Assembly: GCA_021927905.1 (NCBI GenBank)
Contig: BLLK01000074.1
Location: forward strand, 682,001-746,000
Length of the DNA stretch: 64,000 bases
Direction of reading: 5' to 3'
Source of the DNA: Chaetoceros tenuissimus
Taxonomy: Eukaryota > Bacillariophyta > Thalassiosirophyceae > Chaetocerotales > Chaetocerotaceae
The notes under the pieces were generated by a model. The model saw only the letters and a list, made by a program, of their open reading frames with translations. It was not told the DNA's origin and ran no database searches. Every line of letters starts with the position of its first letter. Positions within the stretch are counted from its first letter, which is position 1. Both the position numbers and the translations under genes were made by a program. This document shows positions 1 through 64,000 of this stretch, piece by piece.

Positions 1-191
1 AGCTCATAAACGCATCTTTGAATGGGTGCTTTTCTTCGCATCTTATTTTACTTGGTAACATATATTCATCAAGTCCGACCTTCGGAAATTTTAGGTAAAG
101 TAAAGAATTCAACATATTCATATGTTTTAACATAGATATTGGTTTACAAATTCATCAAACATTTATTCACATTCTAATACACCTGATCATA
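1..191. other. Window edge, no gene seen
   Basis: AT-rich sequence downstream of the kinase gene that ends at 192. It probably holds that gene's 3' UTR. I see no coding region, RNA gene or repeat here. Confidence 0.5.
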
Positions 192-1980
192 TTATCTTCT
201 ACCCCCAAAGTATTCGAAATAATTTTGTCTGGATCTTGTTTCCGTATGTTCGATGACCTTTGATATATTCTTCCCTTTTTCATTCTGTAGTAACTGCGCA
301 TGATACTGGCCCGTATACAACGAAGTTTGACTTGAAACGAATTCCTTCGCAACTGTTTTACTCCCTCCATCTCCGATATTGTGTTTTGAAACAGGTTGCA
401 TCATTTTCTCTTGTTGACCACTAGCGCTCCTTACTTGCACATTTTCAATTAGATCAGAAATATCCGTCTGCTTCGAATAACTGGTGGCTTTTTCCGATGT
501 TGCACTTTCTTCACTTTTCCTACTGCTTTTTACACCATTGATAAGATGAGCAATTTTCGAACGGATCGCTTTCGTTCGATTCTGGCCATTGTCTTGATCT
601 TTGGAATCATCATTGACCTCGTCGTAATGGCTAGATGGATGATCTATGAACTGCTCTACTTCAGGTTCTTGTGGGCTTTCGTCAGCTTGCGAACTACTTG
701 AGATATTTGCAGCTGAGGTACTCTTTTCGTTATTTTTCTGAGATTCTTCTAGCCTGTATTCATTCTGCGAACTACTTCCACTAAGTGTAAGAGAGGTATG
801 CATAGTTTCATTAGTGCCCTCTGGGAAATCTTCCAAACTTTGCTCAGTTTGTAGAGTGCTTGAGCTATTTGTAGGAGAGGTATCCATAGTAACGCTGCTA
901 AATGCTCTAGACCTAGAGGCTGCATCTGAGCTGGTGTTATCCTCTGCATTAGCTGAATTGAATCGAAGTCCCAAAGAAGTGAGCTTGTTTGTAGCAATAA
1001 GCTATGAACGAAATAGTGGACGTTAGCTAGTGAAAGAATCGTAAATACTTTACTGTCAACAATATTCAACTTACCGAAAATACAGCCTGCCGAAGTTTTC
1101 TCTTTGCATTGAAAAGCTTGAGTTTCTGCAAGGATGCAGCCAAATCCGTAAAGGTGTCAGGTTCCATTGTCATCCAAGGATGGCGCAATGCTTGACTCGT
1201 ATCAAAACGTTCCTTTGGGTCGCTTACTAGAAGTGATGAAATGAATTGTTTTGCTTCGGATGTGATTGCTTCCCAATACCTCTCGGAGAAGGTAAATTTT
1301 CCTCTCTTGATCACTCGAAACAAGTTTTTGCTATTCTCTCCAACGAAGGGAGGATAACCACATAGCAAAATGTAACTCATAACACCAATGCTCCACAAGT
1401 CTGTTTTGGTTCCATAAGGAATACCGTGCAAGATCTCAGGGCTTACATAGAGAGGTGATCCACATTGGGTAACAAGACAACTTTCATTTTTCGCCTTTAT
1501 GGCAAACCCAAAATCGGCTAGTTTGACTATTTCCTTATTTTGGAAAACATCCTGTACTATCAATAAATTCTCAGGTTTGATATCACGATGGGCGATTCTT
1601 CTTTCATGACAATGATGAATTGCGCTAAGTAGGGAAAGAACAGAATTCCTTGCATCAAGTTCACTGTACGAAGTCCTGTTCATCAACCTATCAAAGACAT
1701 CACCTCCTGTAGCAAGGTCCATAACAAAGCCACATATTTCAGTTTCATTAAAAACGTCATGCAATGCAATGATGTTTTCATGTTGTAATTCTCGCATAAA
1801 GAGTATTTCTCTCTGTAGCTCAATGTCTTCCTTCTTTGTCATTCTAGCTCTAGCATAAATCTTTGCTGCAAATGAGGCATTTGTTGCTCTTAGAGTCACC
1901 TTTCGTATACCAACAAACTCATCTCCTCCAATCTTGAAACAATTGTGAGTGAACAGAAAGCGATGAACGTACTTTGTCAT
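192..1980 (-). CDS. CaMK/MAPKAPK-type Ser/Thr protein kinase, two exons
   Basis: Protein kinase of about 571 residues that would phosphorylate Ser/Thr, probably at basic R-x-x-S sites as CaMK relatives do. Exon 1 is 1980-1075 and exon 2 is 1001-192. The 73-bp intron starts GTAAGT and ends TTCATAG, and joins phase 0 to phase 0. Visible motifs: catalytic Lys40 (AAKIY), Glu58, HRD at 131-133, DFG at 156-158 and SPE at 180-182. The segment after the kinase domain (AVFS, then LIATNKL across the intron) resembles the helix that follows CaMK domains. The last ~260 residues are Ser/Thr/Gln-rich and look disordered. The glycine loop (IGGDEFVGI) is degenerate, so the N-terminus may be mis-set or an upstream exon missed. 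The ATG lies only 17 bp after the stop of the oxidase gene on the same strand, which suggests a shared transcript or an overlooked fusion. Kinase identity is secure; the start is not. Confidence 0.85.
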
Positions 1981-1997
1981 CCAAGCTTGTGTTGTAC

Positions 1998-4900
1998 TTA
2001 ATTTTCTTCAACACTGTACCTCTTTGTAAATTGCGAGGAAAAGATATCATCAATATTATGTCCGGAATTTGAAAGTGCCGAAAGTACACTTTTCCTACTA
2101 CTAGCTCTTCCTGCCAGGAGTTTCATTGTATTCTGTCGATCCATTCGTTTCTTCTCGTCTTGCGTTGGATTTGAATGTAAGGAGCGTCTACTATTATCTT
2201 TCGCTGCGAATTCCTTCATGATATTCTGTTTCTCTATCAACGATGCCCTTTTGTTTCCTTCTGAGTAGCTACTATCTTCTTGACTACCATACTTATTTTC
2301 GATATCTCGTTTTCTTGACCTGATGGCGTCAAGAGCTGGGGTACTGATTCGTCGACTAGAATTTCCGTACTCAATATAATTTGATGGAGTTGGTGGAGAA
2401 AATTCATCCGAAATCACTTGCTTAGCATACGAAGATTCCCAACTAATATTCCAGGCAACCTGAATGGACTGTCTCATGTCTGCGATTGGATGGCGAGAGG
2501 ATGATTTTTTAGGAATTCCTTTTTTCTTATTTGCAAATAAACCACCATAACTATGAACCTGGAGTTCTGCATGATGCCCCAAGAGTCCAATACTTGCTTT
2601 CCAGATTTCATTCATGACATATGCATCTTGAATCATGCTTCCAACACCTGATGAACCGCAAAAGGCCACTATAGTACTTGAAATATCTCTCATGGAATTG
2701 AGGTCTAAAGAATGTCTTTCGAAAACTGATGGGAAGGATGGTCTACTAAATGCAAAAATGTTGCCATACATAGACTTTAACCGCGAGTTTTGCGCTTTTT
2801 CCAGCAATTCTTCACATGCATCTCTGTTACGGTCTGTGCAATAAATACGAAATTTGAAGGTTTCGTTGGCTAACTCAGTACCCCAAGCCATCTCAAGTTT
2901 GCTCCATAGTTCAATGAAGAGTGGCAGAATTTCATCTACAACATCCACTGATCTCTCAATCCACACGAATGTCACTGTATTGTAAACATTGACATCGGTT
3001 CTAGTCTGACTTGTTGCTAGTAATGGATTGATATGTATTTCTTGACAAATCTCATACCAGAATCGGCACATAATAAATAGCATGAATACAGCGTAAAAGA
3101 ACAAATCTCCAAATGCTAGTTTGTTCATACCCTTGTAAATCATCCAGTACCAATTACCGATCATTGCAATAAGAAGTGCAAAAGCATTTACAAAAAATCC
3201 CAATGATGGAATCTCTTGTTTTGTTAAAATGAGTATCAAGTAGAGCCCTTCAAATAGTGCAGTACCTGCAATAAGGATGGAAGCGAAATTGGAACTAACT
3301 TCATACGGGAGGTTGTTCCAAGAAAGAGTGAAAGCCAATGTAACGAACCCAATAATGAAGCCAATAAAGGTCGTGAGATGTTTGTAAACCTCTTGTTTAG
3401 CTGCTTTTGCCTTGTCTTCTCTTTCTTGCGATGAAGCCATCCTTACACTACCAACAAATCTGTCCGAATCTGAATTAACTTCTTTCTTGACGAGACCTTC
3501 CAGTTTTCTCTGTTCTTTTTCTTTTTGCGCCTTGTAAGAAGCAGGATCAAGTTTGAGGCATTTTTCAATATGCTGTTGCAGAATACTTAGACTTGGAACA
3601 AACCCTGTTCCAGAACCAATCAACAAAGCATCCGAGTATTCATTTGAATAAGGGATGGGTGTTCCTGATGGCCCCATGACTTCAACTCTAATCTTTTCCG
3701 TCTCTCCCATGTTTGAATGACGTTGTCGAATCAAAGATAACAGATTAAAAGTCCATGTCCCACTTCCATTGACTTTGATGTAGAATTCTAGCAACTCCGA
3801 GTCAGGCGACGATGCTATCGTAAATGGATGCCATGAATTATCAATGTCTACGATACGAAGTTTAGCGTGATGTCCAGCCACGAAATGAAAGAATTTGGGC
3901 TTTTTGAGTTTGAGTACAATGACTCCATTATCTTGCACTTGACCATTGTCCATCTCATCTTGTTTCAGAGAATTGATTGCCTGATATCCTTCAATCGTTG
4001 TAAAGTGTCTTCCTTTCGTATAGAGCGTTGCACGATCACTTATATACCAAATCAATGACGCTGAAATCCATAGATAAACTTGAGATCTACCCCCTTGCGA
4101 GCGTTGTATTCTATCAATCGTATGAATGATTGCAAAAAAGAATGCTACAAAAACAAGTTGATGAATATTGTAGAACCACTTGTATCGAATTTGAAACCTA
4201 TAATAGCTTGAGATTCCTACCGTCATGAATAATGCAAAGAGTATATATCCAGTAATCATAATCTCTGAAGAAAACCCTTTACAAAAACTTGCTTCACCGG
4301 AAGCACATGCTATACTATAGTAAACCATGAATGCGAAAAAGGCCAAAAAGACAAATGCCACGAGAGCATAGCCCACCAAGATATGATATCCTGCAAAATC
4401 TTCAAATGGAATGAAACGAAATAAGGTCGTTTGAGAAAGATGAGCTATGGAGTATCGACACATTGTCAATGGTAGCATACATAATTGAAAATGAATCATG
4501 TGTTTTGTTCCATAGGCAATTGTCGGAGCTACAATTTTGAGGGTACGATTCATTTCATCCATAGGTAGACTCTCATTTCGTACAAAGTATTTCGTCATTC
4601 CATAATGGCCTGAATGAGGAAAAGACAAAGAATGTTGGAAATGAAATTCACTAGCTAGTTTTATAAAAATAGAAACAATAAAGTCTTACCAAAGATAACC
4701 AAAGTGGCCAATACATGTGAGATTAGCAAAAGTGCTAATTTTCTATTTGCATAGAGACGTGCAGCCTTTTGAAGAAGCCAACTAGCATGTGTCAACGATA
4801 GCTTGTCATCTGTATTTTCTTCATCAAAAGCCGATGTAGGAGAGACCTTTGCTTGGCTATTTCTAGTTCTTGTCGATGCCATCCTTTTCAAGAACGACAT
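1998..4900 (-). CDS. Ferric reductase / NADPH oxidase-like transmembrane flavocytochrome, two exons
   Basis: Membrane electron-transfer protein of about 940 residues that would pass electrons from NAD(P)H through FAD and heme to Fe(III) or O2. Exon 1 is 4900-4690 and exon 2 is 4609-1998. The 80-bp intron runs GTAAGA...TTCAG and splits a Gly codon. The order is: cytosolic N-terminus, heme-binding membrane core, FAD motif HPFTIASSP (about 331-339), NAD(P)H loop GSGTGFVPS (about 402), an inserted block of about four membrane segments (about 475-605), then the second half of the NAD domain with CGSSGVG. In the core, one helix has His220 and His233 thirteen apart as expected. The other has only His146 and no partner 13-14 residues later. 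The tail has two copies of a basic R-x-x-S region. No EF-hand is visible. Iron reductase and superoxide-producing oxidase cannot be told apart from sequence alone. Confidence 0.85.
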
Positions 4901-5904
4901 ATTGAAATGTAATGTTTGTTTCTTGATGTTAGAGTTCTTTCTTTTTATGTTGGTTCAACTCTATTGTGAAGTATAATTAATTCGATAGTAGTTTGCATTT
5001 TCCACATGAATGCAGAACAGAAATAGTATGATGTAAGAATAGACACGTCACTCAAGCCCGGAATGTGGAATGTAATTTATTATTTTTTAAAGTTCGCTTT
5101 CTGTCATGAGTACTGTATTCACTACATACGTAAGGATTTTTAAAATGAAGAAAGAGAACCCTTCAAACTCCTCGAAATTGTACTACAATGAGTGATGTAT
5201 AGAATATAATCAATAACATAGAATGTAATGATATATTTTTGAAAAACTTTATCTTGATTATTGCATTCAAAATTCTGATATAAAAGAATGAATGAATAAC
5301 TCTAAACTAGCATTTGTTTAGATGATTTTTACTTTTGTCGTTGATGCTAGCTAAATTCTTCCCTCTGTTGATTTCAATTTTTCAGTTTCTCCGTGTTTTC
5401 CAAGTTGGCTAGAGTCACTTGTCTAGATAGCCAAATTAAATTTGTAGTCAATCTTCTTCTATGACCAATGACGTATTCAGGCACAAAAACAAATACGAGT
5501 AATAAAAAAAATATTCGATATTCAAAAGCATTGAAAACATAATCAAAATGAATAAAGAATAAAAGTGATGTGAAAATGAAGAAGTTTAGTTGGTACATGG
5601 CGTCGTTTGTGTTTTTCTTGTTAGTTTACGCGAGTGTTTAGGTTTGTGCGGACCCATCAAACATACATGATGTAAAAGGAAAGACCCCTTTTGTTTCAAC
5701 ATTCTTTGCAAAAAGACTCGGTAACTTGTATTCATTATTTTTTTATTATATATATGATTGTTACTCTTGTCAATATCCATTCAATTTTAGCACCAGATTC
5801 ATATGCACCTATTGCAAACTTCTTGATGTTCCTTCCTCTTCCATTCAAACCATTATCTCTTCATCCAACATCCTAGCATACCTCATCGCTTCTCCACTTA
5901 ATAA
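4901..5904. other. Intergenic, probable divergent/terminal flanks
   Basis: About 1 kb between the oxidase start and the 3' end of the ribosomal S5 gene. It contains an ACGTCA at 5045-5050, 145 bp upstream of the oxidase start, and short AT-rich open frames (for example 5374-5598 and 5586-5780 on the minus strand). These lack recognisable motifs and I do not call them genes. Confidence 0.5.
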
Positions 5905-6915
5905 TTAAATCTTGAGTCTCTTGGCTCTTTCCAGGTTCATCAATCTCTTTCCTCTTTTCAACGCAATATCTTCCAAACTTTCATGAGTCATGATGGCTTT
6001 AAAAGTCGCCCTAACAACATTATACACATTACGATTCCCATGAGATTTCGCCGCACAATCGGAAATTCCAAAATATTTCAAAATCTCATTCACAAGAGGA
6101 TGACCACTCAACCCTCGATTCGGATTGACAGACCTCAAAGTAACTTTACAGGAATTATGTCTTCCCGCCAAAGAACTCGTCAATCCACTTCCATTGTATC
6201 GATCAATAAAGAATATATTACGCTTTGCAATCCTTGCCGCAGCCGCAGCGGCTTCATTCGGTGCATTCGCCTTTGCAACTCCAAATCCTGCACAACCATT
6301 CAAATTCCCTCCAATGACAAGAGCACGATAACGTACCATTGTCCCACCCCTCTGCACTTTCTGCACACGATCTACTCTCACAATAGTCTCGGACCAATCT
6401 CCAAACGCTTTTTGCATCTTATCTTCTTGATTGGCAGTTATATTCGAGTATCCTTCTTCCTTTGGATTAGGAAATCCTTCATGTTCCTGATTCCAAGTTA
6501 CATCGTTCCAAGTATCTCTAGAAGCTTCTTCTAGTAATTCTTGTAGTTGTTGTTCTAATACAGCTTGTTGTTCTTTAGAGTTCATGAATGCTCTTCGACG
6601 TCCGACTAAATCTTCTGTGGATCCCGGTGCGGAGGTGAGATAATCTGCTATTCTAAGAGTTGATTCATGATTTTCAGCAGTATTGCCATTGGAAGAGAGG
6701 TAGTTGAAAGTGTCTTGTGTTGTAGGATCGAATTTATCAGATAGTGGAATGATCGGTTTGGCCTTTTTGGAGATTTTCTTTGATTTAGGGAGAAGAGATT
6801 GTTTGAGAGGTTTGGGGGTCAGTGAGGAGGGACGAAATTCTTTTGAGGAGAGTGTTCGTAAGATTTGATGAGAGCGGCTAATGACCAGCTTCTCATTGAA
6901 TAGTTTCGATAGCAT
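5905..6915 (-). CDS. MRPS5: Mitochondrial small-subunit ribosomal protein S5
   Basis: Single-exon gene of 336 residues. The C-terminal half carries the S5 double-stranded-RNA-binding fold: VRVDRVQKVQRGG, RYRALVIGG, GCAGFGVAKANAPNEA and a run of Ala/Lys. It then has the S5 C-terminal domain, with GLSGHP, VVRATFKAI and a basic end. The N-terminus (MLSKLFNEKLVISRSHQILR) is rich in Arg, Ser and Leu with few acidic residues, which suggests a mitochondrial presequence. A long linker of ~150 residues precedes the S5 domain, as in other mitochondrial S5 proteins, so the protein is longer than bacterial S5. It would act in decoding in the mitoribosome small subunit. The start is the first ATG in frame. 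A plastid location is unlikely because no Phe-type plastid motif is seen. Confidence 0.88.
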   Translation of the reverse strand: MLSKLFNEKLVISRSHQILRTLSSKEFRPSSLTPKPLKQSLLPKSKKISKKAKPIIPLSDKFDPTTQDTFNYLSSNGNTAENHESTLRIADYLTSAPGSTEDLVGRRRAFMNSKEQQAVLEQQLQELLEEASRDTWNDVTWNQEHEGFPNPKEEGYSNITANQEDKMQKAFGDWSETIVRVDRVQKVQRGGTMVRYRALVIGGNLNGCAGFGVAKANAPNEAAAAAARIAKRNIFFIDRYNGSGLTSSLAGRHNSCKVTLRSVNPNRGLSGHPLVNEILKYFGISDCAAKSHGNRNVYNVVRATFKAIMTHESLEDIALKRGKRLMNLERAKRLKI

Positions 6916-7844
6916 CGTTGGAGTGTTTGTAGTGTATTAGGAATAGAGGAAGAGAGTAAAAGGGTCTCTTGCTTGTTTTAATTCTATTCAAATAGGAAGA
7001 TGTGTGATGGACAAGGGAGGAGGGAGATGTGTTTTGAAGAGGAATGATACTAAGTAAGTACGTACATATATGTTAACGGCTAGTTACCTGCTTACTGACA
7101 GCCGCACAATTTCCAGCCACTGAATTTTGCAACGAAGGAAATCACAGAGATGAATGAGGTGTGATGAAGATACTCTATTGTAGACATTGATTCAATTTAA
7201 TAGTAGAATCTATTATGCATTAAAAATCAACAATGTCAACATCAACATGAAATGAGATAATCCTTCTCTCTTGAATTCAATTTCAGGTGAGCAAAACCGA
7301 GACAATAGAAAAAGAAAGAAGCAACAACGAAATAGACATCGACATCTTTTTTCAAAATCAAAAGCCAATGAATGCCTAATAGCACTGGGTTCGGAATATC
7401 CCAAATGAACGACAAGTACTACATTACAGTAGTCCACTCTCATGAGGCTTACTTGATATTGACATCTCTCTCCTTATGTATAAAAAGGTGGGCAATGAAG
7501 ATTTCCACAATTGTTAGGAAGTGCCGTCTGAACCTCACGTTACTAGATTTCTACAAGTCTTGTAATTGTTCCAAAATGGAACCTTGACTTATGATTTTCA
7601 TAGGATGTGGGATTGTCTATCTTTCTTCTTCTTTGGAGAAAGTTAGGGATATGAGTTATATCTTCGGAACCGGATTCTGAGCACATCTTTTTTTATATAC
7701 ATGTTAGGAATGAAGAGATGAGAGATTTGTATACATGTGTGTGTAGAATTATTGATACTTGTGTGTGTTTACTGACTCATTTCCTTTTTATTTGTAATAG
7801 TCAGAAAGCATGAAATAATTGGAATCGTCCTATGAGCACATTGT
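6916..7844. other. Intergenic upstream of MRPS5
   Basis: Non-coding AT-rich DNA upstream of MRPS5. Short open frames such as 7213-7443 (minus) and 7372-7587 (plus) overlap each other and show no domain or family signal. Nothing else is supported. Confidence 0.45.
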
Positions 7845-8085
7845 CAGCAACATTTGGAAATGCACTTGATTGCAATGGCTATACCAAGAAACGAAAGTCG
7901 AGATAGATCATGAGAATAGGAGTCGTTATAACTTAGTGATTGATTCTCTTGTTTCAATAAGATACAGGCGAGAATATTTCTTGGAATAGACTCTGGTTTC
8001 AATGGGATTCTTCAAGTGATGAGAGGAAGTAGATGGAGGACGATGCATCATCGATACCAAGCTTGAGTTTCTACCTCGAAATATT
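7845..8085 (+). repeat. Decayed duplicate of the 8890-9125 segment (copy A)
   Basis: Copy A of a duplicated segment. 'TTTGGAAATGCACTTGATT' near 7853 matches 'TTTGGAAATGCATTTGATT' near 8910. 'CTTGGAATAGACTCTG' with 'AATGGGATTCTTCAAG' near 7980 matches the start of the small frame at 9031. Small insertions and substitutions separate the copies, and the coding frame seen at 9031 is not kept here. Together with the SOD-like relic at 8158-8325 it forms one decayed copy of the locus at 8890-10243. Confidence 0.7.
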
Positions 8086-8157
8086 CCTAACGTAGACAGT
8101 GTTTTTTACATTACGATGCAAAGTATAATTTAGATAGATGTGCATATTGTCAATTAG

Positions 8158-8325
8158 AAAAAAATCATGCATATCTTCCATCATACATATCGTGAACAAC
8201 TACATCTTTACCGATGTTATCCTCGTAAGTTGTTTCAGCATCGAACATGAAACTTGTCTTTCTTTCAACCTCGTAGTTACTAGTATAAATAGCTCCTACA
8301 GAAGTAGTCCGCAGCCATTTGTCGA
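8158..8325 (-). pseudogene. Relic of the SOD-like gene at 9509-10243
   Basis: Read on the minus strand this segment gives TSNYEVERKTSF, then TTYEDNIGK, VVVHD and DGRYA followed by TGA. It aligns with TSNYKGKGKANF, TTYEDNIGK, VVIVHD and GGRYAC of the nearby SOD-like gene. Only about 55 residues of the C-terminal part survive. The Cys codon after GRYA has become TGA, and no upstream half or signal peptide is present. It lies next to copy A of the duplicated flank, so gene and flank were copied together and then decayed. Confidence 0.8.
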
Positions 8326-8889
8326 AAAGAATTGAATAAGATCACAATACGATGCCTTTTGTAACGCATAGTGTTGAAACTAACGACAGCCATGGTATTG
8401 TTGAGATAAATCAAGCGATTGTGCGGACTCAGTTTAAAGATCAACTTATCTCATTCACACGAGAAACAGTAAGGAAGAAGTAAAGGTACTTTCTTTTTGT
8501 TGGCAGTATACTGTTGAAATATAGTATCTTATTCTCGGGATAGCGTATACTAGAGTAGGTAGAAAACGGGAGTAGCTTTTGGAATACATGTGAAGCCATT
8601 TGCTTGTCGTCATTGAAAAGAATGGATGCAGATATCGACAAAAGTTTTAATTTAAATATTTTTCCATGTAATGGTAGAGAGAAGTAGCATTGAATAATGA
8701 TAGGAAGCAGCAATTCTGAATGATACCCATGACCAAGGCTATTGAGGATATAGATTGCAAGTTTCTTTCACTTATCGAACAATCGGTTGTTCGTGACGTA
8801 AAGTAGAGGCCAGGTCAAGCCAATGATGAATGTAGCTAGTAGTCACACTTGCATAGATAAGAGACGAGGGGTGTGCAATCGTGCATGAA
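8326..8889. other. Intergenic, no gene seen
   Basis: Between the SOD-like relic and copy B of the duplicated flank. Open frame 8441-8713 (minus) has no recognisable features. 'GGTCAAGCCAATGA' near 8812 recurs near 11533 in the non-coding repeat, hinting at a shared dispersed sequence. Confidence 0.4.
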
Positions 8890-9125
8890 AACTTTTGTAA
8901 GCGATATTTGGAAATGCATTTGATTCTTGCACTACGTATGCCGAGAAAGGAAGATTAAACTGAAACATGACGATAGGTTCCGTTATACTATAGTGATTGA
9001 TTCTCTGGTTTAAATTACAAACAGGCGACAATGGATCTTGGAATAGACTCTGATGTCAATGGGATTCTTCAAGCGATGAGGGAAAGTAGATCAAGAATGT
9101 TGCATCTTCGATATCAAGCTGACAC
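8890..9125 (+). repeat. Copy B of the duplicated segment
   Basis: Partner of 7845-8085. It includes the 5' part of the small open frame at 9031 and about 140 bp before it. In both copies this segment lies to the left of, and convergent with, an SOD-like sequence, so the duplicated unit was at least about 1 kb. Confidence 0.7.
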
Positions 9126-9264
9126 TTTAAACTGGCATATTCGTAATCTAGCTACACTATTTAAAACATCGCGATACTTACGTACTAACATTCGCAGAAT
9201 TGATGAAACAAACAAGCGTTCGAATAAAGAAGAAAGTTTCTATCTTAAGAATGATAAAAGCTAG
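9031..9264 (+). CDS. Small hypothetical protein, possibly a terminal exon
   Basis: Open frame of 77 residues starting MDLGIDSDVNGIL, rich in Arg, Asn and Leu, with a possible short helix or coiled coil (QAMRESRSRMLHLRYQADTL). I do not recognise it. The sequence just before it (AATTACAAACAG) could be a splice acceptor, so this may be the last exon of a longer gene, though I found no convincing upstream exon. A decayed duplicate of its first ~30 codons lies near 7980-8080. It runs convergent to the SOD-like gene. Confidence 0.3.
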   Translation: MDLGIDSDVNGILQAMRESRSRMLHLRYQADTLNWHIRNLATLFKTSRYLRTNIRRIDETNKRSNKEESFYLKNDKS

Positions 9265-9508
9265 TTACCACATTCATTCCGACCCTTTCAAAGCATAAGA
9301 TATAAATCACTTTGGTAAGATCTAACTAACGTCAACACGGTCAAAGAATGATTCAACCAAAAAGTCTTCTTTCAATTTTTTCCTTTATTTTAAATTATTT
9401 ATCATCATGAATCTCTTATAAAAACTACATTAACATTTTGGAACCTCTGCTTTCTTTTCTTTGTCTATCGTCATCTTTCTTCGTGCGTATTTATGATATA
9501 TACTGAAC

Positions 9509-10243
9509 TTACATCTTGCAATTCTCTGCCTTTTCAGTAGACAAAACACCGCATGCATATCTTCCACCATCCTTATCGTGAACAATTACAACCTTTCCGA
9601 TATTATCCTCGTAGGTTGTACCAGGAACATTAATCATGAAGTTTGCCTTTCCTTTGCCCTTGTAGTTACTAGTGTAGACAGCTACTCCAGAAGTGACCCA
9701 TGGATTTTGTACTGACACACTTTGTGCCGTAACACTTTCACAGCTTGCTCCTTCGTGAATATGAATTCCACAGTCTTCTTCACAATTTGGAGCAGCATCC
9801 TCAAGAGAAGCCTTCACTGTAATCATTGTTCCATCGAAGTACATCTTGACCTTACCATTCACATCAGGAAACTCTCCAACTGCTCATGCCTCAAGCTTAG
9901 GTAACTTCTCCTTCTTTGATTTCCCTGGCGCCTTTGTTGCTCCCTCAGGTTTTGGGGATTTAGTTGTCTTCGGTGCCTTGGTACCCTTTTCAGATGGAGA
10001 CTTGGTAGTCTTCGGTGCCTTGGTACCCTTTTCAGATGGAGACTTGGTCATCTTCGGAGAGTGCGTAGCCTTAGGTGGTTGAGTAACCTTTTCAGAAGCA
10101 ACCTTTGGTGGTTTAGTAACATTTTCAGATGGAGCCTTAGTAGCTTTCAATCGTCTAGTAGTTGTTTGTCCTTCTGCTAGTACATGGCCAGGTGCACATG
10201 CGATAGCAGTGAGTGCAAGTACGAGAGTATTCTGAACCTTCAT
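9509..10243 (-). CDS. Secreted Cu/Zn-SOD-like protein with KAPK repeat domain and an in-frame TGA
   Basis: One frame of 244 codons apart from a single TGA at 9884-9886. The N-terminal part has a signal peptide (LVLALTAIACAPGHVLA), then a Thr/Lys/Pro-rich low-complexity region with repeats of the type SPSEKGTKAPKTTK. After the TGA the same frame continues as an SOD-like domain: GIHIHEGASC, NPW, VVIVHDKDG and RYACGVL. Cu/Zn SODs dismutate superoxide. Here the HxH pair and the later His are present, but the usual GGHY/GH copper-ligand segment reads VTAQSVSVQ, so catalysis is doubtful. The TGA sits next to Glu-Ala in the linker and could be a nonsense mutation, a readthrough or selenocysteine codon, or a sequencing error. 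No plausible intron removes it. A relic of the gene lies at 8158-8325. Confidence 0.65.
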
Positions 10244-10890
10244 ATTGATATATACTAATAATGTGTGTAATTTTCAGCTTTTTGATTTTATGAGAGTATG
10301 AGTGGGAGAGATTTTGTGTTTTCATATAGTTGAGTCTCTTTTTCAGCGATAAGTTTCACAAGCAGCGATGATGATATGGCTGGACTAGCTCATTTGTGTG
10401 TAGAATGTTCTTAACTTGCAACGACTAAGAAGAATATATCTGGAAACAAGGTATATGTATGAGCAGTTTGGTATGATATCGGCGATATCGTGTGTGTGAG
10501 ACTAATACTTTGGTCAGAAACCAGCGATCGAGATTAATCTTTTATCTCATCATGTTGACCGAGAAAAGAAAGACAGAACATGGTCGGAAAAGAGAGAGAA
10601 GGAAGGAACAATCCATTCACTTCGACTACTATATGCTCCTCTGACTGAATATGGATCTTGAGAAGTCTGCCTGGTGTGAAGAATCTAGGGATAGAAAAGG
10701 AGAACAGTATCGTTTGGAGGATGATCATGCATATATCTTTTATTTTCATGATGTGAAGCAATTTGTCAAAAAGGAATTGAAGAAGATATGAACATGCCTT
10801 AGTTTAGATGCTACTCACTTTTCTTAAGCATATGTTGATGCAGGTGCAAGTGAGAAGTACACTTGAATACTTGTAGGGAAAATTCTGAAT
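10244..10890. other. Upstream region of the SOD-like gene
   Basis: Promoter-side DNA of the SOD-like gene followed by non-coding DNA. Open frames 10534-10761 and 10804-11067 (minus) look random; the second runs into the non-coding repeat. No gene is supported. Confidence 0.4.
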
Positions 10891-11237
10891 GAATGAGCGA
10901 GAGTAAAATGTCTTCTTACTCGAGCGAGATTTTGGAGAAGTATCTACACGACTACATAGAAGTTTCAGTTGTGAAGGGCTGCATGTAGAGAAGATGTTGA
11001 TCATTTTACTAGAGAGAATACTCTTGACCGCATCTATTGAGAATTTTGGATTACACCTTCCATTCACTTATCAATCGAAGAATGATAAATTGCATCGCTC
11101 AAAAAGTACATATATATATCCTTCTTCTTTGGAGCTAGCTTCAAGTTTCAAGTCGTAGAGGTCAATTCAAACTGACGAAGAGAATGGAATATTCCTTTAT
11201 GTTTGCAGAAAGAGATATAGATCCTGGTTGTAATTGT
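10891..11237. repeat. Non-coding direct repeat, unit 1
   Basis: Starts GAATGAGCGAGAGTAAAATG. The first ~140 bp, including TACTCGAGCGAGATTTTGGA and GTTGTGAAGGGCTGCATGTA, is almost identical to unit 2 at 11263. A less conserved middle follows, then a second shared block from CTTCAAGTTTCAAGTC to GATATAGATCCTG. I see no coding potential. Confidence 0.85.
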
Positions 11238-11262
11238 ATCTGCCTTAAATTCTACATCTTCA

Positions 11263-11603
11263 GAATGAGCGAGAGTAAAATGTCTTCTTACTCGAGCGAG
11301 ATTTTGGAGAAGTATCTACACGACTACATAGAAGTTTCAGTTGTGAAGGGCTGCATGTAGAGAAATTGTTAATCAATCTTTTAGAGAGAATACTCTTGAC
11401 CGCATCTATTGAGAATATTGGATCAAACGTTCCTTTCGCTTCTTACCATCGCTCAAAAAGTATGACGAGCGAGCAACATTGATATGGATCCTTGAACTTT
11501 CTTGGTGGCTTCAAGTTTCAAGTCCCAGAGGTCAAGCCAATGAAGAAAATGGAATATTCATATATGTTTGCAGAAAGAGATATAGATCCTGATTGTGATG
11601 ACA
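11263..11603. repeat. Non-coding direct repeat, unit 2
   Basis: Second unit of the tandem pair, same orientation as 10891-11237, about 372 bp downstream of it. The near-identity of the first 140 bp against the diverged middle suggests either recent duplication with local change or constraint on the first block. Confidence 0.85.
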
Positions 11604-12618
11604 TCTAGATTCCACGTCTAGTCATTCTCTCATAGATATCTTTTTAGTTTGTTTGGAAGAAGCATCAAATATCAAATATATATCATCATATGGAACTATG
11701 CATTGAAAACGATAAACACTACTTTTGTCGCAACTTTGTGTATTTCGTACTAAAAGTGATTTAAGAATGAAACCTCTTTAAGACCTTTTCTCTGCATCGA
11801 GAATGAAATCACATTTGCGATATATCTACAAGCCATTTTATTTCTCATCCAGATGCAACTCATGTTGTATCCCAGTCTCGCCAACGGTGTCATGTTCATA
11901 TACATGTTGAATTTATTCTGTACAGTCTCTTGTTTTGTTTGCTTTTTATGCATGCTCAATAGAACTACATCTCTTCTCGGTAGTGATTTCTTGTTTGTAC
12001 TCGTAAAATCTACGAAAGAATTTGTTTCAATCAAAAAAGGAATCGTATGACATTTGACTAGCCTTAGTCACATGCCATTCAACAATGACCACTGTATGTG
12101 AAACCAATCTATATGAATATTGTACGATTCCTTAAAAACACAAGTTCTGCAATCTTTCAGCAGATATATTTCATTTTAAATTGAAAACTAGATGATGTCG
12201 AATGAAATGCAATGAAGGAATAGTACATCCTATCCCTAAAGAAAGAGATACCAAATTTCCTAAAATGAAAATTCAAACAATGTCAATTTAGACTAAAATA
12301 TCCTTCCACGACTTATCGATACGAATGAGAAAACACATCCTTGCCAAAGATTTTGCACAACTCCAATTTGCATGATCTCTATTATTTCATAAATGAATGA
12401 AACAAAGTCGACAAGGGCTGCTGCTAGTAAAGTCAACTCAGCTTTTTATTCTAATCATCCAGCAGACCTTCCATCACAGTCTCGTGGCTTATTCTTTAAA
12501 AGAGTCTGAAAAGAGTTTCTTCGAAAAGGCCTCTCTGAAGTAACTCATCTTACTTGTTCTTCCCTCGTCCCTCTTGTATTGCTTCAAATTGACGTCTTCA
12601 CAAGCTTGTAGTAGAATC
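11604..12618. other. Upstream region of the DOCK gene
   Basis: About 1 kb of AT-rich DNA before the DOCK start. Two overlapping opposite-strand open frames (11750-12034 and 11853-12050) lack any family signal. A TGACGT lies at 12590-12595, 23 bp before the ATG, and CT/TC-rich sequence precedes it (around 12545-12575). Confidence 0.4.
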
Positions 12619-15600
12619 ATGAACTCTCCAAACAATCAAGAAAAAGAAGAAGAAGAAGAGTCAACCCATTCTTTACAATTCTCACCATCACCCACTCCTA
12701 TAAATCCACAAGAAGATGAAAAACGTCGTCGACAAGAAATGTCAATCTTTGCACAATACGCTCAAGGCCTGGGTAGTGACCTTCACAGTTTAGATATGTC
12801 ACAAGATATCGATACTTTAGAAGAAAGCACTGTGAAGAAAGATTTGAGTAGTTATAATGATATGGTACATCAATTTTCTGGTTGGGCGAGTGGTGGTAGT
12901 CCTGATTCTTTGATTGGTAAGGACCGACTTGTTGAGGAACAAGAGGATGAAGTAGAAGAAGAGGGAGATGGGAGTATCGTTCAAGAACAAGTAGGAACAT
13001 CAGCAGAAGAGGAAGAGGATCTGGAAGAAGAAGACGATGAATTAATGACTTCCATGAATTCGATTGTCATGGATGATCAGAAACCCATTCTACTCTCACC
13101 CGTACGAGGATCGATGGAAGACATTCAACACTTTGCAGCAATGGCCATGGCACCGGAAGGATCGGGTTCGTTTGAAGAAGATGACGAGGATCAAGATCAA
13201 GATGCATTATTACAAGAAGCAGACTCAGATAGTATCGTACATCAACACGAAGAGGAACTTGCCATGAAAGCGGATGAAGAACGACGAAAAGCTGAAATGA
13301 ATCTCTTTCGACAATTTGCAAATAGTGATGGATATGCTACTGCTAATTTTGACCTTGCTTCAAATTCATCACCGCCATCTCCCATTATTGACACCAATGA
13401 AGAAGAATTGCGTCAACAGCAAGAAATTAACATGTTTGCACAAATGGCCAATGGGGATGGATATGCTACTGCCAAAATGTCGATGCATGAGGAGGAAGAT
13501 ATCCTGATTCAACAACAGGAACAAGATCGGCAAACTAAGGAAATGAATCTATTCTCGCAAATGGCAAACAGTGGAGATAATTTCTTTACCGCCAAAGATT
13601 TTTCATTTCATGTGAATCAAGAGAATCCTGCTGGATCCATGATTTTGAATTCACAAAAGCCTAAAGGGACTTTTGTTGCCGATTCGATTGTAAATGTACC
13701 GGATAAAAATGATAATTTGAGTGCGGCACTTGCCATGTTTGAAACGGAAATTCCAAATGATGCGAAGGTGAAAGAGGAAAGTAGTCACAAGGCTACTGCA
13801 TCCAATCAAGGGGATGCTGTCATGAATGTATTCTCATCTTCGACAAGAGTGAAACCCGTCTATGATGAAATTTATACGGAAAAGATATTAGTACAAAGGC
13901 CTCTATTCTTTGGTACGGTCATTCCGGAACGGATTCAGAAACTTGTTTTGGAAGGGAGGGAACATATTCTCAAATCGGATAAAAGTACGTTGGAGGATGA
14001 TGGCCATCATTTGTTGAGTCCGCATGAAGATACGACCGTTGATCAAAACGTGGAACCGAAATTGAATACGCGGAATATTGAAAATGTATTGGAGGCACTG
14101 GGACATGTCACTTTGCCTTCTGCTGGTGCTACATCCACGGAAATGAAACTCAAGTCACACATGACCTTGTATGAGCCAGTTTGGGGACCAGATGCGAGAT
14201 TGAAGAGAGAACAACGTATTTCGGAACTACTGCAAAAACAGAAAGATGCAAATTCACACTCGGAGGATACAAGTGACAATGTCGAAGTGCCAATCTTGAA
14301 TCGGACCATTTCATCCTCCAATCAATCTAGTATTGAGTCAATGATTTCACCAGATATGTCGGTAGGAAGAAAGTCACTTACTTCATCCTCCGGTGATGAA
14401 AAGATGAGCTCTCCAGATACCGCTGAAAACTCATTTCTAAAAATGGCAAGAGCTACTAGTGGTGGAACCTTTGTAGGACCAGAAGGGACCATGGTTGCAA
14501 TATCTCAATCAAACCTCATGAATAGAGGCACATTTGAAAAGAGTGAACTGCGAAAGCAGATTGGCATCAATGATAATCTAAGTAGGGCTCTGGAGTCTCT
14601 ATCTAGAACCGAAGGTAGTGATAGTAAAAGGGATCGCGACTCATCTACCTCGTTTGGACCAGTGGATGGAGCTGAAACTGCAGCTGCTGCTATGAATTCT
14701 TTGACAGAACATTCAAAAGATGGACGTCCACTTTCCAATCTTGAGATCACTGGCGGAAAAGTACCTCTTTATGGATGCGATGACGAACCGCTTCCTACAT
14801 TCATTGATCTGAAGATTCCCGAAACAAAAGAGGACCAAATTCGAAGCTATGAACAATATGAATCGGAAGAAGTTATCAGTAGTCAAGCTGTTCCAAATGT
14901 GTTTGGTAGTTTGGTGTGTCCAAGCCACAGTTCTGGTCCAAATGATAATAAGAGCTGGTTCAAGCGGAGAAGTGGCCAAAGTTTTGGAGATTTGGATTTC
15001 CTTTCGAACAACATTGATAAAAAGCGAACTCATCGAACTTCAAAGTCTCTTGATCATATCCCAGATATTCCACCACCTAGTAAAAACGCTATTCCATCCC
15101 CTCTTCGTCCTCCTCCTATTAAAGACTCACTCTCTAGAATCTCAGATAAGCCCAAGATAATGCGTGATATTTCGACACACGTTGATAATCTCGCTCAAGC
15201 TGGAAACCAAAATAATATCAAAGGCTGGTGGAATATGGAAACTGATGAAGAAAATGAAGAAGGGATAATCAATGAAAACACAACTCGAGAAACTCAACAG
15301 CCTCCATTTCGCAAAATGCTTAGAGCCGCAGATTATGGCACCTTGATGACAACTTCTCTTGACGATGTTGTCGAGAAGAACAAGCCACTGACAGAACTGA
15401 ACCCTGCAGTTGATAGTATTGCACAACTTCCATTACTGTCGGATAGACAGCCTAGCATGAGAAATATTCAAATCGATACATCAGTTGTAGGATTTCCTTC
15501 GTCTGGGGAAGTGGAGCCGCTATTTTGCTCGCTTTCGATATACTGTGTCGATCCTGGGACTAGCCAACTTGAAAAGCAGATATGTGGCAGAATCACAGAG

Positions 15601-18600
15601 TCATTGCATTTTGATATCGTTAGCAATGCAGAAGTTGCAGAACTTTGTAAATCATCCCTTGTTCAAAATGCTACTTTGGATGAAGACGAGATCAAGGACT
15701 TACCACCAAGTACGACGAGATGTGGAGTCTTTTCCCTTCCTATTCATTACGACATTCAACACTTGCATGCAGTCATCATCATTCAAAAAGTGTTGGGAGA
15801 TGAAAATGATCTAGAATGGTATTGGGTTGGTGACAAATCAGATCAAGAACTAACTAGGAGAAGAGCAAAGGCAAGCAGAATATCAAAACGTTATGGTAAA
15901 ATTGTTACTCCATTTGCGTTTGGTGTAGCACAGCTTAGTGATATTCTTGTAGGGAATAGTATTGAATCGCCTACAAGTAAAGCTGCAAAGATTCCACTTT
16001 TTAAGCTGCAACCTGGAGAAGGTGATTCGCCTATAATAAGTCATATCCACGCAATCTCAAGAGAGAGGTAAGTGCTTATTGGATACCTACTTTTCTATAG
16101 AGACATATTCTAAAACATTTTTCGAATAGCTTATACGAAGACAGTAATATTAGAACAGCCGATGTCATAAATGATGCCTTTGCGATGCTCATTATTCGCG
16201 ACTTTGGCCATTTAGGAATGCACGCCGTGATTGATGGTAAAAGCAAATATTCTTGTGATAGGCTGGTGAATTTCACAAAAGAGATCCAAACTAGACGACG
16301 AAAGTCTTTGGAAGAAATGAAAGAAGACAATGCTCATATTTATGATTACATGAGCAAAAGCTGGCATAGCAATTATCTATATGAAGCTATAGGAAATGGT
16401 GGACGAGATATAAGTGACTCCTATGCGCAAGAATTAGTGTCTTTGCCTTTGTACTTGCGAAGTCCAGACTACCGACTTCCAAAGCATCTGAAGCTTAGAT
16501 CACAATTTTATACCTCTATTTGCAACGAGCTCTTTCTCTATCCCTTGGAGATTCAAAATTGTTCAAGACGGAATGTTTGTGTGAAACTTGAGATTGTGAG
16601 GGTTCAAAAGCTTAGAATCGACGCTCTCAAAAGTATGATAGTTGCAATACCTGTTCCAAGCTCTATCTTCAACTCTAGGCGAGGAGAATATCTTGTGGAT
16701 GAAGTGTTTAGTTCTTGTTCCTACCACAAATTAAACCCAAAGTTTATTGATGAGATGAAGGTCAAACTTCCACTCTCTGACTTGAGAATTGAGGGATATG
16801 GAGATCTTGCAGCAAAATTCACTGTGTACCATGTTTCTGTGAAAAGCAAGAAGGTTCAGAAATCTACAAAGACTGTTTACGATCATTCCTCTTCCATGCA
16901 ACAAGTAGGTTGCGGACTACTTTCACTATCGAAAGGAGGCGAATCAAGCTACTTACTTGAAGATAACGTTTACAATGTCAGCATAAAATACAAATCCAAG
17001 CCTCTGCGATTTCATGCTGGAGGTACAGAAAGGTTCGGTCTTCCAGATGATACAATTTTGATAGAGGATCTTGTAAGCAGCGAATCAGGAGATCCGCCAT
17101 TGTCACCACAAAAAAGTGTCGGTTCTAGTCACCCACTGACTCCATCATCAACTCGTTCTAATGGTAGCCGCTCTTTGTCAAAGGTATCGTCCAACAGTTC
17201 TACAAGAACAAGTGGCAACTTAGATGAGAATATTAGCCTCACCGTTAGGTCTCTCGCCGTATCATCAGTCCATGCACAAAATGAGGCGCTTGCATGTTTC
17301 TTTCGCAAAGCTCCTCCTCGTCCATTCTATCTCAAGGGCCGTAATTTTAATGGAGTATGGAAACTTGACAAGAAGGTAATAAAGAAGGAAGTAAATGTTA
17401 TTCAATCGACATACAAGTTAGAAGACATGGATACAGAGTCTGATTTGTTGCACTTCGTGCAAAAGTTGACTCTCAGCTCATCTTGTTCTCAAACTCATCT
17501 TGTTGCCCACTTCATTCGCACCACTTTTGCGCTTTTCCGCACTCTTGTTTCAGGGAACTCAGAGCCATCATTAGCTTATGCAAACCCTGCTCTTCCAATT
17601 CCGCTTCGAGTTCATTCATTTGCATCCATTCTTCATATTTTGACATCTGTAACACATTATTTGTCGAAAAGTGAAGTCAAAGATGCTAACTGCTATCAAA
17701 AATGGGATCAGGCGGTAATGTGCCATCTTTTCTCATTTCTATTTGACGAAGAGTCTCTCTTCTTGGACTCTGATGGCAACCCACTGGAACACTTTGAACT
17801 CAACAAATATTCAGACACTTCAAATGCTCGCAACAATACTTTGGCTATGGATGGGTCGCTCCCGAGTCTAGATCCATTAGAAGTGAACGATAGTTTTGAT
17901 CAAAGCGACGGTTTGATCTCTCCCTCTTCTTCTATTTCTCCATCGTCGTCACAAGATGATATTCTATTGAAAGGTCCAAAGAAGCCAGTACCACTAAGGA
18001 CTAGGTCATTTTCTGCACCCAATAAACCTCCTAAAATCGATACAAAGTCGGACTTTCAATTTGCGTTAAGCATGGGATCCTCACCATCAAATAGTTCATT
18101 TGGTCCAAGTTTGATGGCAGCTGGAAGAGGAGCGTCGCGAAGGATCAGGAATGGAGGGACTTTGCTTCTTTCAACTATTTCGGAAGATAATGATCAGACT
18201 GAGAATGATAATGAAGAGACAGCTCCTTCTGATTTATCAGGTGACTTCAATAATTCATCAATTTCTCTGGACACTGAGATAATTCTCAATAATACAAAGA
18301 AATCAGATATCAAACAGATGCGGGTACCTAAGGTTGAACAAAATGTGGACATTATTGCCCGTCAGTCTTCAATCGGCTCAGTTGATAGTACAGGAAATGA
18401 GAGTGCTAGTCAATCCTCAATGACAGTTCCTGATATGGATGAAATAGAGTCTGCAGGAACTGCTTACTTGGATAGAATTGAAATGGATATGTTCAATGGG
18501 TAAGTCTTACTTTTGGAGATTTGTTACATGTATTTGCCAATCTCAATTTCTTTTTGACCTTTGAACTACATAGTAATGCTAGGAAACATGTGAGTGAAGC

Positions 18601-21600
18601 TCGTCGCGTAGGTGCTGGCCACCATCGAAAGACAAGTAGTAGAGCATGCAGTATTGATTGGTCCTTGCCTCCAACAGATTATGCAACCGAAAACCAGCAG
18701 CAACAAGAAAGAATTAGTCGGGAGAACTCTGCGAATGATTTAAAAATGACTGAAGCAGTTGATAAGAATACTAGAAATGAAATGTCAGCAACAATGGATT
18801 TGACGGCAAGCGCTCCCAAAGGAAATTTAACAACTGAATTTGACAAAGAATCAAGTCCATCAAAAGAAATACATTGTCTTCCTCCATACATTGAACGACT
18901 CGAATTGCAAGGTACTAATGAGGATCAAGGGCGATGGTTCCCGTACACCTACGAAGTGATTATCATGCAATGGCTTGCATTTCTACAAGCTCAAAAAGCC
19001 AAAAATGGAGATATTCCTAAAGGTTTGGAAGGTCATTCTCAAACTTTGCGCACAAGCCTTATGGAAGCGACACAGAAAGCACGTGGGATTTCAATTAGTT
19101 GTGCACCTGTCCTCTTTGCCATCATCAAGAAAAGTCTGAGTTTTAGAGTACACAGCCTTTTCAAAAAGAATAAAGGTGCTCCAAACGCTACAGGTGATTT
19201 CTCACCTCCACCTGTATTACTAGACCAAGAATTACTATCTGCACTGGAATCTTTGATTACGATGATAACCGATGCTGCATTAGATAGCCGCAATTTTGCA
19301 AGCTGGTCTTTCAGGAAAACGTCAATATCTGTTAATGATTCTATTGCCTACTTTCTTCGTGATCTATTTGCTCTGTTAGATTCAAAAGCAGTGCATCATC
19401 TCGTGCTGACGTACTTTGCAAGATTTGTATCCAAAGATGGTAAAAGATGGCAAAATACTAGAACGCACACAAAAATTGGTCTCAATGCTTCAGTCGAGAT
19501 TTTGAAATTAAGACTGAACTCAATAACCACATTCATTCGGGTAATTGATTTCGTGAAACTTAATAATCCTTTGATGGAAGCATGGGATTGGGCGTTGAAA
19601 CTACCCACTAGAAAGACGAGAAATCTCTTTTCCAAAGCTATAGATGAGTTGATATCTTTGGGGATGGATCAGTTTGTGGACATTGATAGGAACCGTAAAG
19701 ACGACCTACATATTCCTCAATTAAAGCCTCATTGGCTGGTTGAACTTATTATTGATATCTGTCTCGCGGCCTCAAGTCATCAGCATCAAGACATTCAGCT
19801 TCGAGCCACGGCTCTTTTGTACGAGTTATTTTGGGCCTCAAGTACATTTGGAAGAGAGCAAGGTTCTTCAGCCCTTGTTGCAAGTTTATACATCTCTTTC
19901 ATCCCGAAATTGCTTGATCATGTCATTTACATATCAAGTCTTCATCCCAAGAGCAAATTCAGAAAAGATATGCTTCCCTGCTTTGTCTTCGTACTACAGA
20001 GTGCACCTTCAGGATTGCTAAGGGCATTGTTGAGAAAGTTATGTAAAGCAGCTGAGGGAAAGGGTTCTAGTGGTAACTATGGAGGAATTAAGAGCGTATC
20101 AGGAGGTGATTTTAATACCGATTCTCCTAAACCAACCTCAACTACTTTGGAGGACGACAGGACAAATGATGAGTCTACAACAGATGAAGGCGTTGAAAAC
20201 CATACTGCATGTGTTCTGGATCTTTGTACTTTATTGAACCTATCACTTACAACATTTGAATATGAAGGTAGTGAATGTAACATGGATGAAGAGAATACCT
20301 CTGATTTGCTATCTCAGTGGCATTCAGAATATATGCCCTTTGTCGAAGAAAAGGAGCCAAGAAGGCCTTCTGCAGGCAATAAGAGTGAAAATACAGCATT
20401 GACATCAACAAGTAGTAGGAAATGGCATTCTCATGATGCATCAACAGTGATTATATCCACAGCACGTAATATCGTTCGCGAATATGTATCGATGCTTCAT
20501 GTTTCTACTTCTAAAAAGCGCCGTAGTAAAACTGTTGGACCCATAGCATCTATTTCGGAGTCTCCACTTCTTTCGCAGAAAAATATCTCTCCAAAGGGTC
20601 AAAAGGGAAAGCTTCGATTCAGTTACGAGGACAAGATTATCTTTATTCGAGCAATAACTTCGATTTACCTCAACTGCCTTTCCCTTCGCCAGAGTGATAT
20701 TGTTTTAGTCAAAACTATTATTGCGTGCACAGAAATCCTGAAAGTTTTTGGAATCGAGCACTTCTTGACGGCTTTGGGTGAAACGCTTGAACATTGGATG
20801 AGAGTCATTCTATTCCATTGCGGAGCTAGACGTGCCAAAGTACGCGTGGAAGCTCTAGACTTTCTTGCACTTATTCTTCGCTTGCAATGGGATAGTTTCG
20901 GAAGTTTCACAAGAGTTCGAGTTCCTCTTCTTGGTATGTAAAATATGTTTTCTTTTCCCTGTTCCGAGTCAAGAACGAAATCTAACACTTCTTTCTTTTT
21001 CAAAGCTATCATGAATGAAGTAATTGAACGACTTGTTGCGACTGCAGCGGCTAGACATTATCGGAAACAGAAGCAATCCCAAGACTCAAACATTCATCAT
21101 TTATCGAATGTCCAAGTAGAAGCTGCTCTTACACCTTTGTGGAGAACTCTCACGAGATTACACGATGGGTCTGCAAGCACAAATGCAGCTTTTAAGAGCG
21201 CACTACAACTCCTCGCATCCAAAATGAAGACTCTCTATAAGTCTTATATCGCTGCACATGCACTTGCAATTGTAGACAGAGTCAACCAAAACTTAGCATT
21301 GAAAAGTCACAATTTGGGCGATAGTGCATTTGAAACAAATAGAGTTGTAATGGAGTCAGCTGAATTCAGTAAAAAGATTCTTGGATATAATCAGTTTACA
21401 AATGATAGTGAAGAAATTATTCCGCACTACGAAGTAATGGAGGATGCTTTTTTGGCTGCTGCCAACGTCTTTTCAACAACTGAACTCCCTCTTTATCGTG
21501 TGACATGGCTGCGCAAATTGGCAGAATTCCATGCTTCTAGAGGAAGGCTTGCAGAACAGGCTGCATGTCGGCTGCAAATTCATAATACTTTAAAGAGAGC

Positions 21601-23815
21601 TGCCGAATTGCACGAGAGTCTATGGAATAGTAAACCATTTTGGCCATGGACAAAAGATGGTGTCTCTTACAATGGCGAATTTTCAGTAGGAGAAGATGAG
21701 AATTTGTTTGATGGAGAAAAGCTTGCCGATGAGGCTGGCCTCAACAGTAGTTTGTATGGTGATAGCAATCCTTCTTTCCGTAGAATATTCTATAGAGTGA
21801 TAAACAGTGTTAGGATGCGGACAGGTGATTGGGATGTTGGTGGAACTAAAACTCTATTTTGCGGAGTTACTATTCCATCAGAATTCACATCAGAAGAGGC
21901 ATCTTGGATTGGTCTGAGGAAAATAGAATCAGAAATGGTTGAAGAGGCTGAGCATGCTGGAGAACTTTTCTTGGATGCAGGAATAGTAGAGAGTAGTAGG
22001 TACTGCTGGGGTTTAGCTACACAGTTTTACTCCAATATGTTCAACTATTCAAGATTGGCAAGGTGCTATGAGAAGCTTGCACATGTCGTGGCATCACAAG
22101 TTCCAATCATTGATACAAGCAGTCAAATTGAGCTATCTTCTCCACTAGGTAGATTTTATAGAGTCCACTTCCATGGTTCGGCAGCTCATGAATTGGCTGG
22201 AAAAGAATTTGTTTATAGAGCTCCTGTGAAAGTGAAGCTAGATGAGTTCTCTGATAATATCAAGAATGTGCTTACTTCAATCCTTCATGAGAAAACTGAT
22301 GTAAATATTGTACTCGACGATGGAAGACCGCAAGATTCAAGTAGAATGAAAGGTGCTAGAAGGCAACTTGGAGCCGTTCCTAGAACCTCTATCAATGTGA
22401 AAGTTACGCCATTGAAACCATTAATGAGTCCAGAGAAATGCACAAGAGGAAGTGCAGAATGGTTCTACCAACAGACTGAAATTGCCGATTTCAGCTTTCC
22501 ACAAGCCGCAACATACGTTGCGTCATCAATGGTATCTAAGTCGTCTTCGTCTCACGGAATCAGGCAAAGGAAGGGATATTCTACCTTTTCTTCAATGGCT
22601 TTGAATTCTTTCGGACGTCCAACCGCTACACATACAAATAATGTACAGCACAAAACTTTTCGAAGAATCAATCAAAGTAACTCGTCTACGATTGGTGGAG
22701 AAGAAATTGGAGTCAATAAATTCTCCTTTACTCATCCTCGCGATCGCAATAGAGGCTCTCGGGATCTGCTTAAAGCTCCTAACGGCGATGTGACTGAGAA
22801 ATCTTTACGTGTTACCGAACTTTTGGTGTCGGATAGTATGCCAAACTGCGTATCACGTCAACATGTCTCTGTAGAGAATCGATTTGTATTCAATCAAAGT
22901 CCATTGGAAGCTGGTGTTGAGGCAGTTTGTAGCTGGTGTGCTGTACTTTTCCGAACTGCAATTGCCACAAATGGATTGGCAGTAACGAAAGGACAAGAGA
23001 GCATTGGTACAAAGGCTTTACGAGTTATTATGGAATGCATGCATAGCAGTAAAGTGAAGGAGATAGGATTATCTATGCTTGTGCTGCAATCCACACCAGA
23101 GTCCCAATCACGAACTATTTACGAAAAACTCTCCCCAGAAGAGGTCACTTTGAACCAAGTCAAGTTAGCTCGAGCTCTCGTAATTTTTATGGAGTTATTA
23201 CATGTCTTGATTGGAAGAAACAGAGATCGTCTTTTACAAGTAAGTAAAGAGAAGAGAAGTCATAGACGTGACGTTTCTACGATTGGCTCCTATTCTGGGA
23301 AACTTGGTTTACATTACGGTCCACCTCCTAGTCCTGGTATGTCTCAATTCACTGATGACTACAATGGAACATACTACGATGGCGATACAACAAGTCGCAT
23401 GACTGGTGGAATGGATCGAACTGATAAAGCAATGACTATCCAAAGAGAGTTACAAATAACTTTTGTCAAACTTGCAAAGGCTTTGCATCCTGCAATTTCA
23501 TCTATAATCCGTAATGAAACTCCCAAGTGGATGAGACTGTGTTGTCAAGAGAACTATTACTCCTCCGGTGTATACAAACAAACTAGAATAGCAATCGGAG
23601 AAGAGCTATTCTTCTTTGAAGACCCTCCAGGATTTGATTCATGCAATGAAAGCTATGATAACCAATCTTCAAACCATCTCCATTCTTCTTTTGAAGAACA
23701 TTCAATTCCCTCCATTCTCGACGTTCGCAATTCAGATTCTGGCCTGTATGCAGGCAGTGAAGGCTCAAGATCGCCATCTAGGGCATCTTCTATTGGTACA
23801 GAATTCACAAAGTGA
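12619..23815 (+). CDS. DOCK-family Rho/Rac guanine nucleotide exchange factor, four exons
   Basis: Exons 12619-16067, 16130-18499, 18574-20933 and 21006-23815 join in frame to about 3662 residues. All three introns (62-74 bp) begin GTAAGT or GTATGT. The DHR-1 C2-like domain (about 1270-1395) shows LFLYPLEI, NVCVKLEI, SCSYHKLNPKFIDE, KLPL and FTVYHVS; it would bind phosphoinositides. The DHR-2 exchange domain (about 2880-3580) shows LAEFHASRGRLAEQ, YSRLARCYEKLA, RFYRVHFHG, GKEFVYRAP, INVKVTPL and the final helical lobe. DOCK proteins activate Rac/Cdc42-type GTPases in cytoskeleton and trafficking control. The first ~350 residues are very acidic and hold four copies of a motif like EMNLFxQMANSDGYATA (about residues 41, 225, 268 and 307). 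A better ATG context and the MNSPNN start favour 12619. The protein is longer than typical animal DOCKs (about 1800-2200) because of long disordered stretches. Confidence 0.9.
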
Positions 23816-23917
23816 AGACCATCTAGGTTATCATCTCTAGAAAAAGATATCGCATTTGCGAGAGAATAATTTTAGGTTAACAAACTTATTATAAACATAC
23901 AAGATTGTATGAGTTTA

Positions 23918-25147
23918 CTACCATGGCTCCAATTGTTTCATAGATCCAGATTTTACATTGTCAATATATTGTTTACATGTCAAAGACTGCTTGATTCCTT
24001 TTGTCTTGAGGTCTTTGTTGCTTCTATAGTTGACCTTTTCCCAATGTTCCATTCCACTTTCAATATGTATTCGTTCACCTCTGGTAATATTCAAAGTAGC
24101 ATTGAACGGATGAGGTACGATATCGTCATAACCAATTTTGTTCCCTACAAATTGCCTTCCAGCTTGTTTGCCATTCCATAGCTTGATGACTTGCTTATTC
24201 TCCATTCCAACCATGACTTCATCATCTTTGTTCAATGTATCCAGGATATCTTTGGTAGCACTACCAATCTTTAGCATTTGCTTGACAGCATCATCTCGAG
24301 ACAAACCTTTTGAATTCAAAAAGTGAAAATACCCTTCTTTCAGAGCATAAGGCCCCGTCACAAAAACAACTTCAATCCTCCATAAAGTTTGCAGCTTCAT
24401 CAAATTATCAATAATCTTATGCATAGTCAAGTATAAAATCGGATGATGTTTTTCAATCGCTATGAACCATTGGGAAGGTCTATCCATAAAGTCAGTTAAG
24501 AACCAAGCTGATACATCATTCCGTATAACTTTTTGATTCATTTTCGGTCTTGGCCAATTGTCTATATCACTGTAGATGCCTCCATATTTATATAAAAGTA
24601 GTATCCGCCAAACGTCTATTCTCATAGCACCTTTGAATAAAACACAAATTAACGCATCTTGTAGTAAAGGAAATTCATTCCATTCTTGTGATAGTAATTT
24701 TTCAACGGCTGTATCATCATGAAAAAATATTGAATATTGAGGTAATGTATTGGTCCATTTTTGAATCGTTCTATAAATATCTTGTGGTATACATCTCGAT
24801 GGCATTGTAAAGTGTAATATTTTGGGTATACGATCTTTAGGATCAAAGTTATTTCTTCGTATAATGTTTTGAAATGGAACAAGAGGAGGGGGACATGTCA
24901 GATCTTTGGCATTTGCTCCTCCTGATATTTCATCGAGTTCATCCAATAGTTTGTTGTATTCATATGGCTGTTTGGGAATAATTTTTCCATCTTCTTTTGT
25001 TTGAATGCGATGTTTTATTTCATGAATGTCATGATTTTTGGAAATCAAGTTATGCATCAGTACAGAACCAAGAAGGAACCAAAGAATCGTCACTCCAATG
25101 AATGTATTCACTACACATGTCTTTTTCACAAGTGCTTTCTTTTTCAT
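23918..25147 (-). CDS. Och1-like type II membrane glycosyltransferase, copy A
   Basis: Protein of 409 residues. It has a short basic cytosolic end and one membrane anchor (about 12-32), then a luminal sugar-transferase domain of the 'glycosyltransferase sugar-binding region containing DXD' type (as in Och1). The signature is YKYGGIYSDIDNW with DID at 194-196, preceded by IPKILHFTMPSRC and GAMRIDVWR. It probably uses a nucleotide sugar and Mn2+ in the Golgi; the acceptor is unknown. It is a close paralogue of the gene at 27460-28839, with the same strand and start region, but lacks about 50 residues of charged stalk. Its stop lies 102 bp from the DOCK stop, tail to tail. No intron is needed. 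Confidence 0.85.
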   Translation of the reverse strand: MKKKALVKKTCVVNTFIGVTILWFLLGSVLMHNLISKNHDIHEIKHRIQTKEDGKIIPKQPYEYNKLLDELDEISGGANAKDLTCPPPLVPFQNIIRRNNFDPKDRIPKILHFTMPSRCIPQDIYRTIQKWTNTLPQYSIFFHDDTAVEKLLSQEWNEFPLLQDALICVLFKGAMRIDVWRILLLYKYGGIYSDIDNWPRPKMNQKVIRNDVSAWFLTDFMDRPSQWFIAIEKHHPILYLTMHKIIDNLMKLQTLWRIEVVFVTGPYALKEGYFHFLNSKGLSRDDAVKQMLKIGSATKDILDTLNKDDEVMVGMENKQVIKLWNGKQAGRQFVGNKIGYDDIVPHPFNATLNITRGERIHIESGMEHWEKVNYRSNKDLKTKGIKQSLTCKQYIDNVKSGSMKQLEPW

Positions 25148-25290
25148 TCTTTCTTATATGTATTTGAGAGATGCAAATATTCAAAGAAAGTATGCAAATA
25201 CCAGATACGAGTAGATAGATAGATGCTCACTTTTATCGCTGAAGACACATATATCACACTAATTTAGAGACATGAAATAAGTGCAAATTG
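25148..25290 (-). repeat. Promoter region shared by both glycosyltransferase genes (copy A)
   Basis: The region directly upstream of copy A matches 28840-29065 upstream of copy B: 'ATGCAAATACCAGATAC', 'AAGTAGATAGATA'-type sequence and 'ATCGCTGAAGACAC'. It lacks the ~100-bp segment seen in copy B. The rest of the gap up to 25508 is plain AT-rich DNA holding the ATG4 promoter. Confidence 0.75.
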
Positions 25291-25508
25291 GATACACGAA
25301 AGAAGTTTATATTATCTGAGAAAGACTTTGAAGTAAACATGTGCAAAATGTAAAAAGTTCTCGTTGAACAAGTATCGCATTATACGTACAGAGCATACAT
25401 CACAGATCAACAAGAAAGCAAACTGACTTCTATCTCTATTTCTTATTGTCTATGGATCATCTTCATACCATTATTCTTAAAGTAACACAGATACAATTAA
25501 CTTGAATC

Positions 25509-27431
25509 ATGAATCAAGAAAACACTGAAAAGGTCCTGGAAAAAGCAGAGAGCCTTTGTAAAAAGAAAGAAGCCAACAAAACTCTTTCAAGTCATCAAGA
25601 ACAAGATATCTCCCTTCAACAAGACTCTTTGAATGAAAACAAAGTTTACGTCAACATTTCTACACCGCAGTCATCACCAACTCGAGCCAATCACTTATCT
25701 CCCTTTCAAATGATTTCTGAATCAACCTTTGGATCATTTGCAAAAGTCTCGAAAGAAACAAACGATGATTCCTTTGGAGATGAAGAACTTCAAATTGTAT
25801 CCTCTTTTCAAGTCGATCCTGAACCTAATGATAATGTTGATGATCAAGAAACAAATGAGAATATTACGTTACAAGAGTCTGCTACTGCCATGGATGATTT
25901 TGATGTTTGTAAAGAGTACGGATATCGATATGAATATACACTCGAGGATCACAGTCAAGACTCCTCTTCTTCTTCTTCGAGTCATGATGAAGAACAAGAG
26001 ACGGTACAAACTCCACAAGGAATATTTTCCAAAATAAAATTTACAGAAACTACACCATCAGAAATTACAGAAAAGACATGTACAGATCAGATATACATTT
26101 TAGGAAAAACCTATCATGTCATTCATGAATATCATGCTAGAAGAGATGATGAAGCAAATCTATTCTGGTTCACGTATAGATGTGACTTTTTAGAAATGAA
26201 ACCCTACAACATGACTTCCGATGCTGGGTGGGGATGCATGTATCGTGCTGCACAAATGATTTTAGGACAGGCTTTGAGGATGCACTACAAGGACAGGGAA
26301 TGGAGAGCGGACAAGAATCTATTGAAAAAGAGGCAAGATTCGTTCATGAGGGATTTATTAACTTGGTTTGCGGATTATCCTACTGCTAGGAAATTGCAGT
26401 GGAGGAATGGAGCGAAATATTTCGTGAGTGGTGGGGAATCTTGGTATTCTTTGCATAATATGGTTGCGGCTGCTTGTGCGAGATATGATGTTTTATGTGG
26501 AGATTGGATAGGTCCGACTACTGCTGCGTTGGTGATTCGGGATATTTTGCAACTTCATTCCAGAGAGATCTCAAAGAGTAGTGATAATAGTGATTCGTCT
26601 GATTTGAATTTGTTTCAAGTCTATGTGGCCTCGGAAGGAACCATTTATAGATCGGACTTGCAAGATTTGTTGATTGCAAAGCAGGATGCAGTTGTCTTGG
26701 AGAACAATAGTAAGCAACAAACGAAAGCAGACAAGAAGAATTCCAACACAAAGACGGATCCAAAATACAATCATCCACTCTATGAATCACCAGTAGCGAG
26801 TCTCGAGTCAGAAAAACAAGTTCCAGTAGAATGGGATTCATCATTGCTCATTCTCATTCCATTGCGCTTAGGATTAAAAGACTTTGATGCATCAACATAC
26901 CGCAAGTCTATAGCACATGTCCTGTCATTTCCGCAATCTGTTGGATTTATTGGTGGTAAACCACGTCATGCGCTATGGTTCTATGGAGCTACTTCCGATG
27001 GATCAAGAGTTTATGGTTTGGATCCTCATACAGTCCAAAGAGCACCACGACGAAGATTGAATATATCCAATGATGCAAATGTGAAAAGGTTCCATAATGA
27101 AATACTATTCACAGATGAATATCTACGATCTATTCATTGTTCCAAAGGGTCTTCTATGAATATGTCACGGATAGATCCGAGCTTAGCACTTGGATTTTAT
27201 TGTCGAGACGTGCATGAGTTTGAAGATTTACACCAACGTTTGAAAGGTATGAAGCAATCGGAAGATTTTGCAAAAGTTCCAGAACTTTTTACGATTGTAG
27301 ATAAGAAACCAAATTACGATGCGGATATTTCCGCTTGCATGATGGATATGATGGAAGGATCATCTCTTGGTGACAATGTTCAAGCATCCAATGCTACTCA
27401 TGATGTAGAAGATGAATACATTATGTTGTAA
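25509..27431 (+). CDS. ATG4: Autophagy cysteine protease ATG4
   Basis: Single-exon protein of 640 residues. ATG4 cleaves the C-terminus of Atg8 to expose glycine and later frees Atg8 from phosphatidylethanolamine on autophagosome membranes. The peptidase C54 signature is clear: SDAGWGCMYRAAQMILGQAL with Cys243 as nucleophile, VGFIGGKPRHALWFYG, and GLDPHTVQ with the catalytic pair Asp505/His507. About 190 acidic, Ser-rich residues precede the domain, and a Lys/Asn-rich insert lies in the middle, so it is longer than yeast or human ATG4 (about 400-500). The end carries acidic EDEYIML, which resembles a possible Atg8-interacting motif (YIML preceded by acids), by analogy with ATG4B. It ends 28 bp from the stop of the convergent glycosyltransferase. 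Confidence 0.93.
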   Translation: MNQENTEKVLEKAESLCKKKEANKTLSSHQEQDISLQQDSLNENKVYVNISTPQSSPTRANHLSPFQMISESTFGSFAKVSKETNDDSFGDEELQIVSSFQVDPEPNDNVDDQETNENITLQESATAMDDFDVCKEYGYRYEYTLEDHSQDSSSSSSSHDEEQETVQTPQGIFSKIKFTETTPSEITEKTCTDQIYILGKTYHVIHEYHARRDDEANLFWFTYRCDFLEMKPYNMTSDAGWGCMYRAAQMILGQALRMHYKDREWRADKNLLKKRQDSFMRDLLTWFADYPTARKLQWRNGAKYFVSGGESWYSLHNMVAAACARYDVLCGDWIGPTTAALVIRDILQLHSREISKSSDNSDSSDLNLFQVYVASEGTIYRSDLQDLLIAKQDAVVLENNSKQQTKADKKNSNTKTDPKYNHPLYESPVASLESEKQVPVEWDSSLLILIPLRLGLKDFDASTYRKSIAHVLSFPQSVGFIGGKPRHALWFYGATSDGSRVYGLDPHTVQRAPRRRLNISNDANVKRFHNEILFTDEYLRSIHCSKGSSMNMSRIDPSLALGFYCRDVHEFEDLHQRLKGMKQSEDFAKVPELFTIVDKKPNYDADISACMMDMMEGSSLGDNVQASNATHDVEDEYIML

Positions 27432-27459
27432 GTAACTTGATAAGTAGTTAGAATTTGTA

Positions 27460-28839
27460 TTATATAAGCTCGACCGGCTTCATCTTTCCAGTCTTTACAT
27501 TGTCAATGTACTGTCTACAAGTCAATTTGATTTTGATACCCTTTTCCTTCATATCGAATTTGCTATGATAACTAACTTTTCGCCAGTGTATGATTCCGCT
27601 TTCAAGATCTATTCTTTCACCTCTGGTAACATTCAAAGTAGAATTGAATGGATGCGGAACAATGTCTTCATAGCCAATCTTGTTTCCAACAAATTGTCGG
27701 TAATCTATTCTTCCATTCCACATTTTAATGATCTTTTTGTCTTCCATTCCAGTCCAAACTTCATTATCTTTAAATTGTTCATTCATTTCATCTGTTGGAT
27801 TCCCAGATTCAATCATTTTCTTTGCCGCTTCAGCTCTTGAAAGTCCTTTTCCATTCAAAAAAGCAAAATAAGCATTCCATAAAGCCCACGGACCAGTAAT
27901 TTTGACCGTTTGTATTCTCCATAGACTTGGTAACCATAGTAAATTATCAATGATTTTATGAATCGTCAAAAACATGATTGGATGATTTTTCTCAATCGCT
28001 ATAAACCACTGCGACGCGTGATCATTATAATCCGTCAAGAACCATGCGGATAAATCTGTGCGAATTGCTTCTGGCTTCATCTTCGGTCTTGGCCAGTTAT
28101 CGATATCAGAATATATCCCGCCATATTTGTACATGAGTAATATTCTCCATATATCTATACGCATCGCCCCTTTGTACATGACACATATGAGTGCATCTTG
28201 CAATAAAGGAAAGTCTTTCCATTCTTGTGATAGCAGTTTCGCCACGGCTGCATCGTCGTGAAAGAAAATGGAATATGGTTTGAGCTCTTTATGCCATCTT
28301 TGAAGCGTCCGTGAAATATCTTGTGGTACACATCTCGATGGCATTGTAAAGTGTAATATTTTGGGTATACGATCTTGATGATCAAAGTTATTTCTTCGTA
28401 TAATGTTTTGAAATGGAACAAGAGGAGGAGGACAAGTCAGATCTTTGGCAGTTGCTCCTCCTGATATTTCATCAAGTTCATCTAATAGTTTGTTGTAATC
28501 TTTTTCCTTTTGTTCCAGGGTTCTCTCATCATTTTCATATTCTATTGGCTCGTATGCACTCTTATCAAACGCCAGGTTTTGAAACTTATCTTTTTCTTCA
28601 TTGAGTTGCTGCTTCTCTAGCCGCACTTGAGAAGGATCAACTTGCTGCTCTTGTGGCGTCTTTAAATGTTTCTGCTGCTTGCTATGATTCTGACGAATGC
28701 GATGTTTAATTTCATGAATGTCATGATTTTTGGAAATCAAGTTGTGCATCAGTACAGACCCAAGAAGGAACCAAAGAATCGTCGCTCCAATGAATGTATT
28801 CACTACACATGACTTTTTTACAAGAGATTTCTTTGCCAT
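27460..28839 (-). CDS. Och1-like type II membrane glycosyltransferase, copy B
   Basis: Protein of 459 residues, paralogous over its whole length to copy A at 23918-25147. It has the same anchor (VVNTFIGATILWFLLGSVLM), IPKILHFTMPSRC, and YKYGGIYSDIDNW with the DxD motif. The luminal stalk is longer and Gln/Lys/Glu-rich (about 50-115), possibly coiled coil. Both copies keep all visible catalytic motifs, so both may be active. Position and orientation show a local duplication that now brackets ATG4. Confidence 0.87.
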   Translation of the reverse strand: MAKKSLVKKSCVVNTFIGATILWFLLGSVLMHNLISKNHDIHEIKHRIRQNHSKQQKHLKTPQEQQVDPSQVRLEKQQLNEEKDKFQNLAFDKSAYEPIEYENDERTLEQKEKDYNKLLDELDEISGGATAKDLTCPPPLVPFQNIIRRNNFDHQDRIPKILHFTMPSRCVPQDISRTLQRWHKELKPYSIFFHDDAAVAKLLSQEWKDFPLLQDALICVMYKGAMRIDIWRILLMYKYGGIYSDIDNWPRPKMKPEAIRTDLSAWFLTDYNDHASQWFIAIEKNHPIMFLTIHKIIDNLLWLPSLWRIQTVKITGPWALWNAYFAFLNGKGLSRAEAAKKMIESGNPTDEMNEQFKDNEVWTGMEDKKIIKMWNGRIDYRQFVGNKIGYEDIVPHPFNSTLNVTRGERIDLESGIIHWRKVSYHSKFDMKEKGIKIKLTCRQYIDNVKTGKMKPVELI

Positions 28840-29354
28840 TTTTATATATGCTTCTTGAGAGGTGCATGTATTCTAAGAAATTATGCAAATACCAGATACA
28901 AGTAGATAGATATATGCTCTAGATGCTTATTTTCTTTTGAATGGTGTTGAATAAAAGTTGCAGAGAACAATAGATGCTTATTTTCTTTTGAAAGGCGTTT
29001 TGAGCTTCGAAGCTGCGAAAAATGACTTTCTATCGCTGAAGACACGTATTTCATACTAATTTAGATCTTTTACTGACTAAATGTCGTAGACATCGAAGGG
29101 GGCTGACTATGTGCCACCCCTGTGGCAGCGATCAGGTATCGCATCATTTTCGTTTCAATTTTTTTGAATAGAAAAAGAGGGAGTGTAATCCTATAAAATT
29201 CAAATATTTCTATTGAATGAACAAGTATATTTACAATTGATCTACCACCTTGTTTCACAATAATTACTGAACATGAGGTAGTAGAAAGCTCGCCAACAAA
29301 CTACGCCAATACAAAAGCAAAGAAATAAGAAAGTCAGTTGTTACTACTACTTGG
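28840..29354. repeat. Promoter region of glycosyltransferase copy B with internal repeat
   Basis: Upstream region homologous to 25148-25290 but carrying an extra ~100 bp. In it 'AGATGCTTATTTTCTTTTGA' occurs twice (near 28921 and 28973). The rest up to 29354 is AT-rich; the open frame at 29070-29258 is not supported as a gene. Confidence 0.7.
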
Positions 29355-30711
29355 TTAAGAATCTTCCTCAGTATTTTCATCCCTCCGCTCAGAATATTCA
29401 ATTTCATCATTTGATATGATATCTGTAGTGTTTCGCTTCCGTTTCTGTCTATTGGAAATGTTATCACTATCACTACTTCTATTAGTACTCCTACTCTCTT
29501 CCCCCACTACTACGGGAACAGCCACTCTTGACCAAGCATCCAATACAGATGGATGCCGACGTAGCAAATAATAACTTCTCTCTAAATCAGCATCCTCTCC
29601 TGCCGCCATTGCTGCAAATGGATACAGTGTTGTTATTGGGTCCTTTGTTCGTATCTGGTTATCACTAAGAGTAGCAAACAGAAATTCACTATTATTCATT
29701 GCTTTGGGTCCAGCGGCTAATACAGCCTGATGAAGAGATCTATTCTCATGATCTTTCAATTTGTACGCCCATGGAAACTTTTGCGTAAATATCATTTTAT
29801 ATTGGGGAGCTTTGGTGAGTACATGATGTAATATAGGATAGTTGCAAGCTGGTGTAAATATTCGATGTAACATATTCAAGATATTCTCTTGACCAAGTGT
29901 TTGAATTATATAATCCAATACTGTGACATATTCTTCGCGTGTTGGTAAAAACAGCAATCCTCCGATTTTTGGAAAATACTGAAATCCAGATTCCAAAATT
30001 ATTTCAAGTACATCGGGTGGTATAATGCGAGTGATTCTGGCATCAAATGCAAGTAATGCATCTGGATCTAAACTTGCCAAATAATGAAACCTCTCCCTAC
30101 ACCCTGTATACTTGGTAGCACAATCCAAAAGGTATTGGTCAAGAACATCATTCTTATGCAGTAGCTTCAGTTGTTCCAACTCTTTCAAGACTTGTACTTT
30201 TATCGAATCATTCCCGGGTATCATACAAAGTATTTTCAAAGCAATCAGTTCTTCTTCATATCTTTGTTGATTGGAGTGTATTGGTTCAACATTTATATTT
30301 CTACCTCTTGCATCTCTTGGGGCTAATTTTAACAATCCACCCCTTGCATGCTCTCCTCCAACATTGTATTTGACACCTTCTTGAGCAAGAAGTGGTACAT
30401 ATTTCAGTGCTGCCTTCTGAACAATGATCATCTATTATAACTGCAGTTTGAATCGGGATTCTATCTTCACTTTCATAATTTCTATAAGACAAGACGGACG
30501 GAAATTTCTGTACTACCTTTCGTAATGATTCTATTGAAGGCTTGTGTTCATTAATTCTATGAAGAGATTTGCCAAACTCATTCAGTATCATTCGATGCGC
30601 TTGATCGAGTATGTCTAGTATTTCATCTCGACATTCCTCGTCTTTCCATTCCTCTTGGAAATAAATATCTTTTATAAAGTCAAGATTGCTTTGAAACGTT
30701 GAAATGTTCAT
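29355..30711 (-). pseudogene. Ankyrin-like diatom-family gene broken by one frameshift
   Basis: Two overlapping frames belong to one gene. The 5' frame (30711 to about 30400) starts MNISTFQSNLDF and reaches RIPIQTAVIIDD. The 3' frame (about 30431-29355) picks up as LKYVPLLAQEGVKYNVGGEH and continues to a Ser/Arg/Asp-rich tail. From memory, in relatives a 'PIQ(S/T)AV' segment leads directly into 'YVPLLA.EG...GVGGE..RGGLL', so a one-base shift near 30395-30431 separates the halves. About 450 residues in all, with helical repeats later (SLHQAVLAAG, TLYPFAAMAAG, DLERSYYLLRRHP) that look ankyrin-like. Function unknown. Only one break is seen, so a sequencing error or programmed frameshift is as likely as true decay. 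Confidence 0.6.
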
Positions 30712-31164
30712 GTTATATGATACTTGTCTTAATGTTAATGTGAGGAGTGAGGAATAGATTGCTCTTGCCTTTGAGTGCTATTGCGACTAGATATGGTAGT
30801 GCTGCGGAAGGTTGCTGTAACTTGCGCTGAGGTACGCAGTCCTGGAAAAAGGGGAAGGAAAACATCCATAAAGAGAATTCTCACGGGGTTGTTCCTGTTT
30901 CTTATATGAAATAAGTACATTATACGACTTTCGACAATAGCCAATACTTATTCGATAAAATATTATAGCTGTTTCTACTAGCTTTTTTGCTTCTCTTCCA
31001 AAACTGTATGAACAATTTTAAGATCACCAATAGATGTGAAAAACAGATCTGAAGTAAAGAGGTTGACCTAGTTCAAATAAGAGTATGGCAAGGTTTATGA
31101 GATTGGACTGACCTTCCTTTCGATTATCTTTACGCACAAACAAAGCTCTAATAAATTAAAATAT
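30712..31164. other. Intergenic, no gene seen
   Basis: Upstream of the ankyrin-like gene. The frame 30735-30944 (minus) has no recognisable content. The right end borders the duplicated oxidase promoter. Confidence 0.4.
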
Positions 31165-31703
31165 GGAGACACCTATCAAGTTTTGTAAGTATCCTTCTAT
31201 AGCTTTGATCAAAACCTATTAGTTTCATGACGACTAGTTCGAAAAGAATATTTACGTACGTACTAAATCGTAGATGTTGTATCGGAATAATTTTTCCGAT
31301 ATTTTCAATGAAAATACATTTATGTAATAATGCCAAGAGCTTCTCTTAGATGAGTACAAATGAAAGAGATACTGGGTACATAATTTATCAAATCTATTCT
31401 TGTATAGTTTATGAAAATTGAGAGAGAATATATGGCAGGAACATTATTGAAATCATAGAACAACAAAGAAAGACAATGTCAAAGCAAGCAAGGAACACCG
31501 AGGAATAAAGGAATGTCGATGACGCCATGCTGACGTCGCAAATGTTGATGGTATCTTTCTCTGCTTTTCAAAAACATATCTGGGGTGCGTGGGACGAGTC
31601 GACGAGTCTTCACATCATAAATTTTCAAAACAGAATACTAAATCATGAAGCTTTCCGTTCCTCTTTTCCTCGGCCTTGTAGCATCTACGACTACATTTGC
31701 ACC
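31165..31703 (+). repeat. Second copy of the plastid oxidase (PTOX) promoter and signal-peptide start
   Basis: Matches 38082-38604 in the same orientation: CTATAGCTTTGATCAAAACC, AACACCGAGGAATAAAGGAA, GACGCCATGCTGACGTCGCA and AATCATGAAGCTTTCCGTTC are shared. The match runs into the first 20 codons ([10 protein letters not shown]...TFAP) and stops sharply after TTTGCACC at 31703. Similarity seems to continue a little left of the element end (GAGACAC..TATCAA against GAGACAAC..CATTAA before the element at 37272), which suggests this copy shows the site before that element inserted. Confidence 0.88.
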
Positions 31704-31785
31704 GATGATCCAAAAGAATACATTCATCGTGTGGGAAGAACTGCAAGAGGAGCTACTGGGAAAGGAAGAGCTCTGCTATTCTTGA
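31645..31785 (+). CDS. Short chimeric open frame: PTOX signal peptide plus out-of-frame helicase sequence
   Basis: From the copied PTOX start codon a frame of 46 codons runs [20 protein letters not shown] and then 26 residues read from helicase DNA in a different frame, ending TGA at 31783. The first 20 residues keep a signal peptide with an 'AxxFAP'-like cleavage motif, so a small secreted or plastid-routed peptide is possible if transcribed. No known function; it may simply be a by-product of the fusion. Confidence 0.3.
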
Positions 31786-32220
31786 CTCCAGAAGAAACTG
31801 GTTTCTTGAGGTATTTGAAAGCTGCAAAGGTTTCTTTTGAATGAGTATGAATTTCCTACTAATAAAGTGGCCAATGTACAGTCTCAACTTCAGAGATTGA
31901 TTGAAAAGAATTATTACTTGAATAAAGCTGCAAGGGATGCTTATAGATCTTATCTATTGGCATATGCTTCTCATTCACATCGGGACATTTTTAATGTTGG
32001 AAACTTGGATTTGCAAGCAGTTGGACTTGCGTTTGGATTTACGGTTCCTCCAAGAGTGGATCTACCAAGTATCTCTACCAAAAAGGACGGAAAGAGACAC
32101 AATGGACAGAAATTGAAGGGGAGTAAAAAGAGTAAAGGATTGAGTAGTGGTCATGCTTTTTCAGCATCGAATCCATATGGTAAGAGAGAAAAGGGAGATA
32201 AGAGGCAGTTTTCTCATTAG
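31704..32220 (+). pseudogene. HAS1: 3' fragment of a HAS1/DDX18-type DEAD-box RNA helicase
   Basis: C-terminal part of a nucleolar helicase that acts in large- and small-subunit ribosome biogenesis. Frame one shows [16 protein letters not shown] (motif [10 protein letters not shown]) and [19 protein letters not shown]. One extra base near 31842 shifts the frame, and [40 protein letters not shown] and [10 protein letters not shown] follow up to the basic tail and stop. Motifs Q, I, Ia, Ib, II (DEAD), III, IV and V are absent. It joins directly to the copied PTOX start at 31703/31704. It cannot be an active helicase; the parent gene must lie elsewhere. Confidence 0.88.
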
Positions 32221-32595
32221 AGAATTTCATGGATAGAATTCATTGGTTGGAATTGACACAGTTCAAATTGAAATAGTTACAAATGTTGCTTAAAATCTTC
32301 TACATAGGAACTATTCAACTTAGTATATTCGACCAGACAAGATCTTCAAAAGTAAAATTTGTTACAGTGTAGATTCATGAGTGTACCAAATTCTTTCGAC
32401 GTTTTGCCCTTCCTCTTTCTTCCGTCGCCAGCATCTTTCCCTAGGAAAAAATAAAGGAAGAGAGAGCCTTTATTCATTCATGTTCACGTTCTTATTGTTA
32501 GGGTTGTTCTTGTTGTTGATGCAATAGATAAGCGTAACTAAAAATATACTTTGTAAATTATGTCCGTTATCATATGTTAGGTTTAGCCAACCCTA
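32221..32595. other. Intergenic between convergent features
   Basis: Probable 3' flanks of the helicase relic and of SGNH-like gene 1. Nothing coding is seen. Confidence 0.4.
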
Positions 32596-34107
32596 CTAAT
32601 CCACAGTAATCTTTGTTACTTCAGTCAAGAGATGTCTGACTTTTGTTGTTGTAGCATCAGCACACAATACTTTAGCAATTTCAAGACGTGCAAAATCTGA
32701 TTCTTTTTGCAAAAGAGTGATTTTCACTGGTGGCTTCCAAGTAGTAGGAGAAAATTTCAAAAGTCGAAATGGACTAGGGGCTGTTGACTGCATCACACTT
32801 TGAAAACGCTTCTCATCCTCTGCTCCCTCTACCAAACTCTGAACTGAAAAGGAAACTGTTTCGTTTGTCCATGAATGCATCACCCATGCAATCTTTATGT
32901 GTTGATACTGTCCTTGACAACCTAGTACAACACTTGATGAAACATCATTGGAATTGAGAGTCACTTTATCCTCTCGACCCGAGAAAGGTGAACTCATTTC
33001 AAATCCATGATTCTCCAAGACTAAAGCTGGCAATTTTCTCTCTTCAATTTGATCGGCTTTGCCCCACTCACCAAAGCATACAGATGATTGCTCTTCTTCT
33101 TGCCGTAGTATTACAGAGTTGGCATTCGAAAAACTTTCTTCCGTAATCATTTTAGGAAAAACAACATTTTTCAAATGATGGACAATCTGTTCAGCTATGT
33201 ATTGATGATATGGTGGCTGACCATGCTGCATTGCTCTTGGATGTGGGGTACCGCATGAAGAACGTAAAGTTTTCATTTCCTTTGTTCCAGTTCTATCTGC
33301 AATGGCTTGCTGAGCCATTTCTGAAGTACATTCCTTGCCTTCAGCAAAAGCATAACACTCTTTAGGTATGTATGCTCCTGACAAGGGGTTAGGACTAGTA
33401 TAATTATAGAATGAAGGGACTAGACATGGCCATACATTCTTGTCTTGCTCCGAGAGGTTAATTACACTAAATTTGCTCTTGTCCTTAAGACGCTCATATG
33501 CTGCAATAGTTGCACTGTATGTTGATGGAGGAGTAAGCCAGGACCATAAATCAAGAATGATAACATGTTTGGCACGTTGAGCGAGGAGTTCATACCATGC
33601 GTCAAGGTTTGAAGTATCGGACTCGTTGATTCTATACTCGGAAATGATGATGTCTGCAGGATCAATGCCACACAATAGATGCTGTGATACACCAGCAGCA
33701 GGAATTGCCAAATTGGAAGTCTCAACCCCAAGAGCTTTTCCAACAAGAGCACTGAATCTCTTATTTTTATGATCAAGAAAATCGTACCCAGCTGAGATAC
33801 TTCCTCCATAAAAGTCAATTTTAAGAGGTGTACCATCTTCTTTTGCAGATGTCATGAGGTCTTGTTGGTCTTGTTCAAAGCACTGACTACATCCATTGCA
33901 ATGCTTGAAAGTACATTTCATATCCCAAGGATCGGAATGAGGAATACACCATCCTTGACATTCGCTACTTGCTGTTACTTCTTCTTCATTTTCTTTAGAA
34001 GAAAGAAATCTCGAGAGTTTAGAATCTTCGTTGTAAATGTATCCTACACATAACAAAAGAAATGCAATGATGAGAATTTTTGCTGTTTTCTTTTTAGAAA
34101 CAGTCAT
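32596..34107 (-). CDS. Membrane-anchored Cys-rich SGNH-like protein, copy 1
   Basis: Protein of 503 residues with a short basic start and one membrane helix (about 9-24). A Cys-rich segment follows (C..WC...DPWDMKCTFKHCNGC..C, about 50-76), of a type I associate with diatom secreted proteins. Next is a domain with features of SGNH/GDSL hydrolases: YGGSISAG with Ser103 as candidate nucleophile, GVSQHLLCG, ILDLWSWL, and a late YHQYIAEQIVHHL with a candidate His. The C-terminal ~130 residues form a beta-rich region. It probably acts outside the cell or in the secretory lumen on an ester or glycan, but the substrate is unknown. It is head to head with its paralogue at 35508-37043; the first 33 residues and the last ~20 bp before the ATG are almost identical. 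Confidence 0.65.
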   Translation of the reverse strand: MTVSKKKTAKILIIAFLLLCVGYIYNEDSKLSRFLSSKENEEEVTASSECQGWCIPHSDPWDMKCTFKHCNGCSQCFEQDQQDLMTSAKEDGTPLKIDFYGGSISAGYDFLDHKNKRFSALVGKALGVETSNLAIPAAGVSQHLLCGIDPADIIISEYRINESDTSNLDAWYELLAQRAKHVIILDLWSWLTPPSTYSATIAAYERLKDKSKFSVINLSEQDKNVWPCLVPSFYNYTSPNPLSGAYIPKECYAFAEGKECTSEMAQQAIADRTGTKEMKTLRSSCGTPHPRAMQHGQPPYHQYIAEQIVHHLKNVVFPKMITEESFSNANSVILRQEEEQSSVCFGEWGKADQIEERKLPALVLENHGFEMSSPFSGREDKVTLNSNDVSSSVVLGCQGQYQHIKIAWVMHSWTNETVSFSVQSLVEGAEDEKRFQSVMQSTAPSPFRLLKFSPTTWKPPVKITLLQKESDFARLEIAKVLCADATTTKVRHLLTEVTKITVD

Positions 34108-34446
34108 GATGTTTGTTTACTTTTGCTTGCTATATGGAGATGAAATTGAAAATTGCAAGCAATTGCATAGTTGTTAGAACAAAGTGATACTATCTGACAA
34201 AGGTACTTGGAATTTGCTTTATGGTTCACGCTCTGATTCGAGAGTGAAAATATTACTCCGAGAATCCTAAGTCATTCAACTATGACTACCAAGGCAAAGT
34301 CGGCAAAGCACGCCTACAACATTGGATACTGAGCCATGAAATCATAACAATCACAATTCAGAGACTATATGGTATATTATCATACAATTTATATATGCAA
34401 AGCCTTTTACAAACTGAAAGGATTACAAGCTGAAAGGAGTTTCTTT
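34108..34446 (-). promoter_or_regulatory. Upstream region of SGNH-like copy 1
   Basis: The bases just before the ATG (GCAAGCAAAAGTAAAC...AACATC) and 'CTCGGAGTAATAT' further up recur upstream of copy 2, in inverted orientation, so promoter sequence was copied with the gene. No other feature is seen. Confidence 0.5.
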
Positions 34447-35289
34447 TTAACAGCGGTGTCACGTAAGAATACCGATTTTGTGCTGCAAATGAAAAATCTA
34501 ATTTCGGTTCCAATCGACTAACAATAAAGTAGTAATACCTTTCTAAAAGATCTTTTTCTGCTTGTTTAAAAACTGCACTCGAAAAAATCTCGGAAGCTTT
34601 CTGAGTCGAGAAATTAAGCTATTCGTAAGACGAGATCGTCACTTTTTCTAATATTTGGTGTTGAATTGCAACCATATTTCTTGCCACAAAATGAGTTGTC
34701 GATTCCAACAAGTTACATACTGTTCATTTGAATAGTTTTCGAAAGATTCGTGTAATTACATTAGTTGTAGGTTGACTTTAGAATAATTTATTCGAGTGTA
34801 TAGTGGACATGGTCGATTCATGATTCGAAAATGGCTCAAATTTCACTCGATTTCACAAGACCAATGACGGAAATTGTGCCATTGTTGGTACAGTCTGTAC
34901 GTACGATAAAGAATCAAAGAAAACATGGTTGAGAATTCTATTGCGATATCAATATTATAATGATTCTATGGCTAAACTAATTACATATTCATTCAGACAA
35001 ACACTTCAAGAATATATTTGTAACTTCTCAGAATCGACAACTCATTTTGTGGCGAGAAATATGGTTTCGATTAAACTGTGAGATAACCGAAGTAAGCTAC
35101 TTTGGAGGCTAATTTCTCGACTCAGAAAGCTTCCGAGATTTTTTCGAGTGCAGTTTTTAAACAAGCGTAAAAAGATCTTTTAGAAAGGTATTACTACTTT
35201 ATTGTCAGTCGATTGGAGCCGAAATTAGATTTTTCATTTGCAGCAAAAACTCACAAAAAATTTGTATTCTTACGTGACACCGCTGTTAA
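34447..35289. mobile_element. Foldback-type non-autonomous element 1, TTAA ends
   Basis: The left end reads TTAACAGCGGTGTCACGTAA and the right end is its reverse complement (TTACGTGACACCGCTGTTAA). Inner arms match for roughly 250-300 bp on each side (AAATCTAATTTCGG, AATCGACT, ACCTTTCTAAAAGATC, GAAGCTTTCTGAGTCGAGAA). The centre is unpaired and has no transposase. Ends and arms match element 2 at 37272-38081. TTAA at both borders fits a TTAA target duplication as in piggyBac-type transposition. It sits between two head-to-head SGNH-like genes. Confidence 0.88.
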
Positions 35290-35507
35290 TTATGGCAGCA
35301 TCTTCTTTTCTAAAAAATAGAGAGCGACTTATACTTTCCTTATCTCGGAGTAATATCTCAATGACTTGTGACATTTTCAATCTCAACTCAAAATTAGGCG
35401 GACCACAATAAAGGGAAAGTGTGCTTTGCTCTATTCATACCTAGTAAAATCCTCATAATATTTACTATTCACTTGTTTCTCGTGGCAAGCAAAAGTAAAC
35501 CAACATC
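35290..35507 (+). promoter_or_regulatory. Upstream region of SGNH-like copy 2
   Basis: Short promoter space between the element and the gene. It shares CTCGGAGTAATAT and GCAAGCAAAAGTAAACCAAC with the upstream region of copy 1. Confidence 0.5.
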
Positions 35508-37043
35508 ATGACTGTTTCTAAAAAGAAAACAGCAAAAATTCTCATCATTGCATTTCTTTTGTTGTGTGTAGGATACATTTACAACGAAGATTCTAAACTC
35601 TCGAGATTTCTTTCCTCTGAACAAGAGAAATCTTGTGACAGCTGGTGTCATCCTCATTCCGATCCCTGGGATATGAAATGTACGTTCAAGCACTGCAATG
35701 GATGTGGCCAGTGTCTCGAACAGGAAGATGACAAGCCATTGGAAGATGGTTCTTCTAATGACTTGTTGTCTGCCATCCCAACTTCTGTCAAAACAATTGA
35801 TGTATACGGAGGAAGTGTAACTCGAGGTGATCAATTCTTTGATCACGAGAATAAGAGGTTCAGTGCCTTGTTAGGAAATGTATTGGGAATTGATGTAAAG
35901 AACAAGGGAATTGCTGGCGCTGGTCCTTCCCAGAATCTCTTGTGTGGAATTTATGAAGCCGATATCATCATTTCAGAATATAGATTCAATGAGCACGATG
36001 GTAAAATTCTAGATCAATGGTACAAACTTATTGCACAAAAAGCAAAACATGTTGTAATTCTTGATCTTTGGTCGTGGTTGACTCCACCTGGCAAAAGTGC
36101 AACTTTCGAGGCATTTGAGAGAATCAAAGATAAAAGCAAATTCAGTGTACTGAATCTGGCCGAGCAGGATAAGAATGTATGGCCTTGTCTTGTGCCATCT
36201 CTATTTGACTACAGATCTCCTGAAGATTTTACATTTTGGAGCAAGATTCCAGAGGAGTGTTATGCTTATGCAGAAGGTGAGGAGTGCAATTCAGATAAAG
36301 CGAAACAAGCTATCGCTGATAGAAGTGGGACTTCTGCCATGGCATCTTTAAGATCCTCATGTAATCCCAATGAAACACCAAATCATGCGCTACATGGCAC
36401 GCCATCATATCATAAGTATGTGGCAGATCAACTTGTGCATCACTTCCAAAATGTGGTGTTCCCACAAATGAAGGCAATGGAAGATGCTACTCATGACCCA
36501 GTGATTCGACAGGGGATGGAAGAGGCAGATCATAATTCAGTATGCTTTGGAGAATGGGGAACTACCACACAGTCAGAGGAAAAGAAATTACAAGCTATTG
36601 TAATAGAAAACAATGGATTCGAAAGTAGTTCTCCTTTTTCTGGTCGAAAGGACAAGGTAACTCTCAACACCAATGTAGAAAATGCAAGTGTAGTTCTTAG
36701 TTGTCCAGAAGGATATGACGAAATGAAATTGGCATGGGTTGCTCATAATGTGAAAGAAGAGACTGTTACTTTTTCGGTTAAGAGTTTAAAGTCAGAGGTC
36801 GAGCCCTCACATCTTTCTACAAGTGAAACATCGCTTGGAGGATCTGTGGAAGGTAAAATGTTTGCTGTACGACGTGTTTTAATTTACTCACAAGAGTCGT
36901 GGCAACCACCTGTGAAAGTGACTTTATCAGGAAAGCAATCTGATTCTGCCAGGCTTGAAGTTGGCAATGTTTTATGTTCCCATCATAGTACAGATCGTCG
37001 TCTCTTGAATTCACTTTCAGACGGCCTGCTATATTTGGATTAG
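35508..37043 (+). CDS. Membrane-anchored Cys-rich SGNH-like protein, copy 2
   Basis: Protein of 511 residues, paralogous end to end with 32596-34107. It has the same anchor (KILIIAFLLLCVGYIYNEDS), the Cys-rich segment (SWCHPHSDPWDMKC...GC..C), YGGSVTRGDQF with Ser103, ILDLWSWLTPPG, and SYHKYVADQLVHHF as the candidate His region. In this copy the block around the Ser (GGSVTRG) differs from copy 1 (GGSISAG). The strong match of the first 33 residues against weaker matches later suggests gene conversion or constraint at the 5' end. It is flanked on both sides by related foldback elements. Confidence 0.65.
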   Translation: MTVSKKKTAKILIIAFLLLCVGYIYNEDSKLSRFLSSEQEKSCDSWCHPHSDPWDMKCTFKHCNGCGQCLEQEDDKPLEDGSSNDLLSAIPTSVKTIDVYGGSVTRGDQFFDHENKRFSALLGNVLGIDVKNKGIAGAGPSQNLLCGIYEADIIISEYRFNEHDGKILDQWYKLIAQKAKHVVILDLWSWLTPPGKSATFEAFERIKDKSKFSVLNLAEQDKNVWPCLVPSLFDYRSPEDFTFWSKIPEECYAYAEGEECNSDKAKQAIADRSGTSAMASLRSSCNPNETPNHALHGTPSYHKYVADQLVHHFQNVVFPQMKAMEDATHDPVIRQGMEEADHNSVCFGEWGTTTQSEEKKLQAIVIENNGFESSSPFSGRKDKVTLNTNVENASVVLSCPEGYDEMKLAWVAHNVKEETVTFSVKSLKSEVEPSHLSTSETSLGGSVEGKMFAVRRVLIYSQESWQPPVKVTLSGKQSDSARLEVGNVLCSHHSTDRRLLNSLSDGLLYLD

Positions 37044-37271
37044 CTTTTGGCATGTGCTCATCATCTACCTTGCTTTCAATTTCAGCTTAGCTCAAATATA
37101 AACCTACTTGGAAATAATAATATAATCTATTTAGCCTAGTAAAAGAGGAGTGAAAATCCAACTTCTTCCCTTTTCTCTCCCTTCAGAAGTAAGTCAATGT
37201 TAATATTTATAAGAATATTGAATATACTCAAGGGAGAGTAACTGATTTTTTGTTTATATCGAGACAACTCA

Positions 37272-38081
37272 TTAACAGTAGAGTCGTGTAAGAATACCTG
37301 ATTTTTGTGAGTTTTTACTGCAAAGTGAAAATCTAATTTTGGCTCCAATCGACATGCAATAAAATACTAATACCTTTTGAAAAGCTTTTTTACGCTTGTT
37401 TCAAAACTGTAATCAACGAGAGCGCGCATGCTTTCTGAGTTGAGAAAGTAACCTGTAAAGTAGCTTACTTCAGTTACGTCATAGTTTGGTTGCAACCATA
37501 TTTCTCCTACAAAATGAGTTGATGAACGCGAGAAGTTACAAATAAATTCTTGAAGTTATTGTGTGAATGAATATGTTATTAGTTTGACAATAGAGTGAAA
37601 GCAAGTATTTCTATCGATTGCCTCTATGGAGGGATTTTCTGACTATACCAACAATGGCACAATTTCCGTCATTGGTCTGTGAAATCGAACGAATTTGAAG
37701 CCAATTTCGAATCATGAATCGACCATGTCTTCTATACACTCAAATAAATCACTTTGAAGTCGAGCTGCAACAATTATAAGTACATAAATCTTTAGAAAAC
37801 TATTGAAATGAACATTATGTAACTTCTTGCGTTCATCAACTCATTTTGTGACGAGAAATATGGATGCGATTCAACACCAAATATTTGAAAAAGTGACGAT
37901 CTTGTCTTACGAAAAGCTAAATTTCTCAACTCGGAAAGCATGCGCGCTCTCATCGATTACAGTTTTGAAACAAGCGTAAAAAAGCTTTTAGAAAGGTATT
38001 ACTTTATTATTGCGCGTCGATTGGAGCCGAAATTAGATTTTCACTTTGCAGCACAAAAGAATGGTATTCTTACACCGTTAA
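37272..38081. mobile_element. Foldback-type non-autonomous element 2, TTAA ends
   Basis: The left end is TTAACAGTAGAGTCGTGTAA and the right end reads TTACACCGTTAA on the plus strand. Inner arms match each other and element 1: AAATCTAATTT.GGCTCCAATCGAC, AATACCTTTTGAAAAGC, GCATGCTTTCTGAGTTGAGA against its inverse, and CAAAATGAGTTGATGAACGC against its inverse. The central block ACCAACAATGGCACAATTTC is the reverse complement of sequence in the centre of element 1, so the cores are in opposite orientation. No transposase frame. The copy of the flank at 31165 appears to lack the insertion. Confidence 0.87.
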
Positions 38082-38545
38082 GTTTTGTAAGTATTCTTCT
38101 ATAGCTTTGATCAAAACCTATTAGTACCAAGCCTAGTTAAAAGAACTGTTGTACGTACTCGATTGTACGTACGTACAAGTTGTATCGGAATAGTTTTTCC
38201 GATATTTTCAATTGAAAATACATTTTGCATTTACATACAAAAAGCTTCTCTTAGATGAGTACAAATGAAAGATCTATTGTATGCATAATTCAAAAGCCAT
38301 TTCTTTATATAGTTTCTAATTATGAGAGAGAATGCATGGTAGGAACACTATTGAAATCGTAGAACAACAAAGAAAGACAATGTCAAAGCAAGGAACACCG
38401 AGGAATAAAGGAATGTCGATGACGCCATGCTGACGTCGCAAACGTTGATGGTATCTTTCTCTGCTTTTCAAAAAACATATCCGGTGGTGCGTGCGACTAG
38501 CGACGAGCCTTGACATCATAAATTTTCAAAACAGAATACTAAATC
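38082..38545 (+). promoter_or_regulatory. PTOX promoter with TGACGC/TGACGT pair
   Basis: Region from the element end to the PTOX ATG. It holds TGACGC at 38420-38425 and TGACGT at 38431-38436. These six-base sequences match the CO2/cAMP-responsive elements described for the Phaeodactylum carbonic anhydrase promoter. Both are kept in the copy at 31520-31536. A GTACGTAC-rich palindromic stretch lies near 38152-38180. Function here is inferred, and single TGACGT sites are common by chance. Confidence 0.4.
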
Positions 38546-39583
38546 ATGAAGCTTTCCGTTCCTCTTTTCCTCAGCCTTTTAGCATCTGCTTCTACATTTG
38601 CACCATCTACTCCTCTACAGATCAACTCGGCAGCTATGAGATCATCTACTGCGTTTGCTAGCAGCAGCACTTCTCTCAAAGTCGCATCAGCACCACCACC
38701 AGTGCAAACTCCTACACCAAACAAGGAACCAGAAATGATTGATGAGAATGTTTACAAGTTTAATAAAATCTTGATTGACACTGTTTACGATATCATCTGT
38801 TTCTTTTATCCAGTAAAGGGAACCAAGAGAGACTTTGCGAGATTCTATGTTTTGGAGACTGTTGCAAGAGTGTAAGTTTGTTGCTTTTGCTGCCCTAGCT
38901 TTTCAACCATTGGGCTTTTCACAAAGTATATGCATCATGCAAATCTTTATCATCTGTGTATCTGACTATAACTCTTGCTACTCTTCTACAGACCATACTT
39001 TGCGTACTTGAGTGTTATGCACTTGAGAGAAACATTTGGAGATCGTGAACTCGGTGATAAGATGAGAACTCACTATGCAGAAGCAGATAACGAACTTCAT
39101 CATTTACTCATTATGGAATCTCTTGGAGGAAATGAAAACGTCATTGATCGTACCCTTGCACAAACCATGGCATTCTTCTACTATTGGTATGTAACCGTAG
39201 TGTACTTCTTCTCTCCACCGGTAGCATACCATCTCTCGGAATTGATTGAAGATCATGCATTTGATACTTATTCCGGATATCTTGAAAATCACGGTGAAAT
39301 GCTCAAGACGAAACCTGTACCGGCTATTGCTACAAAATATTACGTAGAGGATAATCCATTCTTGTTTGACTTGTTTTGTACTGTAAAGAATAAGGATGAG
39401 GATGGAAACTTTAGTGCGAGAAGACCTCAACTTGATAATTTGTATGATGTTTTCGTCAATGTTAGAGATGATGAGAAGGAGCATTGGAAGACTCTTTGTA
39501 ATCTTGTACAGTATGGTGATATGCAGGGAGTTGAGAATAAGAATGTGGTTGGAACCAAAGCAAAGCCTGCTGAGCCAAACTAA
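38546..39583 (+). CDS. PTOX: Plastid terminal oxidase (PTOX/IMMUTANS-type alternative oxidase), two exons
   Basis: Exons 38546-38871 and 38992-39583 give 305 residues. The 120-bp intron runs GTAAGT...TTCTACAG and splits the Val codon of ARVPYF. PTOX is a di-iron plastoquinol:oxygen oxidase of the thylakoid, a safety valve in photosynthesis and carotenoid synthesis. Visible: signal peptide then ASTFAP (plastid motif with Phe), FYVLETVARVPYFAYLSVMH with ligand Glu104, DNELHHLLIMESLGG with Glu143 and His146, LIEDHAFDTYSGYLENH, and DDEKEHWKTL with the last ExxH. All six expected ligands seem present. Its promoter and first 20 codons occur again at 31165-31703. Confidence 0.92.
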
Positions 39584-39758
39584 GTTTAGTCGGGAATGGA
39601 TAGCTTTGACTGGAAACATTATGAAATTAGTCGAATGTATTATGATGACAAGATGTATGAAGAATAGTAGCGTAAATAACATATCGTAATTGCATATTTA
39701 TGAAAAAGATTCATGCTTTTATTTGAATGCAAGAGTTGCATAGTATGTGGAATTCACT

Positions 39759-40958
39759 TCAATTCTCTGACACTTCTCTGAATGTGTTCAAGGTGCTAAG
39801 AAAGAACCTTTTACATGCTCTTTCAAATTTTCTTTCCAAATGATCATTCCTCGAAGTGTCTTTATTCTTCTTTTTCTTGCCAAATGCTTTGAAAACTGGG
39901 CATATGTGCTTATGACCAAGACCCCTTGTTCTAGTTTGTTCTGAGTAGAAGTACGTTTGTCGCTGGCAATCTATGCAGCAGTAGCAAACAGCTCGACATC
40001 CTTGGCAATACAAGAGAGATTCCAATTGATTCTTGCTTCTTCTTTCTTCACAAGCGTAGCATTTATACTTGGAATGGTGTATCTTGAAAGCAAGGTACTT
40101 TTGCAGACATTCGATTGCAAAATTGAACTTCTCGGTGCATTTTTCATTCCACTGAAAACCATTGCCTATATAGATGGAATAGAAGTTGATGAGTGAAAGA
40201 GACAAGCACCCAGCGCCTGTTTCGTCATTATCAATGAGATCTTGGATTTGTTTCTGGAAATTCATGTGGAAATCAGGTCCGTTTCCATTGCTAAAGCCAT
40301 TACTGATTATAGCAAATCTGCAGCAATCAACAAAGTAAAAGAATTTGAACATCTCTCCCTGCCTAACAATGAGCTTATTATGGTGCGTCACCATAAGAGA
40401 CGAAAGATCTTTCACCATGTCAAACTGTCGCAGTCTGTTTAATTCGCCAAGTGCTCCAGTGATGAATACTAAATAAAGTTGGGCCCATTTGCCGAATCCT
40501 TCATTGACCTTGATTAGTTCATGAACTTGTTTCGAAACACGGGTAACTCGAGCAGCACTGAAGCCTTCGATTCGAAGTAAAAACAAATCAATGCACGATA
40601 AGTAAAAGTTTGTCATTGAATTGTTTTTCAACTCGATCGCTTCTTTACAAAGATTGAGTGCCCTTGAATAATCTTGAGCTTTCATTTGGGTTAAAAGCGA
40701 AAAATTCAGAATTATAACTACCTGAGTGTCATAAAATCGTAATCTATTCACTGCTATAAAGTCTGCTTTGATATTTTTTATACACTGAAGGTGTTTCAAA
40801 GAGACTTCGTAACTCTCATGTAATCTCCCTTCAAGTCTAAGTTTTGACTGTTGTTCTTTTAACAATAGAGCTGTACTTTCGTGTATGGAGATGCGCCTCT
40901 GATGAATTTGTAAAGGCTTGTTGCCCTGTTTTCTTTTCTTTCTGCTGCTCTTTCCCAT
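39759..40958 (-). CDS. MYND-type zinc-finger protein 1
   Basis: Protein of 399 residues starting MGKSSRKKRKQGN. I chose this ATG over a longer frame to 41132 because the paralogues also start MGKKSKAKK and MGKTKKPKK. The N-terminal ~300 residues are helical and TPR-like. The C-terminal finger reads CYACEE...LLYCQGCRAVCYCCIDCQRQT...H...C, the C-x2-C, C-x2-C, C-x3-C, H-x3-C pattern of MYND. MYND fingers bind proline-rich partner proteins, often in transcription control. The basic start may be a nuclear signal. It is the most divergent member of the local family at 44.6-49.4 kb and is tail to tail with PTOX (175 bp). Confidence 0.8.
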   Translation of the reverse strand: MGKSSRKKRKQGNKPLQIHQRRISIHESTALLLKEQQSKLRLEGRLHESYEVSLKHLQCIKNIKADFIAVNRLRFYDTQVVIILNFSLLTQMKAQDYSRALNLCKEAIELKNNSMTNFYLSCIDLFLLRIEGFSAARVTRVSKQVHELIKVNEGFGKWAQLYLVFITGALGELNRLRQFDMVKDLSSLMVTHHNKLIVRQGEMFKFFYFVDCCRFAIISNGFSNGNGPDFHMNFQKQIQDLIDNDETGAGCLSLSLINFYSIYIGNGFQWNEKCTEKFNFAIECLQKYLAFKIHHSKYKCYACEERRSKNQLESLLYCQGCRAVCYCCIDCQRQTYFYSEQTRTRGLGHKHICPVFKAFGKKKKNKDTSRNDHLERKFERACKRFFLSTLNTFREVSEN

Positions 40959-41035
40959 CTGAACAAAAGTGTAAGTTTCTACTCCAAAGGAGACAATAAC
41001 GAATCGATTGCGAGAAAGTTTGAAAAAAAATCGAA

Positions 41036-41420
41036 TTTTCGAATTTAGTCTACAAGTCGCTCGAGAAAAATCCATCTCATTTTCTTCAAAATTCTTAGTC
41101 ACAATATCAATAACTGTTCCCTTGTATATCATAATGTCGATGTAATCTTTTATGAATAAAGTGCATCAAGAAAGGTACCGTAAAATAATAATTATAAAAT
41201 TGCAAAAAAACCTCTTCAGTGTATAACGGTAGTCCAACTGCTTTTGCACTTGTCACAATATTGTGGATTTTTTTCTATTTCATTGCCCACTTATTGGGAG
41301 CTCTAATTATCGGTAAGCCTTTCATATGAAAATTAATATCGTAGAGGAGATTGGCTATGGATATAAGGTTGACTACATAAATTAATGAATTTTTAGGTGA
41401 TAGTCATTGGAAGCATGACG
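41036..41420. repeat. MYND1 upstream region, copy 1 of a direct repeat
   Basis: Matches 43320-43660 in the same orientation: TTAGTCTACAAGT, GTGTATAACGGTA, AACTGCTTTTGC, TCTATTTCATTG and ATTGGGAG. It covers the 5' flank of MYND1, between it and the divergent receptor gene. A TGACGTCA palindrome lies at 41416-41423. Confidence 0.75.
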
Positions 41421-41715
41421 TCATCATATATCCGACTAGGAATAATGCAATTCATTCCAACAAAACACATTACTAACGAGAGTGAAGTTTCATAACGCAG
41501 TGATGTGAAAAATGCACCCTAGACCTCTGAAAAAATAAACATATACAACTCCTACACATGTGATAGTGATTACATAATTAGTTTTTCGTCTTAAAAAAGT
41601 AAAGAGCGACGCGTTAGCAAGATCATTGTACATCCATTAATTCAACACACAAATACATCACCAGCCAAGGCTAGGAACCCCAAGCTAGCTATTCTTTTAA
41701 TTCGTCTTCATTATC

Positions 41716-43275
41716 ATGTCGACAGCAGTAAACAGTGAAGATTTCAGTGTCAGTCGGTGGCAAGCAAATGCAACGGCACAGATTGTTAGTGCTTCCATTT
41801 CTTTTCTAGCATCGCTTATTATCGTGGCTAGTACAAGCAAGATCTTCTTTTCTCTACAAAGAAACAGTAAACACGACGAAGCAAATGAAGTTGTTAACAA
41901 TAAGAAGACGAGTCCATATCGCCGCATCATCTTTCTGATTAGTGCTTCTGATATTTTGTATTCTTTGGCATTCATCACCGGGCCGTTCATGGCTAAGAAG
42001 ACAAACCCTCAAGCTCTATGGGCAGTCAGTGACTCTAATATCGCATGTGCAGTGAATGGATTTTTCTTCACTGTTGGAGCAACTGCAAGTCTATTGTACT
42101 ATGCTTCTTTGTGTTACTTTTATTACTGCAAAATATCCAAGCAGATGAATGATGAGGAATTCAAGAGGAGGTATGAAAAGAAAATTCACATCATGATTGG
42201 AGTCATTTGCATAGCTAGTTCATGTGTCAGTTTTGCATTAAACACATTACACACCTATCCTACAGGGACCTTCTGCAGTAATACAACTACTCCTGCAGGA
42301 TGCAATCAACAGCCAGAGATATATGGGGAATGTGATCTAAAAATCAAGGTCTATGTCTCGTATTTTACATATTTCAATTTGCTGGTGATTTCGACATATT
42401 CCATAGTTGTCATGATCTACAGCATGATTCGTCTTGTCTATTCTGTCTCGAATAAAGATAGAATCTATGGCGATCTACCTGCAAATCCTACCGATGAACA
42501 ATTGCACATATATACTTTAAGAAAGCAGCTACTGAGGGAAACAATGTCTCAAGCAATCATGTACACTGGAAGTTGGTTTATCTGCCAAAGTGCATTAATT
42601 GCAGTGGCATTTTATTTTTTTAGAGGTGGTCCCCTTGAAAAGTTCCCTCCAGTAGTTTGTTTTGCTCTAGTACCACTGAACGGTGCCTTCAATGTTTTCA
42701 TCTATACAAGACCGGCAGTTCGACATGTGAGACGTGTGGATCCTAGCATTTCTCGTCTTCGAGCACTTTATATGGTCCTTAAAGCAGGTGGTGAAGCGCC
42801 AAAGATGGATCAAAGTTCAACCTCGACGAATCATCAACTACAGCAGCAGCAGCCACTCCCAGAAAAGAGTAGTCGAGAACCATTTCAATGTTATTACTAT
42901 GATGGAAATGATCTCTGTCTAAGTTTGGACAGTTTGAATTATGTAAGTTCTGTTGATTTGAGAGTTATGATTGGTCAAGATTCAATGGAGAGAGTTGCTG
43001 TTACGACTTGGTCTGGACAAAATCTTTCAAATACCACCATTACTTCGAATTGTAAAATTCGTGGTCTTGAGGGTGTTTCTTTTGGTGAAGACGTGAAAGA
43101 CTGCAGTCATTATTATGATCCTCGGTCAAACTTTGGTGGCAAAGATGGAATCGACACTTCAAACACCAATATGAATGTTGCTACGAATAGTAACATTGAT
43201 TGTTTTGAGGATTCACCTTTTGCCGAAGATGGGAATGAATATAATCATTATGATGTCAATACGCTTGAAAGATGA
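41716..43275 (+). CDS. GPCR-like seven-helix receptor (cAMP-receptor-like)
   Basis: Single-exon protein of 519 residues. Seven hydrophobic segments lie within about residues 20-335, starting with IVSASISFLASLIIVASTS. The pattern fits the class E / slime-mould cAMP-receptor-like group: 'RIIFLISASDILYSLAF' in helix 2, a Cys-rich loop before helix 3, and 'FVNVFIYTRP'-like 'FNVFIYTRPAVRHVRR' at the end of helix 7. Extracellular loop 2 has several Cys (TFCSNTTTPAGCNQQ...GEC) and an N-glycosylation site. The cytosolic tail is ~180 residues, Ser/Thr/Asn-rich. It would signal through heterotrimeric G proteins; the ligand is unknown. It lies between two copies of a MYND upstream region. Confidence 0.75.
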   Translation: MSTAVNSEDFSVSRWQANATAQIVSASISFLASLIIVASTSKIFFSLQRNSKHDEANEVVNNKKTSPYRRIIFLISASDILYSLAFITGPFMAKKTNPQALWAVSDSNIACAVNGFFFTVGATASLLYYASLCYFYYCKISKQMNDEEFKRRYEKKIHIMIGVICIASSCVSFALNTLHTYPTGTFCSNTTTPAGCNQQPEIYGECDLKIKVYVSYFTYFNLLVISTYSIVVMIYSMIRLVYSVSNKDRIYGDLPANPTDEQLHIYTLRKQLLRETMSQAIMYTGSWFICQSALIAVAFYFFRGGPLEKFPPVVCFALVPLNGAFNVFIYTRPAVRHVRRVDPSISRLRALYMVLKAGGEAPKMDQSSTSTNHQLQQQQPLPEKSSREPFQCYYYDGNDLCLSLDSLNYVSSVDLRVMIGQDSMERVAVTTWSGQNLSNTTITSNCKIRGLEGVSFGEDVKDCSHYYDPRSNFGGKDGIDTSNTNMNVATNSNIDCFEDSPFAEDGNEYNHYDVNTLER

Positions 43276-43319
43276 TCTGGTGGGATATAAGAAATTATTC
43301 AGCTGTTAGTAATATGAAT

Positions 43320-43660
43320 CATTAGTCTACAAGTTGTGAAAAATCTATCTCTTTCACTCTTGACGTCCTTTCATCTCATTTTTTAAACTGTAACAATTCT
43401 TATAATAAGGTCGATGTGACCTATCATGAATTTTGTAAAATTGAAAAAACTTCTTTTGTGTATAACGGTAACGAAACTGCTTTTGCCCTCATCACTAAAT
43501 AATGTTATAGAATATTTTCTATTTCATTGTCCACTGATTGGGAGTTCTAATCGTTAAGCTTTTATATGAAAGCAAATTTAGAAGAGGATATTAGCTAAAG
43601 GAAAGTATATATATAAGAGGTTGACTTTAATTGCTGAAATGTCATCATTTATTTGCATTA
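43320..43660. repeat. Copy 2 of the MYND1 upstream region
   Basis: Degenerate duplicate of 41036-41420, same orientation, downstream of the receptor gene. No MYND coding sequence is attached to it on the left side. It may be what remains of a MYND gene's 5' region after the receptor and its neighbours were rearranged. Confidence 0.75.
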
Positions 43661-44641
43661 GTGAGAACAATATCAAGTTCATGCATCTCAATTGCCTCTC
43701 TCTATTGACCGTCTGTAAGCGTCCGTTTTTCACATTCGAAAAAGTAACGAGTAACTAGACTAGCTTTCCTCACCAACCATTCAATACATGACACATATCC
43801 AACACTAAGAGTATGTACGGTGTCACTCACTTGTGCTTACACATTACCTTACTGCACATCTTACAAATAAATTTGTGATCATGATCCTTGACACATTTGT
43901 TAGCTTGTCTGTGCAATGAAGGCAGCCGATGTAAGTATATGAAGATCTCGCTCGCTTTGTTTGCGGTAGAAGACATGACTATAATGAAGAATTGTAATTG
44001 CTTAATCTTTTCAGAGCAGGAATTAGACACTCCATTCAAAAAAGGCTGAATCTTGAAACGACGAGTAGTCTCGCTCTCATCTACCGCTGCGTGTTACAAA
44101 GTAGTAAATCTTTACGATTCTTTGTTCGAAGAACTTCTGACATTTTTGCGTCTCTTTTTAGTTCAAACAATAGGTCGGCAATCTTTGAAAAGGCAGATAG
44201 ATGAAAATGTGCTCGTCAATCTCTTCTAAAAAGGAGCAAGGGAGAAATGAAAATGGGTACCTCAAAATGTTGCAGGAGTAGAATGACTTCTTACTGAATA
44301 CTTCTATTTACAATATCAGTAACAAAGTGCCAGTAGGCGAAAATCTGTTGATCGAGCTCTGAATTTTCTCATGGTAGCATTTAGAAGAAGAATTATATAG
44401 ACATCCAATTGAATGAAAGTACAGTCTATTTGATAGGTACTACGTGCGCATTCTTATTTACAAATCTAGAGCAGCTCAATGATGAGTAAAGCTACCAAAT
44501 AGGTCATTGTGAAACAAAAAATCTAAAATGTCTAAGATTAGTATGAGTAAGATAACTACGAAGTAATTCTTTTCGTCAATATTATGAAGAATGCTTTCTC
44601 ACGAATTGTGTGGTCTACAACCTCATATTCTCGTTGCGTAT
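43661..44641. other. Intergenic, one Cys-rich open frame
   Basis: Mostly non-coding. The minus-strand frame 43827-44039 ends HRQANKCVKDHDHKF followed by CKMCSKVMCKHK, which vaguely resembles a small zinc-binding tail such as that of piggyBac-type transposases. It lacks the first Cys pair and any DDE domain, so I do not call it a gene. Confidence 0.3.
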
Positions 44642-45830
44642 TTATTCTTCATCTTTCGCTTTGAAAGTGACCAAACACTTTACTCTCTTCTTGCCATGAC
44701 TTTGCAAGGACCCTACCAAAAATTTCTTTTCTAAATGATCCTTTTTCAAATCATCTATATTCTTGGTTTTCTTGTGATATGCTTTGAAGACTGGACAGAG
44801 ATACTTATGCCCGAAGCCTTTGGTTCCAGTCTCTTCATGGTAGAGATAGTTCAACCGCTGGCAATTTTTGCAACAAAATTTCACAGCTCTACAGCTTTGG
44901 CATAACATCAACCTCTCTTCATCAGCCTCATGCATGGCAAGTGCAACAACGATTTGAAATCTGATTGCTCTTGAAGTCGAGGTACTTTGTCATTGCCTCA
45001 ATGCAATGTTCTTCTACTTCTACGGAGGAGCTTTTCTCTCCAAGATAGAAAGTTGCGTAGTAACCAAGAATAGCAGATCCCAAGAATACTTCACCATAGG
45101 GTAAAGGATCACATTTGGATAAAAGAAGCGAATTACAATTGTTTCTTGCAATTTGAAATAATTCATTTTTTCTTGCTCCTTGATCGAGGATATCAAATCG
45201 AAGTTCCTCAACTAAAGAAAATAGAAAAAAGTTTGCAACCTGGTCCATCGGAAAGTTTCTATTGATTCGTCGATCAGCCTCACGCATATCACTTGCAAGA
45301 TATTTCACAGCCTCACTCATTTGAAGCCTGCTTAGTTCAAAGAAGCTTTTTACAGTTAAAAGCGTTTTCAGAGCTGATAAATTGTTCCTCGACATTGTTG
45401 TTGTCTAGAGCTTCATTCATTATGGCGGCAATTTTTACAATGATGTCTTTGTGTAAATTATGATTAGGTTTGTCGACTCGTAAAAGAAACAAGTCGATGT
45501 AAGGTGCCAATATTGTTTTTTTTGGAAGAAAATTGAAGCATCTGCTTTCCTTTCTAAATTATCTGTTTTTGAGTGGTCTGTATTCTTATTTCTTTTCTGA
45601 TATGCTTTGAAGACAGGACAGAGATACTTATGTGACAAGCCTTTGGTTCCAGTTTCTTCATGATGAAGGTAATTTAACCATTGATGATCCTTACAACAAA
45701 ATTTCACAGCTCTACAGCCTTGGCATACCATCAACCTAACATTGAGATTGTATGAAAAGTGAAAGTAGCCGTGAATATAGTTCGCCTAACCAGTCCCGAT
45801 AGACTTTATACGCCGAGGCATAATCAGATT
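44642..45830 (-). pseudogene. Mosaic MYND-family pseudogene
   Basis: Reading 5' to 3' on the minus strand there is an N-terminal fragment (45825-45750, GELYSRLLSLFIQSQ). A stray MYND-finger segment follows (45740-45545, RLMVCQGCRAVKFCCKD...YLCPVFKAY...NLERK). Then comes the middle of the gene (QMLQFSS, LAPYIDLFLLRVDK, NNVEEQFISSENAF) to a TGA near 45350. After a frameshift the gene resumes (FFELSRLQM...CCTCHA), and after a 4-base insertion near 44935 it ends with a second finger (HEADEERLMLCQSC...KAKDEE). A normal member has one finger, at the end. At least three frame breaks are present. The inserted finger segment replaces the stretch equivalent to NYSEALDVCQ in the paralogue at 49.0-49.4 kb. 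Confidence 0.8.
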
Positions 45831-46107
45831 GATTAGAACCTCTGATATTGCAATTTATGAATTGGCATATGAACTTTGAATACTACTCTGATTCTATTTG
45901 GATGATACACATTGCTACATATATATACAAGTGAGAACATCTCTACATAATTATAAAAATACAAAGCGTGAAAACATCAAGAAGCCTATTTACATCCTCT
46001 GCAAAGTAAAAATGAAGCCAGTGCTAAATACTTATTGTGAAAGTAGAAATGTACGAGGTCTATGCTTAGTAGTAAAAGTGAAATACCTCTATTTTGTCTC
46101 TCTATGA
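45831..46107. other. Short intergenic stretch
   Basis: Between the mosaic pseudogene and MYND2. A weak further remnant of the N-terminal part (CAATTCATAAATTGC-like sequence near 45855) may be present. No gene. Confidence 0.35.
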
Positions 46108-47394
46108 TTATGAAAAGATCCGTTCAATTCTAGTCAAGCTTTTGTTGTCACCAGTCTTGAGTTTTGGCTCTTGAGTTTTGAAAAGTATCAAACAATTCAC
46201 TCTCTCCTCATCAACACTTTGCAAAGTACCTACCAAAAATGATTTACAGGCTCTACGAAACTTTCTATCTAAATGATCCTTTTTCGAAGCATCTGTATTC
46301 TTGTTTCTCCTGTGATATGCTTTGAAGACTGGACAGAGATACTTATGCCCCAGGCCTCTAATTCCAGTATCTTCATGGTGGAGGTAGTTTAATCGTTGGC
46401 AATTTCTACAACAAAAACTTACAACTCTACAGCCTTGGCATAGTAGCAACTTATCCTTGTCAGCTTCATGACAAGTAGAACAGCAATTTGAAAGCTGACT
46501 GCTCTTGAAGTCGAGGTACTTTGTCATTGCGTCAATACAGTGTTCTTCTACTTCGAAGGAATTGCACTTTTCGTAGAAAGTTGCATAGTAACAGAGAATA
46601 GCAGATGCCAAGTATGCATAGAAAAGTTCTTCAACAAAAGGCAATCTAGCAGATTCTAATAGGTATAATTTGCAATTGCCTTGTGCGAGTTCCAGTAATT
46701 CATGTTTACTTGCTCCATTGTCGAGTATATCGTATCGAAGCTCTGCAATCAAAGAAAAGAGATAAAAGTTTGACAACTCATTGATTGGAAAATCCCTTTC
46801 GATTTGATCATCTTTCCGAAGCATTGTTTCTGAAAGGTACTTGACAGCATGGTACATTTGAAGCCTACTCAATTCAAACAAGCAATTTAAAATGTAGGCA
46901 TTTTGAGAGCCGATGAATCTCTCTTCGACATCATTTTCTGTTCCAGCTTGATTTACAATCTCGATAAGCTTCTTGATGACATCTGCATGCAAATCATGTT
47001 TCGACTTGTCAACTCGTAATAGAAACAAGTCAATATATGGTGCTAGAAGAGGTTTGTTGACGAATGGAGAAGAAAACTGCAAAATTTTGCGGCATTGATT
47101 GAGAGCCTCGGAATATTTTTGAGAATGCAAGAGAACAAAAAATAGACGTGTATTCAATGCCGCTATCCTGTCACAGTAGAACTTATAGCAACTCTGAACA
47201 AAGTCTAGTTCTTTGAATTGCTCCTGAATTTGAATTTGATCTTCAATAAGCAATCGGCGTCGGAGCCAACTCATTTTGGGGAGGTTGTCTAGTTTGAGGC
47301 TGAATTCAGAATCTGCATGGTCCAATTCTCTCAGCTTCTTTATGTTTGCTCGACCTTTCTTTGTAGTCTTCTTTGCCTTGCTCTTTTTACCCAT
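46108..47394 (-). CDS. MYND-type zinc-finger protein 2
   Basis: Protein of 428 residues from the ATG at 47394 (MGKKSKAKKTTKKGR). The open frame extends upstream but the paralogues start at this MGK. It has a basic N-terminus, then a TPR-like helical body (SEALNQCRKILQFS, APYIDLFLLRVDK, FELSRLQMYHAVKYL, AELRYDILDNGA). The C-terminal MYND finger reads CCSTCHEADKDKLLLCQGCRVVSFCCRNCQRLNYLHHEDTG...GHKYLCPVFKAY. All seven Cys and the His are present. It is the only fully open member of the right-hand trio and probably the functional one. Likely a nuclear or cytosolic protein-binding factor; partner unknown. Confidence 0.82.
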   Translation of the reverse strand: MGKKSKAKKTTKKGRANIKKLRELDHADSEFSLKLDNLPKMSWLRRRLLIEDQIQIQEQFKELDFVQSCYKFYCDRIAALNTRLFFVLLHSQKYSEALNQCRKILQFSSPFVNKPLLAPYIDLFLLRVDKSKHDLHADVIKKLIEIVNQAGTENDVEERFIGSQNAYILNCLFELSRLQMYHAVKYLSETMLRKDDQIERDFPINELSNFYLFSLIAELRYDILDNGASKHELLELAQGNCKLYLLESARLPFVEELFYAYLASAILCYYATFYEKCNSFEVEEHCIDAMTKYLDFKSSQLSNCCSTCHEADKDKLLLCQGCRVVSFCCRNCQRLNYLHHEDTGIRGLGHKYLCPVFKAYHRRNKNTDASKKDHLDRKFRRACKSFLVGTLQSVDEERVNCLILFKTQEPKLKTGDNKSLTRIERIFS

Positions 47395-48143
47395 CTCGAA
47401 ACGATTCAATTTGAAACAATGAAGATAGGTAGACTTTTTGAAATTTGATTCTTCTTCATATTTTAAGCTCACTTTTTTGGTGTCAGCTTTCAAATTCTGG
47501 CAGTTAAAAAACGGTTTGAAAGTAAGATTCAAGTTGCTTCGAAAATGTTCCACCAGGTTCCACTCATTTTTCCCCCACAGATAAATTAGAAAGTTGAAAA
47601 CAATATGGTATCTCTATCTACTACATACTCTCGTTACCCCTATCGAAAATATTAATTGTTACAGTGGTCGCCTTTTTAGGGGTCTCATTCATACACTTGG
47701 AGGAGCTCTAAAACATGCCAAAGTGAATCTAATTCTTCCGCCCGGCTCGAGCAAAGATCAGCACTTGCTTAAATCTCTTCTAAAAAAGAGGAAAGTGTAT
47801 TGGAGATAGTATGGGAGATAGTAGTTTCTTTTAGTGAAGCGATGAATGCTCTTCTCAATACATACTACATGCATTTCCAAAACTGCCAGCTGCTAGATCT
47901 AACTCTCCTTTTGCTCGTATTTCGAAGAAAATTCTTTAGTGAGAATTACAATGGCATGAGTCTTTTTGACAGAAACGTTTGGTGTGGCTATATGATGAGT
48001 AAAGTTACTAAAAACTAAACATGTAATAGGTCTACGCCTAGTAATAAAAACGAAATAATTACAAAGTAGACTACTTCTCGCTAAAGAATATATCCTACGA
48101 ATCGTCTGGACTTTCTCATTCCGTGTTGAAGAGAACATAGTAT
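47395..48143. promoter_or_regulatory. MYND2 upstream region and downstream flank of MYND3 relic
   Basis: Contains AATTCTGGCAGTTAAAAAAC at about 47494-47513, a sequence repeated upstream of the MYND3 relic (49522-49540) and, slightly altered, at 51560-51580. The rest has no recognised gene; the small plus-strand frames 47594-47809 and 47800-48018 show no domain. Confidence 0.45.
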
Positions 48144-49360
48144 TCAATCTTTATCTACAGTCGTGAAAGCTACCAAACACTTTACTCTTTTCTCATCAAC
48201 ATTTTGCAAGGTACCTATCGAAAATGTTTTACAGGCTCTACGAAACTTCCTATCTAAATGATCCTTTTTCGAATCATCTGTATCCTTGTTTCTCTTGTTG
48301 TATGCTTTGAAGACTGGACAGAGATACTTATGCCCCATGCCTCTAATGCCAGTCTCTTCGTGATGAAAGAAGTTCAATCGTTGGCAATCTTTACAACAAA
48401 AACTTACAACTCTACAGCCTTGGCATACCATCAACCTATCTTCATCGCTCTCGTGGCAAGTGCAGCATGAGTCTGAAAGCTGACTGCTCTTGAAGTCGAA
48501 GTACTTTGTCATTGCGTCAATACAGTGTTCTTCTACTTCTGATGAGGAGCACTTTTCGTAGAAAGTTGCATAGTAACAGAGAATAGCAGTTGCCAAGTAT
48601 GCTTCGCCAAAAGGCAATGGATCGCATTTGGATGAAAGCATGGAATCACAATTGCCTCGTGCACATTCAAATAAGTCGTACTCATTTGCTCCATGATCGA
48701 GGATATCAAATCGAAGTTCATCAATAATTGAAAATAGAAAGAAATTAGACCCCTGATCTGTTGGAAAATTTCTATTGATTTTTTGATCAGCTTCTATCAT
48801 ATTCCGTGAAAGATATTTTACAGCACCATACATTTGAATTCTGCTCAATTCCCTCAAACATTTTATGATGTAAGTGTTTTGAGCACTAATGAATCGATCA
48901 TCAAGAATGTTTTTGTTTTATAGCGTCATTTAGAATTTCAGAACCTTCGTAATAACTAAAGCATGCAAATATTGTCTTGATTCTTTATCAAGTCGTAAGA
49001 GAAACAAGTCAATGTGCGGTTCTAGTAGAGTTTGACTTTGGGAGAAAATTGAAGCATCTGTTGGCATACATCAAGAGCTTCTGAATAATTTTGAGATTGT
49101 ACAACAAGGAGTGAAAGTAGCCGTGAATATAATTCGCCTATCCTGTCCCAATAGCATTTATACCCATCGCGTGCGAAATATAATTCTTTGGATTGTTCAT
49201 GAATTTGAATTTGCTCTTGAATTAGCATTCTTCGTTCGGCATACTTTGTTGAGGGAACGATATCTAGTTTGAGGTTGAATTCACAATATTTGCCGTCCAG
49301 CTCTTTGAGACGATCAAGTTGCTTTGCTCGAACCTTCTTTGGTTTCTTCGTCTTACCCAT
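48144..49360 (-). pseudogene. MYND-family pseudogene 3 with multiple frameshifts
   Basis: The 5' part (49360-49025) reads MGKTKKPKKVRAKQ to QQMLQFSPKVKLY and stops. A -1 shift gives LEPHIDLFLLRLDK...VITKVLKF and a TAA. A short stretch of another frame (SEILNDAIKQK) follows, then the original body resumes with DDRFISAQNTYIIKCLRELS. It stays open through the MYND finger (CCTCHESDEDRLMVCQGC...GHKYLCPVFKAY) to the stop at 48144. All family segments are present in order, so this is an otherwise complete copy inactivated by at least three small indels within about 160 bp (48880-49040). The finger-containing 237-residue frame remains open and could make a truncated protein. Confidence 0.8.
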
Positions 49361-49721
49361 CTTTTATGTTAAATTGATTAGATCAAATAGATGAAGCTGG
49401 TCAGTCCTTTTTGCTTTTTCAGATTCAAGTTTGAAGTCAAGCTTTCAACTCTAAAGAACGATGCAAAAATAAGAAATAAGTAGGCAGTCCAAGCTTGTCA
49501 AAGTACAAGTTTTCACTGGCAAATTCTGCAGTTAAAAAACGGGTACAGTACAAATCTAAAATGTTCCATGAAGTTCTCTAAATTTGCGAAGGCCGCTTGA
49601 TGTCGAACTTCATATTTCATCACAGCTTCATGTTGAACGAGAAGCATCTCTATTGTAGTCGCCTTTCATTGTCTAATAGTAATCTTTATCTAATTATCAG
49701 AGAGCATCTTCCGATTCAACC
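49361..49721. promoter_or_regulatory. Region between MYND3 relic and MSP-domain gene
   Basis: Divergent 5' flanks. The shared element AAATTCTGCAGTTAAAAAAC lies at 49521-49540. 'AAATGTTCCA' follows it here and in the MYND2 flank. Confidence 0.45.
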
Positions 49722-51047
49722 ATGTTTGATTGCAATTATGCCATTCCTAATTCATTCGCTTCGAATGTTCACGATCATAGCATTAATGTTGGTGGTTCGG
49801 CCACCAGCACTCACGTGAACAATACTGAATATAGAGTCATATACAATGTAATGCTTGAAGATGGTATCAAGGTCTTCCGATCGTCTAAAAAAACTTTTGA
49901 TCTGATTGGTGGATATTATCATAATCTAAGATATCACATGTACGATGTGTACTGTAGCGGAGATATCTTGATTGGCTATATGGTCCAGTCAACACTCATG
50001 AAAGATATAGGACCTTCCAACCCTTTTTGTAGACATGGTGGATTATTCTCTCCACTGTGCATGGATCTGAAAAACTTACATATAGCATACAGAGTTCATA
50101 ATGTACCAATTGCAGAGGCTCAAATGATTCCAGTTGGTACATTTCTAACTAATTACAGGGATTCAAGAAGTCGTCTTCAACGTCACATTCCAGAACTCAG
50201 CAGAACCCATCATTACAAAATTGAGCTGGTAGGAACAATGAGTGTTGGTGTCTATCCTCCATGCTGTTGCACAATTCCTAAGTTGATATTTCCTGATTTG
50301 ATACCTTGGAATAGATATGATGTATTCAAGCCTGAATATGACTTCTCTTCTCCAGTAATGAATTACATGGAACGCGATACTCATCAAAACGATGAGATAC
50401 TCTGCAGTAACTCAAATCCCAATATTGCACCGAATGATGACAATGTATTCATTCCTTCAAATAAAGTGAATTGTATGGAACGGGAGTCTGATCAAAATGA
50501 AGAAACAATGCTTTGTAACGACCCAACTCCCAATTTAACACAAGCTATTGAAATAGTTGACGAAGGCAATGTGTTTATTCTTCCATCGAATGATCAAGAA
50601 GACAATGCTTTAGTTCTCACTGCAACACTTGTCGAAGATGCTTGTGAGGACAATCAATGCAATAATACTGTTCACAGCAAAAAGGTTGTCTGTAAAAACA
50701 AGAAGAAAAATGAAAAAACGAAGTTTGCACTTGTAGTAGAACCAGATACCATACTTCGATTCAACATGACTCGCGATTCCTCCGCTGATGAAGTGTCTGC
50801 TACATTGACCCTCACAAGTCCTGGAGGAAATGTATACTTCGCATTCAATATTGAAATTACCAATCCAAATCGCTATTTTATAAGATCAAAGCAGGGAATC
50901 ATAGCTCCAGGAGATTCTGTACCTGTCAAATTCGATCTTGTTGAAGCAGAAAAGCAGAGGCTTTTGCAGACCTTTGATCGCCTTGGTGAGCCTACACTCG
51001 ACCACGCAAAAGGTACATTGCTGGTTCAATCCTCTATAAATAGATGA
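49722..51047 (+). CDS. MSP/VAP-domain protein with decayed 3' end
   Basis: Open frame of 441 residues. The first ~190 residues form an unrecognised globular part with several Cys and His (FCRHGGLFSPLC, YPPCCCTIP). An Asn/Asp-rich linker follows. The C-terminal part is an MSP-like domain (about 335-435): LVVEPDTILRFNM, ATLTLTSPGGNVYFAFNIEITNPNRYFI and PGDSVPVKF. In VAP proteins this fold binds FFAT peptides at the ER surface. After the stop at 51047 coding similarity seems to go on in other frames (DETFAKDYL, then GSKASRELSELLTKIWDELS and NVRVRHVVED, to about 51229) but is broken by one shift and one TAA. The protein is therefore probably truncated. No signal peptide; cytosolic. Confidence 0.65.
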   Translation: MFDCNYAIPNSFASNVHDHSINVGGSATSTHVNNTEYRVIYNVMLEDGIKVFRSSKKTFDLIGGYYHNLRYHMYDVYCSGDILIGYMVQSTLMKDIGPSNPFCRHGGLFSPLCMDLKNLHIAYRVHNVPIAEAQMIPVGTFLTNYRDSRSRLQRHIPELSRTHHYKIELVGTMSVGVYPPCCCTIPKLIFPDLIPWNRYDVFKPEYDFSSPVMNYMERDTHQNDEILCSNSNPNIAPNDDNVFIPSNKVNCMERESDQNEETMLCNDPTPNLTQAIEIVDEGNVFILPSNDQEDNALVLTATLVEDACEDNQCNNTVHSKKVVCKNKKKNEKTKFALVVEPDTILRFNMTRDSSADEVSATLTLTSPGGNVYFAFNIEITNPNRYFIRSKQGIIAPGDSVPVKFDLVEAEKQRLLQTFDRLGEPTLDHAKGTLLVQSSINR

Positions 51048-51229
51048 AACATTTGCAAAAGACTACCTCATGCACGCCAATTAACTTGATGGATCAAAAG
51101 CTTCAAGAGAGCTAAGTGAGTTACTCACTAAAATATGGGATGAGTTGAGTTCAGAAGAGGATAGTAATATTTTACTCCACAATGTGAGAGTGAGACATGT
51201 GGTAGAGGATACCGCAAAGGATTTCTGAA
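51048..51229 (+). pseudogene. Detached 3' coding remnant of the MSP-domain gene
   Basis: Reads DETFAKDYLMHAN, TAA, then LDGSKASRELSELLTK and IWDELSSEEDSN, ending VRVRHVVEDTAKDF and TGA. It follows the MSP frame by one base shift. The amphipathic content and lack of stops outside the one TAA suggest former coding sequence rather than UTR. Confidence 0.5.
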
Positions 51230-51971
51230 AAAAATGTACCACCTTCTGAAAGGATCTCGGGCATTATATTTAATGAAATGACTTCTGAACTTTGAATACG
51301 TCTAAAGCAACAAAGCTGGAGGGTATTTTCCAGATGTTTTCTTCTTGAATGTATTTCCTTCGATTATATTCGAAATATTATTTTCAATCCTTGAAGCTGC
51401 AACTGCAAATTCATTTTATGTACGTAAGTATCAGACATCATTTGCATATGACTGCATAAAGTAAATGTCATTTCATAGACTTACGCCTTTGTAGTGCTTT
51501 ATTTATATAGAATAACTTAATCATTGAGTATTATTATTACTATTTGATTCAGATATATGAATTCTGACAGTTAAAAAAAGGTTAGCTTAGCATTGAAAAA
51601 GTAAAAAAATAACAAATGTATTCAAAAGCTGTCACATCCATCTCCTCGCTCTAAGAAAAACAGAGTTGCACATCAGTATATCAATAAAATATTTTCTCAT
51701 CCACATGTACATAGATTTCCAGTAGATGACTAGCCTTTCAAAATATAAATATGTTCCAATGACATGAGTGACATTGTAGTCGAAGAGACCGTTTAGACTG
51801 TCAAGACTCCACAAGAACAAAAAAGACAGGCGAGTTGCCTTTTCTTGCAGATTCTGACCGTTACGACGTCACACCGATACTTCTGCGAGATGTCATCTGT
51901 CGTCTGTCCGTCCGTCCTAAGAACTTAATCCACCACAAAAATTTTTGTTCATGCTTCATTTTTTTACATGA
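51230..51971. other. Intergenic upstream of the Atg22-like gene
   Basis: AT-rich. It holds AATTCTGACAGTTAAAAAAA at 51559-51578, related to the MYND upstream element, and ACGTCA at 51865-51870, 102 bp before the first ATG of the transporter gene. The small minus-strand frame 51632-51820 is not supported. Confidence 0.4.
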
Positions 51972-53885
51972 ATGACGACACAGGACCACCAATGCGAAAA
52001 CTTCACACAATTTTTGAGGAGTACAGAAAAGACCACTTCAAAATATATCAATATGTCAGAAGAGGGGGCACCACTAGCTTCCTCATCTGCTGAGGCATCA
52101 TCAGGTTCCAATGAAAGTCAGAAGAATTGTTGCCTTTCGAACAAGTTCCGACTTGCCAACAATGATGCAACAGGGTTTCTTTATCAAGTAAGTGCTCTAG
52201 GCAGCATTGTTGTTTAACCCATATTCCATATTTCATCTCACATATGATGATCATTATAGAGATGCGCCTCTGGACCGATCATCATGAGTAACATCTTCTT
52301 GAGTTCTGCACTCATCACTCTTGCAAAGATGGAGCTTGGCTGTGATGAAGTCGGGGAAGAATGTGGCAGAATCTATGGTTACAAACCATCGTCATTGATT
52401 ACAAATATGGCAGTATTCACAGGTCTTCTAACTGCATGCTTCATGCCAATCATCGGAGCCATCACTGATCACACTGATCATAGACGTGCGCTCGGTATTT
52501 TTGCGAGCGTCCTTTTGGTCACTATTCAAGCGACTCAGATTGGAACTGTTGAATCTACCTGGTTTATAATGGCTATTTTACAAGCATTCAATGGGTGTAT
52601 TTATGAGATTATGACTTTGTGCAGTTATGCTTATTTTCCTGAAATCCAAGCAACAGTTTCTGAAAAGGTCTATCAGTGGTACTCGTCCCTTTATATGATT
52701 GCAATGTTTGGAAATGAAGTTTGTAAGTATATACCTTTTTGTCTTTTCACACTTTGAAACATTCGGAGTAAAAACACTAAGAAATTTTGTTTTCGTAGTC
52801 TTTCTCCTCATCATGGCAGTAGTCACCATCGTGCTCAAAACTTCCGGTAGGTCACTTTAGAGTTCAAAAATGCATTTCAATCAATGTAGAAACTAATTCC
52901 TTTGTCTTATTTTATCATAGATGGAATGACAGCGCAAATTTCGCAAGCACTTAGTGCAGTTCTATCTGGAATCTACTTTTACTTTGCTTGGTACTTTTTC
53001 ACAAAGAAGGAGAAAAAGTCTGAATTGCCTGAGAGTGGTAATCTCATTATTACTCCTTTTACTCAAATATTCGCAACTGCGAGAGGGTTGAATAAACATT
53101 ACCCAAGAACGGTTGGACTTTACTTCGTGGCATGTATGTTCACTGCAGCCGCAGTTGATAGTTTCACCACTATCAGTGTAACGTATATGAATGAAGTATT
53201 GGACTTCAGCGCTATGCAGTTGAATATCATGTTTTTGATTGTCTTGATATTTTCATTACCTGGTTCTTGGTTCGCGAACTGGATTGGAACAAAGATTGGA
53301 GTCTTGGCTGCATTCAAGCTTCAATTGGCTTCATTTATTGCACTTAACTTTGTAGCATTCTTGACATTGACAGATCCAAGTAAAAGTACGGTAGCATACT
53401 TCTTTGGAGCATGTTGGGGATTTTGGATAGGATGGTATTATCCAATGGCAAATTTTGTTTACTCCATGATTGTACCACAAGGTCAGGAGTCCGAACTAGC
53501 AGGTTTCTACCTCTACTGTACTCATATTTTGACGGCTTTGCCTCCATTTATCTTCACGTTCATGAACGAAGCAGATGTTAATCTCAAGTGGGGAGGCATC
53601 CATCTTAATATTTACCTCTTCATTGGTTTGGTCCTGATACAATTAATGCTTCCTTGGGATGAATGTCTTGAAGCTGCACAGGTAAACAGATTGAAGAAGA
53701 AGTCTAAGGAAAACAAATTGAAGAAGAAGTCTAAGGAAACTTCGCTCAGAAGACGCATTCCAAATGATAATGAGGACTCTGTTAATGTTAGACGCATTCC
53801 AAATGATAATGAGGACTCTGTTAATGTTGACGTGAATCAGAAATCCGAAATTGATGAGGATGGCAAGGATAACGATGACGTTTAG
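51972..53885 (+). CDS. Atg22/UMF1-like major facilitator transporter, four exons
   Basis: Exons 51972-52187, 52260-52722, 52799-52846 and 52921-53885 join in frame to 563 residues (536 if translation starts at 52053, MSEEGAPL). Introns of 72-76 bp begin GTAAGT or GTAGGT and end in TAG. Exon 3 is only 48 bp. About 11-12 membrane helices. Typical features of this group: RCASGPIIMSNIFLSSAL, TGLLTACFMPIIGAITDHTDHRRALG, QAFNGCIYEI, and late GACWGFWIGWYYPMANFVYSMIVPQ. Atg22 relatives export amino acids from the vacuole after autophagy; the substrate here is unknown. The cytosolic tail is charged and carries tandem copies of LKKKSKE and of RRIPNDNEDSVNV. Confidence 0.82.
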
Positions 53886-54168
53886 AGATTTCACTTGACG
53901 TGTAGTGGTTTAAGCGAAATTATAAAAACTCGATTTCGAATTTGCATATTTTGTATTTTGTAATTGTGAGCAGAACTACGGAATCTTTCATTCAAGAAGA
54001 GAAATGTTCTTTCCTATCTACTTGATCCTGAGATCTTGCTCAAGTAAACTGAATGAACTAGTTTCAAAACATTGTATAATCGAATAGCTCTGGCTAATCT
54101 TGAATATCCTATTTTTATCTGCTAAACATATACATAATCTCCGACTCTACGCGTCTGTTGTTCTTCAC
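53886..54168. other. Short convergent intergenic region
   Basis: 3' flanks of two convergent genes; nothing else is seen. Confidence 0.4.
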
Positions 54169-55224
54169 TTATTTCAATCCATCGAGGTAGTTATTTGAAA
54201 AGATTGGCTTTGGCTCTTGAATGAAATCAACTGATGCTTCCTTCTCTTCTTCAGCAACACGTGCTCTTACGGATTCAAAATATGCTAGTCTTTGTTTTAT
54301 CTTTTCATCTTCGTCGGTAGTTTCTTCAACAACAATGGATGGTGTAGGAGAGACATTCTTCGATACAGACTCAAAGTAAGCCAATCTCTGCTTTTCCTGA
54401 TCTTCCTCCGTCTGTTCCATTGAAGTAGAGGTAGTCACATCCTTTGCAGCTGCCTTAAGAAGAGGTATCTCAATCTTTTGCTTCCCTAGAAATGAAACAA
54501 AGTTACTAGCAACTTCCGCAGTCTTTTGCTGAAATTCAGGCGATTTCACAGTTTCAACTGCAATCTCCATAGAATCAACGGTGAAATCAATCGCACCGGA
54601 TGAAAACTTTTTCCAAGCGGAGAAAAATTCGTCAATGGCGTCCTCATCAGGATTACTAATTTTATGAGAAGTATAGGATGTAATTTCATGTGCTACACGA
54701 ATCAAATCTTCTTTGTTCTGGATAGAGTCTGAGAATTGATGATAGGTTTCATTCCATAGTCTAACCTTTTCTTCAAGAGTTACCTTCTTCTCAATTGAAG
54801 AAGCTTTAGTGGGGTTTTCACCTGCGGATAGGAATATATTTTCAAGTTCAGCAGGATCAATTTCAATAGAAAGTTTACGTGCGAGTTCTTCAAGGACAAC
54901 AGTGTCAATTTCAGTTTCACTAGCTTGTTTGGTTTCAGGAACGGAGAGAGCAGATTGTACAGTGACTGAATTCATCATGGAGATGGCTTCATCTACTGAT
55001 TTCATGATATTCTCTACCTCTTTTGAAGTAGCGGCATCAGCAATAGCTTCTTCTTTTCCATCAACAGTCTTTTGTGTTGGAGTCCAGAGTCCACCATCCG
55101 ATTCTCTTGGATCAATGTAGTGAAGACGTGATGAAGCACATCTCGAGTTACTCTGCACAGGAGAGAAAGCCTCAGTTGCTGGAGCACTGATGACAGCTGC
55201 GATGATTGCTGTTGAAATCTTCAT
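54169..55224 (-). CDS. Plastid-targeted or secreted protein of unknown function
   Basis: Protein of 351 residues. The start MKISTAIIAAVISAPATEAFSP is a signal peptide ending in an 'A-F-S-P' motif that fits diatom plastid targeting (Phe right after the cleavage site). The body is hydrophilic and helical, rich in Glu, Ser, Val and Lys. The motif KQRLAYFESV occurs twice (about residues 280 and 312). The extreme C-terminus is FSNNYLDGLK, and I recall similar 'YLD.L' ends in other diatom plastid proteins. No known domain. It is likely a lumen or stroma protein; 'secreted' remains possible. Single exon, convergent with the transporter gene. Confidence 0.6.
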   Translation of the reverse strand: MKISTAIIAAVISAPATEAFSPVQSNSRCASSRLHYIDPRESDGGLWTPTQKTVDGKEEAIADAATSKEVENIMKSVDEAISMMNSVTVQSALSVPETKQASETEIDTVVLEELARKLSIEIDPAELENIFLSAGENPTKASSIEKKVTLEEKVRLWNETYHQFSDSIQNKEDLIRVAHEITSYTSHKISNPDEDAIDEFFSAWKKFSSGAIDFTVDSMEIAVETVKSPEFQQKTAEVASNFVSFLGKQKIEIPLLKAAAKDVTTSTSMEQTEEDQEKQRLAYFESVSKNVSPTPSIVVEETTDEDEKIKQRLAYFESVRARVAEEEKEASVDFIQEPKPIFSNNYLDGLK

Positions 55225-55399
55225 GATATTTTTAATTCGTTATTGTTTCTATATATTTGAAATAAATGAGTAAAGATGGATGCTTTTGTATTGAATTGAG
55301 AAAGAAACAAAAACACATAACAGCCATTTTAGTCCCATCTTTTCAAAAAGGAGGAAGAAAATAACGATGGCAAAGATGGGACTGAAATAAAACGTTCAT
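55225..55399. other. Short intergenic stretch
   Basis: 5' flank of the plastid-targeted protein; the relic of a glycosyltransferase begins to its right. Confidence 0.35.
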
Positions 55400-55621
55400 A
55401 CAGATCCATCGTTCCAAAGCATGACTATGTGTTCTATTGATGAATACCTCGTCTTTCAAGAGGATGGACCACAGTTGGATACAGTGCACGATCTTATTGA
55501 TGAATATCTTCATTCGTTTGACTATGGTGGTGTCCTTGTCATGAATTGGATGTATTTTAGAAGCGCAAATAGAACAGTCTATTCACCAGTACCAGTCCTC
55601 ATGAAGAGGCAATGTTTATGA
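55400..55621 (+). pseudogene. Relic of a GT92/DUF23-type glycosyltransferase
   Basis: The plus-strand frame reads SIDEYLVFQED, DTVHDLIDEYL, YGGVLVMNWMYF and SANRTVYSPVPVL. This resembles the stretch in GT92-like enzymes where a 'DxDEF/Y' motif is followed by 'NW..FG.....' and 'VlkRF'. Here the first Asp of the motif is Ser, the frame ends at once with KRQCL and TGA, and no other domain part is intact. Sequence to about 55830 may hold further scrambled remnants. Confidence 0.45.
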
Positions 55622-55873
55622 TAAGTTTGCGAGAAATAGGCTTGACCTGTAACGATTTCTTAAGAGCTCTAACACACTAGCCATAGGTGACAACTTTAGC
55701 AAAGACAAGTAAGTTCGTTGAAGCGCAGAGTCCGTACTCTGTCCTTGTCGATGAAAACTGAAATACATTAGAACCAAGTACTCCAGGTGCTCGGGCCAAA
55801 TTATCGAAAACAAGGGCAAGCATTGGTGCGTTACTGTATCATTATAAATTCATGAGTGATAAAGAACAAATAT
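55622..55873. other. Short non-coding region
   Basis: Between the glycosyltransferase relic and the acidic-family fragment; no clear feature. Confidence 0.35.
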
Positions 55874-56265
55874 TCAAGCAATGCCATCGTGGAAATGTCG
55901 ATGAAGCTTGGCTTCCAGCAAATGATCATAACTACCACCATTGTTGTTGAAATCTGAATCATCCAAAGAATCAAATGAATAATCCAAGTTTTTGGCACAA
56001 TACTCGAGGAAGGATGCTGATATAAGTAGCATACCGTTACTATTTCTTTCGGCTTTTTGTCGTTCTACGTCCGCTTTCATGGTGGGTTTGATGAAAGATG
56101 AAGAGGCAATTGAGGACGAGGATCGTGAGAAAGCTATTGTTAGAAAGATTCCAATTTAAATGGCGACGAGTAGAGGGTGCTTCCACCTTTCCAAGTTCGA
56201 ATGGGATTACATAAAGTTGACATGCTAGTACTTGACTCTGAGTCTTCGTCATCGGAGTAGTCCAT
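55874..56265 (-). pseudogene. Small acidic-family gene broken by a frameshift (copy 3)
   Basis: From the ATG at 56265 the frame reads MDYSDDEDSESSTSMSTLCN to KLESF and stops. After a one-base shift it continues TIAFSRSSSSIASSSFIKPT and then MKADVERQKAERNSNGMLLI to HRHFHDGIA and the stop at 55874, about 130 residues. The 5' flank (TTTAGTTTATAAATG, 56284-56298) closely matches the flank of the acidic gene at 58195 (TTTAGTTTATAATG), so I place it in the same family. The body is diverged, and an unseen intron is an alternative to decay. Confidence 0.4.
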
Positions 56266-56605
56266 TGAACTGGCAATAATTGTTTAGTTTATAAATGAAA
56301 AAGTTTTTATAGATGGAAAGATTTTCGTAGATATTTTTTGGTTCTGTAGGTCTTGCATAACGCAGGAACAAAAGTAGGTATCATGTACGCAGGATAGTGA
56401 AGAAGATATGCTGATATGCTTCAAACAAAATAAGACAAAAGTGAAACCTTTTGCTTCTAGGGAGAAATGATTATGATCTTCAATTAAGTGTATAGAATTA
56501 GATGGAACAAATATTATGGAACCTCATACACCCTGCTACTGCTTCTTTCTCGCTTCTTGTTACTGCTCAACTCGGGCAAGCTTTCTAATACATGTTTCCT
56601 TATGG
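56266..56605. other. Intergenic, shared upstream sequence
   Basis: Upstream of copy 3. The segment at 56280-56318 matches 58197-58238. The rest is plain AT-rich DNA; the plus-strand frame 56516-56746 is not supported. Confidence 0.4.
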
Positions 56606-58195
56606 CTATGCTTGTTGATCCATTTCATCTATCGTAAGTGCAGCACAATTCTGGAGAACGTCCTGAGACAAGTAACTTTCAAGGACTTGCAAATTTTGAA
56701 GTATTTCATCTTTCATTTTATATTCAAACTCGAAATTTGTCTGTAACAGCTTTTCCATGAGATGAGTAATACGAGCCCTGCAATTTCCTTCAAAAATCCA
56801 TACAAGAATTACTTTTGAAACCATTTGACAATATGGTGACGGATCAGGTTCCTGCAATGCTTGTTCTACGGGTGCTATCTTCTTTTGTAGAAGCAAGATG
56901 TTTGCAAGACAATCACCAATGCTTTTCATTTGAGTGCAATGACGAGTCTCTAGTAACTCAAAGAGCTTTGGTTTATGTTCTTTGTTGGAGCTAATGATAT
57001 CTTTGCAACCATCGCTCGAACTTAAATCAACTTTGTTTGATTGAAGAATTTTATTTTCAGCTAATTCTTCTTCGTCGATATTACTGCTGTCATCAGAATC
57101 TGAATCGCCTTCAAGACTTTCAATTTCTTCTGCAGCTTCTTCATAGCAAGCGACAAAATTCATAATGTCATTCTCTCTCTTTTCGTTTTCCTGTTCATTA
57201 TCTAGTACTCTTTCACTTGTCAGTACATCCTTCAGAGTTTCAAGCAGTACTTCTCTTCCCTTCCACGTCTTGACAGCTACTTCAAAGGAGTCATGCTCTT
57301 TCATGGTATTCTTTTTCAAATCATCAATAAGTGTATCAACATTTCCCCAAAAGCCATTATCAATCATCATATAAATCGACATTTTCCGAAATTCTAGTTC
57401 ATAGTCCAGTAGCGGTTCCACTTCGACATCAAAGTCTGAATCAATGGAAGAAGCACTATAAGTAGAATCATCAAAATGGGGATTCATCAAAATGGGGATT
57501 CCAAAATTGGGATTCAGCCGGGGCGGTGGGTTTCTATTTTGATGCAGTTCACCCATAAGAGCTTCTTCACGATGACTAGCAAGTGTTTCTCTTCTATATT
57601 CTTGTTGATCCTCTTCACGTCTCGAAGAAGGATTATCAATACGACTAAGCATTTCCCTAACCCTAACTCGCACTCGCTGGAGCCTGGAAACAGGCATTGA
57701 ATCTGAATCAGAACTATTGTGACGTTGTTGTAAACCAGGCATCCCCCCATAGTATGATGAATCATCGTCACTGGAATCAGATGGATAAATGCGTCTTCTG
57801 GGACGAATGTCATCTTCACTACTCTCAGAATCGTCGCTTGATTCCGGTATTCGATTCATAAGATTTGGCATGCTACCGCTAGAATCACTATCGCTGCTGC
57901 TGTCATCATTTCCCCTATTGTCATCATTAGTAGGGGGTCCGTCACTAGAGTCGCCTTCACTTCCAAAGTCATTTGACCGAAACTGTGCTTGAGGAATCGG
58001 TGGATGATTGTACAAATTCTGGTTTTCATTCATATTTGAAGCGTTTCCTCTTCTGTTGTTTGGAGCCAGTCCAGGGATACTATCTTCCGCACTACTTGAT
58101 CCACAGGAATAGGAGTCTTCATCAGATGAATCATCGTAGTCACTTCTTGAGCTATTTCCTCTATCTACCAATGCAGGGCAATCCTCGTCACTCAT
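56606..58195 (-). CDS. Acidic Ser/Asp-rich protein, copy 1
   Basis: Protein of 529 residues. The first ~200 are very rich in Ser and Asp and carry repeats of a short motif close to 'PxLxxRxxSSxSDS' (CPALVDRGNSSRSDYD, MPNLMNRIPESSDDS, MPGLQQRHNSSDSDS). The rest is helical with DSTYSASSIDSDF, VEPLLDYELEFRKM and MIDNGFWGNVDTLIDDLKKN. These segments are shared with 58538-60070, so the two are paralogues in tandem. Not recognised beyond the family; the acidic start could bind basic partners such as histones, but this is a guess. No signal peptide or membrane segment. Single exon. Confidence 0.6.
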   Translation of the reverse strand: MSDEDCPALVDRGNSSRSDYDDSSDEDSYSCGSSSAEDSIPGLAPNNRRGNASNMNENQNLYNHPPIPQAQFRSNDFGSEGDSSDGPPTNDDNRGNDDSSSDSDSSGSMPNLMNRIPESSDDSESSEDDIRPRRRIYPSDSSDDDSSYYGGMPGLQQRHNSSDSDSMPVSRLQRVRVRVREMLSRIDNPSSRREEDQQEYRRETLASHREEALMGELHQNRNPPPRLNPNFGIPILMNPHFDDSTYSASSIDSDFDVEVEPLLDYELEFRKMSIYMMIDNGFWGNVDTLIDDLKKNTMKEHDSFEVAVKTWKGREVLLETLKDVLTSERVLDNEQENEKRENDIMNFVACYEEAAEEIESLEGDSDSDDSSNIDEEELAENKILQSNKVDLSSSDGCKDIISSNKEHKPKLFELLETRHCTQMKSIGDCLANILLLQKKIAPVEQALQEPDPSPYCQMVSKVILVWIFEGNCRARITHLMEKLLQTNFEFEYKMKDEILQNLQVLESYLSQDVLQNCAALTIDEMDQQA

Positions 58196-58537
58196 TCTGT
58201 TTTAGTTTATAATGAGAAAGTTTCGATCATATATGGAGTTATGATACACCTTTTAATAATAAGATGAAAAAGATAGCTCTCTCTGTCTCTCTCTCTCTTT
58301 CACTCATTTGAGAGCAGATAGGTCATGCATGCAAAACATGTCCACAAAAAAAAACGTACTTGGGTATTTCGTTGTGGATTACTATCTCCGTATGATTCAT
58401 ACGTACGTGCGTACGTAATTATTAATATCGCAGTGATGAATAGTAAAACAATCACATGTATGTATTACAATAATCTTTAGAAACTATGATACTCGAGCGC
58501 TATAAGTTCTGCACTCAGTATTTAGTTCATTCATGCA
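58196..58537. other. Intergenic between the acidic paralogues
   Basis: Holds a (CT)n microsatellite (58274-58302) and a GTACGTAC-like palindromic stretch near 58400-58418. Probable promoter of copy 1 and 3' flank of copy 2. Confidence 0.45.
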
Positions 58538-60070
58538 TCAGTCCAAATTCCCATTTCGTGCATTAGTCCTCAATGGGTTCAGCGTAGAATCATAAGAAGT
58601 TCCATCCTCGTCAATGTGAATCATACGATTCTCAAGTACATCCTCATCCAAGAATCTTGCAAAAGATGTTAAATCTTGTACTAGTTTCTGCGCAACAAAC
58701 ACTTGGCTCTCATCTTGTTGCTCATCTTGCTGCTCATCTTTTGTATTCAACTCCATCTTGGAATGCAATAGGCTATCCATGAGTAATCCAATACGTTGCT
58801 TTACTTCTCCTGCAAGGACCCATGCAAGAACATTCTTAGAGATCATTTGACAATAGCTCTCACCAGTTTCTGTATTAAGTTCGTGCAATGATGTGTCAAG
58901 TTCCGGCAATGATGTAATTTTCTCAAAATCATCTTTATCCTTGAGGTAAGCTCGCTTTCTTTGCAATAAGTTGATTTTCTCAAGAACAAGTTCCATTTCT
59001 TTTTGAATCAATTCCATGTGACAGTTTCGAAGTTCGCTTTGCTCATCATTGTTGGACTTTGAAGCTAATGCAGTTTTCACCAATGTCGTTAGCTCTGTTG
59101 CAGTTTCCACAGTACTTTTTCGTACCACGATGGAAGCATCGCGGTGAATTCTTGTTTGACCCTCGTTTTCGTTGGGAATGTATTGCATCAAAGGAGGTAA
59201 TGAGCTCAATGAGTTATCATCATCGTCGCTCTCAGAAGCACTGGATGAATCTTCACTTGACACAAGATCATCAATATCTGACTCGTCCTCATTGCCAGAT
59301 TCTACTTCGTCATCATTGTAGCTGTCATCAGAATCAGAATCGCCTTCTAGACCATCAATTTCTTCGATAGCATCTTCAAAACAAGTGACAAAGTTCATAA
59401 TGTCATTCTCTCTGTTTTCTTTTTGCTCTTCAGTTTTTAGAAATCTATTTCTTGTCAGCATCCCCTCTAGAATTGCAAGACACATTTCTCTTCCCCTCCA
59501 ATTCTTTATTATTTCTTTTAATGCATCAGGTTTCTCGCAGTCCTTTTGCAAATGAAGAATACGTGCATCAATATTTCCCCCGAAGCCATGTTCAATCATC
59601 ATGTGAATCACCATTTTACGAAATTCTAGTTCAGGGTCAAGAAGCGGTTCCACATCGACATCCGTAAAATCTGAATCAATGGAAGAAGCACTATAAGTAG
59701 AATCATCAAACATTCCATCCATATAATACACATTCATTCTCATTCTAATGTCACCGAGCATATCCATTAAATTATTTTGAAAATGCATTTGTGGTGCATC
59801 ACGAAAAAGACTTCTGTCGATTAATCTATGAAAGTCATATTCAATAAGATCAGGAACACTGCTGTCAGAAGCTAAATCAGGAAGACTCTCCGGTGTTTCT
59901 CTTCCTGATCGTTGTTCTCGGGCAGCCATTGCTCTTGATTCTGCGCGTGTGACTAGCCGTGGCATACTACCAAAACTATTGGAATCATCGGATGGTGCTG
60001 AATCGGAGTAAAAGGACGAGTCTCCTCGTTCTACCAGAGGAGGAATGCTGCTGTCATCTTCGTCATTCAT
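58538..60070 (-). CDS. Acidic Ser/Asp-rich protein, copy 2
   Basis: Protein of 510 residues, paralogue of 56606-58195. The acidic start has the same motif (IPPLVERGDSSFYSDS, SMPRLVTRAESRA). The shared core shows DSTYSASSIDSDF, VEPLLDPELEFRKMVIHMMIEHGFGGNID, NDIMNFVTCFEDAIEEIDGLEGDSDSDDS and SYCQMISKNVLAWVL. Later parts differ in length, and DEQQDEQQDE shows slippage. A TGACGTCA palindrome lies at 60277-60284, 207 bp before the ATG. Function unknown; both copies are open throughout, so both are likely expressed. Confidence 0.6.
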   Translation of the reverse strand: MNDEDDSSIPPLVERGDSSFYSDSAPSDDSNSFGSMPRLVTRAESRAMAAREQRSGRETPESLPDLASDSSVPDLIEYDFHRLIDRSLFRDAPQMHFQNNLMDMLGDIRMRMNVYYMDGMFDDSTYSASSIDSDFTDVDVEPLLDPELEFRKMVIHMMIEHGFGGNIDARILHLQKDCEKPDALKEIIKNWRGREMCLAILEGMLTRNRFLKTEEQKENRENDIMNFVTCFEDAIEEIDGLEGDSDSDDSYNDDEVESGNEDESDIDDLVSSEDSSSASESDDDDNSLSSLPPLMQYIPNENEGQTRIHRDASIVVRKSTVETATELTTLVKTALASKSNNDEQSELRNCHMELIQKEMELVLEKINLLQRKRAYLKDKDDFEKITSLPELDTSLHELNTETGESYCQMISKNVLAWVLAGEVKQRIGLLMDSLLHSKMELNTKDEQQDEQQDESQVFVAQKLVQDLTSFARFLDEDVLENRMIHIDEDGTSYDSTLNPLRTNARNGNLD

Positions 60071-60559
60071 TCTTTTTTATGAATAGATTTGAAATTCAGA
60101 TAAGTTTTTGAATTTCAAATTATTGTAAAGCGTTTGATAAGTTATGATTGAATTGAAAGATATGCAAACAATGAAATAGCACTTCTCTCACACATACCAT
60201 GAACAAACATGAACATTTGAACTAAACATGTACGTACAAACCATACCACTGTACGCGGAAAAATATGTGTCAAACATGACGTCATTATAGCCGCTATTTC
60301 ATCCCTATCGAGTTGGGAAGATATTTGTAAATTCGTCATTGGATATGAATATAGTTTCAATAAGACAACACTTTACGTTGGGATACCTCGTTTATCCATT
60401 CACTTTCTAGTACTAATTTGGTAATTATTATTTTTACTTTTCAACATGTACAAAATTAATGGCAATATTCCTAGCGTTGTTTCTTGCGTGTATGATGTAA
60501 ATAAGTGCCGTAAATTCGAATACAAGTTATCATGCATCACGATAGACTTTATTCTGACT
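60071..60559. other. Promoter of acidic copy 2 and 3' flank of the next gene
   Basis: No gene is seen. Contains TGACGTCA at 60277-60284 and AT-rich DNA. The minus-strand frame 60400-60699 overlaps the real gene's end and is a shadow. Confidence 0.45.
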
Positions 60560-62548
60560 TTATTTTGATTCCGATTCGTTTTTCTTTGGCGGCATAAATG
60601 GACCATGAAGCCTTTCCCACATTTGTTGACAAAATTTCGAATGAGAACCTCTCGGTTTGGCTTTTTGTTCCTCTTTGTGTGTTTTCTGTAATTCAACAAT
60701 CTCTTTTCTCATGCTGTTAGGAGCATCCTTGCATTGTTTCAAGTGATTGGAAATAGACATGAGTGTTTTTGCAGTATCGGCAAGTGTCTTGATTGATTTT
60801 GGAAAATATCGGCCGCCTCTTCCCGATTTTATTCCGTCATGAGTACTTTTACCATGACAATATTTACATGTCATGCCCTTGAATCCAAGTTGGTGCATAC
60901 CGGAGCGTTTCCCTTTATCATCACTTTCTGTGAGAGAGCATACCTCAATCTGAGAAAAGACAAGGTAGGAAAACCTTGTTGCATACTCATTATCGATATT
61001 AGATAATAGCATATTTGAGTTGTCTTGTACTTTGGAACGAGATTTTTCTTTCATAGAAGGCTTTGCTTTCATGGAAGCCTTTGCTTTCATGGAAGACTTT
61101 GCCTTCATAGAAGGTTTTACTTCGTGTACTTTGTCTTCGGGAGGAGACAAATCAGAGGATAAATATAGTTCTTCTTCGGTATAAAGTTTCTCGTAGGATT
61201 GAAATTCATTCAGAAAAGTGCTATCGTAAAATCTCTCACGTCGTGGTCTCGGCTTTTTAGTATTTTCTCTAGAATCAGTATGGATCGGTGCAGAGTAAGC
61301 TTTCTCACTTTTGATGGGATTCGTTGAATGCACACTTCCATGAAAACAAGGTAGAGTTCTACAAGATTTTGAAATATCTACAGCGGAAACCATTTCAGCA
61401 CCTTGTGAAATGACTGTTTTCAAACTTGGCTTGCAAAGCGGACCTGTTTCAATTGAGCTATTGGATATTTCTTTGTTGGTATTTGTGTGAATGTCTGAGT
61501 TTTGTTGAAAACCCTTTGTCATATCTTGAAGAAACCCAGTATCATAAAACCGAAGTCTCGAATGATTGTATGAAGACATTGAAACAGGCGCAGAATGCGC
61601 TTTTTCTGTTGATGCGAATTCTTCAGCAGTGGTAGCAATGGTAGTAGCAGTGACGATATCATGAGTAGACAATGATATAGGATCAGTATAAAATGAAGAT
61701 GGTGTAATACTCTGGTACGATTTCTTTCGCCTCAAATTAGAAGTCACAAGTCTATCAACTTCATTTCTGTCGATAGGTGCAGATAAATCCATACTACTTC
61801 GTTTTTGAATACGTCTCCTTGGATATTGATATATATCCGATGCAGCTTTTCGTTCTTCAACTTCGTCATCGAAGATATCTCGAAAAGAAGCACCAACATC
61901 TGGTAGCGATGCTTGTCGGATGTTAGACACAGTATAATCAAGACTTTCTAATCTTTCACAATTGATATGTTCAGTTTGACTTCTTTCCAAGTATCTTTTA
62001 TCAATATGAAAAACTCTTCTATCAAATTGTGCATTCTTTGTAGTTGTAACCTTCTTGTCATCATAAACGTTGGACCTATCAATTGTGCTAATGTAGAGAG
62101 GAGGGTTTAATAGTAGATCTGCAGATGATGCGGCAGCTTCCACATTTGAAGATGTAAAATTGCAACTCGATACTGAGTGCTGGTAAAAATTTGTGTTCAT
62201 ATCTGAAATCGTAGGACGAGTGGTATTGCTGTGAATAAAATTCTCTTCGATATTGCCATTTCTCACACGCTCCTCACTAGTCAATTCATGTTCTTGTTCT
62301 TGTAGTATATCATCAGGAATGTTTTTAAATTTCTGATGAAAAGGTCCACTTGCATCTTCTTTATGCTGCTGATACTCGTCAGCTCTGAACGGAAATGGAA
62401 CTGATGCATCGTAGTTTGTTGGAAAGAACAATTGTGTACTACTCCTAATATCATCCTCATATGCAGCGTTTCCCGTTCTTCTTCTTGATGATGTTCTTGT
62501 CGGGTTCCTTATTTCAGAACCACGCCGATGATTACTATTGTTTGACAT
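60560..62548 (-). CDS. Protein with C-terminal Cys/His module, probable nuclear factor
   Basis: Protein of 662 residues from MSNNSNHRRG. About 500 residues look disordered, rich in Ser, Thr, Asn and Arg. A repeat of five-residue units, SMKAK/SMKEK, occurs four times near residue 500. The C-terminal ~140 residues form a module: EVCSLTESDDKGKRSGMHQLGFKG, MTCKYCHGKST, GRYFPKSIKTLADTAKT, SNHLKQCKDAPNSMRKEI, LQKTHKEE, then GSHSKFCQQMWERLHG. The C-x2-C and H-x3-C pairs suggest one zinc site. I recall this module from many diatom proteins, where it has no assigned function. The basic regions suggest the nucleus. Single exon. Two TGACGT sites lie 320-350 bp upstream. Confidence 0.6.
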   Translation of the reverse strand: MSNNSNHRRGSEIRNPTRTSSRRRTGNAAYEDDIRSSTQLFFPTNYDASVPFPFRADEYQQHKEDASGPFHQKFKNIPDDILQEQEHELTSEERVRNGNIEENFIHSNTTRPTISDMNTNFYQHSVSSCNFTSSNVEAAASSADLLLNPPLYISTIDRSNVYDDKKVTTTKNAQFDRRVFHIDKRYLERSQTEHINCERLESLDYTVSNIRQASLPDVGASFRDIFDDEVEERKAASDIYQYPRRRIQKRSSMDLSAPIDRNEVDRLVTSNLRRKKSYQSITPSSFYTDPISLSTHDIVTATTIATTAEEFASTEKAHSAPVSMSSYNHSRLRFYDTGFLQDMTKGFQQNSDIHTNTNKEISNSSIETGPLCKPSLKTVISQGAEMVSAVDISKSCRTLPCFHGSVHSTNPIKSEKAYSAPIHTDSRENTKKPRPRRERFYDSTFLNEFQSYEKLYTEEELYLSSDLSPPEDKVHEVKPSMKAKSSMKAKASMKAKPSMKEKSRSKVQDNSNMLLSNIDNEYATRFSYLVFSQIEVCSLTESDDKGKRSGMHQLGFKGMTCKYCHGKSTHDGIKSGRGGRYFPKSIKTLADTAKTLMSISNHLKQCKDAPNSMRKEIVELQKTHKEEQKAKPRGSHSKFCQQMWERLHGPFMPPKKNESESK

Positions 62549-63258
62549 GATCAAATAATCTTCGTTGAAGGGGTTCTCGATACGTATTTTGATCTAGTGT
62601 AACTGATTTAGGTGGTAAAATCTCTCAGGAACTAAAGCTGGAAATGGATTCAAATAAAAATCAATAGCTCTCAGCCAATAGTCGATAGTCTTGACATGAG
62701 TTAGGCAGAAGGTGGTTCAGGGAAACACATACATGTTCAATCAGTGTATATAAGGAATAGAAATATCTATAGATAAAAAACAAAGTCATATATACTAAAA
62801 TTAATGACAATATTCCATAGTATTAGTAAGAGAAATATGTCCGAGTTCTGACATCACTGATTGATTTTAATGACGTATGAAGATTTCGATGACGTTACAC
62901 TTTAGTAAAACGGCTGTTTAACTAGTCAAAAGAGAGTCACATTAGTTCAACTGAGCAAATTATCTATCTTGAAGTGGGGGCAGCAATCTTGAATAAAATT
63001 AAATACAATGATATACACTAGTAAGAAGTTAGAACTTACGTGCATGATTGCACCTGTATAGTTGTCGGCTGGAGAGATTCGCTGCTTTGCACTAAATGCA
63101 ACATTAAGGGAAAATATATCGAAAGAGGACAATCTAAATACGCGACAAAAATCACTATTATTCGTTTATTTCCTTTATGTTCAAATGTAAAAACTTATGA
63201 TTTATGAGATAGTCTTGCTTTGATTCGATTTGACCATTGGTAGAGCTATTTACTTATA
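62549..63258. other. Intergenic, promoter side of the Cys/His-module gene
   Basis: About 700 bp with TGACGT at 62871-62876 and 62890-62895. No coding region is supported; the frame 62947-63132 has no family signal. Confidence 0.4.
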
Positions 63259-63981
63259 TTACTTTTTCTTCAAATTCCTCCAACCTATTTTCAGTAAGAA
63301 TTGAATCATTAAATTTGAGTTAAGATTAATTTTCTTGACATTTTTGCTTTCATGTAGGCTTTCACTGAAACTCCGAATTACATCTTTACTTCTTTTTCTC
63401 TCACTGGCACTTCTGCCGTTTTTCATCGCACTGTTTATTTTCTTAAAACATCGACTAAATTTCCTTTCAAGAGCTTTCTCCTGTCGTGGAGGGCGTAGAA
63501 TATCAAACGCAAATGCATCAATAGCATCTAGTATTTGAATTAACCTTTCCTCATTTGTAAATGGATACGTTTCTTCAAAGTAATTCATCTCATCCTCGAA
63601 ATAATCTTCATTGTGCTCAGCATCAAACTTCAAGACTGCCAGTTCAAACATATGGACATTGTATTTGACAAACTCCTGCAGCCACATCACACTGTTCTTT
63701 AGATCTTTCAACAAGCAAGGCAAGTGAGAGGATAGTGGCGTCATCGGCTCCAGTCAGGCTGTCCTCAATTATATATGGTTCTCTTCGTGATAGTAGTAAT
63801 GGTGCATTCGATCTGTTTGAGATTGAAGCAGTGACCAAAAGCAGTTCTTGTTCGAGAGTACCTTATCTTTGAAAAGGTCATCAGTGTTGATACCATGTTT
63901 TTTAGATTTGTGTTCTATGCTTCGAAGGCGATCAGAAATTTGTTCGCTTTGATCTGCTTCCTTGTCCTCTAGCACTTTCAT
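63259..63981 (-). pseudogene. Unrecognised gene split over three frames at the window edge
   Basis: Three overlapping minus-strand frames follow one another: MKVLEDKEADQSEQ to about 63850, then TASISNRSNAPLLLSRRE to LLVERSKEQ near 63700, then LKDLKNSVMWLQEFVKYNVH to the stop at 63259. The last part is charged and helical (DEMNYFEETYPFTNEERLIQ, ILDAIDAFAFDI, then a basic stretch). Composition suggests real coding sequence. The shifts could be decay, or introns I cannot place. The gene may begin beyond position 64000. I do not recognise the family. Confidence 0.35.
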
Positions 63982-64000
63982 GATTGCAAATTGATCTATT

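Follow-up and report, generated by a model that had tools for sequence, protein, structure and literature searches.

Fusion of the 5′ end of a PTOX gene with the 3′ end of a HAS1 helicase gene at the edge of a segmental duplicate with reciprocal damage in the diatom Chaetoceros tenuissimus

Here we describe a locus of Chaetoceros tenuissimus, known here from the sequence of one assembly, in which the 5′ end of a PTOX gene is fused to the 3′ end of a HAS1 helicase gene. The helicase part is the left edge of a segmental duplicate whose other copy lies on a second contig (C38), and the two copies carry reciprocal damage: a divergent gene pair is open on the contig of the fusion (C58) and broken on C38, whereas HAS1 is intact on C38 only. 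On balance, we favor as the probable history that the block was copied from C38 to C58, that both HAS1 copies were long under selection, and that reciprocal loss followed, with a late rearrangement joining PTOX to HAS1. The window analyzed, C58:682001-746000, is 64,000 nucleotides long and has a GC content of 37.8%, and the genome searched comprises 41.03 Mb in 68 contigs. For comparison, the published assembly of strain NIES-3715 has 41.0 Mb, 38.9% GC and 85 scaffolds, obtained from Nanopore and MiSeq data (PMC8613185). The coordinates of the features are collected in Table 1.

Table 1. Features of the fusion locus, of the duplicated block and of their surroundings; positions are those of the window unless C38 is indicated.
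Feature	Position	Strand	Remarks
PTOX 5′ copy with upstream sequence, the ATG (31645), 19 codons and 2 bases	31178..31703	+	85% identity to 38080-38604
Best-kept stretch of the promoter, 84 bp with no more than 1 difference; TGACGC (31520), TGACGT (31531)	31486..31569	+	permutation P 0.0087
ORF of 46 codons that starts at the PTOX ATG and passes the join in a frame other than that of HAS1	31645..31785	+	
Junction between PTOX codon 20 and HAS1 Asp-Asp-Pro-Lys-Glu	31703..31704		one A short of a CACCA word found in both parents
3′ end of the HAS1/DDX18 helicase gene, HRVGRTAR motif to stop	31704..32220	+	15 substitutions relative to C38 HAS1
T run of the HAS1 piece where one additional T shifts the frame by +1	31835..31838	+	from the alignment to C38 HAS1
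Segmental duplicate of C38:1661886-1667213	31704..37063		~5.4 kb on C58, the transposon-like insertion counted
Open paralogue 1 of the divergent pair, 503 aa	32596..34107	-	C38 copy broken
Multicopy transposon-like element inside the C58 block	34447..35290		long inverted ends, TTAA borders
Open paralogue 2 of the divergent pair, 511 aa	35508..37043	+	on C38 frameshifted and interrupted by an insert
Insert in C38 paralogue 2, between two AGATC copies	C38:1665729-1666574		single AGATC, without insert, on C58
Second multicopy element of the same kind	37271..38081		its right end is where the PTOX 5′ homology begins
PTOX gene, two open exons	38546..39583	+	exon limits read by eye

The PTOX part is a diverged copy of a gene present further along the window. 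Local alignment of 31169-31703 with 38072-38604 spans 555 columns, gaps included, of which 473 are identical (85.2%), and blastn gives 85.0% between 31178-31703 and 38080-38604. In a DNA search that skips very common words, the PTOX 5′ region has two places in the genome, this copy and PTOX itself, with the second-best place at E = 8.9e-164, far beyond chance; with two genomic places returned by that search, a dispersed repeat was ruled out. The copy retains the ATG (31645-31647), codons 1 to 19 and two bases of codon 20. The initial annotation, which had correctly placed the PTOX copy, the helicase tail and a join that is seen in both parent alignments, was right as to the start codon. The first 20 codons differ from those of PTOX at five sites, four of them nonsynonymous when the alignment is read by eye, which lends no support to selection on the coding part of the copy. 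As for PTOX itself, an AOX domain is found in its second exon, which matches 99 cyanophage records, none of them across more than 80% of the query; the five that are listed cover 50% of it at 49.5% identity and are annotated as plastoquinol terminal oxidase. Outside C58, AOX-family matches occur at four places (C36, C34 and two on C38), and a search of the genome beyond codon 20 returned no near second copy of PTOX, only one 54-bp match on C38.

The differences between the two PTOX 5′ copies are unevenly spread, as judged from 20,000 shuffles of these differences, which gave the P value of the best-kept stretch. In both promoters TGACGC and TGACGT are spaced 11 bp apart (31520-31536 and 38420-38436), within this stretch; CGTCA was searched for in both copies and is absent from both, so that the motif stands on one strand only. 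A study on Phaeodactylum describes TGACGT/C as the site targeted by a bZIP factor linked to the CO2 response, and notes that genes carrying the motif on a single strand may be regulated otherwise (PMC11142338). A regulation of PTOX by CO2 is a candidate idea worth testing, suggested by these motifs. Gene conversion between the copies could also have caused the likeness in this stretch.

The helicase part, 31704-32220, is identical to C38:1661886-1662401 at 501 of 517 columns (97%), with 15 substitutions and one inserted base. This C38 stretch is the sole near match found for the piece, the second-best place being at E = 2.7e-252, far beyond chance. The intact HAS1 gene that the initial annotation had proposed to look for is present at C38:1660731-1662401 as an open frame of 556 codons before the stop. 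Its product, queried as 540 residues from one codon before the first Met, holds the DEAD, Helicase_C and CTE_SPB4 domains; the best solved match is the ATP-dependent RNA helicase HAS1 (E 5.4e-209), and DDX18 is in the top five. The C58 tail is 97% identical to this full gene but lacks DEAD, the ATPase core and nearly all of Helicase_C: a domain scan of 31819-32217 finds CTE_SPB4 only, and by coordinates 31704-31818 covers only the end of Helicase_C, about its 15 last residues. The HRVGRTAR motif, which we take to be helicase motif VI, is complete, and the join falls just before it rather than inside it, as had been proposed. The 5′ part of HAS1 has no near second copy in the genome, where two weak matches on C54 (69% over 167 bp and 89% over 37 bp) were returned.

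Position 31704 is the left edge of a block of about 5.4 kb and not of a copy of 0.5 kb, to which the C38 stretch had at first been limited. C58 31700-33990, 35485-36432 and 36425-37063 are collinear with C38:1661881-1664220, 1664784-1665731 and 1666575-1667213 (blastn, and the best 40 of 59 candidates of a second search), and this overlooked homology to about 37063 spans several genes and includes noncoding DNA. A retrocopy of HAS1 is ruled out, since the homology passes the transcript end and extends across the 3′ flank to cover two neighboring genes; the loss of introns is uninformative in this respect because the parent HAS1 is one open frame. An alternate allele is not favored either, the dS of 0.136 in the HAS1 piece standing against the heterozygosity of 1.56% reported for C. 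tenuissimus (PMC8613185).

These two genes run in opposite directions on C58 and are 57% identical. Neither has a Pfam match at 0.001, and paralogue 1 shows a weak GDSL-lipase resemblance (E 0.041, below the cut-off). N-terminal relatives of the pair lie at several nearby places on C38, with others on C14, C16, C17, C34 and C54, and this C38 cluster suggests C38 as the source and a duplication directed towards C58. On C38 both genes are damaged. Paralogue 1 has a frameshift near codon 255 and, in two matched pieces, one TGA, one TAG and one TAA; the damage is agreed by tblastn and a six-frame search. Stops placed at codons 378, 400 and 440 by a gappy nucleotide alignment (gaps near the 5′ end and codon 440) could partly be alignment effects. 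Paralogue 2 has a frameshift near codon 182 and is interrupted at codon 307 by an insert of about 846 bp, unlike the two elements of the window.

The upstream flank, 28900-31190, was considered as a part of the duplication and rejected: its other matches, confined to about 29515-30735, are those of a large and diverged gene family, and 30750-31177 has no second match among the best 40 of 48 candidates. A member of a large diverged gene family, with many matches on C13 and C27, occupies 29355-30777 in two overlapping frames. It is preceded by tandem related minus-strand frames at 23918-25153 and 27460-28872, the second with a sugar-binding glycosyltransferase domain, and a repeated array with repeat families D1-D3 at 39736-48858 contains at least three minus-strand frames with a common Cys-rich stretch. 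The two transposon-like elements measure about 800-840 bp, and over two dozen other genomic places are listed for them. The start of the strong PTOX 5′ homology (38078-38081 and 31176-31179) falls, almost to the base, on the TTAA border of the element at 37271-38081, a coincidence of the two limits.

The divergence of the HAS1 piece bears on its past. Over 172 codons, stop included, it differs from C38 HAS1 by 14 synonymous substitutions and one nonsynonymous, 12 of the 15 being transitions, and the copy, whose dating had been proposed, can thereby be placed at dS 0.136 (dN 0.0025), a date resting on a small number of substitutions (n = 15). For a piece evolving neutrally from birth beside a conserved parent, 54-64% of the changes are expected to be nonsynonymous, against 1 of 15 observed; the binomial P of at most 1 of 15 goes from 6.2e-6 at kappa 1 to 1.8e-4 at kappa 5, and the neutral share of the history of the piece is at most 19-29% (95% bound). 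Furthermore, it has one indel in 517 columns versus eight in the 437 columns of its 3′ flank. The 14:1 synonymous bias suggests that the C58 HAS1 copy was probably once full-length and under selection for most of the time since the duplication, the truncating fusion being late. The neighbors are less constrained (dN/dS of 0.38 in paralogue 1; 0.29 and 0.40 in two parts of paralogue 2), and their dS (0.18; 0.18 and 0.08, respectively) is uneven along the block, so that its history may be mosaic. In noncoding DNA, the PTOX 5′ copies show 35 differences in 446 positions and the HAS1 3′ flank 38 in 368. A second alignment, made at different gap costs, counts 41 substitutions in each, together with 15 indels over 485 columns in the PTOX copies and 8 over 437 in the flank. 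A similar age of both is plausible.

In the history that we favor, C58 would have received from C38 a block of HAS1 and two neighbors, which now sits there between two PTOX 5′ copies. Both HAS1 copies would have stayed full-length, with purifying selection acting on them through most of the period that followed. C38 would then have lost the gene pair through frameshifts, stops and an insertion while retaining HAS1, and C58 would have retained the pair and lost HAS1 by a rearrangement, most simply a deletion, that joined PTOX codon 20 to the HAS1 tail. The outcome would be a relic: a PTOX-type promoter, an ORF of 46 residues resembling a signal peptide, and a helicase tail unread from that start. 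This history supposes a full-length C58 HAS1 and a full-length second PTOX, neither of which was found in the genome, and it must also be said that one-step copying from a diverged, since-lost HAS1 would give the same substitution counts.

Such copying belongs to an account that we consider unlikely, a templated insertion in which repair at PTOX copied the C38 stretch into codon 20 and returned upstream, doubling about 525 bp of PTOX and leaving HAS1 truncated from birth. A single event would explain why PTOX 5′ copies flank the C38 block, and the noncoding divergence of both parts is similar; nevertheless, more than half of the changes in a piece dead from birth should be nonsynonymous, and to rescue the account the donor must already have diverged from the present C38 HAS1. 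The promoter capture and fusion “in one step” of the initial annotation meets the same 14:1 divergence, barring recent copying from such a donor, and overlooks that the HAS1 piece edges a larger duplication.

It seems very improbable that the locus is an artefact of assembly, whether by a wrong joining of two loci or by an erroneous base in the T run. Should the assembly be the published one, built from Nanopore and MiSeq data (PMC8613185), errors in T runs could have persisted. The join is present in the one assembly examined. Against an artefact, the C38-like block extends over 5.4 kb, and the flanks of the join are 85% and 97% identical to their parents, which indicates that neither is a stray copy of a parent locus.

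At the join, the bases of the PTOX side end in TTTGCACC (31703), where PTOX continues with ATCTACT and the parent HAS1 has CCACCA preceding GATGATCC. Strict microhomology is absent as the bases stand, but both parents share the word CACCA, of which the join lacks one A; a join retaining this A would be in frame and would lead the PTOX signal peptide into the HAS1 tail. As it is, the frame is lost at the join and again at the T run. The peptide of 46 residues, out of the HAS1 frame, had been exactly described, and the later frameshift had been noted; the ORF of the peptide stops at 31785, and its product is predicted, as judged by eye, to carry a plastid-type signal peptide. Another ORF, from 31527, enters the HAS1 frame and ends at 31844, just beyond the extra T. 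What had been presented as the birth of a gene rather resembles its death, and the fusion locus is best read as a pseudogene, a deletion scar.

A working fusion, in which the promoter and signal of PTOX would serve a selected product with the HAS1 C-terminal extension, is highly doubtful. The near absence of amino-acid changes in the HAS1 piece and the conserved promoter stretch would suit such a product, and the ATG frame is the HAS1 frame after the extra T. Among introns of 50-249 bp, nine GT-AG pairs would bridge the two, but they are formal only and were disregarded as evidence. Against this stand the end of the ATG frame after 46 codons, the three stops between the two frames, the parent HAS1 being one open frame throughout this stretch, and the want of an ATPase core. 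There is only a slim chance that the deletion first gave an in-frame gene, with the HAS1 C-terminal extension plastid-bound under the PTOX promoter, which was selected for a while and closed by two small indels, a new gene just after its death.

The reciprocal loss of duplicated genes is known as divergent resolution, and the likeness here lies in two copies of a block, each retaining what the other lost; unlike that between species, it is found within one assembly, between two contigs, and one of the losses would have made a fusion junction. In turn, chimeric genes are known at the breakpoints of segmental duplications or deletions, and the locus resembles them in placing the promoter and first codons of one gene on the tail of another. 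The C58 fusion, described here from its sequence, differs in being out of frame and was probably made after the duplication and not by it.

The case offers a stepwise example of a duplicated block pruned at both of its sites in a diatom. It is also a warning that what appears in a sequence as the fusion of a promoter to a gene can be the scar of a deletion. Furthermore, if another strain holds a different resolution, crosses could give offspring without one of the genes.
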